Shown: positions 1 through 64,000 of the stretch, piece by piece | Layout of the letters: each line of letters starts with the position of its first letter | How positions within the stretch are numbered: position 1 is the first letter of the stretch | Origin: Shimia biformata | Lineage (GTDB): Bacteria > Pseudomonadota > Alphaproteobacteria > Rhodobacterales > Rhodobacteraceae | Assembly (NCBI RefSeq): GCF_016888515.1 | Contig: NZ_JAFEJK010000001.1 | Location: 1,211,475 to 1,275,474, forward strand | Direction: 5' to 3' | Length of the DNA stretch: 64,000 bases | The notes under the pieces: generated by a model | Told to the model about the DNA's origin: nothing | What the model saw: the letters and a program-made list of their open reading frames with translations, nothing else | Databases searched by the model: none | Program-made: the position numbers and the translations under genes

Positions 1-975
1 CATCCATTCGGTCATCATTGCGGCCCCGTCGCGCTGGGCGCGGGGCATGCCAGCCCCCTGCAGCGCGGCGTTGAGCGCGGTGGCCATGCGCGCAAGCGTC
101 ACCAGCGCAGATGGCGCAACGGGGTTCTGTTTCTGCGGCATGGTCGAGGATCCGCCCGCGCCGACAAGCGTGATCTCGCCAATGCCGGTCTGCATCATCG
201 CGCTGACATCCTCGCCCATCTTGCCAAGCGCCACGGTCAGTCGGGTCAGCCAGCTTGCGACGCGCAGCACTGGCCCGCGATCGACATGCCACGAGCGCCC
301 CGGATCGGTCAGGCCAAGCGCTTTGGCCAGAGCCGCCCGGGTTTCACGCGCTTTTGGACCCAGCGCGTTTGCCGTTCCCGCTGCTCCCGACAGTGAAACC
401 GGTAGCCCGGCGGCGATGAGGTTTGTCAGTTCATCATGCAGATCGGCCATCGGCTGACCCCATTCCGCCACTTGCGCGCCGAAGGTCGTGACCGTGGCAT
501 GCTGCCCCCAGGTGCGCGCCGCCATCGGGGTAGCGGCATGGGCATCGGCGCGTTCGGCAAGGGCTGTCAGCACGTCTGAGAGGGCGGTATCACAAAGACC
601 CAGAAGCTGACGCAGGCGCAGCATCATCGCGGTGTCGACAATGTCCTGAGACGTCGCGCCCCAATGCACATACTGGCTGTGGTCCGGCGCTTCCATCGCC
701 TTTCGGAACTCGGCCAGAAGCCCCGGCACCGGAACGCCATTGGTGCCAACCGATGCCGCCAGACCCGCCGGGTCGATCTGCACCTCCATCGCCGAGCGGT
801 GGATGAAGAACGCGCTGTCCTCGGGGATCACACCCAGTTCGCCCTGAACCTTGGCCAAAGCGCCCTCGACTAGAAGCATGGCGCGGACCTCGGCGGTGTC
901 GGTGAACAGGCGGCCTGCCTCTCCGGGCGCAAAAAGCTTGGAATATAGGGGGCTGTCAAAGACGGAACCGGCCAT
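1..975 (-). CDS. pcaB: 3-carboxy-cis,cis-muconate cycloisomerase (partial, 3' end outside window)
   Basis: Cycloisomerase of the protocatechuate branch of the beta-ketoadipate pathway, fumarase/aspartase superfamily, cytoplasmic. The reading frame is open from an ATG at 975 to the left edge, so the C-terminus is missing. The superfamily signature GGSSTMPQKQNPV, which carries the catalytic Ser loop, is encoded near 140-180. The upstream stretch HWGATSQDIVDTA is also typical. It starts 9 bp after the alpha/beta hydrolase stop and lies in the same leftward run as pcaD, which supports the pca assignment over adenylosuccinate lyase or other family members. Confidence is high for the family and good for the specific enzyme. 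Confidence 0.88.
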   Translation of the reverse strand, partial: MAGSVFDSPLYSKLFAPGEAGRLFTDTAEVRAMLLVEGALAKVQGELGVIPEDSAFFIHRSAMEVQIDPAGLAASVGTNGVPVPGLLAEFRKAMEAPDHSQYVHWGATSQDIVDTAMMLRLRQLLGLCDTALSDVLTALAERADAHAATPMAARTWGQHATVTTFGAQVAEWGQPMADLHDELTNLIAAGLPVSLSGAAGTANALGPKARETRAALAKALGLTDPGRSWHVDRGPVLRVASWLTRLTVALGKMGEDVSAMMQTGIGEITLVGAGGSSTMPQKQNPVAPSALVTLARMATALNAALQGAGMPRAQRDGAAMMTEWM

Positions 976-984
976 GGGGCCTCC

Positions 985-1689
985 TTAGATGATGTCGTCG
1001 ATCAGACGGGCAAGACCCACCGGATCGGAAAAGAACGGCGAATGGCTGGTCGGCATCTCGAAGACGTCGACGGTGGGCCAATCGGCGGTCATCTCGACCT
1101 GAAACTCGGGCGGGATGGTGCGATCGCCCATGCAGCGGATATAGGATTTCGGAACGGCGGCAAAGCCCGGCCCCAGGGCAATCGGCGTTTCCTGCGGCGC
1201 GATCGCCTGGGGAGACAAGTTGCGGGCGGCAAATGCCACAGCCTCGACCGGGCAGTCGTGATAGAAAACGTCGACGACCTTGTCCGGGTCGATGGTGAAA
1301 CTGATCCCGTCGTCAGATTTCACCACAGCATGTAGCAGGGGCTGGCGCGGGGCAAGGCGGCGCATTTCGGCCAGTGACAGCCCGTCGCGCGGGACATAGG
1401 CACAGAGATAGATCAGCCGCGACACCCGGCCCGGCGCAAGATCAACGGCGCGGCTGATCGGGTAGCCACCCCAGCTGTGGCCGACAACCACGGTGTCATC
1501 CCCCAGCCCAGCGACTACGGCCTCGGCGCAGTTTTCCAGCGTCACCTCGGAAAGCGGCGTCTTGTCTTCCCCGTGGCTTGGCATGTCGATGGCGCGGACC
1601 GAATGACCAAGATCCTGCAAGGCAGGGATCACGTCGCGCCAGCACCACGCGCCATGCCCCGATCCATGCACCAGAAGGATGTCAGACAT
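985..1689 (-). CDS. Alpha/beta hydrolase between pcaD and pcaB
   Basis: A 234-residue cytoplasmic alpha/beta hydrolase. The start of the sequence has the oxyanion strand LVHGSGHGAWCW, the nucleophile elbow is GHSWGG (Ser about residue 72), and the C-terminal catalytic His is in SHSPFF. The overall pattern resembles plant-type methylesterase/hydroxynitrile lyase-like hydrolases. It overlaps the 3' end of pcaD by 8 bp and is followed after 9 bp by pcaB, so it is co-expressed with the protocatechuate genes. It is distinct from the true enol-lactonase next to it. A role as an esterase delivering an aromatic acid or handling a lactone side product is inference only. Confidence 0.8.
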   Translation of the reverse strand: MSDILLVHGSGHGAWCWRDVIPALQDLGHSVRAIDMPSHGEDKTPLSEVTLENCAEAVVAGLGDDTVVVGHSWGGYPISRAVDLAPGRVSRLIYLCAYVPRDGLSLAEMRRLAPRQPLLHAVVKSDDGISFTIDPDKVVDVFYHDCPVEAVAFAARNLSPQAIAPQETPIALGPGFAAVPKSYIRCMGDRTIPPEFQVEMTADWPTVDVFEMPTSHSPFFSDPVGLARLIDDII

Positions 1690-2470
1690 GCCCGGTTTCT
1701 TTCAGGAACCCGGTCAGGATCGCGGCGTATTCCTCGGGTTTCTCGACGCAAGGAAGATGCCCGGCACGGCGGATCAGTTCGAACCGCGAACCCGGCACAA
1801 GGTCAACGGTTTCGCGCACCAGGTCGGGCGGGGTGGCGCCGTCCTCGGACCCGGCGATGCCCAGAACAGGAAGGCGCAGGGCGGCGGTGGGCGTATAGAA
1901 ATCAGTGCCCGCAATCGCCGCGCCGCAGCCGCAATAGCCCTCGGCCGGTTGCCGCTCCAGCATGTTCTGCCACAGAGCAAGCTCGGGCGTGGCAAGGAAA
2001 TCCTTTGAGAACCAGCGCTGCATCGTGGCCTCGGAAATTGCCGCGATCCCGCCCTTGGAAATGGCGTCGATCCGGTCTTGCCACAACTCGCGCGTGCCGA
2101 TCTTGGCGCCAGTGTTGGACAGCACCATTGCGCGCACAAGATCCAGCCGCTTGGCCGCCAACCCCTGGGCGATCAAGCCGCCGATCGACAGGCCAACGAA
2201 CATCGCATCCTTGACTTTCAGATAGTCCAATAGCTGTTCGATATCACGCACCAGCGCGCCCATCGTGTAAGGCCCTTTGGGAGATTCCGACAGTCCATGG
2301 CCGCGCTTGTCATAGCGGATGATTTTCAAACCAGCGGGCAGGTGCGGCAGGATCGGATCCCACAGCCGGAAATCGGTGCCAAGAGAATTGGCAAAAACCA
2401 CGGGCGCCCCGTCAGGGTCCCTATCAACGCGGTAGTGCAGGCGAATGCCGTCAAGGTCTGCAATCTTCAT
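1682..2470 (-). CDS. pcaD: 3-oxoadipate enol-lactonase
   Basis: Hydrolyses 3-oxoadipate enol-lactone to 3-oxoadipate in the beta-ketoadipate pathway. The 262-residue length is standard. The alpha/beta hydrolase features are the oxyanion region FANSLGTDFRLWD, the nucleophile elbow VGLSIGGLIAQGLA, and the C-terminal RRAGHLPCVEKPEE with the catalytic His; these match PcaD closely. It is first of the pca genes here (pcaD, hydrolase, pcaB reading leftward) and lies 50 bp after the EEP-family gene, so it may share that transcript or have its own start. No pcaQ regulator or pcaHG/pcaC is visible; they may lie beyond the left edge. Confidence 0.88.
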   Translation of the reverse strand: MKIADLDGIRLHYRVDRDPDGAPVVFANSLGTDFRLWDPILPHLPAGLKIIRYDKRGHGLSESPKGPYTMGALVRDIEQLLDYLKVKDAMFVGLSIGGLIAQGLAAKRLDLVRAMVLSNTGAKIGTRELWQDRIDAISKGGIAAISEATMQRWFSKDFLATPELALWQNMLERQPAEGYCGCGAAIAGTDFYTPTAALRLPVLGIAGSEDGATPPDLVRETVDLVPGSRFELIRRAGHLPCVEKPEEYAAILTGFLKETGHV

Positions 2471-2520
2471 CGTGGTCTCCGGTCGTCGAACTTGGAATAA
2501 GGAAAACTGTTGCGCGATAC

Positions 2521-3711
2521 CTAACGCGTCAGGCGCATATGCGCCATGATCTGTCCGTGGTCGCTGGCCAATTTGTTATAGGGCGCTTCAGCATGGCTGC
2601 CATCGGTAAGGTGATCGTTAAACACGCTGAAATACTCCATCTCGCCGATTTTGCCTTCGAATTGCGGATGAAAGTGACGGCTGAGGAAAATCTGGTCGAT
2701 GCTTTCATAGACGCCGTTGAAAGCCGAGGTATAGACCATGTCGCGCAGGGATTTCTGCACGAACAACGCCTCTGCCGATGTCAGATGCACCGCGTTCACC
2801 GCTTCGGTGATCTTCAGGTTCTCGTCCCGCGAATAGCGATCGTTATAGTCCTTGGCGTCATGGCGCAGCATCCAGGAATAGTTGCGGAATGGCACTTCGC
2901 CCGAGATGATCTCGGAACTGACGGCATGTTCGCCATCGTTGAAATCGCCCAGCACCATGACCGGACGGTCCTGACGCAGCTCATCCAGAATGGCGCGGCG
3001 CAGGACCCAGGCTTCGGCCATGCGACGCACGGCGGCGCGCAGGGCACCCATGGCGCGGCCCGAGGCATCATAGCGGGTCAGGTCCTGTTCTGGCGCGAAC
3101 TCGTTGCCCGCTGGTTTCAGGTATTCGCCCAACTTCGATTTCAGGTGGCAGTTGAAAACCGTGATGACGCGGTCGCCGACGGGGATGCGTGCCTTCAGGA
3201 TCGGCCGCGACAGGCGGGTGACGGTGTAGTGACCCGCGTCCTCGCCAGTCAGTTCGCGGAACGGGATGTGCAGGGGGGCGGGAAGGGACTGGATCGCCTC
3301 GGGTTCCTCGGTGAATCCGAACCGAGACAGGATCGCCAGGCCCGGACGCCTCTGTCCCGGCGCGCCGTCGTTGGCATTGGGCGCAAATGCAAGCGCGGCG
3401 TCGGAATAGGGCGTGTAGCCCAGTTTCCGAAAAATCGCTTTCTTGGCATAGCTGGTGCCGCGCTCGGGCAGGACTGCATCATTCATAGTGATGCCGCGCC
3501 GGTCGGCCTCGGCGATGACGTCGCGCAGGGCGTCTTCCTCGAAAATCTCCTGAAACCCGACGATATCGGCGTCCAGCGACAGGATCTGGTTCGCCATCCA
3601 GTCCTTTTTCCACGCGTATTCTTCGGGCGTGTAGGACATGAACTGGTAAAACTCGCGGTCCGGGCCGATCAGGTTTTTGACGTTGAACGAAGCGATGGTG
3701 AAACGGGTCAT
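2521..3711 (-). CDS. Endonuclease/exonuclease/phosphatase (EEP) family protein
   Basis: 396 residues with the EEP fold of exonuclease III/DNase I/sphingomyelinase. Visible motifs in order are SFNVKNL near the N-terminus, GFQEIF (metal-binding Glu), FNCHLKSK (catalytic His), LGDFNDG (Asp/Asn pair) and ASDHGQIMA (Asp-His at the C-terminus), so the catalytic set looks complete. There is no signal peptide, so it is probably cytoplasmic. Its ATG overlaps the stop of the macrodomain gene by 4 bp (ATGA), so the two are translationally coupled. Substrate (DNA, RNA, phosphodiester or lipid) cannot be told from the sequence. Confidence 0.85.
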   Translation of the reverse strand: MTRFTIASFNVKNLIGPDREFYQFMSYTPEEYAWKKDWMANQILSLDADIVGFQEIFEEDALRDVIAEADRRGITMNDAVLPERGTSYAKKAIFRKLGYTPYSDAALAFAPNANDGAPGQRRPGLAILSRFGFTEEPEAIQSLPAPLHIPFRELTGEDAGHYTVTRLSRPILKARIPVGDRVITVFNCHLKSKLGEYLKPAGNEFAPEQDLTRYDASGRAMGALRAAVRRMAEAWVLRRAILDELRQDRPVMVLGDFNDGEHAVSSEIISGEVPFRNYSWMLRHDAKDYNDRYSRDENLKITEAVNAVHLTSAEALFVQKSLRDMVYTSAFNGVYESIDQIFLSRHFHPQFEGKIGEMEYFSVFNDHLTDGSHAEAPYNKLASDHGQIMAHMRLTR

Positions 3712-4187
3712 GTCGATCCTCCGGGGATGGATGTGCCGGGCAAAATGACCAGCGCGTGGTCACGTCCGGCAAGGGCGGTGTCGATCAGGGGGGCAATGCG
3801 GGACCAGTCGCCGCCTGCCAGCCCTGCGCCGATCAGGGGATAACCGATCCGGGCAGTTGGAAAGGCAGTGGCGATGCGGGCAAAGACTGTTGCAACGGCA
3901 TCATAGTCGACCAGCCTGCCGGGGCCGCTGAAATCGTACTGTGTATAGGCGTTGACAACTGTCAACTCGCGGTCGGGCGGGTCAATGGCTGCTGCGCTGA
4001 ACCTACCCAGCTTGTCGCGGCTGCCCATTTCGGTGGCCCGATCTGCCTCATACGCTTGGGGAAAAGCCGCGGCGATCGCTCGGGCGATGCCAGCCCCCAT
4101 GGTGCAGAAACAGTTGCATCCATGCGCGATCACGTCAAAGCGGCCCGCCTTGGCCAGCGCGATCAGGTCACCTTCGATGATCTGCAT
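3708..4187 (-). CDS. Macrodomain (ADP-ribose-binding/processing) protein
   Basis: 159 residues forming a single macrodomain. The N-terminus IIEGDLIALA fits the first strand, and AHGCNCFCTMGAGIARAI holds the ADP-ribose-binding loop. IGYPLIGAGLAGGDW is the second ligand loop. The HGCNC...MGAGIA and GAGLAGGDW combination is like phage-type ADP-ribose-1''-phosphate phosphatase / TARG1-like macrodomains rather than the YmdB type. It is a stand-alone cytoplasmic protein. It begins 14 bp after the dehydratase stop and overlaps the EEP gene by 4 bp. Activity (ADP-ribosyl hydrolase, ADP-ribose phosphatase or binder) is not determinable here. Confidence 0.85.
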   Translation of the reverse strand: MQIIEGDLIALAKAGRFDVIAHGCNCFCTMGAGIARAIAAAFPQAYEADRATEMGSRDKLGRFSAAAIDPPDRELTVVNAYTQYDFSGPGRLVDYDAVATVFARIATAFPTARIGYPLIGAGLAGGDWSRIAPLIDTALAGRDHALVILPGTSIPGGST

Positions 4188-4201
4188 GGCGTCCCTTCCC
4201 G

Positions 4202-5176
4202 TTACTCCAACGTGGCCAGCGCCTGTGCAAAGACATCCGGGTCGACATTGCCGCCAGTGCAGACCGCGATGACAGTGTCGCCGTCGAGTTGATCACCGTG
4301 GAACAAGGCGGCTGCCAGTGCCACCGCGCCGCCCGGCTCGACCACGATCTTCAGCCGCAGGAAGGCTTGGGCGACCGCCTGCAACGCCTCTTTTTCCGTG
4401 ACCACAAGGCCAGGTCCGCACAGTCGTTTCAGGATTGGAAAGGTAATGTCGCCCGGCGCGGGCGTGATGATCGCGTCGCAGAGCGACCCGGACTGGCGGT
4501 CGTTGCGCTCAATCTGATCCGAAAGAAGCGACCGGGCCGTGTCGTCGAACCCCTCGGGCTCGACCGGACGAATGCGCATTCCGGGCGCATCCGCTTCAAG
4601 CGCCAGTGCGACACCGGAAGTCAGCCCGCCGCCACCGCAACAGACAAGAACCTCGGCCTGATCAATGCCCAGCTCTGCGGCCTGCGCCGCGATTTCAAGG
4701 CCAGTGGTGCCCTGTCCCGCGATGACCTGCGGTTCGTCATAGGGCTTGATCAGGGTCAGTCCGCGGTCAGCGGCTATGGCTGCACCCACGGCCTCGCGGC
4801 TTTCGCCGCCGGGACGATCATAAAGCACCACTTCGGCCCCAAGCGCGCGGGTGTTCTCGATCTTCAGGCGCGGCGCGTCATTGGGCATGATGATGACTGA
4901 GGGCACCCCATGCGCCGTTGCCGCCGCCGCGACCCCCTGGGCGTGGTTGCCCGAGGAAAACGCGATCACGCCCCGGCTGCGTGTCGTCTCATCCAGCGCC
5001 GAGACCGCCGACCAGCCGCCGCGAAACTTGAAGCTGCCGGTGTGTTGCAGGCATTCCGCTTTCACCAGAACCCGCCGCCCGGCAATCTCATCCAGAAAGG
5101 GCGACGACAGAAACGGCGTCTTGCGGGCGTGGCCATCAAGTCGTTTCGCTGCCGCGCGGATCATGTCAATATTCAT
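4202..5176 (-). CDS. Threonine/serine dehydratase-family PLP enzyme
   Basis: About 324 residues of fold-type II PLP enzyme. The PLP lysine is in HTGSFKFRGG, the Asn-containing substrate loop is FSSGNHAQGVA, and the phosphate-binding glycine loop is CCGGGGLTSG. It lacks the C-terminal ACT regulatory domain of biosynthetic IlvA, so it fits a catabolic threonine/serine dehydratase, serine racemase or 3-hydroxyaspartate ammonia-lyase. The start at 5176 was chosen because its ATG overlaps the upstream hydrolase stop (ATGA); an in-frame ATG at 5194 would overlap further and is less likely. Family assignment is strong, substrate is open. Confidence 0.85.
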   Translation of the reverse strand: MNIDMIRAAAKRLDGHARKTPFLSSPFLDEIAGRRVLVKAECLQHTGSFKFRGGWSAVSALDETTRSRGVIAFSSGNHAQGVAAAATAHGVPSVIIMPNDAPRLKIENTRALGAEVVLYDRPGGESREAVGAAIAADRGLTLIKPYDEPQVIAGQGTTGLEIAAQAAELGIDQAEVLVCCGGGGLTSGVALALEADAPGMRIRPVEPEGFDDTARSLLSDQIERNDRQSGSLCDAIITPAPGDITFPILKRLCGPGLVVTEKEALQAVAQAFLRLKIVVEPGGAVALAAALFHGDQLDGDTVIAVCTGGNVDPDVFAQALATLE

Positions 5177-6000
5177 GTCATCTTCCCCAGCCACTTGGTC
5201 AATGCAGCGACGGATTCGACCTCGTCAAGGAAGGGTACATGGCCCCGGCCCGGCACGTCAGCAAAGACCATGTCGGGCGCGCGGGTCTGCATTTCTTGTG
5301 CGGTTTCCTGCGACAGAAGATCGGAGTTCGCCCCCCGGATCAGTGCCAGCGGCATCGACTTGGCCGCCTCGAACAGGGGCCAAAGGTCCGGCGCGAACTC
5401 GGTCATCGAGGCCAGGATCGCGTCGCGCAGCTTGGGGTCATAGTTGATCTTCAGCCCGTCGCCGGTCTGGATGAAGTGTTTTTCGACCTCTTCCTGCCAG
5501 CGTTCGGCGGGAACGTTGTCGAACCCCGCGATCCGGCTGCCGATCATGGCGGCGGCTTCGGCATGGGTCTTCCAGACCGGGTTGCGCCCGAGATAGCCCA
5601 TGATGACGTCCAATCCAGACGTGTCCAGAACGGGGCCGACATCGACAAGGCAAAGCCCGCTCAGGCGCTGCGGTTGTGTCGCGGCCAGCATCATGCCGAT
5701 CAGCCCCCCGCGCGAGGTGCCAAGTACAGCGGTCTTTTCGATGCCAAGGTGGTCCAGCAATTCGATCGCGTCCTGACCTTCGCGCAGGATGTTGTAGGTC
5801 ATGAAATCCGTGGCCCAGTCGGACTGACCCCTGCCGCGATAATCGAGCGTAATCATCCGAGTGCCCGTCAGGGTCGGGGCAGCATAGTCGAAATCGGTGC
5901 CGTTGCGGGTCAGACCTGACAGGCATATGACCGGCAGGCCCTCGCCGCCAGTATCTGTGAAATGCAGCGACAGCCCGTCTGTCGTGATGAAACGTGGCAT
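5173..6000 (-). CDS. Alpha/beta hydrolase
   Basis: 275-residue hydrolase with the oxyanion region CLSGLTRNGTDFD, the nucleophile elbow GTSRGG (Ser about residue 95) and the catalytic His in GRGHVPFLDE. It has an extended cap region before residue 200. Its ATG lies immediately after the dehalogenase TGA, and its own TGA overlaps the dehydratase ATG, so it is locked into this leftward operon. Similar proteins are annotated as alpha/beta fold hydrolases of unknown substrate. Co-location with a 2-haloacid dehalogenase-like gene suggests small-molecule catabolism, which is inference. Confidence 0.82.
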   Translation of the reverse strand: MPRFITTDGLSLHFTDTGGEGLPVICLSGLTRNGTDFDYAAPTLTGTRMITLDYRGRGQSDWATDFMTYNILREGQDAIELLDHLGIEKTAVLGTSRGGLIGMMLAATQPQRLSGLCLVDVGPVLDTSGLDVIMGYLGRNPVWKTHAEAAAMIGSRIAGFDNVPAERWQEEVEKHFIQTGDGLKINYDPKLRDAILASMTEFAPDLWPLFEAAKSMPLALIRGANSDLLSQETAQEMQTRAPDMVFADVPGRGHVPFLDEVESVAALTKWLGKMT

Positions 6001-6687
6001 TCAGCCTCCTGCGATGTCGGGGATGGTTGTGAGGTCGTTCAGAACGTGACCTGGTTTCCAGGGCAGGCGGTCCATCGGCTCGCCCGCGCGGTTGACCCAG
6101 GCCGTGACAAAACCATAGCCCGCTGCGCCCGCCGCATCCCAGCCGTTGGACGAGACGAACAGCACCTGTTCCGGTGTGCAGCCGAACCGCGCGCCAACCA
6201 TGTCGTAAACCACGCGGGCCGGCTTGAAGATGCCGACGTCCTCGACGCTGAGGACATCGTCCAGAAATGCGCCGATGCCCGCGGATTGAACCGCCCCGTC
6301 CAGCATGTCGGGCGACCCGTTGGACAGGATTGCCGTGTTCAACCCCCGCTGTTTCAGGGCCGCCAGCATGTTCGGGACCTCGGGGTAGGCCGACAGCTCC
6401 CAGTAAAGTTGCAGCAGGCGTTCGCGCAGGTCGGGGTCACCATTCAGCCCAGTGGCCTCAAGCGCCCAGTCCAGCCCGTCCCGGGTAACATCCCAGAAGT
6501 CAGTATGGGCATCGGTGATCGCGCGCAGCCAGGTATATTGCAATTGTTTCAACCGCCAGGCGTTCGCCAGTTCCAGCCACTTCTGCGCCAGCGCGTCGCG
6601 CCCCGGTTCGGCGGCGGCCTCTCGTGCGGCGGCGGAGACGTCAAACAGCGTGCCGTAAGCGTCAAAAATACAGGTTGTGATCGTCAT
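6001..6687 (-). CDS. Haloacid dehalogenase, type II (HAD superfamily)
   Basis: 228 residues of L-2-haloacid dehalogenase-like sequence: DAYGTLFDV with the nucleophilic Asp at residue 8, ILSNGSPDML as HAD motif II, FKPARVVYDM with the motif III Lys, and VSSNGWDAAGA plus WVNRAGEP characteristic of type II dehalogenases. The start at 6687 is preceded by GGGAGGGC; an upstream in-frame ATG at 6780 lacks a good ribosome binding site and would add an unconserved tail. It is the first gene of the leftward run ending at pcaB. The divergent FKBP gene begins at 6841, so the promoter lies in 6688-6840. Confidence 0.87.
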   Translation of the reverse strand: MTITTCIFDAYGTLFDVSAAAREAAAEPGRDALAQKWLELANAWRLKQLQYTWLRAITDAHTDFWDVTRDGLDWALEATGLNGDPDLRERLLQLYWELSAYPEVPNMLAALKQRGLNTAILSNGSPDMLDGAVQSAGIGAFLDDVLSVEDVGIFKPARVVYDMVGARFGCTPEQVLFVSSNGWDAAGAAGYGFVTAWVNRAGEPMDRLPWKPGHVLNDLTTIPDIAGG

Positions 6688-6840
6688 GTCGCCCTCCCGA
6701 AGCCCGCGTAGTGTTGCACCTTGCGCAGGCCTATCCAAGGGGGAAAGCCGGTGGATTTGCATTCCATGCCGCATCGACATAGTGTGCCGCCTTTATCGCC
6801 GGTCAAGAGGCCGGTTCCGTGAACCAGAATTGGACTAGAT

Positions 6841-7269
6841 ATGACTGTTGCAAAATCGGGCGATACCGTCCGCATCCACTATACCGGCACACTTTCGGAC
6901 GGCTCGGTGTTCGACTCGTCAGAAGGGCGTGATCCGCTGGAGTTTACCCTTGGCTCGGGCCAGGTAATCCCAGGCTTCGACGCTGGTGTGACCGGCATGT
7001 CGGTGGGTGACAAGAAAACGGTCGAAATCCCCTGCGCCGACGCCTATGGCGAGAAAAACCCCGATGCCCAACAGGACGTGCCGCGCGCTCAGATCCCGGC
7101 CGAGATCCCGTTGGAACTGGGTATCCAGTTGCAGATGCAGGCCCCGACGGGACAGGTGATCCCGGTCACCGTCGTTGCCCTGACGGACGAGACCGTGACA
7201 CTGGACGCCAACCACCCGCTGGCGGGCAAGGACCTGACCTTCGCGCTGGAGCTGGTCGAGATCGCCTGA
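6841..7269 (+). CDS. FKBP-type peptidyl-prolyl cis-trans isomerase (SlyD/FklB-like)
   Basis: 142-residue isomerase/chaperone. The FKBP core V-x-IHYTGTLSDGSVFDSS is at the N-terminus, followed by PLEFTLGSGQVIPGFD and an insert-in-flap domain around residues 70-120, as in SlyD. The His/Cys-rich metal-binding tail of E. coli SlyD is absent. There is no signal peptide, so it acts in the cytoplasm. It is followed by a strong rho-independent terminator and looks monocistronic. Confidence 0.9.
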   Translation: MTVAKSGDTVRIHYTGTLSDGSVFDSSEGRDPLEFTLGSGQVIPGFDAGVTGMSVGDKKTVEIPCADAYGEKNPDAQQDVPRAQIPAEIPLELGIQLQMQAPTGQVIPVTVVALTDETVTLDANHPLAGKDLTFALELVEIA

Positions 7270-7297
7270 TCTCTGCCGTCAAACAGTGACAGAACAC

Positions 7298-7325
7298 CCC
7301 GCCGGTTGCCGCCGGCGGGTTTTTT
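7298..7325 (+). terminator. Rho-independent terminator of the FKBP gene
   Basis: CCCGCCGG (7298-7305) pairs with CCGGCGGG (7312-7319) around a 6-base loop and is followed by six T (7320-7325). It sits 28 bp after the FKBP stop. Confidence 0.88.
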
Positions 7326-7410
7326 GTGCCGATTTCAGGAAAATGTTTCTGTTTTGTTCTGTTTGAGAATCGTGGCATACTGCTCTCAGTTATTTTCAGG
7401 GAGAAGTTGG

Positions 7411-7839
7411 ATGTCAAAGACACATGGAATGGTCTGGTGGAGCGAGTTGATGACTCGCGACATCAAGGGTGCGCTGGATTACTACACGAAGACCTGCGGA
7501 TGGGAGATCGACCAGATGCCCATGGGTGATGACGGTACTTATTATATCGGCAAGGCGCACGGTACGATGATCACCGGCATGATGGACATGACCGGAATGG
7601 AAAAGATGCCCGGTATGGAGCATCTTGCCCAGGTTCCCGCCCATTGGATGACTTATTTTGCCGTGGATGACGTCGATGCGGCGGCCAAGGCGACGGCAGA
7701 GGCGGGTGGTGAAGTGATCCGCGCGCCGTTCGACATTCCGGGCACAGGGAGAATCGCGATCCTCAAGGATCCTGGTGGCGCGGTTCTGGGATTGATGACC
7801 CCGGACGCGGCTGCACTTGAGGCAGCGGCCAAAGGCTGA
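7411..7839 (+). CDS. VOC (glyoxalase/bleomycin-resistance) family protein
   Basis: 142 residues with a vicinal-oxygen-chelate fold: HGMVWWSELMTRD at the N-terminus, a central Met-rich stretch (residues about 50-75: MITGMMDMTGMEKMPGMEH), then MTYFAVDDVDAAA and the C-terminal DPGGAVLGLMTP with a candidate metal-ligand region. The start at 7411 follows GGGAGAAG. Function is unknown; related proteins act as dioxygenases, isomerases or antibiotic-binding proteins. The run of eight methionines in the centre is unusual. It converges on fabI with a shared terminator. Confidence 0.8.
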   Translation: MSKTHGMVWWSELMTRDIKGALDYYTKTCGWEIDQMPMGDDGTYYIGKAHGTMITGMMDMTGMEKMPGMEHLAQVPAHWMTYFAVDDVDAAAKATAEAGGEVIRAPFDIPGTGRIAILKDPGGAVLGLMTPDAAALEAAAKG

Positions 7840-7840
7840 A

Positions 7841-7870
7841 AAAAGGCGCCAGAGCAATCCGGCGCCTTTT
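7841..7870. terminator. Bidirectional terminator between VOC gene and fabI
   Basis: A perfect 10-bp inverted repeat, AAAAGGCGCC (7841-7850) and GGCGCCTTTT (7861-7870), with a 10-base loop. It gives a T tract on either strand, so it can end both converging transcripts. Confidence 0.85.
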
Positions 7871-7888
7871 CAATTTCTTCCAGACCGA

Positions 7889-8680
7889 TCAGATGTTTTC
7901 CGGCTGCGGCATGCCAAGCACGTGATAGCCGCCATCGACGCGGATGATCTCACCCGTGGTATAGCAGCCAGCATCCGACGCCAGATAGACCGCTGTGCCG
8001 CCCACCGCCTCAAGCGTCGCGTTCGACCGCATCGGCGCGTTCTGGTCGGTGTGCTTGTAGGTCTTGCGCGCACCGCCGATCGCCGCGCCCGCCAGCGTCT
8101 TCATCGGACCGGGCGAGATTGCGTTCACGCGGATGCCGTCAGGCCCAAGGTCATTGGCGAGGTATCGCGTCGCCGCCTCAAGTGCGGCCTTGGCGACGCC
8201 CATGACGTTGTAGAACGGCGTCACCCGGTTCGACCCCTGATAGGTCAGGGTCAGGATCGTACCGCCGTTGTCCTTCATCAGGGGATATGCCCGGCGGCTG
8301 ACCTCGATCAGCGAGTAGGCAGAGATATCAAGCGAATTCTTGAAATTCGCCCGGCTGGTGTCGATGAACCGGCCGGTCAGCTCATTCTTGTCGGAATAGG
8401 CAATGGCGTGGACGAGAAAGTCGATGGTGGGCCAGCGCGCGCCCAATTCCTCGAACGCCCGGTCAAGGGACTCATCGTCGGTTACATCGACATCGACCAT
8501 GAAATCGCTGCCGACGCTTGCCGCCAGCGGTTCAAGGCGCTTGCCGAACGCCTCACCCTGATAAGTAAAGGCCAGTTCCGCCCCGGCCTCGTGCATGGCC
8601 TTGGCAATGCCCCACGCGATCGAGCGGTCATTGGCCACGCCCATCACCAGCCCGCGTTTGCCTTTCAACAGGTCCGACAT
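7889..8680 (-). CDS. fabI: Enoyl-[acyl-carrier-protein] reductase [NADH]
   Basis: Final reductive step of each fatty-acid elongation round. The 263-residue SDR-fold enzyme has GVANDRSIAWGIA as the FabI nucleotide-binding loop, HAIAYSDK, and the FabI catalytic Tyr-x6-Lys in FYNVMGVAKAALE (Tyr and Lys spaced as in FabI). The C-terminus has EIIRVDGGYHVLGM. It is the last gene of a fabA-fabB-fabI operon read leftward, 19 bp after fabB. Confidence 0.95.
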   Translation of the reverse strand: MSDLLKGKRGLVMGVANDRSIAWGIAKAMHEAGAELAFTYQGEAFGKRLEPLAASVGSDFMVDVDVTDDESLDRAFEELGARWPTIDFLVHAIAYSDKNELTGRFIDTSRANFKNSLDISAYSLIEVSRRAYPLMKDNGGTILTLTYQGSNRVTPFYNVMGVAKAALEAATRYLANDLGPDGIRVNAISPGPMKTLAGAAIGGARKTYKHTDQNAPMRSNATLEAVGGTAVYLASDAGCYTTGEIIRVDGGYHVLGMPQPENI

Positions 8681-8699
8681 GCGCCTTCTCCCTTCTCGC

Positions 8700-9926
8700 T
8701 TAGCCTTTGTATTTCGACAGGATCATCGACCCGTTGGTGCCGCCAAACCCGAACGAGTTCGTCATGACCGAGTCCAGCCCCGCATTCTCCACAAAAGCCG
8801 TTGCAATTTCGCCCTCATTGATCGCTGGATCAAGGGTTTCGACATTGATCGACGGTGTGATGAAGTCCTGATCCAGCATCAGAAGGCAGAAAATCGCCTC
8901 AAGCGCACCGGCGGCCCCCTGCGCGTGGCCGGTCATGGATTTGGTCGACGAGATCGGCGGATGGGTGTCGCCGAAGACGCGACGCACGGCCTCGACCTCG
9001 CCCACGTCGCCAACAGGAGTCGATGTGCCGTGGGCATTGATGTAACCGACCTTGCGGCCCTCGGGCAGCGATTGCAGCGCCAGACGCATCGCCCTCTCAC
9101 CGCCTTCACCCGACGGGGCCACCATGTCATGGCCGTCCGAAGTGGCGGCAAAGCCCGTGACCTCGGCATAGATCTTGGCCCCGCGCGCCAGCGCATGGTC
9201 AAGGTCTTCCAGAACCACAATGCCGCCGCCGCCCGAGATCACGAACCCGTCGCGGTTTTCATCAAACGCACGCGAGGCTTTTTCGGGTGTGTCATTGTAT
9301 TTCGACGACATCGCACCCATCGCGTCGAACAGGCACGAAAGGGTCCAGTCCAGTTCCTCGCCGCCGCCTGCGAACATCACGTCCTGCTTGCCCATCATGA
9401 TCTGCTCTGCCGCGTTGCCGATGCAATGCAGCGAGGTCGAGCAGGCCGAAGTGATGGAATAGTTGATGCCCTTGATCTTGAACGCTGTCGCCAGGTTCGC
9501 CGAGATCGTCGAGGACATGCATTTCGGCACGGCAAACGGTCCGATCCGCTTGGTCGCGCCGGTGGACAGCACGGTCTGATGCGCGGTCAGCATGGCGCTG
9601 GTCGAGGGGCCGCCAGACCCGGCCACAAGGCCGGTGCGCTCGTTGACGATCTGATCTTCGGTCAGCCCGGCATCCGCGATCGCCTGCTGCATCGCGATAT
9701 AGGCATAGGCCGCCCCGTCACCCATGAACCGCAATGTGCGCTTGTCGATGTGTTCCTTGGTGTCAATCTTGAGTGTGCCTGCAATCTGGCTGCGAAAGCC
9801 ATGTTCGGCCATCTCGTCACTGGCGACGATCCCCGACTTGCCTGCTTTCAATGAGGCGGTGACCTCTTCGGCATTGTTTCCGATGGACGAGACAATCCCC
9901 AGTCCGGTTACTACGACGCGACGCAT
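8700..9926 (-). CDS. fabB: 3-oxoacyl-[acyl-carrier-protein] synthase I
   Basis: 408-residue condensing enzyme needed for elongation of unsaturated acyl chains made via FabA. The Cys-His-His triad is visible: [11 protein letters not shown] (Cys), [11 protein letters not shown] (His) and [12 protein letters not shown] (His). The C-terminal [14 protein letters not shown] is the family signature. It lies between fabA (42 bp upstream) and fabI (19 bp downstream), which supports FabB over FabF. Confidence 0.95.
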
Positions 9927-9968
9927 GTGCGCACTCCTGTCTGAGATTTGGTTTGTGACCCGAGGCGA

Positions 9969-10478
9969 TCAGCTTTCGCTGAGTGCGACTTTCATGTCCC
10001 TGACCTGATAGATGACTTCTCCGTCCGCCTCGACGATGCCGTCGGCGACGCCCATGGTCAGGCGGCGGGTCTGGATGGCCTTGGTGAAGTCGATCTTGTA
10101 GGTCAGCATCTTGCGGTCGGGGCGGACCATGCCGGTCAGTTTGACTTCGCCGACACCCAGCGCATAACCGCGCCCCTGCCAGCCGCGCCAGCCGAGGTTG
10201 AAGCCGGTCAGTTGCCACAACCCATCAAGACCCAGACAGCCGGGCATGATCGGGTTGCCGGGGAAGTGGCAATCGAAGAACCACAGGTCGGGAGTGATAT
10301 CGAACTCGGCCAGAACGTGACCCTTGCCATGTGCGCCACCGTCGCCCGAGATATCGGTAATCCGGTCCATCATCAGCATCGGCGGCGCGGGCAGCTGGGC
10401 GTTGCCCGGCCCGAACAATTCGCCACGGGCGCATTTCAGCAGGTCCTCTTTGTCGAAGCTGGTTGGATAGTCGGCCAT
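9969..10478 (-). CDS. fabA: 3-hydroxydecanoyl-[acyl-carrier-protein] dehydratase/isomerase
   Basis: Bifunctional dehydratase/isomerase that introduces the cis double bond in anaerobic unsaturated fatty-acid synthesis. 169 residues, the standard length. The active-site His is in [18 protein letters not shown] and the catalytic Asp follows in the same segment. It is the first gene of fabA-fabB-fabI, with the promoter in 10479-10672 shared with divergent irr. Confidence 0.95.
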
Positions 10479-10615
10479 GGGGGGCTCACCTCACGAAATC
10501 TTTCATTGTCTTTCACCCTGTAACACCGCCTCAAAGGGTCCTGCAAGAGTGCTGGCGGGCGGGTTGTGATACGGGACGGAGCGTCAGGTCGCTGGGAATT
10601 CCTTGGGATTTCCGT

Positions 10616-10645
10616 TTGAAACATGCAGCATTTGCACATTATATT
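10616..10645 (+). promoter_or_regulatory. Candidate sigma-70-type promoter of irr
   Basis: TTGAAA (10616-10621) and TATATT (10640-10645) are separated by 18 bp, about 28 bp before the irr ATG. This is in the 194-bp divergent region between fabA and irr. I found no clear Irr-box (ICE) inverted repeat in this interval. Confidence 0.5.
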
Positions 10646-10672
10646 CAGTGTCGAACACCAGATGGGGCGCTT

Positions 10673-11089
10673 ATGACACCGGATGCGATCTCGATAGGAA
10701 GCGATTGGCTGGCCAAGGGCGGGCTGCGCCCGACGCGGCAGCGCGTGGTGCTGGCGTCGCTTCTTGTGGGGGACGGCAAGGATCGGCACGTGACCGCCGA
10801 AAGCCTGTTCGCCGAGGTGCGCGACCGGGGCGAGAGCGTGTCGCTGGCGACGATCTACAATACGTTGCGTGCTTTCTGCGATGCCGATTTGATGCAGGAA
10901 ATCACGGTCGATGGCACCAAAAGCTATTTTGACACCAACACCCATGACCACCCGCATTTCTTCTGGGAAGACGACCGCGTGCTGACGGATGCGCCGGCGG
11001 ACCAGCTGAAGATCGCCCGGTTGCCGGATGCCCCCGAAGGGGCCGAGGTCGCCAAGGTCGATGTGGTGATCCGGCTGCGCCGCGCCTGA
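10673..11089 (+). CDS. irr: Fur-family iron response regulator Irr
   Basis: 138-residue Fur-superfamily transcription factor. GLRPTRQRVVLASLL begins the winged helix, SLATIYNTLRAF is the recognition region, and the dimerisation domain has YFDTNTHDHPHFFWEDD with a His-rich site. The His arrangement and the divergent fabA neighbour match alphaproteobacterial Irr rather than Fur or Zur; the Cys-Pro haem motif of Bradyrhizobium Irr is absent, as in most other Irr proteins. The start at 10673 begins the conserved MTPDAI region; an upstream in-frame ATG would read through the promoter. Irr links haem/iron status to gene expression. Confidence 0.85.
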   Translation: MTPDAISIGSDWLAKGGLRPTRQRVVLASLLVGDGKDRHVTAESLFAEVRDRGESVSLATIYNTLRAFCDADLMQEITVDGTKSYFDTNTHDHPHFFWEDDRVLTDAPADQLKIARLPDAPEGAEVAKVDVVIRLRRA

Positions 11090-11118
11090 GTATTGATCCC
11101 GAACAACTGAGGGTTTCC

Positions 11119-12105
11119 ATGAAAGCCATAACCTACGACCGTTTTGGCCCGGCGGCTGAAGTCCTGACGCTTGCCGATGTCGAAACACCGGTTCCCGCAG
11201 CCGGTGAAGTGTTGGTGCGGGTGGCCTTCTCTGGGGTGAACCCGTCGGACGTCAAGGCGCGGGGTGGCGCGCGGCCCGGTGTCACGACCCCACCGTTTCC
11301 ACAAATCGTGCCGCATTCCGACGGATCAGGCGTGATCGAGGCTGTGGGCACAGGGGTTGACCCGGCACGTATCGGCGAACGGGTCTGGATCTGGAATGGC
11401 CAGTGGCAGCGTCCGTTTGGCACGGCGGCTGAGTACGTCGCGCTACCGCAGGCGCAGGCAGTGGCCTTGCCGGACGACGTATCGCTTGAAACAGGCGCGG
11501 TGCTGGGCATTCCCGGGCTGACGGCGGCGCAATGCGTTTTTGGCGGCGGCGATGTTTCGGGCAAAACGCTGCTCGTCAGCGGCGGTGCTGGGACCGTGGG
11601 CCATTTGGCGGTGCAACTGGCTGCCTGGGGCGGAGCCAAGGTTATCGCGACGGCCAGCCCGCGCGATGCCGACCGGGTCCGCGCGGCAGGCGCGGCGCAT
11701 GTGCTGGACTACCGTGCGCCTGACCTTGCTGAACAGATCATTGCGGCCAATGACGGGGCCCCGATTGACCGTGGCGTCGAAGTCGAGTTCGGCCCCAACG
11801 CCGCGCTTCTGGCCGAGGTGATGGCTCCCAATAGCACCGTTGCAATCTATGGATCAGCCAAGGACATGACACCGACCCTTCCTTTTGGCCCTATGCTGTT
11901 CAAGGCGCTGAAGCTGGATATCGTGCTGATCTATATCCTGCCCGATGGACCGCGCGCGGCGGCGATCACTCTTCTGCATAAGGCATTGACCGAGGGCGCG
12001 CTGACCTGCCCGGTGCAAGAGATCGTGCCACTGGCCGAAACCGCGCGCGCCCATGAACTGGTCGAGGCAGGCGGGCGCAGGGGCGCGGTGCTGGTGCAAG
12101 CCTAG
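11119..12105 (+). CDS. NADPH:quinone oxidoreductase (MDR superfamily)
   Basis: 328-residue medium-chain reductase of the zinc-independent quinone oxidoreductase/zeta-crystallin type. The N-terminal MKAITYDRFGPAAEVL is characteristic, and the nucleotide-binding loop is SGGAGTVGHLAVQLA near residue 150. No structural zinc cysteines are present. It begins 29 bp after irr, in the same direction. It overlaps the 3' end of the convergent phospholipase-D gene by 4 bp. Confidence 0.87.
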   Translation: MKAITYDRFGPAAEVLTLADVETPVPAAGEVLVRVAFSGVNPSDVKARGGARPGVTTPPFPQIVPHSDGSGVIEAVGTGVDPARIGERVWIWNGQWQRPFGTAAEYVALPQAQAVALPDDVSLETGAVLGIPGLTAAQCVFGGGDVSGKTLLVSGGAGTVGHLAVQLAAWGGAKVIATASPRDADRVRAAGAAHVLDYRAPDLAEQIIAANDGAPIDRGVEVEFGPNAALLAEVMAPNSTVAIYGSAKDMTPTLPFGPMLFKALKLDIVLIYILPDGPRAAAITLLHKALTEGALTCPVQEIVPLAETARAHELVEAGGRRGAVLVQA

Positions 12106-13640
12106 AGCTGCAACTCGACACCAAGCAGATCAGTGATATTGGCGATCAATTTCTGGAAACCGGTTGCCTGAGGTTCCGACAGCCGCCTTTCCGCCTTGCC
12201 GAAACCGAAATAGTCCCAGACCAGGTTGCCGTTCTCGTCCAGATCGACACGATACGCATAGTTGCGCAGGGCGCTGTCGATGTTGCCGCGCAGCGCTCGG
12301 GCCAGCGACGGGCTATGGATCATCATGCCATGTTCGGTGTTCAGCTTGATCGCGCGCGGATCGAGGTTCAGCGACCCGACAAACACCTTGTCATTGTCAA
12401 TGATACCCATCTTTGAATGCATCGTCAGCTTGTCCGGCCCGACACCGTCATCATCGACGCCCAGCAATTCGGGCACATCTGCGCGCACCTCGTAAAGCTC
12501 GACACCGGCCTGAAGCAGGTCCTTGCGATAGGGCTGATAGCCGCCATGGACATAGGGGTGATTGTTAGCCGCCAGAGAATTGGTGACGATGCGCACCCGG
12601 ATTCCGCTGTCCACCAGGCTTTTGTAGAACTTCACGCCATAGTCTTCCGGCACGAAATAGGGTGTCAGCATGACAACTTCCCGTTTGGCATGCTTCATCT
12701 CGGTAAACAGGGCGTTTGCAATTGCATGCGGACCCTCGGCCACCGGATTGCGCAGCTTCTGCGGTGGATCGGTGATGATCCAGGCCTTGCCGAAATGCGG
12801 TTTTTCCGAACCGTTCAGAATGCGCTTGAGGTAGGGCGAGGCAAGCGCGTCGCGATAGGCCGCCCGTTCCTCGGGGTGGGCATCCACATCCCAGTCCACG
12901 AATTGCGCGTCCGCGCGGCGCCGTGCGGTATCAGTGACGATCATGTCCAGCGGCACGGCGTATTTGTCATTCCAGAACGTGTCGAACAAACCGCCCAGCT
13001 TTGCGGCATCGGGCCCGGCGGTGAAAATCTCGAAATCCGCGAATACCGCCGAAGTGTCGAGTTGATAATACTCGTCCGCGATATTGCGTCCGCCAATGAT
13101 GGCCATCGCATTATCGACCACGAACATCTTGTTGTGCATCCGGCGGTTCAGCCGTTTGAAATCGAACGGGAAAGCCAACGCCTTGGGAACGCCGCGGGCG
13201 GACGGGTTGAACATCCGCACTTCGATGTTCTCATGCGCGTCCACAAGGGCAAGATCGCTGTCGCGCGTTGTGGTGAACACATCGTCGATCAAAAGCCGTA
13301 CCCGCACCCCGCGGTCGGCCGCTTCAATCAGCTTTGCGGCAAACAGACGGCCTGCGGTGTCCGGCTTGATAAGAAATGTAGACACGTCAATGGTCTTGCG
13401 GGCATTGCCGATCATGTTCATCCGCGCGCCAAGGGCGTCGCGGCCTTCGGTCAGGTCGAAGTAAACCGACTGGTTCCTGTCTTGGGCCACAGAGACCTTG
13501 CGCCCATCGTAGGGGCTGCCATCGACGATGTTGAACCGCGTGACCTCTCGCGGAGCATCCAGCGGTGGCTGGGTGCAGGACACAAGGATTACGCTTGCCG
13601 CGACCGCTAGCAGGCGGGGCAGGGTTGGTGTCAAAACCAT
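12102..13640 (-). CDS. Phospholipase D-family lipoprotein (cardiolipin synthase C-like)
   Basis: 512-residue protein with a lipoprotein signal (hydrophobic segment ending ILVSC, Cys about residue 25) and two HKD motifs: HNKMFVVD followed by GGRN in the N-terminal half and HSKMGIID followed by GSLN in the C-terminal half. Spacing is the canonical HxKx4Dx6GSxN. The architecture and the NLDPRA ending resemble ClsC/YmdC-type phosphatidyltransferases. Lipidation suggests it faces the periplasm. The start at 13640 puts the signal at the N-terminus; it overlaps the upstream gene's stop by 10 bp, so the two are coupled. Confidence 0.85.
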   Translation of the reverse strand: MVLTPTLPRLLAVAASVILVSCTQPPLDAPREVTRFNIVDGSPYDGRKVSVAQDRNQSVYFDLTEGRDALGARMNMIGNARKTIDVSTFLIKPDTAGRLFAAKLIEAADRGVRVRLLIDDVFTTTRDSDLALVDAHENIEVRMFNPSARGVPKALAFPFDFKRLNRRMHNKMFVVDNAMAIIGGRNIADEYYQLDTSAVFADFEIFTAGPDAAKLGGLFDTFWNDKYAVPLDMIVTDTARRRADAQFVDWDVDAHPEERAAYRDALASPYLKRILNGSEKPHFGKAWIITDPPQKLRNPVAEGPHAIANALFTEMKHAKREVVMLTPYFVPEDYGVKFYKSLVDSGIRVRIVTNSLAANNHPYVHGGYQPYRKDLLQAGVELYEVRADVPELLGVDDDGVGPDKLTMHSKMGIIDNDKVFVGSLNLDPRAIKLNTEHGMMIHSPSLARALRGNIDSALRNYAYRVDLDENGNLVWDYFGFGKAERRLSEPQATGFQKLIANITDLLGVELQL

Positions 13641-14503
13641 TGGCCGGGCTCCATCAGGCCAAGATCCAGCAATTGCCGGGAATGCCATTCGAAAGGCACG
13701 GAATTGTGCCAGCGGAAATCGGTGACGTCATACCGGCTTCCGGGGTTGCGTTTCAGTGCTTTTGCCGTGCGGAACGAACAGATCGCTGCGGTCAGGTTGT
13801 TGTGCCAGGGGCAGGCATAGGTGTTGTATTCCTCGTCGTCGAAAGTGAAGTCATCGCGCAAGGTCAGGTCGGGCCGCGCGCGGAACAACGAAACCCGGTC
13901 GATCCGTCGCCGTGCCTCGGGGACGTGTTCCTCGAAACGCCACCGCAGGCCGCCGTAAAAGTCCAGTTGCCGTTCCTTCGGGTGGTCGTGGTTGGCCGCA
14001 TCCTTGCGGGCCAATGCGTAGTATCCCGACCGGTCCATCATCGCATCCTCGATCGAGACCGCATTGGCATGGGCATCGAGGTCGCCGGCATAGAGATCGA
14101 CCACATAGGTCAGCATCGCATCGCGCCGTTCCTCGACATGAAAGGTCAGCATTTCGCCAACGGTGCGAGTCTCGCAGAACGGAAAGAACAGGTATTCGGC
14201 GTTGAAACAGTAATAGAACCACGTGCCGGGCTGCGCTGACCTTGCAACGGCATTGATGGTCTGAACCGCTGATGCCGTGCCAACATGGGCCATGTCGATC
14301 CGGGCAATGCCGTCTTGCAGATCGGCGGACACCGCGAACGCTTTTGGGGCGAACAGGCACACAGAGGCAAAGCCAAGCGACAGGTGGTGACGCAGCGTGC
14401 TGTCGGTCTCGGTTTCGTCCTCGGCGAAAATCAGCGCGACCGGCCCTTTGGCCAGCGCGATTTTCCCATTGGAAACAAAGTCATTAACGGATTTGTATTG
14501 CAT
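13631..14503 (-). CDS. Uncharacterised protein, possibly glycosyltransferase family 2-like
   Basis: 290 residues with no signal peptide. The N-terminal VALIFAEDETETDSTLRHHL and the following LGFASVCLF resemble the first strand and helix of GT-A family proteins (Glyco_tranf_2_4 type). YYCFNAEYLFFPF sits where a DxD-containing strand would be, but the Asp pair is replaced by NAE. MLTFHVEERRDAMLTYVVDLY matches the segment after it in that family. This is pattern matching from memory, so the call is tentative. It is cotranscribed with and overlaps the phospholipase-D lipoprotein, which suggests a lipid or envelope role. Confidence 0.5.
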   Translation of the reverse strand: MQYKSVNDFVSNGKIALAKGPVALIFAEDETETDSTLRHHLSLGFASVCLFAPKAFAVSADLQDGIARIDMAHVGTASAVQTINAVARSAQPGTWFYYCFNAEYLFFPFCETRTVGEMLTFHVEERRDAMLTYVVDLYAGDLDAHANAVSIEDAMMDRSGYYALARKDAANHDHPKERQLDFYGGLRWRFEEHVPEARRRIDRVSLFRARPDLTLRDDFTFDDEEYNTYACPWHNNLTAAICSFRTAKALKRNPGSRYDVTDFRWHNSVPFEWHSRQLLDLGLMEPGQWF

Positions 14504-14613
14504 GATGTCTTTTGCTCTGCCCGCCCCAACACTTGGCGAAAACGACCCGCATTGCAAGCCATGTCGGTTTTGATGTAGTCAGGCGCCCTGAATATGAGAC
14601 CGGAGCGGGGCCG

Positions 14614-15939
14614 ATGGGCGATCAGAAAAAGCTGTATATCAAGACCTATGGCTGTCAGATGAATGTCTATGACAGCGAGCGCATGGCCGAGGCCATGGGT
14701 GGGTCTGGCTATGTCGAAACCGACAGCCCCGATGACGCGGACATGATCCTGCTCAACACCTGCCACATCCGCGAGAAGGCGGCGGAAAAGGTCTATTCCG
14801 AACTGGGCCGCTTCAAGGGGTTGAAGGCCGAGAAGCCGGACCTCAAGATCGGCGTGGCGGGCTGCGTCGCGCAGGCCGAGGGTGAAGAGATCATGCGCCG
14901 TCAGCCGCTTGTCGATCTGGTTGTCGGGCCGCAGGCCTATCACCGCCTGCCCGAGATGGAGGCCAAGGCCCGCGCCGGGGAAAAGGCGCTGGATACCGAC
15001 TTCCCCGAAGAGGACAAGTTTGAGCGGCTGAAATCCCGCCCCAAGGCCAAGCGCGGCCCGACCGCCTTTCTGACGGTGCAGGAAGGATGTGACAAATTCT
15101 GCGCCTTCTGCGTGGTGCCATATACACGCGGTGCCGAGGTCAGCCGCCCGGTCGACCGCATCCTGACCGAGGCACGTGATCTGGTTGAGCGCGGCGTGCG
15201 CGAAATCACACTTCTGGGTCAGAACGTGAACGCCTATCACGGTGCCGGGCCAGATGGCGACTGGTCGCTGGCGCAGCTGATCTGGGGGCTGAACGAGATC
15301 GACGGGCTGGCGCGCATCCGGTTTACCACCAGCCACCCCAACGACATGACCGACGACCTGATCGCGGCCCACGGCGAATGCGAGAAGCTGATGCCTTATC
15401 TGCACCTCCCGGTCCAGTCGGGCAGCGACCGCATTCTGAAGCGCATGAACCGTAGCCATGACCGTGACAGCTATCTCCGTCTGATCGAACGGATCCGCGC
15501 CGCGCGGCCCGACATCCTGATCTCGGGTGACTTTATTGTCGGTTTCCCCGAAGAAACCGACCAGGATTTCGAAGACACGATGGCCCTGATCGAAGAGGTC
15601 AAATACGGTCAGGCCTTCAGTTTCAAATACTCCACCCGGCCCGGCACGCCGGCGGCCGAACGTGCGCAGGTTGACGATGTTGTTGCGACCGAGCGTCTCT
15701 ATCGCCTGCAGGCGCTGATCACGAAGCAGCAGCGCGAGATTAAGGACAGCATGGTCGGCCGAAATGTCGGCGTCCTGTTCGAGAAACCGGGTCGGCTTGA
15801 CGGGCAACTGGTGGGCAAATCCGATCACCTTCATGCCGTCCACGTGGAAGCCCGTGGCGCCGCCGTGGGCGAGATTGCCGAGGTGAGAATCGTTGAGAGC
15901 GGTCCGAATTCCCTTCGTGGCGAGATTGTGACGGACTGA
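14614..15939 (+). CDS. miaB: tRNA-2-methylthio-N6-dimethylallyladenosine synthase
   Basis: Radical-SAM methylthiotransferase acting on i6A37 of tRNAs. 441 residues: an N-terminal UPF0004 domain with three cluster Cys (YGCQMN, NTCHIRE, AGCVAQ), a radical-SAM core with CDKFCAFC, and a C-terminal TRAM domain ending in the LRGEIV region. The start at 14614 follows GGAGCGGGG; an earlier in-frame ATG at 14512 overlaps the divergent gene's start region. In many alphaproteobacteria miaB directly precedes phoH; here two envelope-protein genes lie between. Confidence 0.95.
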
Positions 15940-16170
15940 TCCAGGTTCCAGAAACAATTACCAAGCGGCCGGATGCTTTGTCGCGGGAACGGATAAAGTC
16001 GTCTCCAAATGAGCCGCGTTGTGGCAAAAATTTGGCGTCAAAAACACTGTATCTTGTTATTATTTCTTCACAACTTTCCCGCATTTGCTAAACTCGCTCG
16101 CATTGTGGGGGCGTCCTGGCGTGCCGGTTTTTTGCCGCGTGCGCCCGGGGGATAGGCAGAGGATTTGACT

Positions 16171-16746
16171 GTGTCCAAAGGAATTATTAAGGCACTCAGA
16201 AGTGCCGCTGGCGCGGTGGCGGCTGTTGGCCTTTTGCTTGCTGCCACTGCTGACGGTGCGAGCGCCCAGAACACGCGCACGATCAAGGGCAAGAAATACG
16301 TGCCCACGATCTGGATCGACCCGGATGGATGTGAACATTGGGTGATGGACGATGGCTGGGAAGGCTATGGTGAAAACCGCATCCGCCGAGACGGAACACC
16401 GGTCTGTCACGACGTGAACGTGTGTGGTGTGGTGAACACCGACCAATTCTTCAAGACAGACAGCTATCGCATCAATGCGTCGGGCCGGGCCCGGCTGGAA
16501 AAGTTCTTCAAGGAGTCGGACGCGTTTGCGTTTTCGGTGATCGGCCACACCGACAGCCGCGCCTCGGATGAATACAACATGCGCCTGTCGCTGAACCGCG
16601 CGAATTCGGTCGCCAAGATCGGCAAGTCCACCGGCGCCCGCATCATCGACGTTCGCGGCTATGGTGAACGCAAACCTGCTGTGCCCAATACCAGCGCGGC
16701 AAACATGGCGAAGAACCGCCGCGTTGAAATCCTGTGCTTCCGTTGA
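16171..16746 (+). CDS. OmpA C-terminal-domain protein with N-terminal DPDGC module
   Basis: 191-residue exported protein: a signal peptide of about 30 residues ending ASAQ, then a module with WIDPDGCEHWVMDDG and GTPVC (residues about 48-78), then an OmpA-like peptidoglycan-binding domain with IGHTDSRASDEYN and NRRVEI. It probably anchors to peptidoglycan in the periplasm. The GTG at 16171 is 8 bp after AGAGGA and is preferred over a TTG at 16165, which is too close. The same DPDGC module is repeated in the next gene, 14 bp downstream. Confidence 0.75.
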   Translation: MSKGIIKALRSAAGAVAAVGLLLAATADGASAQNTRTIKGKKYVPTIWIDPDGCEHWVMDDGWEGYGENRIRRDGTPVCHDVNVCGVVNTDQFFKTDSYRINASGRARLEKFFKESDAFAFSVIGHTDSRASDEYNMRLSLNRANSVAKIGKSTGARIIDVRGYGERKPAVPNTSAANMAKNRRVEILCFR

Positions 16747-16760
16747 GAAGGGACAAGACC

Positions 16761-17057
16761 ATGACATTTGGAAAAATCGCTCTTCTCGTCACCGCTGGCG
16801 CGCTTGTCGCGGCTTGTGGTGAAAAACAGGACAAAACGGTTGACCGCTTCATCGACAGCAAACACCTGTCGACACTGAAGGCCGGGATCCTCGTTGACCC
16901 GGACGGCTGCGACACGTGGTTGATCGACGATGGCGCCGAAGGCTACTGGATGCGCCGCTACGACAAGTACGGCAAGCCGGTCTGCTCGGGCGTGGCGCCT
17001 CCGGGGGTGGCCACGGGGCCATACAACAAGGGGACGCCGGTCACCGATCCGATCTGA
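16761..17057 (+). CDS. Small lipoprotein with DPDGC module
   Basis: 98 residues. Signal ending LVAAC gives a lipidated Cys at about residue 19. The rest is mainly a module that matches its upstream neighbour: LVDPDGCDTWLIDDGAEGY, then KYGKPVC. The two conserved Cys could form a disulfide in the periplasm. The ATG at 16761 follows AAGGGACAAG. It ends in a strong terminator, so it forms a two-gene unit with the OmpA-like gene. No known function. Confidence 0.75.
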   Translation: MTFGKIALLVTAGALVAACGEKQDKTVDRFIDSKHLSTLKAGILVDPDGCDTWLIDDGAEGYWMRRYDKYGKPVCSGVAPPGVATGPYNKGTPVTDPI

Positions 17058-17076
17058 TTGTGCAGACTGCCTGTTC

Positions 17077-17111
17077 AAAAAGCCGCGCATCACGGGATGC
17101 GCGGCTTTTTT
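17077..17111 (+). terminator. Rho-independent terminator after the lipoprotein gene
   Basis: A perfect 15-bp stem (17077-17091 with 17096-17110), tetraloop ACGG, ending in six T. It separates the two-gene envelope unit from the phoH operon. Confidence 0.92.
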
Positions 17112-17209
17112 GTAATTGTTTGATGAAAAGTGACCAGCCAGCGCTTGCGCCTTGCGGCGCGACTTGGCACCCTTTCACCAAGAGACTCGTTTTTGCACAG
17201 GAGACCTGA

Positions 17210-18250
17210 TTGGCCATTGGCGCATTGACCCCACCGCCCGCTTCCGAAATTCCATCCGAAACCATGCTGGAATTCCCGGAAAACCGTTTGCTGATCGACC
17301 TGTGCGGAGAATACGACCGCAACCTCGCCGAAATTGAGCAGAAACTGGGTGTTCAGATCGTGCGCCGAGGCAATCAGCTTGTGATTCACGGCGAGGACGC
17401 CGCGCGCGCCGAGGCGGTGGAGGTGCTGCAATCTCTTTATGAACGGCTGGAAACCGGCAAGTCCGTCGAGCGCGGTGATATCGATCGCGAGATTCGCATG
17501 GGTGGGTCGGATGATGGCACCGGCGTCCGGGATGGCGACCAGCTTGAAATGTTCAAGGGCGGCAAGGTCGAGATCAAGACCCGCAAGAAGCTGGTCGAGC
17601 CGCGGACCGATGCGCAAAAGGCCTATGTCCAGTCGCTGTTCAACAATGAACTGGCATTCGGGATCGGCCCGGCTGGGACCGGAAAGACCTATCTTGCGGT
17701 GGCTGTGGGTGTCAGCATGTTCATTGGCGGCCATGTCGACCGTATCATTCTGTCGCGCCCGGCTGTCGAGGCGGGCGAAAAGCTGGGCTATCTGCCCGGT
17801 GACATGAAGGACAAGGTCGATCCCTACATGCAGCCACTTTACGATGCGCTGAACGACTTTCTACCGGGGAAGCAAACCGCCAAGCTGATTGAAGAAAAGC
17901 GGATCGAGATCGCGCCACTGGCCTTCATGCGTGGGCGCACCCTGTCCAATGCCTTCGTCGTTCTTGACGAGGCGCAGAACGCCACCACCATGCAGATGAA
18001 AATGTTTTTGACCAGGTTGGGTGAAGGCAGCCGCATGGTCATCACCGGTGACCGCAGCCAGGTCGACCTGCCGCGCGGGGTGCCATCGGGGCTGGCTGAT
18101 GCGGAACGGCTGTTGGGGTCGATCCCGGATATCAGCTTCAACTACTTCACCGCCAAGGATGTGGTGCGCCACCCGCTGGTGGCCGCGATCATCGAAGCCT
18201 ATGACGCCGACAGCCAGCGCATGATGGCCGAGAAGGGGGCGCGGGGGTGA
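17210..18250 (+). CDS. phoH: PhoH-family ATPase
   Basis: 346-residue cytoplasmic ATPase/RNA-associated protein. N-terminal KH-like segment (residues about 30-85), then GPAGTGKTYLAVA (Walker A), VVLDEAQNAT (Walker B) and GDRSQVDLPRG. The proposed TTG start at 17210 is 6-7 bp after AGGAG; ATG at 17264 is an alternative that removes 18 residues. It is first of the phoH-ybeY-corC-lnt cluster, which groups RNA processing and envelope functions in many proteobacteria. Confidence 0.9.
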   Translation: MAIGALTPPPASEIPSETMLEFPENRLLIDLCGEYDRNLAEIEQKLGVQIVRRGNQLVIHGEDAARAEAVEVLQSLYERLETGKSVERGDIDREIRMGGSDDGTGVRDGDQLEMFKGGKVEIKTRKKLVEPRTDAQKAYVQSLFNNELAFGIGPAGTGKTYLAVAVGVSMFIGGHVDRIILSRPAVEAGEKLGYLPGDMKDKVDPYMQPLYDALNDFLPGKQTAKLIEEKRIEIAPLAFMRGRTLSNAFVVLDEAQNATTMQMKMFLTRLGEGSRMVITGDRSQVDLPRGVPSGLADAERLLGSIPDISFNYFTAKDVVRHPLVAAIIEAYDADSQRMMAEKGARG

Positions 18251-18274
18251 CCTTCGGGTCACGCTTGGGACGAC

Positions 18275-18769
18275 ATGCTGACGGACACGATCATCGAAGA
18301 TGAGCGCTGGGACGGGCTTGGCCTGACCCAACTTGCCGAAACTGCGGCCACCGCAACCCTGGCTCACCTTGGGCTTGACCCGGTCTCGTTCGAGATCGCG
18401 GTTCTTGCGTGTGACGATGCCAGGATTGCCGATCTCAACACCGAGTTCCGCGCCAAACCGACAGCGACCAATGTTCTGTCATGGCCCAACGAGGAACGTG
18501 GGGCAGAGGCGGACGGGGACATGCCGGACTTGCCTGAACCCGGTCCGGACAGCGAACTGGGTGACATCGCCATTGCCTATGACACCTGCGCGCGGGAGGC
18601 GTCCGAGGCGGGCAAGCCGATGGTTGACCATGTCACTCACCTGATGGTGCATGGTACGCTGCATCTGCTGGGTTTTGATCACATTCGTGACAAGGATGCC
18701 ACTTTGATGGAAGGGCATGAGGTGGCGATACTTGGCAAATTGGGGCTTCCTGACCCATATAGGGAATGA
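18275..18769 (+). CDS. ybeY: Endoribonuclease YbeY (16S rRNA maturation)
   Basis: 164-residue metal-dependent RNase involved in 16S rRNA 3'-end maturation and ribosome quality control. The zinc site HGTLHLLGFDH is present, preceded by TATNVLSWP and ELGDIAIA. It begins 24 bp after phoH and its stop overlaps an alternative start of the CorC gene. The position is conserved. Confidence 0.94.
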   Translation: MLTDTIIEDERWDGLGLTQLAETAATATLAHLGLDPVSFEIAVLACDDARIADLNTEFRAKPTATNVLSWPNEERGAEADGDMPDLPEPGPDSELGDIAIAYDTCAREASEAGKPMVDHVTHLMVHGTLHLLGFDHIRDKDATLMEGHEVAILGKLGLPDPYRE

Positions 18770-18801
18770 TGCGGGGCGGTCCCCGGTTTGGAAAGGATAG
18801 G

Positions 18802-19686
18802 ATGGGCGAGAGTTCGGACGGGTCTTCTAGCGCAGCGCTAAGCGCGCAACCCGGAAATTCGGAAAGAGGCAAGAGCGGTTTCTTCCGTCGTATTTATGAG
18901 GCGCTGAGTCCCGCTGAGGCGGGACGCGACGTGCCCGAACGTGTGGCCCCGGCGCCCGCGCAGGCCACCCATGGTATGATCAACCTTCGCCGGATGCGGG
19001 TCGAGGATGTGGCCATTCCCAAGGTCGAGATCGTATCGGTCCCGGTCACCATCACCAAAAGCGATCTGGTGCAGGTGTTTCACCAAAGCGGATTCACACG
19101 TCTGCCGGTTTATGAAAGCACGCTGGACACGCCGCTTGGCTTCGTCCACCTCAAGGATTTTGCCATCAAGCACGGGTTCAACGGATCAGGAGAGCGGTTT
19201 GCCCTGCGCAAGATGCTGCGGCCGTTGTTGTTTGTGCCACCGTCGATGCCGATTGGCGTCCTTTTGGCCAAGATGCAGGCCGAACGGCGTCACCTTGCCC
19301 TTGTGATTGATGAATATGGCGGGGTCGATGGGCTGGTCACGATCGAGGACCTGATCGAACAGGTGATCGGCGAGATCGAGGATGAACACGACGCCGAAGA
19401 AGATGCGCTGTGGACAGAGGAAAAACCCGGCGTGTTCCTGGCGCAGGCCCGAACGCCGCTTGATGAGTTCGAAAAGGTGATCGGCCAGGCGCTGACCGAT
19501 CATGACGAGATCGACGAAGAGGACATCGACACGCTTGGCGGTTTGGTCTTCATGCTGGCGGGCCACGTACCGTCACGAGGCGAGGTTGTGCCGCATCCCG
19601 ACGGGATTGAGTTCGAGGTCGTCGATGCAGATCCGCGCCGGATCAAGCGCCTTCGGGTCATCCTGCCCATCCATGGCGATGGCTGA
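18802..19686 (+). CDS. CorC/HlyC-type transporter-associated CBS-domain protein
   Basis: 294-residue cytoplasmic protein with two CBS domains (residues about 60-180; DEYGGVDGLVTIEDLIEQV is the hallmark) and a C-terminal CorC_HlyC domain ending FEVVDADPRRIKRLRV. It lacks the membrane DUF21 domain, so it is CorC-like (magnesium/cobalt efflux accessory). The start at 18802 follows GGAAAGGA; the ATG at 18766 that overlaps ybeY is possible. It overlaps lnt by 8 bp. Confidence 0.87.
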   Translation: MGESSDGSSSAALSAQPGNSERGKSGFFRRIYEALSPAEAGRDVPERVAPAPAQATHGMINLRRMRVEDVAIPKVEIVSVPVTITKSDLVQVFHQSGFTRLPVYESTLDTPLGFVHLKDFAIKHGFNGSGERFALRKMLRPLLFVPPSMPIGVLLAKMQAERRHLALVIDEYGGVDGLVTIEDLIEQVIGEIEDEHDAEEDALWTEEKPGVFLAQARTPLDEFEKVIGQALTDHDEIDEEDIDTLGGLVFMLAGHVPSRGEVVPHPDGIEFEVVDADPRRIKRLRVILPIHGDG

Positions 19687-21205
19687 GACAGCGCCGGAAT
19701 CTCCGGTCGGACGGCCGCTGCCGCGCTGGGCGATGCCTGCCATCTGCCTGGTGCTGGGAGCAGTTACTGGGCTGGGGCAGGCGCCGTTCAACCAACCGAT
19801 CCTGACCTTTCTCGGGCTGGTCCTGTTCTTTCGCCTGATCCCCGCCACAAGGCATCTGCGGACAACGGCACTCTGGGCGTTGGCATTCGGGGCGGGCTAT
19901 TTCCTGACTGTGCTGCACTGGATCGTCGAGCCGTTTCTGGTCGATATTGCCCGCCACGGCATCCTAGCCCCGTTTGCCCTGATCTTCCTTTCCGTCGGGC
20001 TTGCCCTGTTCTGGGCGCTCGCGGCGGTGCTTACGGCGTGGCTTGGCGGCGGGCGGTGGGCGTTGGTCCTGTGGTTGACGCTTGCCGAAATGCTGAGGGC
20101 CTATGTCTTCACCGGATTGCCGTGGGGGATGGTGTCTCAGACACTGATTGACCGGTGGCCGGGACAAATGCTGGCACTTGTCGGCCCCCATGGGGTCAAT
20201 CTGCTGATGTTTTTTGCGGCGGCTTCTCTGGCCAGTATGCGGGTCTCGGGCAATTGGGGGCAGAAGGGGGCATTGGCTGCGATAGGCGTGGTGTTGATCC
20301 TGCCGGTTTCACTGCCTGCGCCGGATTTCACTGGTGCCACTGTTCGGTTGGTTCAACCCAATGCACCGCAGCGCCTGAAATGGCATCCTGACCATGTCTG
20401 GACCTTCTACCAACGCGCCTATGAACTGACCAAAGGGGACGGGAAGGGGGTGGACCTTGTGGTCTGGCCGGAAACGGCAATCCCTTCGGATCTGGATGCG
20501 GCCCGAGCCGATCTGCCGGTGATCCGGGCAGAGGCGGGGGATGCCGTGCTGGTTGCGGGCGTGCGCCGGTTTGAGGGGGTGAAAGCCTATAACTCGGCCT
20601 CGGTGACGGATCCCGATGGCGAAACACGCCAGGTCTATGACAAACACCACCTTGTTCCGTTTGGCGAATACCTGCCCTTTGGGTCCCTTCTGGCGCGGTT
20701 TGGCCTCAAGGGATTGGCGGCCGAAGATGGCAACGGTTTTTCGGCTGGTCCCGGTCCGGTGATCCTGGACCTTGGAGTGGCTGGCACGGCGCTGCCTCTG
20801 ATCTGTTATGAAGCGGTGTTCCCGCAGGATGCGCGCACCGACGAGCGCCCCGATATGCTGTTGCAAATTACCAATGACGGGTGGTTCGGCAGTTTTTCCG
20901 GCCCCTATCAACATTTGGCACAGGCGCGGATGCGGGCGATCGAGCAGGGGCTGCCGGTTCTGCGTGCCGCCAATACCGGGGTGTCTGCGGTGATCGGCCC
21001 GCGTGGTCAGCTTGTCGCCGAACTGCCACTAAATGAACCCGGTTTTCTGGATGCCGCGATCCCTTCAGCCCTGTCACCAACGCTATATGCCCGGACCGGG
21101 GACGGCCCGCTGATGGTTTTCCTTCTGGTCGCGGCGACGGGACTTTCCGTCACAGCTCGCCGCAAAAGGGCGAAAGTCGTTGACGATCCAGAGCAAGCGA
21201 ACTAA
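19679..21205 (+). CDS. lnt: Apolipoprotein N-acyltransferase
   Basis: Transfers the third acyl chain to lipoproteins in the inner membrane. About 508 residues: an N-terminal region with several membrane helices (residues about 15-200), then a nitrilase-like periplasmic domain with Glu in VVWPETAIPSD, Lys in YDKHHLVPFGEYLPFG and Cys in LICYEAVFP, the complete catalytic triad, plus a C-terminal helix. The start overlaps the CorC stop; ATG at 19673 is an equally close alternative. Confidence 0.93.
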   Translation: MAETAPESPVGRPLPRWAMPAICLVLGAVTGLGQAPFNQPILTFLGLVLFFRLIPATRHLRTTALWALAFGAGYFLTVLHWIVEPFLVDIARHGILAPFALIFLSVGLALFWALAAVLTAWLGGGRWALVLWLTLAEMLRAYVFTGLPWGMVSQTLIDRWPGQMLALVGPHGVNLLMFFAAASLASMRVSGNWGQKGALAAIGVVLILPVSLPAPDFTGATVRLVQPNAPQRLKWHPDHVWTFYQRAYELTKGDGKGVDLVVWPETAIPSDLDAARADLPVIRAEAGDAVLVAGVRRFEGVKAYNSASVTDPDGETRQVYDKHHLVPFGEYLPFGSLLARFGLKGLAAEDGNGFSAGPGPVILDLGVAGTALPLICYEAVFPQDARTDERPDMLLQITNDGWFGSFSGPYQHLAQARMRAIEQGLPVLRAANTGVSAVIGPRGQLVAELPLNEPGFLDAAIPSALSPTLYARTGDGPLMVFLLVAATGLSVTARRKRAKVVDDPEQAN

Positions 21206-21218
21206 GCCGTTTTGAACC

Positions 21219-21266
21219 GTCGTCACAACGGCTTCCTGGCGTGGCGATGAAAACCTAATGGAGCGC
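21219..21266 (+). ncRNA. SAM/SAH-type riboswitch upstream of metK
   Basis: The stretch GTCACAACGGCTTCCTGGCG (21222-21241) followed by TGG and, after a variable linker, TAATGGAGCGC (21256-21266) matches the core I recall for the SAM/SAH riboswitch found before metK in Rhodobacterales. A short hairpin (GTCAC with GTGGC) brackets the conserved AACGGCUUCCUGGC. CUUCC can form a pseudoknot with GGAG at 21260-21263, which is also the metK ribosome binding site. Ligand binding would hide the Shine-Dalgarno and lower MetK translation when SAM is abundant. Confidence 0.87.
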
Positions 21267-21270
21267 TTTC

Positions 21271-22452
21271 ATGACCCGAAACAACTATATTTTCACTTCC
21301 GAGTCCGTCTCGGAGGGGCACCCGGACAAGGTTTGTGACCGGATTTCCGACGCGGTGCTGGACGCCTTTATCGCCGAAGAACCCGAGGCGCGTGTCGCGG
21401 CCGAGACTTTTGCCACCACCAACCGGGTCGTGATCGGCGGCGAAGTCGGTCTGTCGGACAAGGCCAAGCTGCAGGACTATATGGGCCGCATCGACGAGAT
21501 CGCCCGCGCCTGCATCAAGGATATCGGTTACGAACAGGACAAGTTTCACCACGAGACGGTCGAAGTGACGAACCTCTTGCACGAGCAATCGGCGCATATC
21601 GCCCAGGGCGTCGATGCCTCCGGCAACAAGGATGAGGGTGCAGGCGATCAGGGGATCATGTTCGGCTATGCGACCAATGAAACCCCGGCACTGATGCCGG
21701 CGCCGATCCAGTATGCCCACGCAATCCTGCGTCGGCTGGCCGAGGCACGCAAGTCAGGCGCCGAGCCGGTTCTTGGCCCGGACGCCAAGTCGCAATTGTC
21801 GGTGGTCTATGAAAACGGCGCGCCGGTTCGGGTGTCGTCGCTGGTCCTGTCGACCCAGCACCTGGATGAAAGCCTGACCTCACAGGATGTTCGCACCATT
21901 GTCGCGCCCTATATCGAAGAGGTCTTGCCCGACGGCTGGCTGACGGACGAGACCGAGTGGCACGTTAACCCGACCGGCAAGTTCGTGATTGGCGGGCCGG
22001 ATGGCGACGCCGGGCTGACCGGTCGCAAGATCATCGTCGACACCTATGGCGGCGCTGCGCCCCATGGCGGCGGGGCGTTTTCCGGCAAGGATCCGACCAA
22101 GGTCGACCGTTCGGCCGCCTATGCCGCGCGCTATCTGGCCAAGAACGTCGTGGCGGCGGGCATGGCTGACAAATGCACGCTGCAACTGTCCTACGCAATC
22201 GGTGTGTCCAAACCGCTGTCGATCTATGTCGACACTCACGGCACCGGCAATGTCGATGACGCTGCGATCGAAAAGGCCGTGGGTCGTGTCATGAACCTGA
22301 CCCCGCGCGGCATCCGCGAGCATCTGCAACTGAACAAGCCGATCTACCAGCGCACTGCCGCCTATGGCCATTTCGGCCGTGAACCGGATGCCGAAGGCGG
22401 GTTCAGCTGGGAAAAAACCGACCTGGTCGACGCGCTGAAAAAGGCGGTCTGA
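21271..22452 (+). CDS. metK: S-adenosylmethionine synthase
   Basis: Makes SAM from methionine and ATP. 393 residues, standard length, with [18 protein letters not shown] at the N-terminus, [12 protein letters not shown] (methionine/ATP site) and [19 protein letters not shown]. Its Shine-Dalgarno lies inside the riboswitch. It is followed by a terminator. Confidence 0.97.
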
Positions 22453-22482
22453 GACCCGTCAGGACCAACCGGAGAACATCAG

Positions 22483-22519
22483 GACCAAAGCCTTTCCGAC
22501 GGAATGCTTTGGTCTTTTT
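22483..22519 (+). terminator. Rho-independent terminator after metK
   Basis: GACCAAAGC (22483-22491) pairs with GCTTTGGTC (22506-22514). The stem continues inward as TTCC/GGAA with one bulge, and five T follow (22515-22519). Confidence 0.85.
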
Positions 22520-22564
22520 GCATTTCCGTGCCAGTTTCGCAGGGCGAACAAGAGGGACATCCAA

Positions 22565-23425
22565 ATGCTGATCGACGTTTTCCTGCCGCTCTCGCTGGCA
22601 TTCATCATGTTTTCGCTCGGTTTCGGGCTGACATTCGCCGATTTCGGTCGGGTTCTGACCATGCCTCGGGCAGTTCTGGTGGGTATGGCCGGGCAAGTGA
22701 TCGTGCTGCCGGCAATCGCCTATGTACTTTTGATGTTTGCCGACCTGCCACCGGCGCTGGCCTTTGGCGTGATGATCCTGTCCTTTTGTCCAGGTGGAGT
22801 CACATCGAACATCCTGACCAAGCTGGCGGGCGGCAACGTCGCCCTGTCGATCACGCTGACCGCCGTTGTCAGCCTTCTGTCCGTTTTGACGGTCCCGGTG
22901 CTGGTCGGATGGGCATCCGGCGCGTTTCTTGGCGCAGATGCCCCCGTGATCAATGTTGCCGCGATCGGCTTTTCCATGTTCGCCATCACTGCGATCCCGG
23001 TTGCGATCGGCGTCCTGCTGCGCTTCGCCGTCACCGAGTTCGCCGAGCGGACCGAGCCGCGCATCTCGTTGATCGCCATGGTCCTGTTCGTGGTGATCGT
23101 GATTGCTGCGCTGGTCACCAACTGGGATCTGTTTCTTGCCAATATCGGCACCCTTGGGCCGCTGCTGATCGTGATGAACCTGGTGCTGCTGGTCCTTGGC
23201 ATCTTGATCGCCCGTGTCCTCGGGCTGGCGGGCGGCGACGGGCTGTGCATCTCGGTCGAGATGGGGGTGCAGAACGCGGCGCTGGGTATCACCGTCGCCG
23301 GGCTGGTGGCCCAGACAGGAGGCATCCCGGAATTTGCGGTGCCTGCCGCGCTTTACGGGATCACAATGTATTTCGTCACTATCCCGGGCATGTTTGTCCT
23401 GAAGGCGCTGTTCGGCCGCGCTTGA
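22565..23425 (+). CDS. Bile acid:sodium symporter family (BASS) transporter
   Basis: 286-residue inner-membrane protein with about nine hydrophobic segments. The family motif FCPGGVTSNILTKLAGGNVA lies near residues 77-96, and EMGVQNAALGITVA near residue 230 is the second BASS signature. Substrate may be an organic anion or a sulfur/keto acid; not determinable. It sits between metK and trmB, an insertion into a usually compact gene order. It has its own space after the metK terminator. Confidence 0.88.
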   Translation: MLIDVFLPLSLAFIMFSLGFGLTFADFGRVLTMPRAVLVGMAGQVIVLPAIAYVLLMFADLPPALAFGVMILSFCPGGVTSNILTKLAGGNVALSITLTAVVSLLSVLTVPVLVGWASGAFLGADAPVINVAAIGFSMFAITAIPVAIGVLLRFAVTEFAERTEPRISLIAMVLFVVIVIAALVTNWDLFLANIGTLGPLLIVMNLVLLVLGILIARVLGLAGGDGLCISVEMGVQNAALGITVAGLVAQTGGIPEFAVPAALYGITMYFVTIPGMFVLKALFGRA

Positions 23426-23497
23426 CCTTGGGGCGGTCAGGGTGCAAACCCCGGCCCCGATCACAAGGTTTGAGCGACGGATAGACGGAATAGCTTC

Positions 23498-24211
23498 ATG
23501 AACGGCGGAAAACATCCCTCGGGCGCCCCCTGGCGCAACTTCTATGGGCGCTTCAAGGGCAAGGGGCTGCGCCCTAGCCAAGAGGCGTATCTGGACGAGG
23601 ACCTTGCCGCTCTGTCGCCGGGCAAGGTGGGCTGGGGCGAGAACCCGGAGCGCGAGAAGATCGACCTGAAAGGTCTGTTCGGGGACCGTGACGTCTGGCT
23701 TGAGGTTGGCTTTGGCGGCGGCGAACATATGGTGCATCAGGCTGTGTCGAACCCGGATGTCGGGATCATCGGCTGCGAGCCTTACATCAACGGTGTCGCC
23801 ATGCTGCTGGGCAAGATCCGCGAAGCCGAGGCCGGCAACATCCGGGTCCATCCCGGCGACGCGCGCGACATGTTCGACGTGCTGCCCGAGGCAAGTATCG
23901 CGCGCGCCTTTCTGCTTTATCCCGATCCCTGGCCGAAGAAACGCCACCACCGCCGCCGTTTTGTGACGCCAGAACATCTAGAACCGCTGGCGCGGGTGCT
24001 GAAGCCCGGCGCAATTTTCCGCGTTGCAACCGACATTCCCGACTACGTGCGCCAGACTCTGCAACAGGTTCCGCGCCACGGGTTCGAGTGGCTGGCCGAG
24101 GGGCCGTCGGATTGGCGCGAACCCTGGGAGGACTGGCATTCGACCCGGTATGAGCAAAAGGCGTTGCGCGAAGGGCGCGTGCCACATTACCTGACCTTCC
24201 GCCGGGTGTGA
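23498..24211 (+). CDS. trmB: tRNA (guanine-N7-)-methyltransferase
   Basis: SAM-dependent methyltransferase making m7G46 in tRNA. 237 residues: LEVGFGGGEHMVHQA (SAM loop), IIGCEPYINGVAMLL, and YPDPWPKKRHHRRRF, the TrmB active-site signature. Alphaproteobacterial proteins share the N-terminal NFYGRFKGK region. Confidence 0.95.
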   Translation: MNGGKHPSGAPWRNFYGRFKGKGLRPSQEAYLDEDLAALSPGKVGWGENPEREKIDLKGLFGDRDVWLEVGFGGGEHMVHQAVSNPDVGIIGCEPYINGVAMLLGKIREAEAGNIRVHPGDARDMFDVLPEASIARAFLLYPDPWPKKRHHRRRFVTPEHLEPLARVLKPGAIFRVATDIPDYVRQTLQQVPRHGFEWLAEGPSDWREPWEDWHSTRYEQKALREGRVPHYLTFRRV

Positions 24212-24225
24212 TCCGGCGTTGGCGG

Positions 24226-24305
24226 GGAGGGGGCGCTGCCCCCTCGCTTGAAAACCTTGCGGGTTTCCAAGCTTCACCCCCGAGGTATTTGTCGTAAGAA
24301 GAAGC
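24226..24305. repeat. Rhodobacterales-type intergenic hairpin repeat
   Basis: The trmB-aroA gap holds two stem-loops: GGGGGC-GCT-GCCCCC (24229-24243) and CTTGAAAACC paired with GGTTTCCAAG (24249-24273, one mismatch). These are followed by CCCCCGAGGTATTT and AGAAGAAG. From memory, this composite is a very common intergenic element in roseobacter genomes. It may also end trmB transcription. Confidence 0.6.
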
Positions 24306-24380
24306 GGCAATTGGCACATTGTTCTGCAGCGCGGGTTGCGCTAACAGCTTGGGCAACTTCATTCTAAAGGAACTGCGCAT

Positions 24381-25733
24381 ATGTCCGGCCACGGCACACC
24401 GATCCCGATGACCTCGTCCCCTTGCGGCCCGCTGTCGGGTGAGGCGCATGTGCCTGGCGACAAGTCGATCTCGCACCGGTCCCTGATCCTGGGTGCGATG
24501 GCGGTAGGCGAAACCCGGATTTCCGGCCTGCTGGAAGGCGAGGACGTGCTGGACACCGCGAAGGCGATGCGTGCCTTCGGGGCCGAAGTGACCGAGCACG
24601 GGCAGGGCAACTGGACAGTGCACGGTGTCGGGGTTGGCGGGTTTGCCGAACCTGACAATGTAATTGACTGCGGCAATTCCGGCACGGGGGTGCGGTTGAT
24701 CATGGGGGCCATGGCCACCACGGGGATCAGCGCGACATTTACCGGCGATGCCAGTCTGAACAAACGTCCCATGGCGCGGGTCACCGATCCGATAGCCCTG
24801 TTCGGGGCGCGTGCGGTAGGGCGTTCGGGTGGACGATTGCCCATGACCATCGTCGGTGCCGCCGACCCGGTGCCGGTGCGGTATACCGTGCCGATGCCCT
24901 CGGCGCAGGTGAAATCCGCCGTGCTGCTTGCCGGGCTGAATGCCCCCGGCAAGACCGTGGTGATCGAGAAAGAGGCCACCCGCGACCATACCGAGCGTAT
25001 GCTGGCCGGGTTTGGTGCCGAGATCACGGTCGAGGACACTGACGAAGGCCGTGTCATCACCCTGACCGGACAGCCCGAACTGAAGCCGCAAACGATTGTC
25101 GTGCCGCGCGATCCGTCTTCGGCGGCTTTCCCTGTCTGCGCCGCGATCATCACGCCGGGTTCGGACGTCCTGGTGCCCAATATCGGGTTGAACCCGACCC
25201 GGGCGGGGTTGTTCACCACGCTGCGCGAAATGGGGGCGGACCTAGTTTATGAAAACGAGCGCAAAGAAGGCGGCGAGCCGGTGGCGGACCTGCGCGCCCG
25301 TTTCTCGCCCGATCTGAAAGGGATCGAGGTCGACCCGGCCCGCGCCGCCAGTATGATCGACGAATATCCGGTGCTGTCGGTGGTTGCCTCATTTGCCAAG
25401 GGCGATACCGTGATGAGAGGTGTCAAGGAACTGCGCGTGAAGGAAAGCGACCGGATCGACGCCATGGCCACGGGCCTGCGCCTGAACGGGGTCGCTGTCG
25501 ACGAGGGCGAAGATTGGTGGATCGTTCACGGCCTTGGCCACGGAAATGTGCCCGGTGGTGCGACATGCGCCAGCCATCTGGATCACCGGATTGCCATGTC
25601 CTTCATGGTAATGGGCATGGCGGCGCAGCAGCCGGTCAGTGTCGATGACGGCAGCCCGATCGCCACATCCTTCCCGATTTTCGAACCCTTGATGGCAAAG
25701 CTGGGGGCCAAGGTGGAGCGCACTGTGTCATGA
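24381..25733 (+). CDS. aroA: 3-phosphoshikimate 1-carboxyvinyltransferase (EPSP synthase)
   Basis: Shikimate pathway enzyme, 450 residues. Motifs: [18 protein letters not shown] at the N-terminus (phosphoshikimate-binding Lys), [11 protein letters not shown], and the C-terminal [13 protein letters not shown] and DHRIAMSF. The stop overlaps the next gene's start (ATGA). Confidence 0.96.
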
Positions 25734-26251
25734 GCCGTTTTGCCCAGGCCCTGATCGCGCTGACCATTGTTACCTCGGTGACCTATGGCGTGCTGATCTG
25801 GCTTGGCACAACCGGTCTGGTAACCAAGCCCGAAGGGATGAAGCCGTTTGATCTGCGGCCCATGGGCTATTCCTTTGACGAAGCTCAGGCATTGCTGCGC
25901 GGGCTCGACGCCGAGGCAATCGCGCTGTATGGCGGTCTGCTGCGTCGGATCGACACTGCCTTTCCAGTGCTTCTGGCCTTGTGGCTGGGCGCGATGACGT
26001 GGTGGGGCAGCGTTGGCCTGAATACCTGGTCGCGGGTCATCCTTTTGGTGGTTCCGGCAAGCTATGCGATCATGGACCTGGCCGAAAACGCGCTGATCGG
26101 GACCATGTTGCGGCTGGGGCCGGACGCGATCACCCCCGACCTGGTTTCCCGTGCAAGTAGTTATACGATCTCGAAATATGTCACGGTTTCGGTTGCTTTT
26201 GTGGTGATGATCGCCATGATTATCGGCAAATTTCGCCGGAATGCGGTCTAG
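25730..26251 (+). CDS. Uncharacterised membrane protein A of a tandem pair
   Basis: 173 residues with an N-terminal hydrophobic segment (residues about 6-28) and hydrophobic stretches near 80-95, 102-120 and 147-165, so about four membrane segments. The loop after the first helix carries [18 protein letters not shown], then [13 protein letters not shown]. Both are shared with the following gene. It overlaps the aroA stop by 4 bp, so it is translationally coupled to aroA. I do not recognise a named family. Confidence 0.75.
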
Positions 26252-26275
26252 AGCGCTCTTCGGCAGGAGGGGCCC

Positions 26276-26782
26276 GTGCAGCGCGCTTTCTGGTTCAGCT
26301 TCATTGCGGCAGGTGCCGTTTACCTGACCATGATACTGTGGTCGCTGCCCTTCATCGCGTCGGAAGCGGGCGGCCTTGTTCCGTTCGACATGCGCCCGAT
26401 GGGGTATGACCTGGATGAGGCAAAGGCATTTGTCGCAGGGATATCCGAGCGTGGGCGGGCGTTTTATCTTGGCACGCAACACCGGCTTGACCTGATCTAT
26501 CCGGCTTTACTGGCGCTGGCGCTGGTTTTGGGGCTTCAGCTTCTTTATCGCAGGCCGTGGTCCTCCGTGTTGGGGGTGCTGGCCTTGATGGGGGCTGCGT
26601 CTGATTTCCTGGAAAACCAGTTCGTGACGACCCTGTTGCTGACTCCTCCGGCCGAGATCGATTCACGGCTTGTCGGCGTGGCCAGTTTCTGGACGATGAG
26701 CAAGTCGATCACGACCACGATCTGTTTCGCGGCCTTGTTGCTTGGGGCGGGGCGACTGGTCTGGCGGCGTGTCGTGGGCTGA
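26276..26782 (+). CDS. Uncharacterised membrane protein B of a tandem pair
   Basis: 168 residues, GTG start after AGGAGGGG. Same layout as its neighbour: N-terminal membrane helix, loop with PFDMRPMGYDLDEAKAFV, then HRLDLIYPALLALAL and two further hydrophobic segments. A third shared element is the acidic D-x-x-EN segment (SDFLENQFVTTLLL versus [14 protein letters not shown]). The pair looks like an old tandem duplication. It lies 74 bp before cmk. Function is unknown. Confidence 0.75.
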   Translation: MQRAFWFSFIAAGAVYLTMILWSLPFIASEAGGLVPFDMRPMGYDLDEAKAFVAGISERGRAFYLGTQHRLDLIYPALLALALVLGLQLLYRRPWSSVLGVLALMGAASDFLENQFVTTLLLTPPAEIDSRLVGVASFWTMSKSITTTICFAALLLGAGRLVWRRVVG

Positions 26783-26856
26783 GGCGCCGCCGGGGGCTTG
26801 AACCTTCTTTCGAGGGTTGAGATATGTCGCGGGGCCACGAAAAACCGGAGATATCC

Positions 26857-27465
26857 ATGCCGTTTACCATCGCCATTGACGGACCCGCAGCCGCGGGCAA
26901 GGGCACGCTGTCCAAGGCGGTGGCTGCGCATTACGGATTTGCGCATCTCGATACCGGGCTTCTCTATCGTGCGGTCGGCATCAAGGTTCTGGCCGGGGCG
27001 GACCCGGTTGCGGCGGCAAAGGCACTTGTGGCCGAAGATCTGGACTCTGGCGATCTTCGCGGGTCGGATGCGGCACAGGCGGCCAGCCGGGTGGCGGTCA
27101 TTCCCGAAGTGCGTGCGGCATTGGTCGACTTTCAAAGGGCTTTTGCGCGTCGTGATGGGGGCGCTGTTCTGGACGGGCGCGACATCGGCACGGTGATCTG
27201 CCCGGACGCTGAGGTCAAATTGTTCATCACAGCCAGCGCCGAAACACGCGCCGAGCGCCGGTTCCTCGAACTGCGGGACCGCGGCAGCGACGTAACCCGC
27301 GAACAGGTACTTGCCGATGTGAAAGAACGCGATGACCGCGACATGAACCGCGCAGACGCGCCGTTGAAACCGGCGGATGACGCGATTACAATCGACACAA
27401 CGGAACTGGATATTCCTGCTGCTCTGGCCAAGGCAATTGATGTAATTGATCAGGCAAGGAGCTAG
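26857..27465 (+). CDS. cmk: Cytidylate kinase
   Basis: Phosphorylates CMP/dCMP. 202 residues: [17 protein letters not shown] (P-loop), [29 protein letters not shown] and [10 protein letters not shown]. The start at 26857 follows GGAG at a good distance; an upstream in-frame ATG at 26824 is unlikely. Confidence 0.94.
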
Positions 27466-27592
27466 GGAGCGCCCCATTTCCGCCACATTTGCGCCATATT
27501 GTGGCGATGTACCGAGTGACCCAGAGGTTTGGACATACAATAAAAACCCCAAAAAACAGGGGTATGGCCTGAGTTGAGGCAGGCAAGTAACG

Positions 27593-28651
27593 ATGGCAGA
27601 GGTTTCTTTCTTTGCGCGCGGTGACAGCAGTACCGCAAACAACGCTGTTCTGAATGCTCAGAACACGAACACCACTCCTACGACTGAAATCACCTTCTCA
27701 AGCGGTACAGATGGCGACCTGAAGCTTGAGCCCAATGGCGGACTGCCGGATCCCGATACCACAGTGATCGTGGACGGGGTCGAAATGACATTCACAGTCG
27801 AGTTTTCGGGCTTTCTGCCGTCTTCCAACAAGCTGAAGAACGTGAACGGCGAGGACCTGAGAGGGGAGCCGATCGTCGTCATCACGCTTGAAAACGGTCA
27901 GCGGTTGTTCTTCTTGCCGGACGGCGTGTCCGAGGCAACATTGAACTCGTTTCCCAACGGGGCGCATGACCTGACAGGGTATACCGAAGTTGCCATCATC
28001 CCCGTCTGCTTCGTGGCTGGCAGTCTGATTGCGACCCCTGCGGGGGACGTTCCCGTTGAAACCCTGCGTCCCGGCGATTTGGTCAACCGAATGGATGGCG
28101 GGCCGGTGCCGATACGCTTTGTCGCCGAGCGTAAACTGGGGTTTACCGAGTTGTTGCGAACGCCGAAATTCCGCCCGGTTTGTGTGGCCAGGGATACGTT
28201 TGGCCCGGGTGCGCCGTATCGTGACCTGTGGCTGTCGCCGCAACACCGGATCATGTTCTCTGGCTGGGAAGCCGATCTTCTGTTCCAAAGCGAGGACGTG
28301 CTTTTCCCCGCCACATGTCTTGGCAACCTGCGCGGTTCGCGGCGGGCGTCGATCCCCGAAGGGGTGCGCTATTTTCACCTGATGTTCGACAGGCACGAGG
28401 TCATTTTTGCCAACGGACTTGCCTGCGAAAGCCTTTATCCCGGCGATACGGCGGTCGCCAGCCTGACCGATGTGGCCCGCGAACAGCTTGCCGCCAGTTT
28501 TCCCGACATGGCCGATGACTGGCGGGACTATGGTCCACTGGCCCGCACCGGCCTGACCCGGCGCGAGGGCGACATGTTGCTGGCCTATCTTGGGCTTGGA
28601 CAGGGGCGCAATCCCGCGCGTTGCCGGATCGGGAAGCCCATCGCCGCCTGA
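27593..28651 (+). CDS. Hint-domain protein
   Basis: 352 residues. The N-terminal 140 residues are a polar, Thr/Asn-rich beta region (no signal peptide). A Hint (Hedgehog/intein) module follows: CFVAGSLIATPAGDVPVETL starts it with the nucleophilic Cys (residue about 141), and LWLSPQHRIMF carries the later His. This is the Hint_2 layout common in Rhodobacterales extracellular proteins. It lies between cmk and rpsA, normally adjacent genes. Whether it self-cleaves is unknown; no C-terminal extein motif is seen. Confidence 0.8.
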   Translation: MAEVSFFARGDSSTANNAVLNAQNTNTTPTTEITFSSGTDGDLKLEPNGGLPDPDTTVIVDGVEMTFTVEFSGFLPSSNKLKNVNGEDLRGEPIVVITLENGQRLFFLPDGVSEATLNSFPNGAHDLTGYTEVAIIPVCFVAGSLIATPAGDVPVETLRPGDLVNRMDGGPVPIRFVAERKLGFTELLRTPKFRPVCVARDTFGPGAPYRDLWLSPQHRIMFSGWEADLLFQSEDVLFPATCLGNLRGSRRASIPEGVRYFHLMFDRHEVIFANGLACESLYPGDTAVASLTDVAREQLAASFPDMADDWRDYGPLARTGLTRREGDMLLAYLGLGQGRNPARCRIGKPIAA

Positions 28652-28740
28652 AACGCGCTTCTGGCTTGCTTTCCTTGGCGCATTCGCCTATATCGCGCCC
28701 GTCGACAAGGCGGAAACCGCCACAGAACAAAAAGACGAGC

Positions 28741-28760
28741 AGGGTCGGGATACCGGCCCT
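28741..28760 (+). promoter_or_regulatory. Stem-loop in the rpsA leader
   Basis: AGGGTCGG (28741-28748) pairs with CCGGCCCT (28753-28760, one G-U pair) around GATA, then CTTTGTTTTG. It lies about 94 bp before the rpsA ATG. It could be a weak terminator of the Hint gene or a leader element for S1. Confidence 0.4.
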
Positions 28761-28853
28761 CTTTGTTTTGTGGCCCGTCTGACCAACGAAACCTGCAAGA
28801 CCGGCGGAGACAACCGCTCGGCCAGAAAACCTGATAAAGGAAATAGACGCCAC

Positions 28854-30533
28854 ATGGCTAACGCAACCATGGAGGAATTCGAAGCCCTCCTTAACGAAAG
28901 CTTCGAAATGGACACGCCCGAAGAGGGTTCTGTTGTCAAAGGCAAGGTCATCGCGATCGAAGCGGGCCAAGCCATTATCGATGTCGGTTACAAGATGGAA
29001 GGCCGCGTCGAACTCAAAGAATTCGCAAATCCCGGCGAAGCGCCCGAGATCGCCGTTGGCGACGAGGTCGAAGTTTACCTGCGCGCGGCTGAAAACGCCC
29101 GCGGCGAAGCGGTTATCTCGCGCGAGATGGCCCGCCGCGAAGAAGCCTGGGATCGTCTGGAAAAAGCCTATGCTGACGATCAGCGCGTCGAAGGCGCGAT
29201 CTTTGGCCGTGTCAAAGGTGGCTTCACCGTCGACCTCGGCGGCGCCGTGGCCTTCCTGCCCGGTTCGCAGGTTGACGTCCGCCCCGTGCGCGACGCTGGC
29301 CCGCTGATGGGTCTGAAGCAGCCGTTCCAGATCCTGAAAATGGACCGTCGCCGTGGCAACATCGTTGTGTCGCGCCGCGCCATCCTGGAAGAGTCGCGCG
29401 CCGAACAGCGTGCCGAAGTCATCGGCAACCTGCACGAAGGTCAGGCCGTGGACGGTGTTGTCAAGAACATCACCGAATACGGTGCATTTGTTGACCTCGG
29501 CGGTGTTGACGGCCTGCTGCACGTCACCGACATGGCATGGCGCCGTGTCAACCACCCGTCGGAAATCCTGTCGATCGGTGAGACCGTCAAGGTTCAGGTT
29601 ATCAAGATCAACAAGGAAACCCACCGCATTTCGCTGGGCATGAAGCAACTGCAAGACGATCCGTGGGATCTGGTTGCTGCCAAGTACCCGCTGGAATCGG
29701 TCCACACCGGTCGCGTCACCAACATCACCGACTACGGTGCCTTTGTTGAGCTGGAGCCGGGCGTCGAAGGTCTGGTCCACGTTTCGGAAATGTCCTGGAC
29801 CAAGAAGAACGTCCACCCCGGCAAGATCGTGTCGACCTCGCAAGAGGTGGAAGTCATGGTGCTGGAAATCGACCAGGCCAAACGCCGTGTGTCGCTTGGC
29901 CTCAAGCAGACCATGCGCAACCCGTGGGAAGTGTTTGCAGAAACCCATCCCGAGGGCACCCAGGTCGAAGGCGAAGTCAAGAACATCACCGAATTCGGTC
30001 TGTTCGTTGGCCTGCCCGGCGACATCGACGGCATGGTTCACCTGTCCGACCTGTCGTGGGACGAGCGTGGCGAGGATGCCATCCAGAACTACCGCAAGGG
30101 CGACATCGTCCAGGCCGTGGTTTCGGAAGTCGACGTCGAGAAAGAGCGTATCTCGCTCTCGATCAAGGCAGTTGGCGGCGACAAGTTCGCTGATGCCGTT
30201 GGCGGCGTGAAGCGTGGCTCGGTCATCACTGTCGAAGTGACCGCGATCGAAGACGGCGGCATCGAGGTCGAGTATGAAGGCATGAAATCCTTCATCCGTC
30301 GTTCGGACCTGTCGCGCGACCGCGCAGAGCAGCGTCCCGAGCGGTTCTCGGTTGGCGACAAGGTCGACGTTCGCGTCACCAATGTCGACAGCAAGACCCG
30401 TCGTCTGGGCCTGTCGATCAAGGCACGCGAGATCGCCGAAGAGAAGGAAGCCGTGGAACAGTATGGTTCGTCCGACTCGGGCGCATCGCTGGGCGACATC
30501 CTGGGCGCAGCGCTGAAAACCGGCGACGAATAA
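28854..30533 (+). CDS. rpsA: 30S ribosomal protein S1
   Basis: 559 residues containing six S1 RNA-binding repeats. Recurrent elements are NITEYGAFVDLGGVDGLLH, NITDYGAFVELEPGVEGL and NITEFGLFVGLPGDIDGM. It binds mRNA at translation initiation. The start at 28854 gives the conserved N-terminus and follows AAAGGAAA. Codon use is strongly biased, consistent with high expression. Terminator follows. Confidence 0.96.
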   Translation: MANATMEEFEALLNESFEMDTPEEGSVVKGKVIAIEAGQAIIDVGYKMEGRVELKEFANPGEAPEIAVGDEVEVYLRAAENARGEAVISREMARREEAWDRLEKAYADDQRVEGAIFGRVKGGFTVDLGGAVAFLPGSQVDVRPVRDAGPLMGLKQPFQILKMDRRRGNIVVSRRAILEESRAEQRAEVIGNLHEGQAVDGVVKNITEYGAFVDLGGVDGLLHVTDMAWRRVNHPSEILSIGETVKVQVIKINKETHRISLGMKQLQDDPWDLVAAKYPLESVHTGRVTNITDYGAFVELEPGVEGLVHVSEMSWTKKNVHPGKIVSTSQEVEVMVLEIDQAKRRVSLGLKQTMRNPWEVFAETHPEGTQVEGEVKNITEFGLFVGLPGDIDGMVHLSDLSWDERGEDAIQNYRKGDIVQAVVSEVDVEKERISLSIKAVGGDKFADAVGGVKRGSVITVEVTAIEDGGIEVEYEGMKSFIRRSDLSRDRAEQRPERFSVGDKVDVRVTNVDSKTRRLGLSIKAREIAEEKEAVEQYGSSDSGASLGDILGAALKTGDE

Positions 30534-30562
30534 AAGAAATTCGGACACCAGTTCGAATAAGC

Positions 30563-30597
30563 GAAACCCCGCCAATACTGGCGGGGTTTCTTTTTTT
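30563..30597 (+). terminator. Rho-independent terminator of rpsA
   Basis: A perfect 12-bp stem GAAACCCCGCCA (30563-30574) with TGGCGGGGTTTC (30579-30590), loop ATAC, then seven T. Confidence 0.93.
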
Positions 30598-30718
30598 CAC
30601 CGATTGAATTTTTACTGGTGCAACATAGATACCGGACAAGCTAGGAAGTGGTGGTCTGAGTATTCCGGCATTCTCACTTCACCCAATACTTTTTTAAAGT
30701 TAGACAAGGATTGACCAA

Positions 30719-32083
30719 GTGAAACGTTTTCTGACCACAGCAACCTGCGCGATAGCCCTTATGACGACTGTATCCACATCGCAGGCCCAGGATGGGCCGC
30801 TCGACAAATACCTCTCGGTTCCTGGCGCGAAGACGACGTTGCCGGTCGAGACAGCAAAGAAACCCTGGTCGCTTGACTTCTCGCGCGATGCGCAAGCCGC
30901 GTTCGAGAACTTCCACTACCAGATGGGCGGCGACCACGCGCTTTACTACAACCAGAACCTCAGCGAGTCGCTGCACACATCCTATTCCTCGCCGCACCCG
31001 GACTTCATGCCGCTTGAGCGTGCGATTGATGAAAGCCTCGGAGAGGCGGTTCGCTGGACCACCAAGGAAGGCGAAATGTCGCTGGCCGAGTATTCGGTGC
31101 ACCCAAACCACCGGGTCCAGGGGGTCATGATGATCCACAAGGGCAAGGTGGTTTATGAGGAGTATCCGGGTATGAACCCGATGGACCGCCATGTCTGGAT
31201 GTCGCCCGGCAAGGCGACCGTCGGCCTGGTGATGGCGCTTCTGGAGGAAGAGGGCAAACTGGACCTTTCGCGTGAAGTTGTCGACTATGTGCCTGATCTC
31301 AAAGGAACAAACTGGGATGGCGTGCCGCTTCTGGACGCGCTGAACATGGCGACCGGGCTGGCACTGGAAGAAACCCTTCCTTCGCTGATCGACCCGTCGT
31401 CGATCATCGTGCGGTTCTTCTCGGCCGAGTTCGGCGCCCCCAATCCGGTGACCGGCGAGCAGGAGAACTGGCTTGATATCCTCAAAACGGCGGAAAAGAT
31501 CGAAGGTGAAGCGCCGGGCGACGTGTTCCGCTATTCCTCGGCCGTGACGCAGGTCAGCGTTCTTGCTGCCGAAATGCTGGATGACATGACCTGGGCCGAT
31601 GTGTTCCAGGAACGCGTCTGGAGCAAGGTCGGCGCGCGTCAGGACATGATGCACCACCTCATGCCGGATGGCACGGCGGTTGCGCATGGTCTGATTTCGA
31701 CCACACTCGAAGATTTTGCCCGCTTCGGGATGATCTTCACACCCAGCTGGGACAAGACCGCGCATGAGCGCATTGTGTCCGATGAGGTGCTGAAACGTCT
31801 TCAGAACTCGGGTGACCGCGAGGCATTCCGCAAAGGCGCGAAGTTCGCCGGATTGACCGACGAATTCGGCGAAGAACCGAAATACAATTCAATGCAATGG
31901 GACGCGGTTTTCGAAGACGGCGCATTGTATAAACACGGCAATGTCGGCCAGGGCATTTATGTCGATCCCGAACGTGATTTCGTCGGCGTCTATTATTCGA
32001 CCAATGGCTATGTGCCCCCGTATGGCGAAGATCGGATGATGGGTTTCCTGCGTCAGGCTGCGAAACACCTGGGTGATAACTGA
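30719..32083 (+). CDS. Exported serine hydrolase, beta-lactamase (class C-like) family
   Basis: 454 residues with a cleavable signal peptide (residues 1 to about 24, ending SQAQ), so periplasmic. The nucleophile motif SxxK is SPGK in MSPGKATVG, and RYSSAVTQV fits the Tyr motif. The GTG start at 30719 is preceded by AAGGA. Parts of the C-terminal half, such as AHGLISTTLEDFARFGM, match the serine hydrolase at 61739. It is bracketed by terminators, so it is expressed alone. Substrate (peptidoglycan fragment, ester or beta-lactam) is unknown. Confidence 0.82.
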   Translation: MKRFLTTATCAIALMTTVSTSQAQDGPLDKYLSVPGAKTTLPVETAKKPWSLDFSRDAQAAFENFHYQMGGDHALYYNQNLSESLHTSYSSPHPDFMPLERAIDESLGEAVRWTTKEGEMSLAEYSVHPNHRVQGVMMIHKGKVVYEEYPGMNPMDRHVWMSPGKATVGLVMALLEEEGKLDLSREVVDYVPDLKGTNWDGVPLLDALNMATGLALEETLPSLIDPSSIIVRFFSAEFGAPNPVTGEQENWLDILKTAEKIEGEAPGDVFRYSSAVTQVSVLAAEMLDDMTWADVFQERVWSKVGARQDMMHHLMPDGTAVAHGLISTTLEDFARFGMIFTPSWDKTAHERIVSDEVLKRLQNSGDREAFRKGAKFAGLTDEFGEEPKYNSMQWDAVFEDGALYKHGNVGQGIYVDPERDFVGVYYSTNGYVPPYGEDRMMGFLRQAAKHLGDN

Positions 32084-32108
32084 TCCTTCCGCCTTCCCGA
32101 GAAAAATG

Positions 32109-32136
32109 AAAGCCCCGCCCCTCCGGTGGGGCTTTT
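32109..32136 (+). terminator. Rho-independent terminator of the serine hydrolase gene
   Basis: AAAGCCCC (32109-32116) pairs with GGGGCTTT (32128-32135), with further GCC/GGT pairing inside, ending in a T tract. Confidence 0.85.
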
Positions 32137-32228
32137 TCTGTTTTGGACTGCGTTGAATGCAGGGCTTTTCAAAGCGGGGCCCGGCGGGATAACGTGCCGG
32201 TCGGGGGCGGCGACGAAGGGAATTGTCG

Positions 32229-32990
32229 ATGAAATCTGGTGGATCAAAAGTGGCGATTGTCACCGGCGCGGCGCGTGGAATTGGGCTGGCAACGTCGAAA
32301 CAGCTGCTGGATCAGGGCTGGCGGGTGGTCATGGTTGACCGCGACATCGACGCGTTGACCGAGGCCGTGCTGCCATTGCGCAAGGTCCTGCCTTTGCCCT
32401 ATGACATAAGCGATCCGGATCAGGTCGACCTGATGATTGCAGACACAATCCAGAAATTCGGACGTATCGACGGGCTTGTGAACAATGCCGGGGTCGCGGA
32501 CTTCGGCCCCATCGAAGAGACGGATTTCGCCCGTTGGCGCACCGTGTTTGAAACCAATCTGGATGGAATGTTCCTGTGTTCGCAGGCGGCGACGCCCGCT
32601 TTGAAGGAAAGCCGTGGGGTGATCGTGAATATCGCCTCGATTTCGGGCTTGCGCGCCTCGACGCTGCGTGTGGCCTATGGCACGTCCAAGGCAGGTGTCA
32701 TCCAACTGACGCAACAGCAGGCAGCGGAACTTGGTGAATACGGAATTCGGGCCAATTGCGTCTGTCCCGGCCCGGTACGCACAAAGTTGGCAATGGCCGT
32801 TCACACGCAAGACATAATCGACGCCTATCACGACGCGATCCCACTCAATCGGTATGGCAGCGAGGATGAGATCGCCAATGTCATCACCTTCCTGATGTCG
32901 GACGGGGCCAGCTATGTGACCGGGCAGACAATTGCCGTTGATGGCGGCTTTGAATGCACTGGCGTCGGCCTTCCCGCCCTGCGGCGCTGA
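32229..32990 (+). CDS. Short-chain dehydrogenase/reductase
   Basis: 253-residue classical SDR: VTGAARGIGLA (NAD(P) loop), NNAGVADFGP, IASISGLRAS (catalytic Ser) and YGTSKAGV (Tyr-x3-Lys), ending VDGGFECTG. An acidic residue after the second strand (MVDRD) favours NAD over NADP. The ATG at 32229 follows GAAGGGAA; TTG at 32223 is a weaker alternative. Substrate unknown. It is inserted between rpsA and ihfB with the serine hydrolase. Confidence 0.87.
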   Translation: MKSGGSKVAIVTGAARGIGLATSKQLLDQGWRVVMVDRDIDALTEAVLPLRKVLPLPYDISDPDQVDLMIADTIQKFGRIDGLVNNAGVADFGPIEETDFARWRTVFETNLDGMFLCSQAATPALKESRGVIVNIASISGLRASTLRVAYGTSKAGVIQLTQQQAAELGEYGIRANCVCPGPVRTKLAMAVHTQDIIDAYHDAIPLNRYGSEDEIANVITFLMSDGASYVTGQTIAVDGGFECTGVGLPALRR

Positions 32991-33248
32991 TGTTGCGGTT
33001 CGGGGATCGTCCGTTCGTTTTTCGCAAACCGAATCAATGGCTTCTCTGCGGTGCGGCGCAGCCGATACGCTTTGGTTGCGGGCGAAAATCATGGGCAAGC
33101 ATCCGCCCATAGCGGCCGAAATGCAGAGATTCACGCCGTTTTTCCACCAATCGGTGACGGGACTCTATTCCCGATCAGACGGTTCCGCCCTATAGTCGTT
33201 TTCGATGCACGATCCCAAAAACGTGCACATCCAGGGAGACAAAAACCA

Positions 33249-33533
33249 ATGATCCGTTCGGAACTGATCCAGAAAATTGCCGATGAAAATCCGCATCTCT
33301 ACCAGCGCGATGTCGAGCGGATCGTGAACACGATCTTCGAAGAAATCACGACGGCAATGGCCCGCGGAGACCGGGTCGAGCTGCGAGGTTTTGGCGCATT
33401 TTCCGTGAAGAAACGGGATGCAAGGGTGGGCCGGAACCCGCGCACCGGCGAGGCGGTCGAGGTCGAGGAAAAACACGTCCCGTTCTTCAAGACCGGCAAA
33501 CTGCTGCGCGACCGCCTGAACGGGAAAGAGTAA
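33249..33533 (+). CDS. ihfB: Integration host factor subunit beta
   Basis: 94-residue DNA-bending protein of the HU/IHF family: [30 protein letters not shown] and [10 protein letters not shown] with the Pro-tipped beta arm. The IHF-beta identity is supported by position after rpsA (conserved) and by the sequence. The gap 32991-33248 before it holds a short inverted repeat, ATGGGC-N8-GCCCAT (33091-33110), and presumably the promoter; nothing else was seen there. Confidence 0.93.
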
Positions 33534-33546
33534 GAGTCAAAAGTTG

Positions 33547-33897
33547 ATGCGTTACATCCGCTACGCCTTTCTAGCCACGCTTGGCGTGGTGCTTGTCGCT
33601 GTGGCGCTGGCCAATCGCGGCAGCGTGACGCTGGTGTTGCTGCCGGATGCGCTGTCGGATTTACTTGGGCTGGACCACTCGATTTCGCTGCCGCTGTTCG
33701 TGGTGATTTTCGGCAGCCTGATCGTTGGTGTCCTGATTGGGTTCGTCTGGGAATGGCTACGGGAACACAAACATCGGTCCGGCAAGACCAGGGCTGAACG
33801 TGAACTGGCCAAGACTCAGCGCGACCTGCGCCGGGTCAAGGGCAAGCAATCCGAGGGCAAGGACGAGGTTCTGGCGCTTCTGGACGAAGCAAGCTAA
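33547..33897 (+). CDS. LapA-domain (DUF1049) membrane protein
   Basis: 116 residues: two membrane helices (residues about 4-25 and 48-70) followed by a charged, coiled-coil-prone C-terminal tail. This is the lipopolysaccharide assembly protein A domain layout; LapA in E. coli takes part in LPS assembly control. It starts 13 bp after ihfB, the usual arrangement. The ATG at 33547 is preferred over the adjoining TTG. Confidence 0.85.
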   Translation: MRYIRYAFLATLGVVLVAVALANRGSVTLVLLPDALSDLLGLDHSISLPLFVVIFGSLIVGVLIGFVWEWLREHKHRSGKTRAERELAKTQRDLRRVKGKQSEGKDEVLALLDEAS

Positions 33898-33921
33898 GTG
33901 TCGGTTTGAACCGGTAATTCG

Positions 33922-33943
33922 GCCCCGGGCAATGGTCCGGGGC
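33922..33943 (+). terminator. Hairpin between lapA-domain gene and trpF
   Basis: GCCCCGG (33922-33928) pairs with CCGGGGC (33937-33943) around an 8-base loop, followed by TTTGTCGTTTT. The interrupted T tract makes it a weak terminator or attenuating hairpin before trpF. Confidence 0.55.
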
Positions 33944-33963
33944 TTTGTCGTTTTGGGGGCACC

Positions 33964-34605
33964 ATGGAAATACGCGTCAAGATTTGCGGTCTGACCACGG
34001 TGGAGCAGGTCGAGGCCGTCGCCGAGGCGGGCGCGCATTACGCCGGGTTGAATTTCTTTCCCAAGTCGCCGCGTTTTGTTGATGTTGACGTGGCGCGAGA
34101 ACTGGCGCTGGCGGCCCCCGTAGGACTGGCAAAGGTCGCGCTGGTGGTGAACGCCGATGACGAGACCCTTGACCGGATTACAGGCGAGGTGCCGTTGGAC
34201 ATGTTGCAATTGCATGGCTCGGAAACGCCTGAACGTGTGGCCGAGGTCCGTGATCGCTATGGCTTGCCGGTGATGAAGGCGATCGGAATTGCCGAGGAAA
34301 GCGACCTTGCCCAGATTGCGACCTATGCCGCTGTCGCGGACCAGCTTCTGGTGGATGCCAAACCGCCCAAGAATGCGATTCTGCCCGGCGGAAACGGACT
34401 GACCTTTGACTGGCGGCTTGTGAACCGCAAATACTGGCCCAAGCCCTGGATGCTGGCCGGTGGCCTGACGCCCGAAAACGTCGCCGACGCGGTGCGCATG
34501 ACAGGGGCGCGGCAGGTCGATGTGGCCTCGGGCGTGGAAAGCGCGCCGGGGATCAAGGACCGGGACATGATCGCGCGTTTCGTAGCGGCGGCAACTGGGC
34601 GATAA
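33964..34605 (+). CDS. trpF: Phosphoribosylanthranilate isomerase
   Basis: Third dedicated step of tryptophan synthesis. 213-residue TIM barrel: [12 protein letters not shown] (catalytic Cys), [27 protein letters not shown] and [14 protein letters not shown], with DVASGVE at the C-terminus. trpB follows after 95 bp; trpA is elsewhere (42847). Confidence 0.95.
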
Positions 34606-34700
34606 ACTTTCTGGAAAGTGCCTCTTGCGGCTATAAATCGCTAGAAAATCATGTGCGCGAGCCGTAAGCACAGTGGGCGCAGACAAAGGCGGACAAAGAT

Positions 34701-35939
34701 ATGGCGAACGATCTTTTCAACAGTTTCATGAGTGGCCCGGACGAAAAGGGCCGCTTCGGGATTTTCGGCGGGCGGTTCGTGAGTGAGACGCTGATGCCGC
34801 TGATCCTTGACCTTGAGGCCGAATATGAAAAGGCCAAGACGGATGACTCGTTCTGGGCCGAAATGGACGACCTCTGGCAGCACTACGTCGGTCGTCCAAG
34901 TCCGCTTTACTATGCGCCCCGCCTGACCGAGGCGCTGGGTGGTGCCAAGATATATCTCAAGCGGGACGAACTGAACCACACCGGCGCGCACAAGATCAAC
35001 AACGTGCTTGGTCAGATCATCCTTGCGCGGCGCATGGGCAAGACCCGGATTATTGCCGAAACCGGCGCTGGGCAGCACGGCGTCGCCACCGCCACGGTCT
35101 GCGCCCGGTTCGGGTTGAAATGCGTGGTCTACATGGGCGCCCATGACGTCGAGCGTCAGGCCCCCAACGTGTTCCGCATGCGTCTGCTGGGAGCCGAGGT
35201 GGTGCCGGTGACGTCCGGGCGCGGCACGCTGAAAGATGCGATGAACGACGCGCTGCGCGACTGGGTAACCAATGTGCGCGACACGTTCTATTGCATCGGC
35301 ACCGTGGCCGGTCCGCATCCCTATCCGGCCATGGTACGCGACTTCCAGTCGATCATCGGCAAGGAAGTGCGCTGGCAACTGGCCGAGCAGGAAGGCGAGG
35401 GGCGTCTGCCTGACACGGTGATTGCCGCGATCGGCGGTGGGTCGAATGCCATGGGCCTGTTCTATCCCTTCCTCGACGACCCGTCGGTGAACATCATCGG
35501 TGTCGAAGCCGGCGGCAAAGGTGTGGACATGAAGATGGAGCATTGTGCCTCGCTTACCGGCGGTCGCCCGGGCGTGTTGCACGGCAATCGGACCTACCTG
35601 TTGCAGGACGACGACGGCCAGATCCTTGAGGGTTTCTCGATTTCGGCGGGGCTGGATTATCCTGGTATCGGGCCGGAACACGCCTGGCTGCATGATATCG
35701 GCCGCGCGCAATATGTCTCGATCACCGACAAGGAGGCGCTGGAAGCGTTCCAGTTCTGTTGTCAGCAGGAGGGGATCATCCCCGCGCTGGAACCCAGCCA
35801 TGCGCTGGCCCATGTGATGAAGATCGCACCGGATCTGCCCAAGGACCATATCATCGTGATGAACATGTGTGGCCGGGGCGACAAGGACATCTTCACCGTT
35901 GCCCGTCACCTGGGCTTCGACATGGAAGAAAGCGACTGA
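34701..35939 (+). CDS. trpB: Tryptophan synthase beta chain
   Basis: Condenses indole and serine using PLP. 412 residues: [17 protein letters not shown] with the PLP Lys, [12 protein letters not shown], and [15 protein letters not shown], the PLP phosphate loop. It is last of the aroA-to-trpB stretch and ends in a bidirectional terminator. Its partner trpA is 7 kb away on the other strand. Confidence 0.97.
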
Positions 35940-35984
35940 TAGTTTTTTGGTGGCAGATGCCGCCGTCAGAAGTAATTGGGCAAG

Positions 35985-36015
35985 AAAGAAGGGGCGCGGT
36001 AAGTGCCCCTTCTTT
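35985..36015. terminator. Bidirectional terminator between trpB and the DUF2237 gene
   Basis: A perfect 11-bp inverted repeat AAAGAAGGGGC (35985-35995) and GCCCCTTCTTT (36005-36015) with a 9-base loop. On the minus strand it overlaps the TAA of the DUF2237 gene. Confidence 0.85.
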
Positions 36016-36385
36016 ATGCAGCATAGTCCTTCAAAATCCGCATTGGCACGACGTCCAGCGTACGGCGATGTGTGGCGGCCAGATTGACTTTGGGTGCGCA
36101 GCCCTCGTCATGGGCTTGCAGGAAACGCGCGGCACACAGGCACCACTGGTCACCCGGCTTCAACCCTGCAAAGTGCATCTCTGGGCGCGGGGTCGACAGG
36201 TCGTTGCCGACATATTTCGAATAGGCCAGGAACTCTGCTGTCATGATGGCACAGACGGTGTGCGCGCCGGTATCTTCGGCGCAGGTGTTGCAATGGCCGT
36301 CGCGGAAGAACCCGGTCAGCGGGTTGGTCGAGCAGATCTGAAGCGGCTCACCCAGAACGTTGATTGAGGGGGCCGGTTCGATCAT
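36014..36385 (-). CDS. DUF2237 family protein
   Basis: 123 residues, Cys-rich: LQICSTNPLTGFFRDGHCNT near the N-terminus, DTGAHTVCAIMT, and GDQWCLCAARFLQA. These are the hallmark segments of DUF2237. The ATG at 36385 follows GGAGAGTG and lies 2 bp after the serine hydrolase stop. Function of the family is unknown; conserved Cys and Asp suggest metal or redox chemistry. Confidence 0.87.
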   Translation of the reverse strand: MIEPAPSINVLGEPLQICSTNPLTGFFRDGHCNTCAEDTGAHTVCAIMTAEFLAYSKYVGNDLSTPRPEMHFAGLKPGDQWCLCAARFLQAHDEGCAPKVNLAATHRRTLDVVPMRILKDYAA

Positions 36386-36387
36386 GT

Positions 36388-37563
36388 TCACTCTCCTTTG
36401 GTCGCGACCTCGGCAATCTTGCGGAACATCGCGATATTGGCGTCGGTGACCCCGTCTTCTTTGAACTTTCGGTCGGCCGAGTTCATCGCGATAACCACCC
36501 CAAGCGGGCGGTTGACATAAACATACTGGCCATAGACCCCGATGCCAAAGAATTCCTCGGGACGGGCATCGCGCGGCATCCACCATTGATAGCCATATTG
36601 CAGGTCGCCCGGTTTCGTTTTGGCGCTTGCAGTGGTGCTTTCGGCGACCCAGTCGGCGGGGACGACCTGTTTCCCGTCATAGACGCCGTTCTGCAGGAAC
36701 ATCTGGCCAAAGCGGGCATAATCGCGGGTGCGGATATTGAGACCGCCCAGCACGAAGGCGACGCCATTGCCATCGGTCACGTAATAAGGGCTCTGTTCGA
36801 AACCCAGCGGCTGAATGATCTTTTCGGAGAGCAAAGACGCCACATCCCGCCCGGTCGCGCCGCGAATGACCATGCCGATCACGTGGGTATCGATCGACAC
36901 ATACTGCCACTGGCTTCCCGGCGCCGTGAAGGTTTCCGAGAGGCCAGCGGCGAACCCATCCATCGAGCCGCCAAGCGCCAGCACATAGCCCATCTTGTTG
37001 ATATCGGACCACGGGTCGAGATAGTCCTCGTCAAAGGTCACGCCCGAGGACATGCGCAAAACGTTGCGGATTGTCGCGCCGTCATAGGCGCTGCCTTTTA
37101 AAAGCGGAGCGTATTTGGTGACCGGATCGTCCAGCGATGCGATATGCCCTTCCTCCACGACAACGCCCATCAACGCCGAAAGAAAGCTTTTGGCGACCGA
37201 CCAGGAAATGCGCAGGTCGGTGTCGGCGGTGTCTTTGTAATAGCTTTCATGCACCATCTGCCCGTCTTTCAGGACCACCAGCGCGGTGACGGATCGGTCT
37301 TCAAGCCATTTCGCGGCCTCTTCCGGCAAGGTGATCGCGGTTCCGTCAGGCAGGTCAGACACGGGGCCATCGCCGCGCGCCACCTCTCGGGTCAGGAAAG
37401 CGGCGCTCATGTTGGAAAAGTTGGTCACGATCTTGTCTTCGGAAAATAGGGTGTTCACCGCCATCAACCGGGTGATCTGTTCCCGTTTCCAGATGCCAAG
37501 GGCGGCCACAACCACCACCAGTATCAACAGGATACGGCCAAGCCATTTTCCAAACGTGCGCAT
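36388..37563 (-). CDS. Membrane-anchored serine hydrolase, beta-lactamase family
   Basis: 391 residues: an N-terminal membrane anchor (residues about 8-25), then a beta-lactamase/PBP-like domain with SWSVAKSFLSALMG (SxxK nucleophile) and YVSIDTHV as the Tyr motif, and late RPLGVVIAMN. The start at 37563 follows AAGGGAGG. It is coupled to the DUF2237 gene 2 bp downstream. It is more like 6-aminohexanoate-dimer hydrolase-type esterases than true beta-lactamases; substrate is not known. Confidence 0.82.
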   Translation of the reverse strand: MRTFGKWLGRILLILVVVVAALGIWKREQITRLMAVNTLFSEDKIVTNFSNMSAAFLTREVARGDGPVSDLPDGTAITLPEEAAKWLEDRSVTALVVLKDGQMVHESYYKDTADTDLRISWSVAKSFLSALMGVVVEEGHIASLDDPVTKYAPLLKGSAYDGATIRNVLRMSSGVTFDEDYLDPWSDINKMGYVLALGGSMDGFAAGLSETFTAPGSQWQYVSIDTHVIGMVIRGATGRDVASLLSEKIIQPLGFEQSPYYVTDGNGVAFVLGGLNIRTRDYARFGQMFLQNGVYDGKQVVPADWVAESTTASAKTKPGDLQYGYQWWMPRDARPEEFFGIGVYGQYVYVNRPLGVVIAMNSADRKFKEDGVTDANIAMFRKIAEVATKGE

Positions 37564-37617
37564 GAAATCCTCCCTTTGAAACGGCATCAGAGCGCAAGGG
37601 ATTTCGTCGGGCAAGCG

Positions 37618-38661
37618 TTACGTAAGGGTAAAAGGGCCCGTCCAGTTGATCCAGCGACCGTGGAAATCGATTCGACCCAGTTGGATATGGCGATCTCCAG
37701 GCCAAAGACGCAGGTCCAGTGCTGCGCCCGGTATCGCGTCATCACCTTCCATCCTGAGCCATGCCAACGGTGCATCATCAGTCGCGCGCTTGCCTGCCGC
37801 TTCGATCAGCGAGGTTCCGTGTTTCTGGGCTTCGGCGGGAAAATACTGCCATGCAATCGTGTGATAGATCAGGTGCATTCGTCCCGGCTCATGTTCAAGC
37901 CGTCCCGCCAGCCAGTCAATCGCATCGCCTTTGTCGACCTCGGCGTCATGGGCGGCGATGGCGGCGCGGGTGCGGGCGAGCCGGTCGACCTGATCGGGCC
38001 AGAGATAGGCCATGAGGCGCAGTCGCCCGTCCTCTGAGCGCGGGTTCAGCGGATTCAGGTCGACGCCGCGCCGTTCAATGATCCGGGATGCCGGGCCTTC
38101 TGGCAGGGGCCCGGTCCAGTCCGGCGACAGGGTCAAAGTCGAGGTGTCAGGCCCCAAACGCTCTTGCGACGTCTCAAGCGCGAACTGATCGAACATCAGG
38201 TTCAGACCGGCGCTGGCCCCCAGTTCTGACACCCGTATTGGCAGATCGAAGGCCGTGGTCAGCAGGCGTGTACCCGCGATCAGGGCGGCGGCACGGCGCA
38301 GCTCGTTGGTCTGGGGGGCGTGCGTGACCCAGTCCGTCAGAAAGGTGTCATGGGCATATAGAGCGTAGATAATGGCGGAACGGAACAGATCTTCGGGCGG
38401 ATTGGCGGGCGGGTAGACCGCCGACAGGTCGGGGTCGATCCCCTGCAAGTGCAGCGCATGTAACCCTCCTGCCACCCGCAGCGGCAGCGACGCGCCCATC
38501 GGACCGATATCGCCGGGGAACCCCGTCAGTTTCCGTGAAAGCTTGGTGTCTTCCGGCCAGTCACCGGCGAGAAGGGTCAGCAGCCGCGCCATGAAGGGAC
38601 TGTCCAGCGCTGCACAATGTCCCGCCTGTTCACGGAAGGCGTCGCGCAGGACCGCACTCAC
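37618..38661 (-). CDS. DUF2332 family protein
   Basis: 347 residues. Signature SELGASAGLNLMFDQFAL near residue 145 looks like a methyltransferase-type loop, and IIYALYAHDTFLTD precedes it. The C-terminal LIYHTIAWQYFPAE and GRWINW are also typical of DUF2332. The GTG start overlaps the pth stop (GTGA), so it is coupled to pth. Function is unknown; a SAM-dependent enzyme is a guess from the glycine-containing loop. Confidence 0.82.
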   Translation of the reverse strand: MSAVLRDAFREQAGHCAALDSPFMARLLTLLAGDWPEDTKLSRKLTGFPGDIGPMGASLPLRVAGGLHALHLQGIDPDLSAVYPPANPPEDLFRSAIIYALYAHDTFLTDWVTHAPQTNELRRAAALIAGTRLLTTAFDLPIRVSELGASAGLNLMFDQFALETSQERLGPDTSTLTLSPDWTGPLPEGPASRIIERRGVDLNPLNPRSEDGRLRLMAYLWPDQVDRLARTRAAIAAHDAEVDKGDAIDWLAGRLEHEPGRMHLIYHTIAWQYFPAEAQKHGTSLIEAAGKRATDDAPLAWLRMEGDDAIPGAALDLRLWPGDRHIQLGRIDFHGRWINWTGPFTLT

Positions 38662-39338
38662 CGGAACTTGTCCACCAGCTTTTGCAGGGCCGAGCGGTCG
38701 TCTGGTTTCGGATCGGGCTCAGTTTGTGGTGCCTCCGCCGATTTTGCGGCAGGCGTTTTCGATGACCGGGGCGGGGCAGTGCGCAATGAAACGGCGTTCA
38801 TGAACTTGCCTGTGTCACCCGCCGCCAGCTGCGCCGCGCCGTCCGAGATGCCGCGCAACAGGTCCTCAAGCCAATCCTGATCCGCCTTGTGAAAATCGTG
38901 GAGGACGTAATGCGACACCAGATCCTTGCGGCCCGGATGCCCAATGCCGATGCGCACGCGGCCATAAGCCTCGCCGATATGCTGATGGATCGAGCGCAAG
39001 CCATTGTGGCCAGCATGACCGCCGCCCTGCTTCACCCGCAACTTGCCCGGCGCCAGATCGAGTTCGTCGTGAAACACCACCACGTCTTCTGGCGTGAGCT
39101 TGTAGAACCGCATCGCTTCTCCCACGGATTGGCCCGAGAGGTTCATGAAGGTCTCGGGTTTCAGCAGCAGCACCTTTTCCGTGCCCAGCCGCCCCTCGGT
39201 CAGCGATCCCTGGAACTTGCCACGCCACGGGGCAAAGCCGTGATCATCCGCGATCCGGTCCAACGCCATGAAGCCGATATTGTGCCGGTTGCCTGCGTAT
39301 TTCGTGCCGGGATTGCCCAGGCCGACAAAGAGTTTCAT
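38658..39338 (-). CDS. pth: Peptidyl-tRNA hydrolase
   Basis: Releases peptides from drop-off peptidyl-tRNA. 226 residues, with the usual core plus a C-terminal extension after residue 185 that is Pro/Ser-rich. MKLFVGLGNPGTKYAGNRHN carries the catalytic His, and HDELDLAPGKLRVKQGGGHA is the second signature. It follows rplY at 136 bp, the conserved order. Confidence 0.95.
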   Translation of the reverse strand: MKLFVGLGNPGTKYAGNRHNIGFMALDRIADDHGFAPWRGKFQGSLTEGRLGTEKVLLLKPETFMNLSGQSVGEAMRFYKLTPEDVVVFHDELDLAPGKLRVKQGGGHAGHNGLRSIHQHIGEAYGRVRIGIGHPGRKDLVSHYVLHDFHKADQDWLEDLLRGISDGAAQLAAGDTGKFMNAVSLRTAPPRSSKTPAAKSAEAPQTEPDPKPDDRSALQKLVDKFR

Positions 39339-39416
39339 GTGCCATCCGTTTCGCTGCGCCTGATGGCACGGTTCTAGGGGCGTGCGCCGAAGGAATCAAT
39401 TGCCGTGCCGAAAACG

Positions 39417-39446
39417 AAAAAACGCGACCCCTGGAGGGCCGCGTTT
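39417..39446 (-). terminator. Rho-independent terminator of rplY
   Basis: Read on the minus strand, AAACGCGGCCC pairs with GGGTCGCGTTT (one mismatch) around a 5-base loop and continues into TTTCG. It separates rplY from pth, so pth probably also has its own promoter. Confidence 0.72.
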
Positions 39447-39474
39447 CAAAACGTTCGAAAAAGACGCGAGAGGA

Positions 39475-40122
39475 TTATTCCTCTGCTGCTGCCTCTTCTG
39501 CCGGTGCTTCGGCTGCTTCGCCCTCGTCGGCGTCATCATCCGACGAACGCAGGCTCGACGGAGCCGAGATGTTGGCGATCACGAAGTCACGGTCGATGGT
39601 CGGCTTGGCGCCTTCCGGAAGGGTCACATCGCTGATGGTGATGACGTCGCCGACATCCAGACCGGCCAGATCGACGACGATCTTCTCGGGGATGTCACCG
39701 GCAGTCACGCGCAGCTCGATATCGGGGCGCACAACGGTCAGAACGCCACCCTTCTTGATGCCGGGGGCCTGCTCTTCGTTGATGAACTCAACGTGGATGA
39801 AGAGGTTGATCTTCGAGGTGCGGCGCAGGCGCAGCAGGTCGATGTGGGTCGGAAGGTCCTTCACGACATCGCGCTGAACGCCGCGGCAGATCACGCGCAC
39901 GTCGTCCTGGCCTTCAACCTTGAGGTTGAACAGGGTCGACAGGAAGCGGCCTTCCTTCAGCTTTTTCAGCAGGACGTTGAAGGGGATCTGGATCGCTTGC
40001 GGTTCGGCTTCACCACCGTAGACAACACCAGGAACAAAACCGTCGCGACGTGCCTGACGAGCGGCGCCCTTGCCTGTCCCCGTACGTGCTTCGGCGTGAA
40101 GATCAGGAATCTGACCAGCCAT
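39475..40122 (-). CDS. rplY: 50S ribosomal protein L25 (general stress protein Ctc type)
   Basis: 215 residues: the N-terminal 5S-rRNA-binding L25 domain ([20 protein letters not shown] and GVVYGG), then the C-terminal TL5 domain and an acidic Ala/Glu-rich tail. The start at 40122 gives the conserved MAGQIPDL; an upstream in-frame ATG adds 28 unrelated residues. Confidence 0.94.
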
Positions 40123-40286
40123 TTTGAATACTCCAATAGATAGGGCAGGGTTCCTCCAAGGCTGTAACCCCGCGTGAAGCCGCGCCAATAGCGCGTTCCG
40201 GCACAATTGCCAAGAGGGATTCGCCCCTATTTGCGCCTGTGCTGCGGGCAGGTGGCTCGAATCCGCGCCGCCAGCGGAATGTGACG

Positions 40287-40904
40287 TCAGAAATCCTGCC
40301 GGAGAACGCCCCCGGCATCCTGTATCCGCGCATATAGTGCGAATTCCTCGGGACGCGCGGCGCGCAGCTTTTTCTCGACGTCTCTGGACAGTGGCGCATC
40401 CACCGTGGGCGAGACGTTTCGCTCTTTGAACGTGATTTCGTCCTCGAAACGGTCTTCCAGAAATTCGCGCAAAAGGGGCTGGTTTTCATACAGGAACAGG
40501 TGATGCACCGGAACGCTGCCGTCGCGGATCGACAGGAACTTGAACTGGCTGCCGATCCCGGCATAGGCGGGCGGCCTGTCCGAGATCACGTCCAGCACGA
40601 ATTCGTCAAAGCTGAGCCCGCCAGTGGATTTCCGTCCCCGACCCAGCCGTTCGGCGCTGCGATAGCGATACCAGCTTCGGATCTGCTCGATCGGGTCGCG
40701 CATTACGGCCAGACGTTCAGGGCGTTGACCAAAGGACTTTTCCAAAAACGGCGCAAAGCGAGTGTGGTACTTGCCAACAGTCATGTGCTTCACCCGTTTG
40801 GTGAAAACAATGTCGGCATATTTCCGCAACGCCTGTTCATAAGCCGTGGTGCCCGTCTTGGGAACCGAGAGAAAGGCCAGATTCTGTTTGAAATAGACCT
40901 GCAC
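40287..40904 (-). CDS. Sulfotransferase-family protein
   Basis: 205 residues. The PAPS-binding loop is [16 protein letters not shown] near the N-terminus, and [17 protein letters not shown] fits the 3'-phosphate-binding segment. The start is GTG at 40904. Acceptor unknown (carbohydrate-type sulfotransferases are most similar). It lies alone between rplY and lldD on the same strand, 164 bp before rplY. Confidence 0.78.
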
Positions 40905-40981
40905 GAATGACCTGTTTTCTGCCCGCCGGAACTATGGCCCGGCGGGACAGGAGAAGTCAAAAGGCTTTCGTGGGGCGGGCT

Positions 40982-42148
40982 TTACGACTGCCAGCCGCCG
41001 CCGAACCCCTCGGGCATCAACAGGATATCGCGGTCGACATCATTGATGTCGCGCTTGCCACACAGCGCCATCGAGTAATCCAGTTCCTTGTGAATCACCT
41101 CCAGCGCCTTGGTGACACCGGCTTCGCCATCCGCGCCAAGCCCATAGATATAGGCGCGGCCAATGAACGTGCCCTTGGCGCCCAGAGACAGGGCCTTCAG
41201 CACGTCCTGGCCCGAGCGGATGCCGCTGTCCAGATGGACCTCGATCTTGTCGCCAACCGCATCCATGATGCTGGGCAGGGCGCTGATCGAGCTGACCGCG
41301 CCGTCCAACTGCCGTCCGCCGTGGTTCGAGACCACGATTGCGTCCGCGCCGACGTTTAGCGCCATCTTCGCGTCATCGGCATCAAGGATGCCTTTCAGGA
41401 TCAGTGGGCCGCCCCACATCTCCTTGATCTCCTTGACGTCATCCCAGTCAAGCTGGAGGTCAAAACTCTCGGCCGCCCAGACCGACAGGGATGACATGTC
41501 GGTGATGCCATCGATATGGCCGACGATGTTGCCAAAAGTCCGGTTTTTGGTCTTGGCCATCCCCGCGATCCAGCGCCATTTGGTGGCGAGGTCGACAATA
41601 TTGCCAAGGGTCGGGCGCAGCGGCACGCTGAGGCCGTTTTTCAGGTCCTTGTGACGTTGCCCCAGAAGCTGAAGGTCCAAAGTCAGCACCAGAGCCGTAC
41701 AGCCCGCGTCCTTGGCGCGCTGGATCATGCGGCGGGTGAAATCCTTGTCACGCATGACATAAAGCTGGAACCAGAACGGTTTGGTCGTGGCCTCCGCCAC
41801 TGCCTCAACCGAGCAGACCGACATGGTCGAAAGGGTATAGGGCACGCCGAATTTCTCGGCGGCGCGGGCGGCGTGAATTTCGCCGTCCGGGTGCTGCATC
41901 CCGGTAGACCCAACTGGGGCCAGCGCCACCGGCATCGCCACATCCTGTCCGATCATCTGGGTCTTGGTGGTGCGGTCCGACATATCCACCGCAACGCGCT
42001 GGCGCAGGTAAAGCTTGTCGAAGTCCGACGTGTTCTCGCGGAAGGTCTGCTCCGTCCAGCTTCCGCTTTCGCAATAGTCAAAGAACATGCGCGGTGTGCG
42101 GCGCTGGTAGATGGTCTTCAGGTCGTCGATGCAGGTAATGACCGCCAT
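40982..42148 (-). CDS. lldD: L-lactate dehydrogenase (FMN-dependent alpha-hydroxy acid dehydrogenase)
   Basis: 388 residues of the flavocytochrome-b2/glycolate oxidase family. The catalytic His and Arg are in SNHGGRQLDG, and HLDSGIRSGQDVLKALSLGA is the FMN phosphate site. APVGSTGMQHPDGE is near the N-terminus. Such enzymes oxidise L-lactate at the inner face of the membrane. Substrate could be another 2-hydroxy acid. No lldP/lldR neighbour. Confidence 0.88.
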   Translation of the reverse strand: MAVITCIDDLKTIYQRRTPRMFFDYCESGSWTEQTFRENTSDFDKLYLRQRVAVDMSDRTTKTQMIGQDVAMPVALAPVGSTGMQHPDGEIHAARAAEKFGVPYTLSTMSVCSVEAVAEATTKPFWFQLYVMRDKDFTRRMIQRAKDAGCTALVLTLDLQLLGQRHKDLKNGLSVPLRPTLGNIVDLATKWRWIAGMAKTKNRTFGNIVGHIDGITDMSSLSVWAAESFDLQLDWDDVKEIKEMWGGPLILKGILDADDAKMALNVGADAIVVSNHGGRQLDGAVSSISALPSIMDAVGDKIEVHLDSGIRSGQDVLKALSLGAKGTFIGRAYIYGLGADGEAGVTKALEVIHKELDYSMALCGKRDINDVDRDILLMPEGFGGGWQS

Positions 42149-42366
42149 GGCTCAGAAATCCCTCGTATTGGTAAGGGTTCTTTACCAATAAGGGGGTGTT
42201 TGGGCAATATTGAAAATCGACGCATCGCGCCGGCAGGGTGCGGCCCGTCGCCACAAGGCCCCGGCATGTTCACAAGCCCGATCACGGGCCGATCACAGTC
42301 CGGTCAGGCGGGGTCACAGGGGCGGAAATGGCGCGTAGGGTGAGGCAGCAATCTGGAGGAGATGAG

Positions 42367-42822
42367 ATGCTGACACGACGCAAAACACTTGCCTTGATGA
42401 CGCTGGCACCCGTGGCAAGCACGCTGGCGCCAACGGCTGCGCTGGCGCGGGAACCCGAAGTGTTTCAGAACCCGGTCGCGATCAACGGCACCGACCCGGT
42501 GGCCTACTTCACGGAAGGTAAACCCGTGGCGGGGTCGGCAAACCACAAGGTCATGTGGAACGGCGCTGATTGGCATTTTGCCAACGCCGAAAATGCGGCC
42601 AAGTTTTCGGAAAAACCCGAGGCATATGCCCCGGTCTTTGGCGGCTATTGCGCGTTTGCGGCGTCAAAGGGCTATCTTGCCCCCACCGTGCCCGAGGCAT
42701 GGACGATCCACGAGGATCGCCTCTATTTGAATTTCAGTCTGCGGGCGCGGGAACTTTGGCTTCAGGACGTGCCCGGCAACATCAAGAAGGGCATGGCAAA
42801 CTGGCCGGGCATTCTTGGTTGA
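42367..42822 (+). CDS. Exported YHS-domain protein
   Basis: 151 residues. The N-terminus MLTRRKTLALMTLAPVAS looks like a Tat or Sec signal (twin Arg then hydrophobic), cleaved near ALA-RE. The mature part has a YHS domain: NGTDPVAYFTEGKPVAGSAN and FGGYCAFAASKGY with a single conserved Cys. YHS domains are linked to copper or other metal binding. The start at 42367 follows GGAGGAG. It converges on trpA with 24 bp between. Confidence 0.83.
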   Translation: MLTRRKTLALMTLAPVASTLAPTAALAREPEVFQNPVAINGTDPVAYFTEGKPVAGSANHKVMWNGADWHFANAENAAKFSEKPEAYAPVFGGYCAFAASKGYLAPTVPEAWTIHEDRLYLNFSLRARELWLQDVPGNIKKGMANWPGILG

Positions 42823-42846
42823 TGCCCGTGACAGTTCCCGGCAGGG

Positions 42847-43638
42847 TCAGGCCCGGTGCGCGCCGTCCGCGAGGGTTTTGACAAAGTCCAGCACCTCGGC
42901 CACGGGTTTGCCCTCGGCGATCTTGCCGACAATCGCCGACCCGACCACGGCCCCATCTGCGACACTGGCGATGGCCTGGGACTTTTCAGGTGAATTGATG
43001 CCGAAACCGACAATCACCGGCAGGTCTGTCTTGGCCTTGATCCGTGCAACTTCCGGGCCGACATCGGTGGCCTGCGCCTCGGCGGACCCGGTGATTCCGG
43101 TGATCGAGACGTAATAGACAAAGCCCGACGTGTTCTCCAACACTTTGGGCAGTCGGCGGTCATCGGTGGTCGGCGTCGCAAGGCGGATGAAGTTCATCCC
43201 CGCCGCCTGCGCAGGCAGGCACAGTTCGTCATCTTCCTCGGGCGGCAGGTCCACGACGATCAGCCCGTCGATCCCGGCGGCCTTGGCGTCGGTGAGGAAT
43301 GTCTCGACTCCATGAGAATAGATCGGGTTGTAATAGCCCATCAACACGATCGGCGTGGTGTCGTCGCCCTTGCGGAACTCGGTCGCCAGCGCCAGCGTCT
43401 TCTTCAGCGTCATCCCGCCATCCAACGCCCGTTGACCCGCCTTCTGGATCGTCGGCCCATCCGCCATCGGATCGGTGAAGGGCAGGCCCAGTTCGATAAC
43501 GTCCACACCCGCCCCCGGCAGACCCTTCACGATCTCGAGCGAGGTGTCGAAATCGGGATCGCCCGCCATGACATAGGCGACAAAGCCTTTCTTGCCCTGG
43601 TCCTTCAGCGCGGCGAATTTGGCGTCGATACGAGTCAT
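42847..43638 (-). CDS. trpA: Tryptophan synthase alpha chain
   Basis: Cleaves indole-3-glycerol phosphate. 263-residue TIM barrel: [34 protein letters not shown] with the catalytic Asp, and [14 protein letters not shown] plus [13 protein letters not shown]. It is unlinked from trpFB (opposite strand, 7 kb away), which is common in alphaproteobacteria. Confidence 0.96.
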
Positions 43639-43719
43639 GGCGATCCCTTTTCACTTGGTCGGCACGGGATTGCCCGTTTCGGGCCGGAAAATCAATGCCC
43701 TCAATGCTGCGCGCTAATG

Positions 43720-44124
43720 CTATTCGCCGGGAACTCCGATCATCCAGTTGGTGCCGAACCGATCCCGCACCATTCCGAAGCCGGGGGAAAAGAATGTGGC
43801 GGCAAAAGGCATCGTGACCTGGCCTCCTTCGGCCAGCCTGTCAAACAGCGCCTGTCCGCCCTCCACATTGGCAACAGGGTGGTTGACCGAAACCGACTCT
43901 TGCGGCCGCGCTTCCATTCCGGGCGGGTAGTCCGATCCCATCAGGCAGAACTCGCCCAGCATGATGTGGGAATACATCACCCGGTCCGAGGGCGGCATGC
44001 CCTCGGTCGAAGGCGCGTCAGAGAAACGCAATATCTGCACCTCGGTCGCGCCAAACAGATCGGCATAGAATTGCATCGCCTCGGCGCAATTGCCGTCGAA
44101 ATTGAGATAGGGAATGAAAGCCAT
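43720..44124 (-). CDS. PhnB-like VOC family protein
   Basis: 134 residues: [20 protein letters not shown] at the N-terminus is the PhnB-like/DUF1338-type VOC opening, [13 protein letters not shown] follows, and [15 protein letters not shown] ends it. These small proteins are of unknown function. Divergent from ychF with a 92-bp gap. Confidence 0.85.
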
Positions 44125-44216
44125 TGGGAAATCCTCCTCTCAGCAGCCTAACACGCGCCTTGCGCCTGTCCCAAACTGTCCCTAGAAGCAGCCCGGTATT
44201 GTGACAGGAGGCCGAA

Positions 44217-45314
44217 ATGGGTTTCAAGATGGGTATCGTCGGGCTGCCGAATGTGGGCAAGTCCACCCTGTTCAACGCGCTCACGCGCACCGCGGCGGCG
44301 CAGGCCGCGAATTTCCCCTTCTGCACCATCGAACCCAACGTGGGCGAGGTCGGCGTGCCGGATGCGCGGCTCGACAAGCTGGCCGAGATCGCCCAGTCCA
44401 AGCAGATTATCCCGACCCGCATGACTTTTGTCGATATCGCGGGCCTGGTGAAGGGCGCCTCCAAGGGCGAGGGCCTGGGCAACCAGTTTCTGGCCAATAT
44501 CCGCGAGGTCGACGCCATCGCCCATGTGCTGCGCTGCTTCGAGGATGGCGACGTCACTCACGTCGAGGGCCGCGTTGATCCGGTGGCCGACGCCGAAACA
44601 ATCGAAACGGAACTGATGCTGGCCGATCTCGAGTCGATCGAGAAGCGCCGCGCCAACCTCGTGCGCAAGCTGAAGGGCAATGACAAGGAAGCCCAGCAGC
44701 AGGATCGCCTGCTGGCCGCCGCCCAAGCCGCACTGGAAAACGGACAGCCTGCCCGCGTGGTCGACGTGGATGCCGAAGACGCCCGCGCCTGGAAGATGCT
44801 GCAACTTCTGACCACGAAGCCGGTGCTGTTTGTCTGCAACGTCGGCGAATCCGAGGCGGCAGACGGCAATGAACACTCCGCCAAGGTTGCGGAAATGGCC
44901 GCCGCCCAGGGCAACGCACATGTGATCATCTCGGCCCAGATCGAGGAAGAGATCAGCCAGCTTGAAGACGACGAGGCGGCGATGTTCCTCGACGAGATGG
45001 GGCTGAAAGAAGCGGGGCTCGACCGGCTGATCAAGGCGGGCTACGAATTGTTGCAGCTAGAGACCTATTTCACCGTCGGCCCGAAAGAGGCCCGCGCCTG
45101 GACCATCCGCAAAGGCACGAGCGCGCCTCAGGCGGCTGGGGTGATCCACGGTGACTTCGAAAAGGGCTTCATCCGCGCCGAAACCATCGCCTATGACGAC
45201 TTCGTCGCTTGTGGTGGTGAGCAGGGTGCCAAGGAAGCCGGCAAGATGCGCGCCGAAGGAAAAGGCTATGTCGTCAAGGATGGCGACGTGATGCACTTCC
45301 TGTTCAATACCTGA
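44217..45314 (+). CDS. ychF: Redox-regulated ATPase YchF (Obg-like)
   Basis: 365-residue TRAFAC NTPase associated with ribosomes. [15 protein letters not shown] is the G1 loop, [12 protein letters not shown] the G2 region, and [18 protein letters not shown] the G3 region. The C-terminal TGS domain includes [20 protein letters not shown] and ends [10 protein letters not shown]. Preceding chromosomal neighbours (pth, rplY) match the family context. Confidence 0.96.
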
Positions 45315-45334
45315 CCTGTGCCAGGCCCGTTTCT

Positions 45335-45370
45335 AACGCCCCGCAGCGCCCCGCCGCCGCGGGGCGTTTT
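45335..45370 (+). terminator. Rho-independent terminator of ychF
   Basis: AACGCCCCGC (45335-45344) pairs with GCGGGGCGTT (45359-45368), loop of 14 bases, then TTTT. Confidence 0.85.
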
Positions 45371-45458
45371 GCTTTCTGCTTCAACGATGGCCATGCCCGC
45401 GAAAAAGTTGCGTTTTTGCTCTTGTTCTTCCAGCGCCCCCCCTGATAGACGGGTCAGC

Positions 45459-45548
45459 GGAGACGTGGCCGAGTGGTCGAAGGCGCTCCCCTGCTAAGGG
45501 AGTAAACGGGAAACCGTTTCGAGGGTTCGAATCCCTTCGTCTCCGCCA
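45459..45548 (+). tRNA. tRNA-Ser (anticodon GCU)
   Basis: A 90-nt class II tRNA with encoded CCA. Acceptor stem GGAGACG pairs with CGTCTCC. The anticodon stem CTCCC/GGGAG encloses CTGCTAA, giving anticodon GCT. The long variable arm (ACGGGAAACCGT) is the serine hallmark, and the T-loop is GGTTCGAATCC. An IS6-family element begins 5 bp after its end. Confidence 0.95.
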
Positions 45549-45552
45549 CAAC

Positions 45553-46370
45553 GGCGCTGTCAAAGGAACTCAGGTCACAGCGTGCAAGGTGCTGACATGG
45601 CGTCCGGCAATGACCAATCGATCGCCGTTCCGCTACTTTCGCACTTCACCCGAGATCATCCGCCTTGCGGTGATGAAGTATGTCCGGTTTCCATTATCAC
45701 TTCGCAATGTCGAAGAACTGTTGCATGAGCGCGGCATCGACGTGAGCTACGAGTCTGTCCGTTTTTAGTGGCAGAGGTTTGGGCCGAAAATCGCCTCTGA
45801 AATTCGCAGGAAACGATCGCAATCGATGCGGCACTATTCAAACTGGAAGTGGCACCTGGACAAGTTGTTTGTGAAGATCAACGGCGAGCGGCACTGCTTG
45901 TGGCGAGCTGTCGATCACGAGGGCGAAGTGCTGGAAAGTTTTGTCACGAAGGCTCGTGATAAGCAAGCTGCATTGAAATTCCTCAAGAAATCAATGCGTA
46001 GGTATGGCCGACCGAAAGCGATCGTGACTGATGGGCTCCGGTCCTACGGTGCTGCGATGAAGGAAATTGGCAACGTACGTCGGCAGGAAACTGGGCGCTG
46101 GCAGAACAATCGGGCCGAGAATTCTCATCTGCCATTTCGACGACGAGAACGGGCGATGAAAGGCTTTCGACGATTGCGAAGTCTGCAGAAATTCGTCTCC
46201 GTCCACGCATCTGTTCTCAACCTTTTCAATTCGGACCGTAGCCTTCATTCCAGACCAAGTTTCAAGTTGAACCGTTCTGCAGCTCTTGCCGAGCGGCGCC
46301 AACTTTGTGCTGAATAAAGGGCAGTAATCCTGTCCGGGCTGGGACTAGTTCGAAGCTGTCTGACAGCACC
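45553..46370 (+). mobile_element. IS6-family insertion sequence (818 bp, inactivated)
   Basis: GGCGCTGTCAAA (45553-45564) and TCTGACAGCACC (46359-46370) are imperfect terminal inverted repeats (10 of 12). They bracket one transposase frame on the + strand at the family's usual total length. No 8-bp target duplication is seen (GCCACAAC on the left, GGCACTTA on the right), so one flank has been rearranged. The left end is right next to tRNA-Ser; the right end abuts a truncated second copy. Confidence 0.8.
45610..46317 (+). pseudogene. IS6-family transposase with in-frame amber codon
   Basis: From ATG 45610 the frame runs 235 codons to 46317 with one internal stop, TAG at 45766-45768, between SYESVRF and WQRFGPKIA. 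The family has Trp here (RFWWNRF-like), so a single TGG to TAG change is the likely lesion. The DDE residues remain readable: HLDKLF (first Asp), VTDGLRSY (second Asp) and NNRAENSH (Glu). An ATG at 45826 could yield a shorter product that lacks the N-terminal DNA-binding part. Confidence 0.88.
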
Positions 46371-46616
46371 GGCACTTACCTTTTCGACGAAGGGAGCGGG
46401 CAATGTTGCGTTTCAGGCGCATGCGACGTCTACAGAAATTCGCCGCCGTCCATGCTTCAATCTACAACCTCTTCAATTCAGAACGCAGCCTCTACTCAAG
46501 ATCAACATTCTAGCTCAACCGCGCCGCCGCTCTCGCTGAGTGGCGCAGTCTCTGCGCGGGATAGGGACAGTGATACTGTCCTTGTAGAGACTGGTTCGAA
46601 TTCGTCTGGCAGCACC
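46371..46616 (+). pseudogene. 3' remnant of a second IS6-family element
   Basis: From 46376 one frame encodes LPFRRRERAM, FRRMRRLQKF and VHASIYNLFNSERSLYSRS, then TAG, then LNRAAALAEWRSLCA to a second TAG at 46562. This is the C-terminal quarter of an IS6 transposase, similar to but diverged from the copy at 45610. The right end TCTGGCAGCACC (46605-46616) resembles the other element's terminal repeat. Its left part is missing, cut exactly at the right end of the first element. Confidence 0.8.
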
Positions 46617-46683
46617 TGCCCAAAAGCTTTTCACCGCGAAGTTGTTGGGACTGTGCTAGTGTTCGGCAGTCGTGCTTGCGTTA

Positions 46684-46698
46684 AGCCCAATTTGGGCT
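46684..46698. promoter_or_regulatory. Palindrome upstream of the cysteine synthase gene
   Basis: AGCCCAATTTGGGCT is a 7-1-7 perfect inverted repeat ending 38 bp before the cysteine synthase ATG. It could be an operator. The stretch 46617-46683 between it and the IS remnant shows nothing else. Confidence 0.4.
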
Positions 46699-46736
46699 GA
46701 CTGTTTTATTGAAACCGAATTTATGAGGGGGACACG

Positions 46737-47813
46737 ATGTCCATTATTTCAACCAACGGCCGCACTTGTCGCTTTGACAGTATTCTTGACACGATCGGCA
46801 ATACGCCCGTCGTACGTGTCAATCGGATCGCGCCTGACCACGTTTCGGTCTATGTCAAAATGGAAGCGTTCAACCCGGCAGGTTCCGTGAAAGATCGTTT
46901 GGCGCTGAGTATCATCGAAACGGCGGAAAAGAACGGAACGCTCAAACCGGGGCAGACCGTGGTCGAGGCAACGTCGGGCAATACCGGGATCGGACTGGCG
47001 ATGGTCTGCGCGGCCAAGGGCTATCCGCTTGTGGTGACGATGGCGGACAGTTTTTCTGTTGAGCGGCGGAAACTGATGCGGTTTCTCGGGGCAAAGGTGG
47101 TGTTGACCCCGCGGGAACTCAAAGGGTTTGGAATGTACACCAAAGCCAAGGAACTGGCGGAAGAAAACGGTTGGTTCTTGGCCAGTCAGTTCGAGACGGC
47201 AGCCAATGCCGACGTTCATGAAAAAACAACTGCGCGCGAAATCCTGGCGGATTTCGAGGGGGCGTCGCTCGATTACTGGGTGACCGGTTATGGCACCGGT
47301 GGAACCGTCACCGGCGTGGCGCGTGTGCTTCGAAAAGAACGCCCCGATACGAAAATCATCCTGGCGGAACCCGCCAACGCAGCAATTGTAACCTCGGGAT
47401 ACGTCAACAAGCGAAATGCCAACAACCAGCCGCTGGAAAGCCACCCGTCGTTTGAGCCGCATCCAATTCAGGGCTGGACGCCGGATTTCATTCCTTTTGT
47501 CCTTCAGGAGAGCATTGATAACGGGTTTTATGACGAACTTGTCAAAGTGCCTGGGCCGGAGGGCATCGAATGGTCCCGTCGACTGGCCGCCGAAGAAGGG
47601 ATTTTCGTTGGCATTTCTGCGGGTGCGACCTTTGCCGCGGCAATGAAAGTTGCGGAAACGGCCCCGGAAGGGGCGTCGATCCTGGTCATGTTGCCGGATA
47701 CGGGCGAGCGGTATCTTTCAACACCGTTGTTTGATGGCATCGCCGAGGAGATGACCGAAGAGGAGCGCGAGATATCGCAATCCACGCCATCGGCGCAGAT
47801 GCAGGCGGTCTAG
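46737..47813 (+). CDS. Cysteine synthase-family PLP enzyme
   Basis: 358 residues, longer than usual CysK (about 310-325) by a C-terminal tail. FNPAGSVKDRLALSII carries the PLP Lys, EATSGNTGIGLAMV the substrate Asn loop, and GYGTGGTVTGVARVL the phosphate loop; ISAGATFAAA follows. It is O-acetylserine sulfhydrylase or a relative (cystathionine beta-synthase type lacking CBS domains). The ATG follows GAGGGGG. It is the first gene after the IS6 remnants, with no cys-gene neighbours. Confidence 0.85.
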   Translation: MSIISTNGRTCRFDSILDTIGNTPVVRVNRIAPDHVSVYVKMEAFNPAGSVKDRLALSIIETAEKNGTLKPGQTVVEATSGNTGIGLAMVCAAKGYPLVVTMADSFSVERRKLMRFLGAKVVLTPRELKGFGMYTKAKELAEENGWFLASQFETAANADVHEKTTAREILADFEGASLDYWVTGYGTGGTVTGVARVLRKERPDTKIILAEPANAAIVTSGYVNKRNANNQPLESHPSFEPHPIQGWTPDFIPFVLQESIDNGFYDELVKVPGPEGIEWSRRLAAEEGIFVGISAGATFAAAMKVAETAPEGASILVMLPDTGERYLSTPLFDGIAEEMTEEEREISQSTPSAQMQAV

Positions 47814-47832
47814 ACGGCCTGCAGGCCTGCCA

Positions 47833-47861
47833 GACCTTGCGCGGAATATCTGCGCAAGGTC
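47833..47861 (+). terminator. Stem-loop after the cysteine synthase gene
   Basis: GACCTTGCGC (47833-47842) and GCGCAAGGTC (47852-47861) form a perfect 10-bp stem with a 9-base loop. No T tract follows, so termination would be weak. The rest of 47814-48011 shows no gene. Confidence 0.5.
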
Positions 47862-48011
47862 ATAAAATGCCGGGCCGAACAATCCCTGGTTGAGCGTTGG
47901 TGCTGTTGCGGCCCCCTCGCACCCCGTTTTTCACCCTTCCAGCCAAGGTGCAGATGACCTGACACAAACAAACCCTTCTCCAGATGCTGTTGAATTTGTA
48001 AAGTTTAATGC

Positions 48012-51000
48012 ATGCCATCAGCGTCGAGGCCAGCCCCTGAGACAGCGCCGTCATCGGCCATGGAGCAGCGACGGCATGTGTCGGTCATGTTTGCCGACAT
48101 GGTGGGCTATACTGCTGCGCTTGAACCCCTCGACCCAGAAGAGGCGCTTTCGTTAACACGCGAGATCTACGACTTCCTATGCAATGCTGTGCATGCAGAG
48201 GGTGGTCGGGTCAGCGGGTTTGGCGGCGACAGCATAATGGGGATTTTCGGCCTTTCTGAACGGCATGAAAACCCGGCGCTGAACGCCAGTCACGCAGCCT
48301 TGGCCGTGCATGAAGAGTTTGACCGGCAGGCGGCTGCATTGCGGGAGAGGTTCGGCATATTACCCAGCATGCGGGTCGGAATTAGCACCGGTCATGCAAT
48401 TGTTGCTCTTATGGATGATGACGGGTCGTCGCCCACGCTGATTGGACACACGGTTAACCTGGCATCACGGATTGAGGGGCTGGCCGGTGCGGGAAATACA
48501 CTGATTTGCGATACCACGCGCAGCATGCTTGCTGGGCTGGCCGAGGTAGAGCATTTCGGGGTCAAGACCATATCCGGGATCACCAAGCCGCAAACCCTGT
48601 GGAAATTGAAGTCCATTGTGCCGGGGGCGACGCGGTTCGATGCCTCCCGCGCCCGTGGTCTCAGCCTTTTTGTGGGACGAGATAGCGAACTGGACACAAT
48701 TCTGACGGCGCATCGCGACTCGAAGAAAGGGCATGTCGTGGTGGATGTCGTCGCCGAACCGGGGTCCGGGAAGTCTCGGCTGGTGCATGAGTTTCTTGAG
48801 CGCATTCAACCGGAAGAACCACGGGTGTTCCTTGGCCAATGCGCCGCTGACGGGGGGGACACGGCCTTTTTGCCGTTCGAGATGATCGTGCGCGCAGCAT
48901 TCGGAATCCGCGAAACGATGTCCCAAAAAGAGATCGCGTCACACCTTTCTGCCGGTCTCAAGGCATCCGGGCTGGCGTCCGCCGAAAATCAGGCGCTGCT
49001 TCTGAACTTTCTTGGTCTCAAGGCGCCATCTGAACCGCTGCAGCGGCTGGATAGCGTCCTGATCGGTCTGCGCACTCGTGATCTTCTGCAAGCCTTGCTT
49101 GAGGAATCCTGCAAGTCCGGTCCGGTCATTATGGTGATGGAAGACATCCATTGGATTGACCAGGCCTCGGCAAATCTGCTGGAACGCATCATCGAGAACG
49201 AGGCGGTCTCGAACCTTCTTATCATTCATACCCGGCGAACCGGTTATCCGATGTCATGGGAAGACTGCCCAAGTTGCCGCCAAATCCGCCTGCGGCCCCT
49301 CGGCGAGAAGGAAATTGGGGACTTCGTGGCAGAGCGGCTTGATGTGCCTGAAATCCCGGCGGACCTTGAAAGGCAGTTGGCCGAGCGCTCTGGTGGCAAC
49401 CCGCTGTTTGCCGAAGAGATCGTGCAATTCCTGCTTGAGACCGGGGCGCTGATCGTTACCGACGGCAAGGCGACTTTTGACACGACAGCAGGTGCGGCAA
49501 CCCTGCCCACTAGTGTCACGGTTCTGCTTGCCGCCCGCGTCGATGGGTTGACGCCCGATCAGCGCAGGCTTTTGCAGGTGGCGTCCGCAATTGGACGGCG
49601 GTTTGATACCGGCCTGCTGGACCTTGTGATGGATGACCCTGCCGGGGTGCGCGGATCACTTCACGCTCTTTCCGCATTGGACATGCTGCGCCAAGAGGAA
49701 AAGGATGGCGCGACGGAATATGTATTCAAACACGCGCTTTTGCAGGATTGCGTCTATGACACGTTGCTCAACGACCAGCGCGAGGCGCTGCACCTGAAGA
49801 TCGCCGAAAGCATCGAGAAGCGAAGTGGAGAAAGGCCGGGCGAAGCGGCGGCGCAACTGGCCTATCACTTCGGACTGACCAAATGTACGGAACGGGCTTT
49901 TTACTATTCGGTGCGGGCCGGCCGTCGCAGCATGCGCGTGTTTTCCCTCGGAGAGGCGGAAAACGCGTTTGTCGCGGCTTTTGACGCATACCACAAGAAC
50001 CCGGATGTGATCGAGGATGCCGCGCTTGGCGAATTCCTGGCCGATTACGCCCGCTGCCTTGATCTGTCGCTCAAGATCAATTCACTTTTGTCGCTCGCGG
50101 ATGAGGCCTTGCCGATATTCCAACGCGTTGGTGACAGTCGCGCCCGGGCCATATTCATGCATCACTTTTCCATTGCTCTGACCTGGAATGGGCGGTTCCC
50201 GGACGGGTATCGCGCGGCCTGCGAACTGGTTGAAATCTCAAACCGCCTGGATGACCCGGTAAGCGATGCATATGGACGTGTGACCGAGCTTGCGATTTCC
50301 ATTTACGCCGCTCCCAAGTCAAATGCGATATTTGCCGAGGCCCGGCAAAGAATAGATGCGTTGTTGGCGGAAGTGGACGATCCGTACTTGGACAATTTCC
50401 ACCGGGCGCACATGGGGTGGGATGCCATGACCCGCGGCCGCGTGAATGATGCGCGCTTGGAAGCCGAAAAAATGATTGCTCACGGCCACGCGACCAACGA
50501 TCCGCGGGCGCTTGGCTATGGCACGGCAATGCTGGCATTGATCGCAATGCTTTCGGATGATTACGCGACTGCGCTGCAGCTTTCCGAACTGGCGCATGAG
50601 TTCAGCCGCGTGGAATTCGAAAAGAGCATCGCCAGCGCCGCTCGGTTCGGGGCGCTGATCCCGTCGGGCAAACTTGAGGCGGCACCGGACGTCGCCGCAT
50701 TTGTCGACTCGTGCAGGTCACGCGGGTTGCAACTGATCCTGACCGGACCAGAACCGACACTGGCCATCGCGCGTGCGATTCAAGGCGACATCGACGAAGC
50801 CGTCAAAGACCTTGAGGCGATCATCGCAGGGCACGACGCGGCAGGCCGTGTGGGGTCCGCCGATCTGGTGCGGTTTTATCTCTGTGAACTCTACCTCTCT
50901 GTTCTGTTCGGCGAAGGGGATGCGTCGCTTGGGGTGCTTTGGCGCAATCGCCGCAGCATTCTCAGGATCATGCTTTCGGGTGAAAAGACTGTTGCAAGGC

Positions 51001-51212
51001 TGGTCGAAAAAGTGCGCGAAAACCCGCAATACGATGCGGATGGCCACTATGTCGGGCGCTGTGAAATGTTGCTGGGACTTCTCTATGCGGCGCGCAAGAA
51101 ACGTGATCTGGCACGCGTCCATCTGGGCAAAGCGCGACAGATCATTGTCCAATTCGGACCGTCACCGATGTTGCAACGGATCGAAAAGGCCTATGCAGAC
51201 TGTTCCAAGTGA
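48012..51212 (+). CDS. Class III nucleotide cyclase-AAA ATPase-TPR-like signalling protein
   Basis: 1066 residues, no signal or membrane segment. Order: cyclase domain (about 20-200) with FADMVGYT (metal Asp29), GFGGDSIMGIFG (Asp73) and HTVNLASRIEG (Asn149, Arg153); an AAA/STAND-type ATPase (about 218-560) opening FVGRDSEL, P-loop EPGSGKS (Lys254) and MVMEDIHWID (Walker B); then a long helical TPR-like C-terminal half. The two usual base-selecting positions are Gly/Ser before Asp73 and His146, not the Lys/Asp pair of adenylate cyclases, so nucleotide product is uncertain or the domain may be regulatory. It converges on the DyP operon. Confidence 0.85.
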   Translation: MPSASRPAPETAPSSAMEQRRHVSVMFADMVGYTAALEPLDPEEALSLTREIYDFLCNAVHAEGGRVSGFGGDSIMGIFGLSERHENPALNASHAALAVHEEFDRQAAALRERFGILPSMRVGISTGHAIVALMDDDGSSPTLIGHTVNLASRIEGLAGAGNTLICDTTRSMLAGLAEVEHFGVKTISGITKPQTLWKLKSIVPGATRFDASRARGLSLFVGRDSELDTILTAHRDSKKGHVVVDVVAEPGSGKSRLVHEFLERIQPEEPRVFLGQCAADGGDTAFLPFEMIVRAAFGIRETMSQKEIASHLSAGLKASGLASAENQALLLNFLGLKAPSEPLQRLDSVLIGLRTRDLLQALLEESCKSGPVIMVMEDIHWIDQASANLLERIIENEAVSNLLIIHTRRTGYPMSWEDCPSCRQIRLRPLGEKEIGDFVAERLDVPEIPADLERQLAERSGGNPLFAEEIVQFLLETGALIVTDGKATFDTTAGAATLPTSVTVLLAARVDGLTPDQRRLLQVASAIGRRFDTGLLDLVMDDPAGVRGSLHALSALDMLRQEEKDGATEYVFKHALLQDCVYDTLLNDQREALHLKIAESIEKRSGERPGEAAAQLAYHFGLTKCTERAFYYSVRAGRRSMRVFSLGEAENAFVAAFDAYHKNPDVIEDAALGEFLADYARCLDLSLKINSLLSLADEALPIFQRVGDSRARAIFMHHFSIALTWNGRFPDGYRAACELVEISNRLDDPVSDAYGRVTELAISIYAAPKSNAIFAEARQRIDALLAEVDDPYLDNFHRAHMGWDAMTRGRVNDARLEAEKMIAHGHATNDPRALGYGTAMLALIAMLSDDYATALQLSELAHEFSRVEFEKSIASAARFGALIPSGKLEAAPDVAAFVDSCRSRGLQLILTGPEPTLAIARAIQGDIDEAVKDLEAIIAGHDAAGRVGSADLVRFYLCELYLSVLFGEGDASLGVLWRNRRSILRIMLSGEKTVARLVEKVRENPQYDADGHYVGRCEMLLGLLYAARKKRDLARVHLGKARQIIVQFGPSPMLQRIEKAYADCSK

Positions 51213-51246
51213 TGCGGCAAGTTCGGACAGCACGTATCAGCGGGGA

Positions 51247-52647
51247 TCATAGACCCTGTGCCGCCATGCTACGAATGGCCGGCAGGCTTGGCAAAAACAG
51301 ATAAGCCCCCCCTCGAGGGTGAACAAAGCGCGGCAGACCGTGAAGGCGGAAACGCCCGCCATCGCGCAATTTCATGTCAAACCAGCTCGTGTCGCGGCAA
51401 TTGGCGCCCAGAAGCGGGTCGTTTGAACCGGTGATTTCGGGGTCTTGCAAGCCCAGGTTCAGCCAGTCGGACATGATCGCCTCGAACTGCGCGCTGATGC
51501 TTGCGCCAATGAAGTTCCCCAAGAGTCCGCGTTTTTCAGTGTCCGGGTTCTTCGGGTCAAACGGGGGGCCATAGGGCATGCCCCGACGCACCAGGCGCCT
51601 CGTGTAGTTGGCCATGCGCTGAACAATGGGGCCACCACGCGGATTGCACCGGCGCATATGCGCCCCGGCCGGGCAGCGCGAGACGACGTTATAATCGAAA
51701 TTCGTAAGCGAGACACCCTGCGGCGGGTTCGGGCTTTCCGGTGAGCTTTCAACAGGTGTGCCCTTGCGCCAGCGGCCGCACATTTGTGCTGCCACCAATT
51801 CGCGCAGCGCCCCATGCAGATCCAGACCCTCGGACACCCACCACGGATCATCGAGATCCAGCAAGTCCTTGGCGAGGTCGTTTTCCAGAAGAACCCTTGC
51901 AGAGGCCGAAAGCCAGCTCTCAAAACCGGCGCAGTCCTGTTCAAGCACGCGGAACGCATCGAAGGTGCCGTTCTTCAACAGAACGCTGGGATGCCGCCCG
52001 CCAAACCAGACACTGTCGTGCAGGCTGGGATGCCCCAGCAGAAGCGTCCCCAGCGGGTCGCTTGGTTCCGAGACGTCTTTTTGGTCCCGATCATGCACCG
52101 CGTCGATCTTGGGTTGCGAGATGCTGTCCCTGTATCCGAAGAACACCTTGTCATTGGGCAATGCGATCCCGTCTCGTGTGCCAAGTATGTTGAAGAAATG
52201 ACTGACCTGGACTTGCACCCCGTCCAGAACCATCTCGGTATCGGAATAGATGGATGCGACCAGGTGAATGCGCTCTGGGTGATTGAACGGAGCATCCCAA
52301 TGGGTCGGCGCGCTTGTCCCGACATCCCCGATCTTGGTGGCGCGATGTGCCATGCCTTCGCGGAAATCCGTTGGGAACTGGGCAAGGTCCGCGGCTGTCA
52401 ATCCCAGAGCCCGCAACCCCTGAAAGGTAATTCCGATGTTGAAGCAACGGTCCGGGCCGGGGGGCGCCCATTGCCGTTCGCGCGTGATACGTGGAACAAA
52501 CTCGTTCCCCGCCTCGGCCGCGAGGGCCAGGAAACCGCATGCTTTGCGCCGGTCGATGATTTCAAGCATCAGGTACCGCACGCGATCAAACTTGTAGCCG
52601 CGCAGGATATTGCCTTGAAGCTCGTCAGGGTCGAAGTGTTCGCTCAC
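51247..52647 (-). CDS. DyP-type haem peroxidase
   Basis: 466 residues, large for the family and like the fungal/class D/V type. GYRDSISQP (171-179) is the GxxDG motif with Asp174, but the last Gly is Ser. CPAGAHMRRCNPRGG holds the proximal His330. The distal Arg is in RRGMPYGPPFDP (about 355), followed by IGASISAQFEAIMSDW. No signal peptide and no encapsulin-targeting tail were seen. It is the last gene of a three-gene operon, its ATG overlapping the previous stop (ATGA). Confidence 0.9.
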   Translation of the reverse strand: MSEHFDPDELQGNILRGYKFDRVRYLMLEIIDRRKACGFLALAAEAGNEFVPRITRERQWAPPGPDRCFNIGITFQGLRALGLTAADLAQFPTDFREGMAHRATKIGDVGTSAPTHWDAPFNHPERIHLVASIYSDTEMVLDGVQVQVSHFFNILGTRDGIALPNDKVFFGYRDSISQPKIDAVHDRDQKDVSEPSDPLGTLLLGHPSLHDSVWFGGRHPSVLLKNGTFDAFRVLEQDCAGFESWLSASARVLLENDLAKDLLDLDDPWWVSEGLDLHGALRELVAAQMCGRWRKGTPVESSPESPNPPQGVSLTNFDYNVVSRCPAGAHMRRCNPRGGPIVQRMANYTRRLVRRGMPYGPPFDPKNPDTEKRGLLGNFIGASISAQFEAIMSDWLNLGLQDPEITGSNDPLLGANCRDTSWFDMKLRDGGRFRLHGLPRFVHPRGGAYLFLPSLPAIRSMAAQGL

Positions 52648-53360
52648 CAGCCTTCTCCGAATTTCTGCCGAATTTGCGCCGCCGCGATACCGGGATAGGC
52701 ACGGTATCCCCCGCCAAGAGAGACATTCGGGTTAGCGGTGAATTGCAGCACCATGGCGCGCGGCAGGGTGCGCAAATCATGCTGTTCCGTTCCCGGTGCG
52801 ATCCCTTTTGCCTGATCCTGAAGGTCAAACAGATCACCGGGAAAATCCGGAACCTGAAAAAGGTCATGGGCATGGACCCAGTCAATGAATTTGTCGGCAT
52901 TTTCAGATGTCGGCTTGAGCGCTTCGCCCCCTTCAACATGATCCATGATCGCGTCGAAAACATTGCCGATCGCGACAATGAAATCGCGGATGTAGTTGCT
53001 GAAATCACCATCATACGCCGAGATCATGCACAAATTGTTCCCAACAAGCAGAAACCGGGCGAAATGCACCGTGCCGACACTGTCAAGACCGGCGAAAATT
53101 TCATCGGCATTCTGCGCAATCGCCTGTGCAACCTCGGCGCGGCCAAGCGGAGAGGGGTCCTTGAGCGGCATGATGAGGTTCATCATACGTTGAAGGTTCT
53201 CGCTTGGTTGCGTCGCCTCACGCGGCCCGCCCGGAAGCTTGGGCTTGGGATCGCGCCATTTCCAGTATGGAATGACGATGACGCGCGACAAGAACCGGAA
53301 CCAGCCCTTCTTGGGCAGGTCATTGACATATTGGTCGAGCCAGCCGGGTTTATCCCTCAT
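52644..53360 (-). CDS. Uncharacterised protein of the peroxidase operon
   Basis: 238 residues. The aromatic/basic N-terminus has KKGWFRFLSRVIVIPYWKW (residues about 14-32), which may associate with a membrane. A central block VHFARFLLVGN followed by AYDGDFSNYIRDFI and DHVEGGEA resembles, from memory, a domain near DyP-type peroxidases in other bacteria. The C-terminus has MVLQFTANPNVSLGGGY. The ATG at 53360 follows AAGGAGAG. It overlaps the fusion gene's stop by 11 bp and the DyP start by 4 bp. No function is known to me. Confidence 0.72.
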   Translation of the reverse strand: MRDKPGWLDQYVNDLPKKGWFRFLSRVIVIPYWKWRDPKPKLPGGPREATQPSENLQRMMNLIMPLKDPSPLGRAEVAQAIAQNADEIFAGLDSVGTVHFARFLLVGNNLCMISAYDGDFSNYIRDFIVAIGNVFDAIMDHVEGGEALKPTSENADKFIDWVHAHDLFQVPDFPGDLFDLQDQAKGIAPGTEQHDLRTLPRAMVLQFTANPNVSLGGGYRAYPGIAAAQIRQKFGEGW

Positions 53361-55542
53361 TTGCGCTCTCCTTTGCGAATGGGCAGGGCTTGGCGTCGCG
53401 CCATTCACTGGATTTTTCATAGGCCAGCTTGCGGATTTGCAGAACCTCGTCTTCCGATGCGTCAATGCCATCGGTCAGTAGCATCGGATTAAAGCTGAGG
53501 TCCTCCGCCGCCTGACCCATGAACCTGTCCAGCGTCAAGGTGCCCATGATTACGCGCGGGCGATGCGGTGGCCAAGCGCGCGCGGGGTCCTTGAAGTCGT
53601 CGCCGTCCTCGCCAATCGTCATCATCAGAAGAAACCTGGTCGGTCCCGGCTCAAGCCGTTCTTTCAACGCGTCGTTGAGATAGTTCTCGGTCAGCTTGTT
53701 CGCATCGGCGGCCGTGGTTGTGTCAATCGGAGCGACCCCGTCCACTGGCTGCCATTCAAATCGCACATATCGTTTGTTGGCGTCCTGTCCCGCACCGGTC
53801 ACAATGAAAGTATGCACCGCAAAATAGGCCGCGCGGTTGTATGAACTGGGCGCACCAATCGACGCGGCGTCCAGCACGGCCTGACGCGCAAACGGGTTTT
53901 CCTTGGCGTATTTCATTGCGCCTTCATCCGGGCGATAAACCTCGCCGGGGTAGGGGTCACGCCTCGGCAACATCAGGCGCAGGTAGTCACCGATCTTGGC
54001 CAGCGGTCTTTCCATCGAGAACTTCTTGGGCTCTGCCGCAAGCGCAAAGTCATAGAACTGTTCGGGAGTCGACGTGAAGAACTCTCGCAGGGTCATCGCG
54101 ATCAAGTCGGTGTCGGATCCATCTGGCAGGTGAAAGCGGGTCGCCATCCCGCGCACGTCAGACCAGCCGTCGCGCCGGGACGCCGCGCCAGATCCGTTCG
54201 AGAAACGGACCGTGACCGGGACACCCAGTCTTTTGTCGGGCTCCCCGGCCGGATTTTCGCGATCTGGTCTGGGTTTTGCCCTCTGGATCAGGGCCTCAAG
54301 ATCGAAATGTGCTGCCCGGCAATACCGGCTGGCGACTTTGGACGGGGTGAAATGGCCCGTGGCGCAGACACCAAAGGCGTGAACTGGCCGCATTCCGCCC
54401 GCTTCGGGCTTGCGGCCAACGGATGAATAAAGTTGGTTCACCAGCGTTTCCGCCAGTTGCGGTTTGACCGGGCTTCCAAGCGTCAGCCTGGCCAAATCAT
54501 TGAAATGCAGGGTAACTCCCGGCGTATCACTGCGCCCCTTGAAGATTTTTCCTGTGGTCGAAGCGGTCACCCAGACATCCTTCATATCCGGGCCACCGAA
54601 GCACAGGTTCGTGGTCATCATGTCCTCGAAAGGAACATGTTTCGGCGGTGTCTTGCAGGTATGGTCGAAGATCGTAAGCCCGCCATTAATCAACGTGCCA
54701 ACCACGATGTTGCCGTCGGCGGCAACCTTGAGGCTGTCGAGCCACTGATACCCCGGCAGCGTTGCCACAACCCGCCCCGGCATCCCGGCAAGTTCCCCGG
54801 CAAGCGGGGTCAGCTTCTCATCAAGGTCCAGTGCCCATAGCCGGGCCGACACCGTGTCCGAGACGTAAAGCACCGTTTTGACCCCATCGGGCAAGTCACT
54901 TTCGCCCGGTGGCGACAGGCCGATGCCGTTGGGCGTTTCAAATCCTTCGCCATGTGGGGTCGTGGGGGTCGCGACCTTTTGAATTGAAGTTCCATCGATC
55001 GAGGCGCGGTAAACTGCGCCCTTGATCAGCTTGTCGGGATACTGAACGCCTGTGTCTGTGAACCAGAATTTGCCGGTTTCGTCGAACACGATGTCATCCG
55101 GCGTCAGAAGGCCGACGTTGTCATAGAGTTTCGTGACTTTGAATGTCTGAAGGCAAACGCGTTGGATATACCCGCCCGAAAAATTCGCTGAGGGGCCCGC
55201 CGGATCAGGGATCGTGATCGTCGGCTCTTTTTTGTCCGACGCCGCTTTCCCGCCCGACTGCGGCGCCTTGGCCCTGGGATTGAGGTCAGATGGGTGAACG
55301 TCGACAAAATTGTAAACACCACCATTGTTGCAAACATAAAGCGCGCCATCGGGTCCGACGGCGGCCCCATTCGGGCCATCCCCGAGATGCACGACTACCT
55401 CCGGTTCCTGTCCCTCAACGATATGAACCAGGTCGCCATTCCGGATATCCACAACAAGCAAACTGCCATCGCCAAGCGCCACTGGCCCTTCGGGAAAACC
55501 TTTCAGAATTGCAAATTCACGAAACCCACTAAACTTAGTCAT
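53350..55542 (-). CDS. Fused SMP-30/lactonase-like and catalase-family peroxidase protein
   Basis: 730 residues. Residues about 1-360 form a six-bladed SMP-30/gluconolactonase propeller with its metal ligands visible: Glu in GFPEGPV (about 18), Asn in ETPNGIGLSP (about 205) and Asp in YVSDTVSARLW (about 229). Residues about 375-730 form a catalase-family domain: RPVHAFGVCATGHF with the distal His (about 388), VPVTVRFSNGSG, DVRGMATRFH, and the haem-Tyr motif RKLAYEKSSEWR (Tyr about 708) near the C-terminus. The distal Asn position is not conserved. No signal peptide. The ATG at 55542 follows AAAGGAGGCG. First gene of a three-gene operon with DyP. Confidence 0.87.
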   Translation of the reverse strand: MTKFSGFREFAILKGFPEGPVALGDGSLLVVDIRNGDLVHIVEGQEPEVVVHLGDGPNGAAVGPDGALYVCNNGGVYNFVDVHPSDLNPRAKAPQSGGKAASDKKEPTITIPDPAGPSANFSGGYIQRVCLQTFKVTKLYDNVGLLTPDDIVFDETGKFWFTDTGVQYPDKLIKGAVYRASIDGTSIQKVATPTTPHGEGFETPNGIGLSPPGESDLPDGVKTVLYVSDTVSARLWALDLDEKLTPLAGELAGMPGRVVATLPGYQWLDSLKVAADGNIVVGTLINGGLTIFDHTCKTPPKHVPFEDMMTTNLCFGGPDMKDVWVTASTTGKIFKGRSDTPGVTLHFNDLARLTLGSPVKPQLAETLVNQLYSSVGRKPEAGGMRPVHAFGVCATGHFTPSKVASRYCRAAHFDLEALIQRAKPRPDRENPAGEPDKRLGVPVTVRFSNGSGAASRRDGWSDVRGMATRFHLPDGSDTDLIAMTLREFFTSTPEQFYDFALAAEPKKFSMERPLAKIGDYLRLMLPRRDPYPGEVYRPDEGAMKYAKENPFARQAVLDAASIGAPSSYNRAAYFAVHTFIVTGAGQDANKRYVRFEWQPVDGVAPIDTTTAADANKLTENYLNDALKERLEPGPTRFLLMMTIGEDGDDFKDPARAWPPHRPRVIMGTLTLDRFMGQAAEDLSFNPMLLTDGIDASEDEVLQIRKLAYEKSSEWRDAKPCPFAKESANEG

Positions 55543-55584
55543 CAAGTACGCCTCCTTTGAGGGAAGCACGGCGGATTCCTATTG

Positions 55585-55628
55585 GGACATGGTTCAATCG
55601 TGTATGTCCGGTTACATGACAAGTAACC
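55585..55628 (-). promoter_or_regulatory. Double palindromic operator upstream of the peroxidase operon
   Basis: Two abutting inverted repeats lie 43-86 bp before the fusion gene's ATG: GGACAT-N13-ATGTCC (55585-55609) and GGTTACATGACAAGTAACC (55610-55628; 16 of 19 positions symmetric). On the minus strand the second contains TTGTCA, a possible -35 element. The arrangement fits repressor or activator control of the operon. Between here and 55751 I see no gene. Confidence 0.5.
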
Positions 55629-55750
55629 TGAATCCGGTCGCGCACTGACGGTAGCTCGACAAGAACATCTGGCTAGCCAAGCACTCAATCACCTTTGGCG
55701 CAAGTTTTTTGACCGTTTGGGCGAAACGGCGCGTGTCCATTAGTCCAGGA

Positions 55751-55948
55751 TTTGGGGAGTGTCGCCGCAGAAAACGGGTGATGAAATCGGGCCGATGGTG
55801 TTGGTGCCTGGACGAGGAATTCTTGAAGGTCGACAGGCAATGCCATTGCCTTCGGCGGGTGGTGAACCGGGAAGAGCCGGTACGCAACAGTCCCACAAAG
55901 CGTCGTCACACCGAAGCGCAGGGACGTCTTTTCTGCGCTTTTCAAACC
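55751..55948 (+). pseudogene. Decayed internal fragment of an IS6-family transposase
   Basis: One frame reads RRRKRVMKSGRWCWCLDEEF, then CHCLRRVVNREEPV and TKRRHTEAQGRLF. These align with IRRKR, KWHLDKLFVKINGERHCLWR and TKARDKQAALKF of the transposase at 45610. No start or end of an element remains. This is the only content seen in the 460-bp gap 55543-56002 besides the palindromes. Confidence 0.72.
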
Positions 55949-56002
55949 AGCAGCCGGGCGCGGCCACGTGCTGCCATCTCGCCTGATTGGATCAAGGCGT
56001 TA

Positions 56003-56956
56003 TCAGGAGTGCGAAGCAAAGATGCCGGGGGGCGAGGGCAGTCTTCTTTCATACTCGCGCCGGCTGACTTCCAGGATTTTGTTGTGCAGCTTGGGGACGC
56101 TGGGGTGGGGCACCCGGTTTCGCATTGTCGCAATCATCCACTTGCCCGAAATGCCCAGGTCAATCGGGACCTGTTCAAACAGGCCAAGGGCAAGTTGATT
56201 TCGGACGGTTCCGGTTGTTGTCATCAGAACGAGGTCACTGTCCAGCACGGCATCGCGCAGCGCAGCGATATTGGTGCTGTTGATCGCAATCAAAGGCGGG
56301 GAATTGGCGAATTCGACGCCCAGGGCGCTTGCGAATTCGCGTAGCAAATCCTTTGGAAAATGGGTTCCGGCGAGTTTGTAGCGCAACAGGTCAGAGACCC
56401 TTGGCTTCACTATCTTCAAGACCGGATGCCCCGATCGGCAAAACGCGCCGCTGGTTTGCGGTGGCAGTTGTGTCAGGTCCAGATCGTCCACATCCGAATG
56501 CAGATCCCGCGCGTCACCGACAATCAGATCATAGGTTTCGTCACGCAGGCCCGCGACGAGATGCGTCGTCTCATCCACGATCAGATCGAGCCTGACGTTG
56601 GGATGCGCATCGTGCCACTCTGCGATAATCGGCCCGGCCAGCGAGGTGGAGTAGACCGCAGTCATGCCGACGCGAATATGTCCGGTCTGACCTGTGCCCA
56701 GGTTGGCTATCGTCTGGTCCAGGTTGCGCGCTTCGAACAGGACGGCCTCGACCCGGTCATAAATATTTCGTCCCGCCGAGGTCAGACGGACGGGGCGTTC
56801 CGACCTTTCAATCAGCGTCATTCCCAAGCGAGTTTCAAGGCTGCGAATCGAGTTGCTTAGCGCGGGTTGAGAGATATTGGCCAGCTCTGCAGCCCGGGCG
56901 AAGCTGCGCTCCTGTGCGACCAGTTTGAAATGTTGGAGTTGGGTCAAATTCTGCAT
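56003..56956 (-). CDS. LysR-family transcriptional regulator
   Basis: 317 residues. The N-terminal winged helix has QHFKLVAQERSFARAAELAN and ISQPALSNSIRSLETRLGM. The C-terminal effector domain begins HIRVGMTAVYSTSLAGPI. It is divergent from the TRAP transporter operon with a 212-bp gap that holds an ATTC-N7-GAAT site, so it most likely controls that operon in response to a pathway metabolite, and represses itself. Confidence 0.9.
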   Translation of the reverse strand: MQNLTQLQHFKLVAQERSFARAAELANISQPALSNSIRSLETRLGMTLIERSERPVRLTSAGRNIYDRVEAVLFEARNLDQTIANLGTGQTGHIRVGMTAVYSTSLAGPIIAEWHDAHPNVRLDLIVDETTHLVAGLRDETYDLIVGDARDLHSDVDDLDLTQLPPQTSGAFCRSGHPVLKIVKPRVSDLLRYKLAGTHFPKDLLREFASALGVEFANSPPLIAINSTNIAALRDAVLDSDLVLMTTTGTVRNQLALGLFEQVPIDLGISGKWMIATMRNRVPHPSVPKLHNKILEVSRREYERRLPSPPGIFASHS

Positions 56957-57051
56957 GGGTTCGGTTTCCGATGTCTTTTCTGCGTATCTTACGTTGCGTC
57001 ACCGCGCGCACTGGGACGCCCAAGTTCCCGAGAAGGCTAGTTTTTGTTGAT

Positions 57052-57105
57052 AACATTCGTCAAGTGAATGTTGTTATTAAAAAATTGTATTGGAATGAAT
57101 GTTGT
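57052..57105. promoter_or_regulatory. Candidate LysR operator for the TRAP operon
   Basis: AACATTC-GTCAAGT-GAATGTT (57052-57072) is a perfect 7-7-7 inverted repeat containing the LysR T-N11-A form (ATTC-N7-GAAT). The half-site GAATGTTGT is repeated at 57066-57074 and 57097-57105, 31 bp apart (three helical turns). It lies 64-117 bp before the dctP-like ATG, in an AT-rich region. Confidence 0.62.
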
Positions 57106-57168
57106 CTCTCTCCGATACTGGGGATCGCCAACGTCCGGACCAGACCTGACGCGGCAAGGAGGAGCAAA

Positions 57169-58179
57169 ATGAAAACCATCAAATCACTTGCGATCGCCGG
57201 CCTTGTGGCCCTTGCGACCGCGTCATCTGCACATGCCGAAACCGTATTGAAGCTTGCCACGGCAGCGCCGGAACAAACCCCCTGGGGTGTTCAGGTGAAC
57301 CGTCTGGCCGAACTGATTGCCAAGGAAAGCGACGGCCGCCTCAAGGTTGAGCCCTACTTCAACTCGCAGCTCGGCACCGAGAATGACACGCTGGCACAGC
57401 TGGCGCGGGGCCGGATCGAAATGGGTCTGTTCACGGTCAGCGCCGCGGGCCAGCAAGCCCCTGAAGTTGGCCTGATGCAACTTTATGGCTATTTCGACAA
57501 CAACGACCAGCGCGCCTGCGTGCAGGACAATCACCTGACCGAAGATATCCGCGCACGTCTGGCACCCAAGGGCGTTTACTTTGGCGCATGGGCGGAAGTC
57601 GGCAACGGCTATGTGATGTCGGACCGCGAAATCACCAGCGCCGAAGACCTGAAAGGTCTGAAGGTCGGGATGTCGGTCAACAAGATCAACACCGAGCATT
57701 GGAAAGTATTCGGTGCCAACCCCGTTCCGCTGAGCCCGGGCGAGGTTGCCTCGGCCGCATCGACCGGCCTGATCGACGTCTATCCGACGGTCTATACCTT
57801 CTACATTCCCTCTGGCCTGAGCAAGATTTACCCGGTTGTGACCGAGTATAACTATGCCAACGGCCCCGGCATGTGGGCAGTCAGCCAACGTGTTTTGGAC
57901 GGCTTGAGCGAAGAAGATCAAGCGGCCATCAAACGCGCGTTTGCTGACCCTGCCTTCTCGTCCAAGGCGATCATGGACGAAATCTTTGCCTTCGAGGACA
58001 AGATGCGCGCACTGCACGAATCCCAGGGCGGCAAGATCGTCACTCTGGATGACGCGCAGATCGCCAGCTTCCGTGACAAGCTTCCGCCGTGGTGGGAAGC
58101 CATGGCCGCCGACCACGGCGACGATGGCAAGGCTATCCTGAAGCTGATGGAAGACGGCAAAGCTGCCTGCAAAGGTTGA
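57169..58179 (+). CDS. TRAP transporter substrate-binding protein (DctP family)
   Basis: 336 residues with a signal peptide cleaved near AHA-ETV (residue about 23), so periplasmic. LKLATAAPEQTPWGVQVNRL and ELIAKESDGRLKVEPYFNSQ are the DctP opening. GLKVGMSVNKINTEHWKVFG and GANPVPLSPGEVASAASTGL hold the typical ligand-binding arrangement. The ATG follows AAGGAGGAG. It is the first gene of the TRAP unit and is followed by a strong stem-loop. Ligand unknown; TRAP ligands are mostly organic acids. Confidence 0.92.
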   Translation: MKTIKSLAIAGLVALATASSAHAETVLKLATAAPEQTPWGVQVNRLAELIAKESDGRLKVEPYFNSQLGTENDTLAQLARGRIEMGLFTVSAAGQQAPEVGLMQLYGYFDNNDQRACVQDNHLTEDIRARLAPKGVYFGAWAEVGNGYVMSDREITSAEDLKGLKVGMSVNKINTEHWKVFGANPVPLSPGEVASAASTGLIDVYPTVYTFYIPSGLSKIYPVVTEYNYANGPGMWAVSQRVLDGLSEEDQAAIKRAFADPAFSSKAIMDEIFAFEDKMRALHESQGGKIVTLDDAQIASFRDKLPPWWEAMAADHGDDGKAILKLMEDGKAACKG

Positions 58180-58204
58180 GCCGAACCGCCTGAAACCAAA
58201 AGGC

Positions 58205-58229
58205 GCCGCCCCGATACCGTCGGGGCGGC
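58205..58229 (+). promoter_or_regulatory. Intercistronic stem-loop between TRAP P and Q genes
   Basis: GCCGCCCCGA (58205-58214) pairs perfectly with TCGGGGCGGC (58220-58229), loop TACCG, with no T tract after it. Such hairpins after a binding-protein gene often stabilise its mRNA or reduce read-through, giving more binding protein than permease. Confidence 0.65.
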
Positions 58230-58256
58230 ATCCCCCCAAATCCGAAAGCGGATCCC

Positions 58257-58811
58257 ATGACAAATCAATCCGTCCCCGTGCCGGTTTCGGCACTTCTGAA
58301 GATATGGCATGTCCTTGAGCGATGGATCGCCGTAATTGCCTTTTCCCTGATCGGTGCGCTGATATTTGCGGATGTCGCTGGTCGAGAATTCGTTGGTCCC
58401 GTGGGAACAGCACTGGGTTTTGACATGGGGGCAACGGGTATCTATGGCGCCCGTAAGGTTTCGTTGTTCCTGCTGGTGATCGGGGCTTTTGCCGGTCTTG
58501 GGGTCAGCGTTGCCACCGGCACCCAGATCGTGCCGCGTATCGCCTTCAAATGGGTGCCGGAAAGCTGGGGCCCGCATGTCGATCGCCTGTCCAATCTGCT
58601 GAGCGGCCTCGTCTTCACCGCTGTCGCCTATTACGGTTGGGTCTTTGTCAGCGCCTCGCGCGACATTGGCACCGTCATGCCGGGGCTGGATACGCCGGTC
58701 TGGATCATCCAGGCGGCCATTCCCATCGGCTTCCTGTCAGCGGCCATCCGCTATTTCATTTTTACAATCTGGCCGGGCAGCGCCCCCGCACGTGAGGAGA
58801 TTCCAGAATGA
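58257..58811 (+). CDS. TRAP transporter small permease subunit (DctQ family)
   Basis: 184 residues with four hydrophobic segments (residues about 22-45, 65-88, 115-135 and 150-170). LERWIAVIAFSLIGALIFAD and VAGREFVG are the DctQ-type opening. Its stop overlaps the dctM-like ATG by 4 bp (ATGA). Confidence 0.87.
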   Translation: MTNQSVPVPVSALLKIWHVLERWIAVIAFSLIGALIFADVAGREFVGPVGTALGFDMGATGIYGARKVSLFLLVIGAFAGLGVSVATGTQIVPRIAFKWVPESWGPHVDRLSNLLSGLVFTAVAYYGWVFVSASRDIGTVMPGLDTPVWIIQAAIPIGFLSAAIRYFIFTIWPGSAPAREEIPE

Positions 58812-60064
58812 GCGCCCTTGGACTTCTCGCTCTTGTTCTTGGTCTGCTGGTTCTGCGCCAGACCCTGACCGTCATCCTGATCGCTTCGATCGCCTACGTT
58901 CACCTTGTCTGGGGCCACGGTTATCTCGACTACATCGTCGAAGACATGTGGACCTCGCTCAACAAGGAACTGATCCTGTCGGTGCCCTTGTTCCTCTTGT
59001 GCGGCGCGGTCATGACCGAAGGCACCGCCGCCCGCCGTCTTGTGCGGATCGTGCGCGCCATCACTGCTCCGACCCGTGGCGGGCTGGGTGTTGCGGCGAT
59101 TATCTCTTGTGCGGTGTTCGCGGCCATCTCGGGCTCGTCGATCGTGACCATGATCGCGGTTGGCTCGGTGCTTTATCCGGCCATGCGCGAAGCGGGTTAT
59201 ACCAACCGCTTTGCCTTGGGCACGGTTGTCTCGGGCGGTACGCTGGGTATCATCATCCCGCCGTCGATCCCGCTGATCCTCTATGGTCTCGTCACCGAGA
59301 CGTCGATTGTCGACCTGTTCCTGGCTGGCATTTTGCCGGGGCTGGTACTGATCGGGCTGATGACGGCCTATGCGATCTGGGCCAACCGCAACCAGCCGCC
59401 GCAGAAGATGGACTGGACCGAGTTGCGTGAGGCGCTGCGCGAAGGCATCTGGGCGGCGCTGTTCCCTGTGATCCTGCTGGGCGGTATCTATTCAGGCTAT
59501 TACTCGCCCACCGAAAGTGCGGCCGTGGCGCTGGTCTATGCCCTGTTCATCGAGTTCTTCATCCACCGCGAAATGAACCTGAAAGGGTATTTCAACGTGG
59601 TCACCGAAACCGCCAAGCTGGGTGGGGCGCTGTTCCCGCTGATCGCTGTGGCCCTGTCGCTGAACCTGATCCTGACGGAATACCGTGTACCGGCGCAGAT
59701 GGTGGAACTGGCCGAGATGTGGATCACCAACCCAATCGCCTTTATCCTGATCGTGAACGTTCTGTTGCTGATCGTCGGTGCTTTCATGACCACCAACGAG
59801 GCGATCCTGATCCTGGGGCCGATCCTGATGCCGGTGGCACAGGCCTATGGGTTCCATCCGGTGCATTTCGGGATCATCATGATCGTGAACCTTGAGATCG
59901 GCTACCTGACACCACCGGTTGGCATGAACCTCATGGTGGCCATGGTCACGTTCAAGCAGAAGTTTGGCGAACTGGTGATGTCGGTTCTGCCCTATATCGC
60001 CGTCATGGTTCTGGGCCTGATCCTGATCACCGTGTTCCCGTGGCTGTCGCTGGGTCTGCTGTAA
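58808..60064 (+). CDS. TRAP transporter large permease subunit (DctM family)
   Basis: 418-residue membrane protein with about 11-13 hydrophobic segments. Family motifs: SVPLFLLCGAVMTEGTAARR, AAISGSSIVTMIAVGSVLYP, GGTLGIIIPPSIPLILYGL and YYSPTESAAVALVYAL, then LEIGYLTPPVGMNLMVA. It carries the sodium-coupled transport path with DctQ. The 3' end faces an ABM-domain gene on the other strand. Confidence 0.93.
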   Translation: MSALGLLALVLGLLVLRQTLTVILIASIAYVHLVWGHGYLDYIVEDMWTSLNKELILSVPLFLLCGAVMTEGTAARRLVRIVRAITAPTRGGLGVAAIISCAVFAAISGSSIVTMIAVGSVLYPAMREAGYTNRFALGTVVSGGTLGIIIPPSIPLILYGLVTETSIVDLFLAGILPGLVLIGLMTAYAIWANRNQPPQKMDWTELREALREGIWAALFPVILLGGIYSGYYSPTESAAVALVYALFIEFFIHREMNLKGYFNVVTETAKLGGALFPLIAVALSLNLILTEYRVPAQMVELAEMWITNPIAFILIVNVLLLIVGAFMTTNEAILILGPILMPVAQAYGFHPVHFGIIMIVNLEIGYLTPPVGMNLMVAMVTFKQKFGELVMSVLPYIAVMVLGLILITVFPWLSLGLL

Positions 60065-60078
60065 TGACGCGCGCCGTC

Positions 60079-60381
60079 TCAGCCCTGAAAGACAGGGCCG
60101 AAGACTTCGGCCAGCTCGATTTCAGCCACAAGGTGGCCGATGTCGGCAAGCTGGGCGGCGCGCGCCGGATGTGTGCCCCAGGCGTGATAGCTTTCCGCGT
60201 CACGCCAGCGGGCAAGGACACAAACCCGGTCGGGATCTTCGACACTGGCGCGCAACTCGCCGTCGATGAACCCCGGAATCGCATCGGCGCATTCGCTGAG
60301 AACGCCGCGGTCGAGAAATGTCTTCATGGCCGCCGGTCCCTGACCGGGTAGGACGCGTACAACGAGTAGTGACTGAAACAT
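60079..60381 (-). CDS. ABM-domain (antibiotic biosynthesis monooxygenase-like) protein
   Basis: 100 residues forming a dimeric ferredoxin-like alpha/beta barrel fold: FQSLLVVRVLPGQG, PGFIDGELRASVEDPDR, and VLARWRDAESYHAWGTHPAR. ATG at 60381 follows AAGGAGC. It is encoded against the direction of the TRAP and amidohydrolase genes, and its start region is only 34 bp from the amidohydrolase ATG. May act as an oxygenase or a polyphenol/haem-binding enzyme; function not fixed. Confidence 0.8.
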   Translation of the reverse strand: MFQSLLVVRVLPGQGPAAMKTFLDRGVLSECADAIPGFIDGELRASVEDPDRVCVLARWRDAESYHAWGTHPARAAQLADIGHLVAEIELAEVFGPVFQG

Positions 60382-60415
60382 GGCGGCTGCTCCTTGAAGT
60401 CGGAAATGTGAGGTA

Positions 60416-61726
60416 ATGATGGAACAGACAAGCACACACCCGCGCCCGATCCTAGGGCAACGTGACGGCACGCCGGTTCTGTTTCGTAACGCGCGCGTCT
60501 TTACCGGCACATCCGACACACTGCTGGACGGGTATGACGTGCTGGTGGCCGATGGCCGTATTGCCAATATCGCAAAGGGCATCGATGCCGATGCCAGCTG
60601 GCAGGTGATCGACGCAGCCGGTCGCGTGATGAGCCCGGGCTTCATTGACGCCCACGCCCACGTGATGTTCCAGATGTCTTTTCCCGAAGCATTCGGTTCG
60701 GACGAGTTTTACTGGGCATACAAGGCGACCGCCGCGGCTGAAACCTACCTGATGAACGGCTTTACCACGATCCGCGATGTGGGCGGCAATTGCTTTTCCC
60801 TGAAAAAGAATATCGACGCTGGGGTTCTGGCGGGACCGCGCATCTATCCCTCGGGGCCGATGATCTCGCAAACATCCGGTCACTCGGATCACCGCCAGGA
60901 TTGCCAGAAATGCGCCGCGATCCTGAATGAACCGTCGGTGCCGATGAAATACCACATGGTTGCCGTGGCCGATGGCCATGACGGTGTGCTGGTGGCGGTG
61001 CGCGAGGCGTTCCGGCGCGGTGCAAGCCAGATCAAGATCTGCACCACGGGCGGCACCGGGTCCTATGCCGACCCGCTGGATGTGACGCAATTCCTGCCTT
61101 GTGAAGTGCAGGCTGCCGTTGCCGCCGCCAAGGACTGGGGCACCTATGTTTGCACTCACGCCTACCACGATGAGGGCATCCGCCGCGCGGTGGAGAATGG
61201 GGTGCAATGCGTCGAGCATGCCAACCTTGCCACTGAACAGACGCTGCGGATGATGATGGATCAGGGTATCTGGCTCTCGCCGCAGGTGATTGTCTATACC
61301 AAGCATCCCCTTGGATATACCGAGGATCAGAAAGCCAAGCATGACGAAGCCTATGATGGCATCGACAACATGATGACGACCGCGCGGAAAATCGGTTTTG
61401 AGAAGATCGCATTTGGCTCGGACATCATCACCGATCCCGAATTGCTGGCCCGCGTCAATGACGAGTTCAAGTTCCGCACCAAATGGTTCACCCCGTTTGA
61501 GGTGATGCGGCAGGCGACCGCGCTTTCCGGCGAGTTGCTGGCGATGAGCGGCCCGCGCAATCCCTACAAGGGCAAGCTTGGCGTGATCGAAGAAGGCGCG
61601 TTTGCGGACCTTTTGCTGATCGACGGCAATCCCCTTGACGATATCGACGTTGTTACCCGACCGGCGGAAACACTGCACCTGATCATGAAAAACGGTGCGA
61701 TTCACAAAAACACGCTGGCGCAATAG
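60416..61726 (+). CDS. Metal-dependent amidohydrolase (imidazolonepropionase-like)
   Basis: 436 residues: metal ligands in FIDAHAHVM (His-x-His), the bridging Lys in QIKICTTGGTGSYADP, His in CTHAYHDEG, His in CVEHANLA and Asp in FGSDIITD. The C-terminus has EEGAFADLLLIDGNPL. This is the amidohydrolase 1 layout seen in imidazolonepropionase-like and Xaa-Pro dipeptidase-like enzymes. ATG at 60416 or 60419 is equally possible. Just upstream of the serine hydrolase (12 bp gap). Likely hydrolyses a C-N bond of the imported substrate. Confidence 0.88.
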   Translation: MMEQTSTHPRPILGQRDGTPVLFRNARVFTGTSDTLLDGYDVLVADGRIANIAKGIDADASWQVIDAAGRVMSPGFIDAHAHVMFQMSFPEAFGSDEFYWAYKATAAAETYLMNGFTTIRDVGGNCFSLKKNIDAGVLAGPRIYPSGPMISQTSGHSDHRQDCQKCAAILNEPSVPMKYHMVAVADGHDGVLVAVREAFRRGASQIKICTTGGTGSYADPLDVTQFLPCEVQAAVAAAKDWGTYVCTHAYHDEGIRRAVENGVQCVEHANLATEQTLRMMMDQGIWLSPQVIVYTKHPLGYTEDQKAKHDEAYDGIDNMMTTARKIGFEKIAFGSDIITDPELLARVNDEFKFRTKWFTPFEVMRQATALSGELLAMSGPRNPYKGKLGVIEEGAFADLLLIDGNPLDDIDVVTRPAETLHLIMKNGAIHKNTLAQ

Positions 61727-61738
61727 CAGGAGGAAACC

Positions 61739-62938
61739 ATGCCCGATCGTTCTGCCGATCACAGATACAGAATGCGTGCCCAGGTTTCTGTGCCGAAACT
61801 GCTGGAATGCGGCGAGGTTGCGCATTGGTGGTGTACGCATATCTCGGAGACCATGCCGACGGCGCTGGTGCATTCGCCGCACGCGCCCGGTGGGTTAGAA
61901 GACGCGCCCAATGACGCGGTGATGGAAATCGAGGCGGAAACCGACCTTGGCACGCTCTCCCTGAAGGATTTTCTCGAGCATCCGCAAAGTGGCGCGCGCG
62001 GGATTATTGTAGTCAAGTCGGGCAAGATCGTCGTCGAAAGCTATCCAGACCTGCGCGCCGACCAACCGCATCTCTGGGCATCTTGTGCAAAGCCGACAGC
62101 AGGTTTGATGATCGAGTATCTGATCGACGCCGGGTTGATCGATGATGACGGTCTGATCGGCGATTACATTCCCGCGCTGCGCGACACCGAATGGCATGAT
62201 GTCACCGTCCGGCAAGTCATGGACATGACCCCGGGCATGGATTGTGAGGAAAACGAGGCCACGCGCGCGGATCCGACTTCAAACGCGATCCGGGCGTTTC
62301 TTGCCGAATTCGGACATCCCGTGAACGGCAAGGTCGAAACCCTTCTTGAGGTGCTGCAATCCAGCCGCCGCGTCGGGACGCCGGGCGAGAAATTCGAATA
62401 TGGTTCGCCCTGCACGCAAGTTCTTGTGTTCCTCGCCGAAACAGTCGCGGGACTGCCCTGGGCTGAACAGTTCCGCCGGAACGTCTGGTCCCATCTGCGC
62501 GCTGACGGTCCGTTTCAGGCTCATCTGACGCCCGATGGTGTCGCGCTGGCACATGGGGTCGTTTCCACGACTCTGCGGGACATGGCGCGGTTCGGGATGC
62601 TTTATACGCCCAGTTGGTCGCGCATCTCCATACAGCAAGTCGTCAGCGACGACGTAATCGCCCGCATTCGCGGCGGCGTGCGTGACAAAGCCTTTTTCAT
62701 GAACGGGTATGACGGGCCGGTCTTCGTCGATCGCCTTGGGGACGACACCATGCTGGGCAATGCCCGGCAATGGGACTGCATCTGGCCCGACGGCGATTTC
62801 TACAAGGGCGGTTTCATGGATCAGGGGCTTTATGTCTCGGCCGACCGCGATCTTGTGATCGCCTATTTCTCGACCACCCCCAACATGCAGTTGACCCGAT
62901 ATCTGCGCCCGATTGCCACCAGTGACCTGCTTGCCTGA
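61739..62938 (+). CDS. Serine hydrolase, beta-lactamase family (cytoplasmic)
   Basis: 399 residues with no signal peptide. SCAK in LWASCAKPTAGLMIEYL is the SxxK nucleophile, and FEYGSPCTQVLV fits the Tyr motif. AHGVVSTTLRDMARFGML matches the periplasmic hydrolase at 30719, as does QWDCIWPDGDFYKGG. It starts 12 bp after the amidohydrolase with RBS AGGAGG, so it is part of the same operon. It probably acts as an esterase or amidase in the pathway. Confidence 0.84.
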   Translation: MPDRSADHRYRMRAQVSVPKLLECGEVAHWWCTHISETMPTALVHSPHAPGGLEDAPNDAVMEIEAETDLGTLSLKDFLEHPQSGARGIIVVKSGKIVVESYPDLRADQPHLWASCAKPTAGLMIEYLIDAGLIDDDGLIGDYIPALRDTEWHDVTVRQVMDMTPGMDCEENEATRADPTSNAIRAFLAEFGHPVNGKVETLLEVLQSSRRVGTPGEKFEYGSPCTQVLVFLAETVAGLPWAEQFRRNVWSHLRADGPFQAHLTPDGVALAHGVVSTTLRDMARFGMLYTPSWSRISIQQVVSDDVIARIRGGVRDKAFFMNGYDGPVFVDRLGDDTMLGNARQWDCIWPDGDFYKGGFMDQGLYVSADRDLVIAYFSTTPNMQLTRYLRPIATSDLLA

Positions 62939-62962
62939 ACTGATTTGCCAGGAGATTTAACG

Positions 62963-64000
62963 ATGACCCAGCACGTACCGACCAAACGCCTTGAAATGAC
63001 GCTGGAGGACCGCCTGACGCAGGAAGAGGGCTGGGTCTACATGACCGGCATGCAAGCCTTGGTGCGTCTGCCGATTCAGCAGCGCAAGCGCGATGCGGCG
63101 GCGGGGCTGAACACCGGGGGTTACATCTCGGGCTATCGCGGCTCGCCCGTCGGCACCTATGACATGAGCCTGTGGCAGGCCGAGGCCGCGCTGAAGGAAA
63201 ACAACATCGTCTTCCAGCCCGGATTGAACGAGGACATGGCCGCCACCGCGACCTGGGGCAGTCAGCTGGTCGGCCTGTTTCCCGGTGCGAAGGTCGATGG
63301 GGTTTTCTCGATCTGGTATGGCAAGGCACCTGGGCTTGACCGCTCGATGGACCCGATCCGGCATGCCAACCTTGCCGGGACCAACCCCAAGGGCGGCACG
63401 CTGTTGCTGGTGGGGGATGACCACGGCGCGAAATCCTCGACCCTGGCCTGCTATTCGGACCTGAGCTTTGCCTCGCTCGGGGCGCCGCTTCTGGCGCCGG
63501 CCAATGCGCAGGATGTCCTCGATTTCGGTCTTCACGGTATCGCGATGAGCCGATTCAGCGGTACGCTGGTGGGGATGAAGCTGGTCACGGACGTGGTCGA
63601 AGGCGGCGGCTCTGTCTATGTCGCGCCCGACAGCCCCGCAATCGTCATTCCCGAGGGTAACCCGGCGGAAACGGCCATCAAACCCTTTACGCCGATCCCC
63701 GAGCAGGAACGCCTGCTGTGGGATGTGAAGCTGAAGAAAGTGCTGGCCTATGCCCGCGCAAACCACCTGAACCAGCAAAGCGGTGCGGACAACGCCCGCA
63801 TCGGCATTATCGCAGCGGGCAAGTCCTGGCAGGACTTGAACCAGTCTCTGGCCGGGTTGGGCTATCAGGATGGCAAGCTGGGCAATCTGCCCACGCGCCT
63901 GTTGAAGGTCGGCATGGTCTGGCCGCTGGATGACGAAGCGATCCGCGAATTCGCCAAGGGTCTGGACACGGTGATCGTGGTCGAGGAAAAGCGCCCGCTT
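62963..64000 (+). CDS. Indolepyruvate ferredoxin oxidoreductase-family protein (partial, 5' part)
   Basis: Open from ATG at 62963 (RBS AGGAGA at 62950) to the right edge without a stop, 346 residues in view. VYMTGMQALVRLPIQQRKRD, NTGGYISGYRGSPVGTYD and GKAPGLDRSMDPIRHANLAG match the fused IorA/IorB-type 2-oxoacid oxidoreductases. GDDHGAKSST is the thiamine-site region. Oxidises aryl or other pyruvates to acyl-CoA with ferredoxin or another acceptor. It begins 24 bp after the serine hydrolase and belongs to the same operon. Confidence 0.9.
   Translation, partial: MTQHVPTKRLEMTLEDRLTQEEGWVYMTGMQALVRLPIQQRKRDAAAGLNTGGYISGYRGSPVGTYDMSLWQAEAALKENNIVFQPGLNEDMAATATWGSQLVGLFPGAKVDGVFSIWYGKAPGLDRSMDPIRHANLAGTNPKGGTLLLVGDDHGAKSSTLACYSDLSFASLGAPLLAPANAQDVLDFGLHGIAMSRFSGTLVGMKLVTDVVEGGGSVYVAPDSPAIVIPEGNPAETAIKPFTPIPEQERLLWDVKLKKVLAYARANHLNQQSGADNARIGIIAAGKSWQDLNQSLAGLGYQDGKLGNLPTRLLKVGMVWPLDDEAIREFAKGLDTVIVVEEKRPL

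Follow-up and report, generated by a model that had tools for sequence, protein, structure and literature searches.

A DyP-type peroxidase gene, the preceding ORF2 and a second haem enzyme form the conserved heart of an operon in the window, the 64,000-nucleotide stretch of Shimia biformata DNA analysed here. The encoded proteins may constitute a peroxide- or hydroperoxide-driven multi-haem module with ORF2 as the obligate partner of the DyP and with lipid-like substrates, a reading of the sequence comparisons to which we assign a probability of about 0.5. The module is probably cytosolic, as no signal peptide was seen by eye. The sequence-only reading had known of no described system of such composition, and no description of the module was found in the literature searched (one library) among the matches listed. 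The text available from PMC8786180 does no more than name a DyP-type peroxidase alongside a catalase family protein among tabulated stress genes, and that from PMC8312274 concerns lignin-peroxidase queries matching adenylate cyclases.

Gene arrangement of the locus

The operon comprises three genes on the minus strand (Table 1). The overlaps of 11 bp between the fusion gene and ORF2 and of 4 bp between ORF2 and the DyP gene were real, as first read from the sequence. The upper boundary of 55628 proposed at that stage lies outside the listed open reading frame, and an alternative GTG start at 55569 would give a fusion protein of 739 aa. A unit of three genes was also incomplete, since it omitted the convergent cyclase gene, which belongs to the unit and is separated from the DyP stop codon by 34 bp.

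Table 1. Positions of the genes, domains and ribosome-binding site in the window.
Feature	Position	Strand	Remark
SGL–catalase fusion	55542..53350	minus	730 aa from ATG behind AGGAGG
AGGAGG, ribosome-binding, before ATG at 55542	55551..55556	minus	read from sequence
SMP-30/SGL propeller, lactonase-like half of fusion	54469..55542	minus	residues about 1-358; Pfam SGL
Catalase-related haem domain (mini-catalase) of fusion	53350..54447	minus	residues about 366-730; Pfam catalase
ORF2, unnamed family	52644..53360	minus	238 aa; no Pfam or NCBIfam match
DyP-type peroxidase	51247..52647	minus	466 aa; GTG start overlapping ORF2 stop; Pfam DyP_N
Class III nucleotide cyclase-AAA_16-TPR, convergent	48012..51212	plus	1066 aa; Pfam Guanylate_cyc, AAA_16

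The surroundings had been taken for an IS-flanked accessory region. One side of the operon does carry a single IS240/IS6-type transposase ORF (45826..46317) adjoining a tRNA-Ser. On the other side, a scan of part of the ORFs showed no transposase. The description was thus only half supported, and an IS-flanked island was rejected as an explanation.

Conservation and distribution of the module

Conservation of the gene order had been set beforehand as a test of the module. The order catalase-like gene, ORF2 and DyP on one strand was present in 30/30 close (type-A) loci, which had been picked by ORF2, and a chance overlap of open reading frames was rejected on this basis. With start codons chosen by script, 25 of 29 relatives shared the 4-bp overlap of ORF2 and DyP. 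In 63 of 64 loci picked by ORF2, this gene preceded DyP at a distance within 1.4 kb and was read from the same strand; the exception, L063, stops at a contig end. The reverse search agreed, with ORF2 upstream in 6/6 further loci fetched by DyP alone. As the loci are related to one another, these counts are not independent. The two genes did not touch in some loci, being up to 1362 bp apart in L091 and separated by an ORF in L060. Putative haem ligands were retained in both peroxidase domains throughout the alignments, and together with the gene order this supported the view of the three genes as one unit of peroxide-type parts.

The distribution of ORF2 was patchy. It was detected by sequence in 5 of 147 relatives, in at least 11 of 147 when distant copies were included, and in 26/398 of the phylum. 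The ORF2–DyP core was common to Deinococcus, a cyanobacterium and Proteobacteria. Thirteen plasmid matches were obtained, of which H4, H8 and H11 were left out. Neighbouring genes were tallied by tblastn with a panel of reference proteins, and the tallies thus cover the proteins listed in that panel and the stretches fetched.

The DyP-type peroxidase and its proposed partner ORF2

The DyP of the window exceeded the cut-off of the DyP_N profile (30.7 bits over 27.5) and scored 67 bits with TIGR01413, below the cut-off of 100.5. Its putative haem residues D174, H330, R354 and R355, with the distal Asp and proximal His, were retained in 30/30 rows. The distal motif GYRDS departs from a strict GXXDG; the fifth residue was G in 15, S in 12 and N in 3 of the 30 rows. 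The best solved relative was 8re2/8re3 (E 7e-44), the DyP DR_A0145 of Deinococcus radiodurans (PMC10820274), in which the motif is likewise broken at residue five, with Met in place of the Ser of the window. In the accessible part of that paper, DrDyP is reported to be in a six-coordinate low-spin state and to lack activity at physiological pH, its control by partner proteins is offered as a speculation, and the physiological roles and substrates of DyPs are described as unclear. The neighbours of the gene are not mentioned in that part. A D. radiodurans record shows an ORF2-like gene, 1 base, the DyP gene with the motif GYKDM and then a catalase-family gene. The locus resembles that of the window in its ORF2-like gene upstream of DyP and its catalase-family gene behind, but the order is ORF2-DyP-catalase instead of catalase-ORF2-DyP. 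It also has a 3-hydroxyacyl-CoA dehydrogenase gene, and no match to the lactonase or cyclase was found in the 14 kb fetched.

DyPs with partner genes are also known from the EfeB and encapsulin systems, where the partners are iron transport or capsid genes according to the sections available of PMC8197335, whereas the proposed partner in the window is ORF2. An encapsulin cargo was rejected, as no recognisable targeting tail was seen by eye at the C-terminus of the DyP.

ORF2 had no Pfam or NCBIfam match at E 1 and no PADLOC match at E 0.01. Ten alignment columns had at least 85% identity. These were the residues of the signature T97-x-H99-x-x-R102 ... D117-G118-x4-Y123-x2-D126-F127 together with P150 and P223, which fall outside the conserved core and are therefore not emphasised. 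An AF2 model of middling confidence (pLDDT 69.7) contained a predicted ferredoxin-like core at about residues 54-170. Its fold search was filled by polyketide cyclase, ABM and NIPSNAP-type dimeric alpha+beta barrels, with a best Z of 8.7 (rmsd 2.7, 100 residues), only slightly higher than the 7 to 8 usual for the tool when there is no clear match. Foldseek found nothing similar to the model at E <= 0.001, and no PDB sequence matched a distant ORF2 at E 1. ORF2 represents an unnamed family, with a ferredoxin-like core predicted from the model.

The core of the module would consist of a class-V-type DyP and ORF2, with ORF2 binding the DyP and either opening its haem site or presenting the substrate. 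Such a partner may explain why DrDyP seems inactive when studied alone. The presence of ORF2 in every long-enough locus, in both search directions, offers a direct test of the inactivity of DrDyP at neutral pH.

A mini-catalase or a cytochrome P450 as second haem enzyme

The catalase domain of the fusion scored 85.5 bits with the Pfam profile (cut-off 25) and matched residues 64-308 of the 320-residue chain 3e4w (E 3.5e-31). The alignment comprised 29 rows, L025 being left out because it is cut by a contig end. The putative haem residues, distal R385/H388 and proximal R704/Y708, occurred in 29/29 rows. The profile match with H388, R704 and Y708 places the domain in the catalase-related branch of the catalase superfamily. 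A distal Asn is a feature of true (monofunctional) catalases. It is absent in the window (M483/T484), and a true catalase was rejected; position 484 was T in 26, N in 2 and S in 1 of the 29 rows. Catalase-related allene oxide synthases carry Thr before the distal His and were rejected as well, since this residue was Val in 26 and Ile in 3 rows and never Thr. The minimal catalase-related protein 3e4w belongs to the same haem family, and its distal RxxH and proximal RxxxY are kept in the window. It is a stand-alone chain, whereas the domain in the window is fused to a lactonase-type propeller. The 3e4w protein is presumably active with organic hydroperoxides.

Profiles detected a mini-catalase in 44 and a cytochrome P450 in 17 of the 70 fetched loci, neither in 9 and both in none, as if the two filled one slot. 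Of 18 P450 frames 17 were counted; L056 has two, and the one at its far end, which keeps the I-helix acid, was left out. This acid is tied to O2 activation in P450s. It was kept in 2/17 module P450s and gone in 15/17, with Pro in 13, and its loss points away from O2 activation. Profile-checked single-frame fusions joined ORF2 to DyP (L056, L057), P450 to ORF2 and DyP (L081, L082, L083), DyP to P450 (L058) and DyP to catalase (L088). The exchange of a catalase fold for a P450 fold in one slot would, if true, be a clear non-homologous replacement and a guide to a shared substrate.

In the multi-haem module, peroxides, either H2O2 or more likely organic or lipid hydroperoxides, would be used in place of O2, and the second peroxide-using enzyme, a mini-catalase or elsewhere an acid-less P450, would act on the same substrate chain. 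Going further, we tentatively propose from the sequence patterns that ORF2 founds a new family and is an obligate subunit of a DyP branch. This two-component enzyme would be inactive or mis-tuned without ORF2 and, together with an O2-independent mini-catalase or acid-less P450, would run a hydroperoxide cascade with interchangeable haem folds.

The lactonase-like half of the fusion

The SGL domain was assigned by Pfam with 92.6 bits (cut-off 26.3), and a PDB sequence comparison gave 7ris/8djf as nearest solved chains (E 3e-46). Its metal ligands had been regarded as intact. This holds for the candidate ligands E18, N205 and D269, retained in 23/23 rows, but not for the fourth position, where the usual Asn is Asp149 in all 23. 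The lactonase was a separate gene in the loci of 22/29 relatives, fused in 0/29 and without a match in the fetched stretch of 7/29. The SGL–catalase fusion occurred in 1/147 genomes, and two other genomes matching both halves well have them in separate frames. It is a local novelty and not, as initially read, the essence of the system, which lies in ORF2–DyP and the second haem enzyme. The fusion in the window nevertheless serves as Rosetta-stone evidence that the lactonase belongs to the module. In the lineage of the window, the product would pass to this metal-dependent lactonase. AlphaFold gave no usable structure for the complete fusion protein (pLDDT 57).

A natural fusion of an antioxidant-type enzyme with an SGL propeller is also found in DrSOD of D. 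radiodurans, a Cu/Zn-SOD joined to a beta-propeller lactonase with a Ca site and weak lactonase activity (PMC12362111, available in part). According to the same text, the partner there is a SOD and no haem enzyme, in contrast to the haem-type catalase domain of the window, and the propeller site is Glu/Asn/Asn/Asp compared with Glu/Asp/Asn/Asp.

Neighbouring genes and possible substrates

The most likely substrates of the module would be lipid-derived hydroperoxides freed by a phospholipase. A patatin-like gene was present in 17/30 type-A loci and absent beside the operon in 13/30, the window included. The patatin of the relatives had no match in the window's own genome at E 0.001, which contained one other patatin-family match. 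In the type-B trio loci, oleate hydratase was near 6/10 and 3-hydroxyacyl-CoA dehydrogenase near 7/10; for comparison, oleate hydratase was over the cut-off in 12/190 genomes of the class. Of the six oleate hydratase loci, four (L053, L066-L068) carry almost the same plasmid cassette and count as about one event. The neighbours examined with Pfam included no lipoxygenase or dioxygenase that would make lipid hydroperoxides.

Some neighbours suit other substrates, namely the GMC oxidases of L087 and L089, the DUF4331 and NIPSNAP genes and a set of TOMM/cyanobactin genes close to L051. The DyP, the mini-catalase or P450 and the lactonase could tailor a specific non-lipid secondary metabolite, with ORF2 as a cyclase- or monooxygenase-like barrel enzyme, an explanation that we consider unlikely. 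It is consistent with the barrel folds nearest to the ORF2 model, with P450 and GMC oxidase neighbours, with three genes of L051 that lie upstream within about 8 kb and encode a cyanobactin-type protease, a protein binding TOMM leaders and a SagB dehydrogenase, and with domains of acyltransferase type next to L064 and of polyketide-cyclase type next to L055. However, the scan, which covered part of the neighbours, showed no multi-domain synthase for polyketides or peptides, and the sharing of the core by Deinococcus, a cyanobacterium and Proteobacteria argues for a general substrate.

Plain oxidative-stress defence, in which H2O2 and organic peroxides are removed with no dedicated product, appears equally improbable. 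The co-occurrence of peroxidase- and catalase-type parts and the presence of the module in D. radiodurans agree with it, but the patchy distribution of ORF2 does not, and the dedicated partner, the lactonase, the hydratase and the replacement by a P450 suggest that a product is made. A further objection is that DrDyP by itself lacks activity at physiological pH (PMC10820274, in the part available).

The sequence-only reading had favoured a pathway in which peroxide drives the conversion of an alcohol or aldehyde into a lactone, which the fused lactonase then hydrolyses. This pathway now seems very unlikely. The lactonase-type ligands E, N and D in 23/23 rows speak for it, as do GMC oxidoreductases beside two distant loci (L087 and L089), although the latter give alcohol or aldehyde oxidation little support and lipid-type neighbours were more frequent. 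No alcohol or sugar dehydrogenase occurred among nine type-A neighbours scanned, a small sample, and the seven relatives with no lactonase gene in the fetched stretch also speak against it.

The convergent cyclase

The cyclase gene product matched Guanylate_cyc with 55.1 bits (cut-off 21.9) and AAA_16 over its cut-off. D29 and D73 (metal Asp), N149 and R153 were present in 25/25 rows, as in class III cyclases, and the Walker residue K254 was kept. A class III cyclase–AAA–TPR gene was found in 26/30 type-A loci and none in the fetched stretch of 4/30 (both Bradyrhizobium loci, L009 and L010). It lay convergent beside DyP in 25/29 relatives, with a gap of -4 to 57 bp. The protein would supply the peroxide-driven module with cyclic-nucleotide control. 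A Pycsar-like defence against phages, in which the cyclase would be the sensor, was rejected as extremely improbable, since the match of the cyclase domain to the PADLOC PycC models (E 3.4e-12) is expected for any class III cyclase, the other three proteins had no PADLOC match at E 0.01 that could represent a paired cyclic-nucleotide effector, and the four loci named above had no cyclase in the stretch fetched. In L027, a gene for a cNMP-binding Crp-type regulator adjoins the operon.

Gene content of the operon

The three minus-strand genes of the sequence-only reading were present as it had described them, with overlaps of 11 bp (53360/53350) and 4 bp (52647/52644) as it had stated. Pfam assigned an SMP-30 propeller (SGL) and a catalase domain to the first protein and DyP_N to the third, while the Pfam scan found no domain in ORF2, the middle protein of 238 aa. 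The nearest solved relatives were the propeller lactonases 7ris/8djf for the SGL part, the 320-residue chain 3e4w for the catalase part and 8re2/8re3 for DyP. The accessible part of PMC10820274 identifies the latter two as Deinococcus radiodurans DyP DR_A0145 (DrDyP) and its M190G variant. The genes of the proposed three-gene unit are real; the unit itself had been drawn too small, omitting a convergent cyclase gene. The earlier observation is real and larger than first reported. All parts are of known families except ORF2, and the whole is filed as a peroxidase operon. No description of this module was found in the literature searched.

Genes of the window operon and single-frame fusions in related loci
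Feature	Position or locus	Strand or orientation	Remarks
SGL–catalase fusion	55542..53350	minus	730 aa; ATG at 55542 most likely start, 8 bases behind AGGAGG
ORF2	53360..52644	minus	sequence reading
DyP	52647..51247	minus	sequence reading
Class III cyclase–AAA_16–TPR protein	48012..51212	convergent to DyP	1066 aa; 34 bp beyond DyP stop
ORF2 + DyP in one frame	L056, L057		profiles
P450 + ORF2 + DyP in one frame	L081, L082, L083		1410, 1533, 1544 residues stop to stop
DyP + P450 in one frame	L058		profiles
DyP + catalase in one frame	L088		catalase profile E 6e-84, DyP profile 3e-98

Elsewhere in the window, at 45459-46317, a tRNA-Ser(gct) is followed by a 163-aa IS240/IS6-type transposase ORF where a GC dip begins (0.555 at 45-48 kb), possibly an island edge. 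At 56003-62938, a LysR regulator adjoins a TRAP transporter (DctP, DctQ, DctM), behind which come an amidohydrolase and a beta-lactamase-family protein; the set looks like a separate unit.

Conservation of the close family

The close family (type A) comprised 30 loci: 27 from a species-level genome collection, two from the window's family and the window. ORF2 was the query by which the 29 relatives' loci were fetched. The genes for catalase, ORF2 and DyP stood in the same order on one strand in 30/30 loci, including L025, whose catalase is truncated by the contig end. The exact 4-bp ORF2/DyP overlap recurred in 25/29 relatives, with start codons chosen by script. The cyclase was convergent to DyP in 26/30 loci, with stop-to-stop gaps of −4 to 57 bp in the 25 relatives having it; in L012 the cyclase gene runs off the contig.

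An SGL lactonase gene lay within the fetched stretch of 22/29 relatives, directly behind the cyclase in 21 and on the other side in one (L009). It was fused in none of the 29, unlike in the window, where the SGL copy forms the N-terminus of the catalase. No second close SGL copy was found in the window's genome (best other match 25% identity, E 3e-10). Among 147 genomes, only the window's had both halves in a single frame; G031 and G077 matched both halves well, but in separate frames. All 23 SGL rows, window included, shared an Asp at the classic Asn ligand position. The fusion is derived. Its point of origin is not claimed, because the window, which falls within the type-A rows of the DyP tree, has a long branch among unresolved forks.

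The window cyclase best matched the NCBIfam model of a TOMM-system kinase/cyclase, far below the cut-off (271 vs 705.75 bits). Distant cyclase genes (27-28% identity) were also convergent to ORF2-DyP outside type A (L102 5817-13601, L057 12672-14564), so the association with the cyclase may be older. In the accessible part of a lignin-peroxidase screen, bacterial lignin-peroxidase queries matched adenylate cyclases and TPR proteins (PMC8312274); certain database entries named 'lignin peroxidase' may be cyclases like the one at 48012-51212.

Pairing of ORF2 and DyP

The ORF2 profile was found in 12/385 genomes of the class and 26/398 of the phylum, the window's genome counted in both, and tblastn matched 13 plasmid records. 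Ten of these and further genome loci were examined, bringing the total to 64 loci. An ORF2-like stretch lay upstream of DyP on the same strand in 63/64 of these loci, all chosen by ORF2; the sole exception, L063, stops at a contig end. Matched stretches were at most 1362 bp apart among the rows listed, and some distant loci, such as L060, had an ORF in between. Because the loci had been picked by ORF2, a reverse test started from DyP. Searched with DyP, 147 relatives yielded matches in 11 genomes, five already known to have ORF2; the six fetched by DyP alone all had an upstream ORF2-like frame (E 5e-45 or better).

Conserved ORF2 residues across the 64 loci included T97, H99 (98%), R102, D117, G118, Y123 (100%), D126 and F127 (97%). 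The AlphaFold model (20 rows, pLDDT 69.7) had a beta-alpha-beta-beta-alpha core, and its structural matches were dimeric alpha+beta barrels, the best reaching Z 8.7 across 100 residues, which is suggestive of this fold, not proof. One DyP was preceded by three tandem ORF2-like stretches (L055 6713-8554); a protein nearby carries domains of the DUF4331 and polyketide-cyclase types. On a Sinorhizobium plasmid (L052 6854-9860), a NIPSNAP gene and DyP stood between two ORF2-like genes; upstream lay hemA, downstream a c-type cytochrome.

Fusions were checked with profiles run on stop-to-stop frames. The fused frame of L088 contained no Pfam domain at E 0.01. The large frames of L081, L082 and L083 had a middle part without assignment beside P450, the ORF2-like part and DyP. 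Across 70 loci (the 64 and the six fetched by DyP alone), iterated profiles found mini-catalase in 44, P450 in 17, neither in 9 and both together in none within the fetched stretches; the counts are given without p-value because the rows are kin. The P450 I-helix acid motif serves O2 activation, and hydroperoxide-using P450s often lack it. The acid was replaced in 15/17 P450s (Pro in 13, Gly in one, Ala in one), the Asp being kept in L036 and L056.

Proposed mechanism

A phospholipase or other source would supply a substrate that can be oxidised and is probably lipid-like, or the hydroperoxide of that substrate. Mini-catalase and DyP, whose putative haem residues were kept in all rows, would then use peroxide. 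Constant pairing and fusion suggest ORF2 as a binding partner that tunes DyP or feeds it. A bolder reading, tentative and at somewhat under even odds, makes ORF2-DyP an obligate enzyme of two components. Fusion and synteny point to the SGL lactonase opening a lactone product, and the cyclase may report on the pathway via a cyclic nucleotide.

The accessible part of PMC10820274 describes isolated DrDyP as a six-coordinate, low-spin protein that is inactive at physiological pH, and that stayed low spin when the unusual Met in the GXXDG motif was changed to Gly. Its authors suggest, as speculation, that DrDyP is governed in vivo by other proteins with which it interacts, and they name encapsulin. 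This work bears directly on the tuning proposal. In a D. radiodurans record, an ORF2-like gene lies a single base upstream of the DyP gene; that part of the paper makes no mention of this neighbour. The SGL domain fused to the D. radiodurans SOD had weak lactonase activity (accessible part of PMC12362111).

Neighbouring genes as substrate clues

A patatin-like phospholipase gene adjoined the operon in 17/30 type-A loci, upstream on the same strand in 14 and on the other strand in three; none lay beside the window operon. Adjacency, not presence, is the clue, because relatives commonly have a patatin (89/121 genomes over cut-off). The ten trio loci of type B (L035, L050, L053, L054, L065 to L069, L084), four of them near-copies of one cassette, had oleate hydratase nearby in six and 3-hydroxyacyl-CoA dehydrogenase in seven. 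Oleate hydratase was over cut-off in 12/190 genomes of the class. The TOMM/cyanobactin gene set upstream in L051 and the DUF4331 genes in L052 and L055 count against a lipid reading.

Individual neighbours were GMC oxidoreductases (L087, L089), an LCAT-type lipase (L036), a PhyH dioxygenase (L026) and a cNMP-binding Crp-type regulator (L027). The ORF2-DyP pair of L051 (1-10025) is on a cyanobacterial plasmid, downstream of the cyanobactin/TOMM-type genes. The near-identical cassette of L053, L066, L067 and L068 (TetR/thioesterase/hydroxyacyl-CoA dehydrogenase/oleate hydratase plus catalase-ORF2-DyP) was carried by plasmids from four genera (Sphingobium, Shinella, Agrobacterium and Novosphingobium); three of the copies have transposase genes no more than a few kb away.
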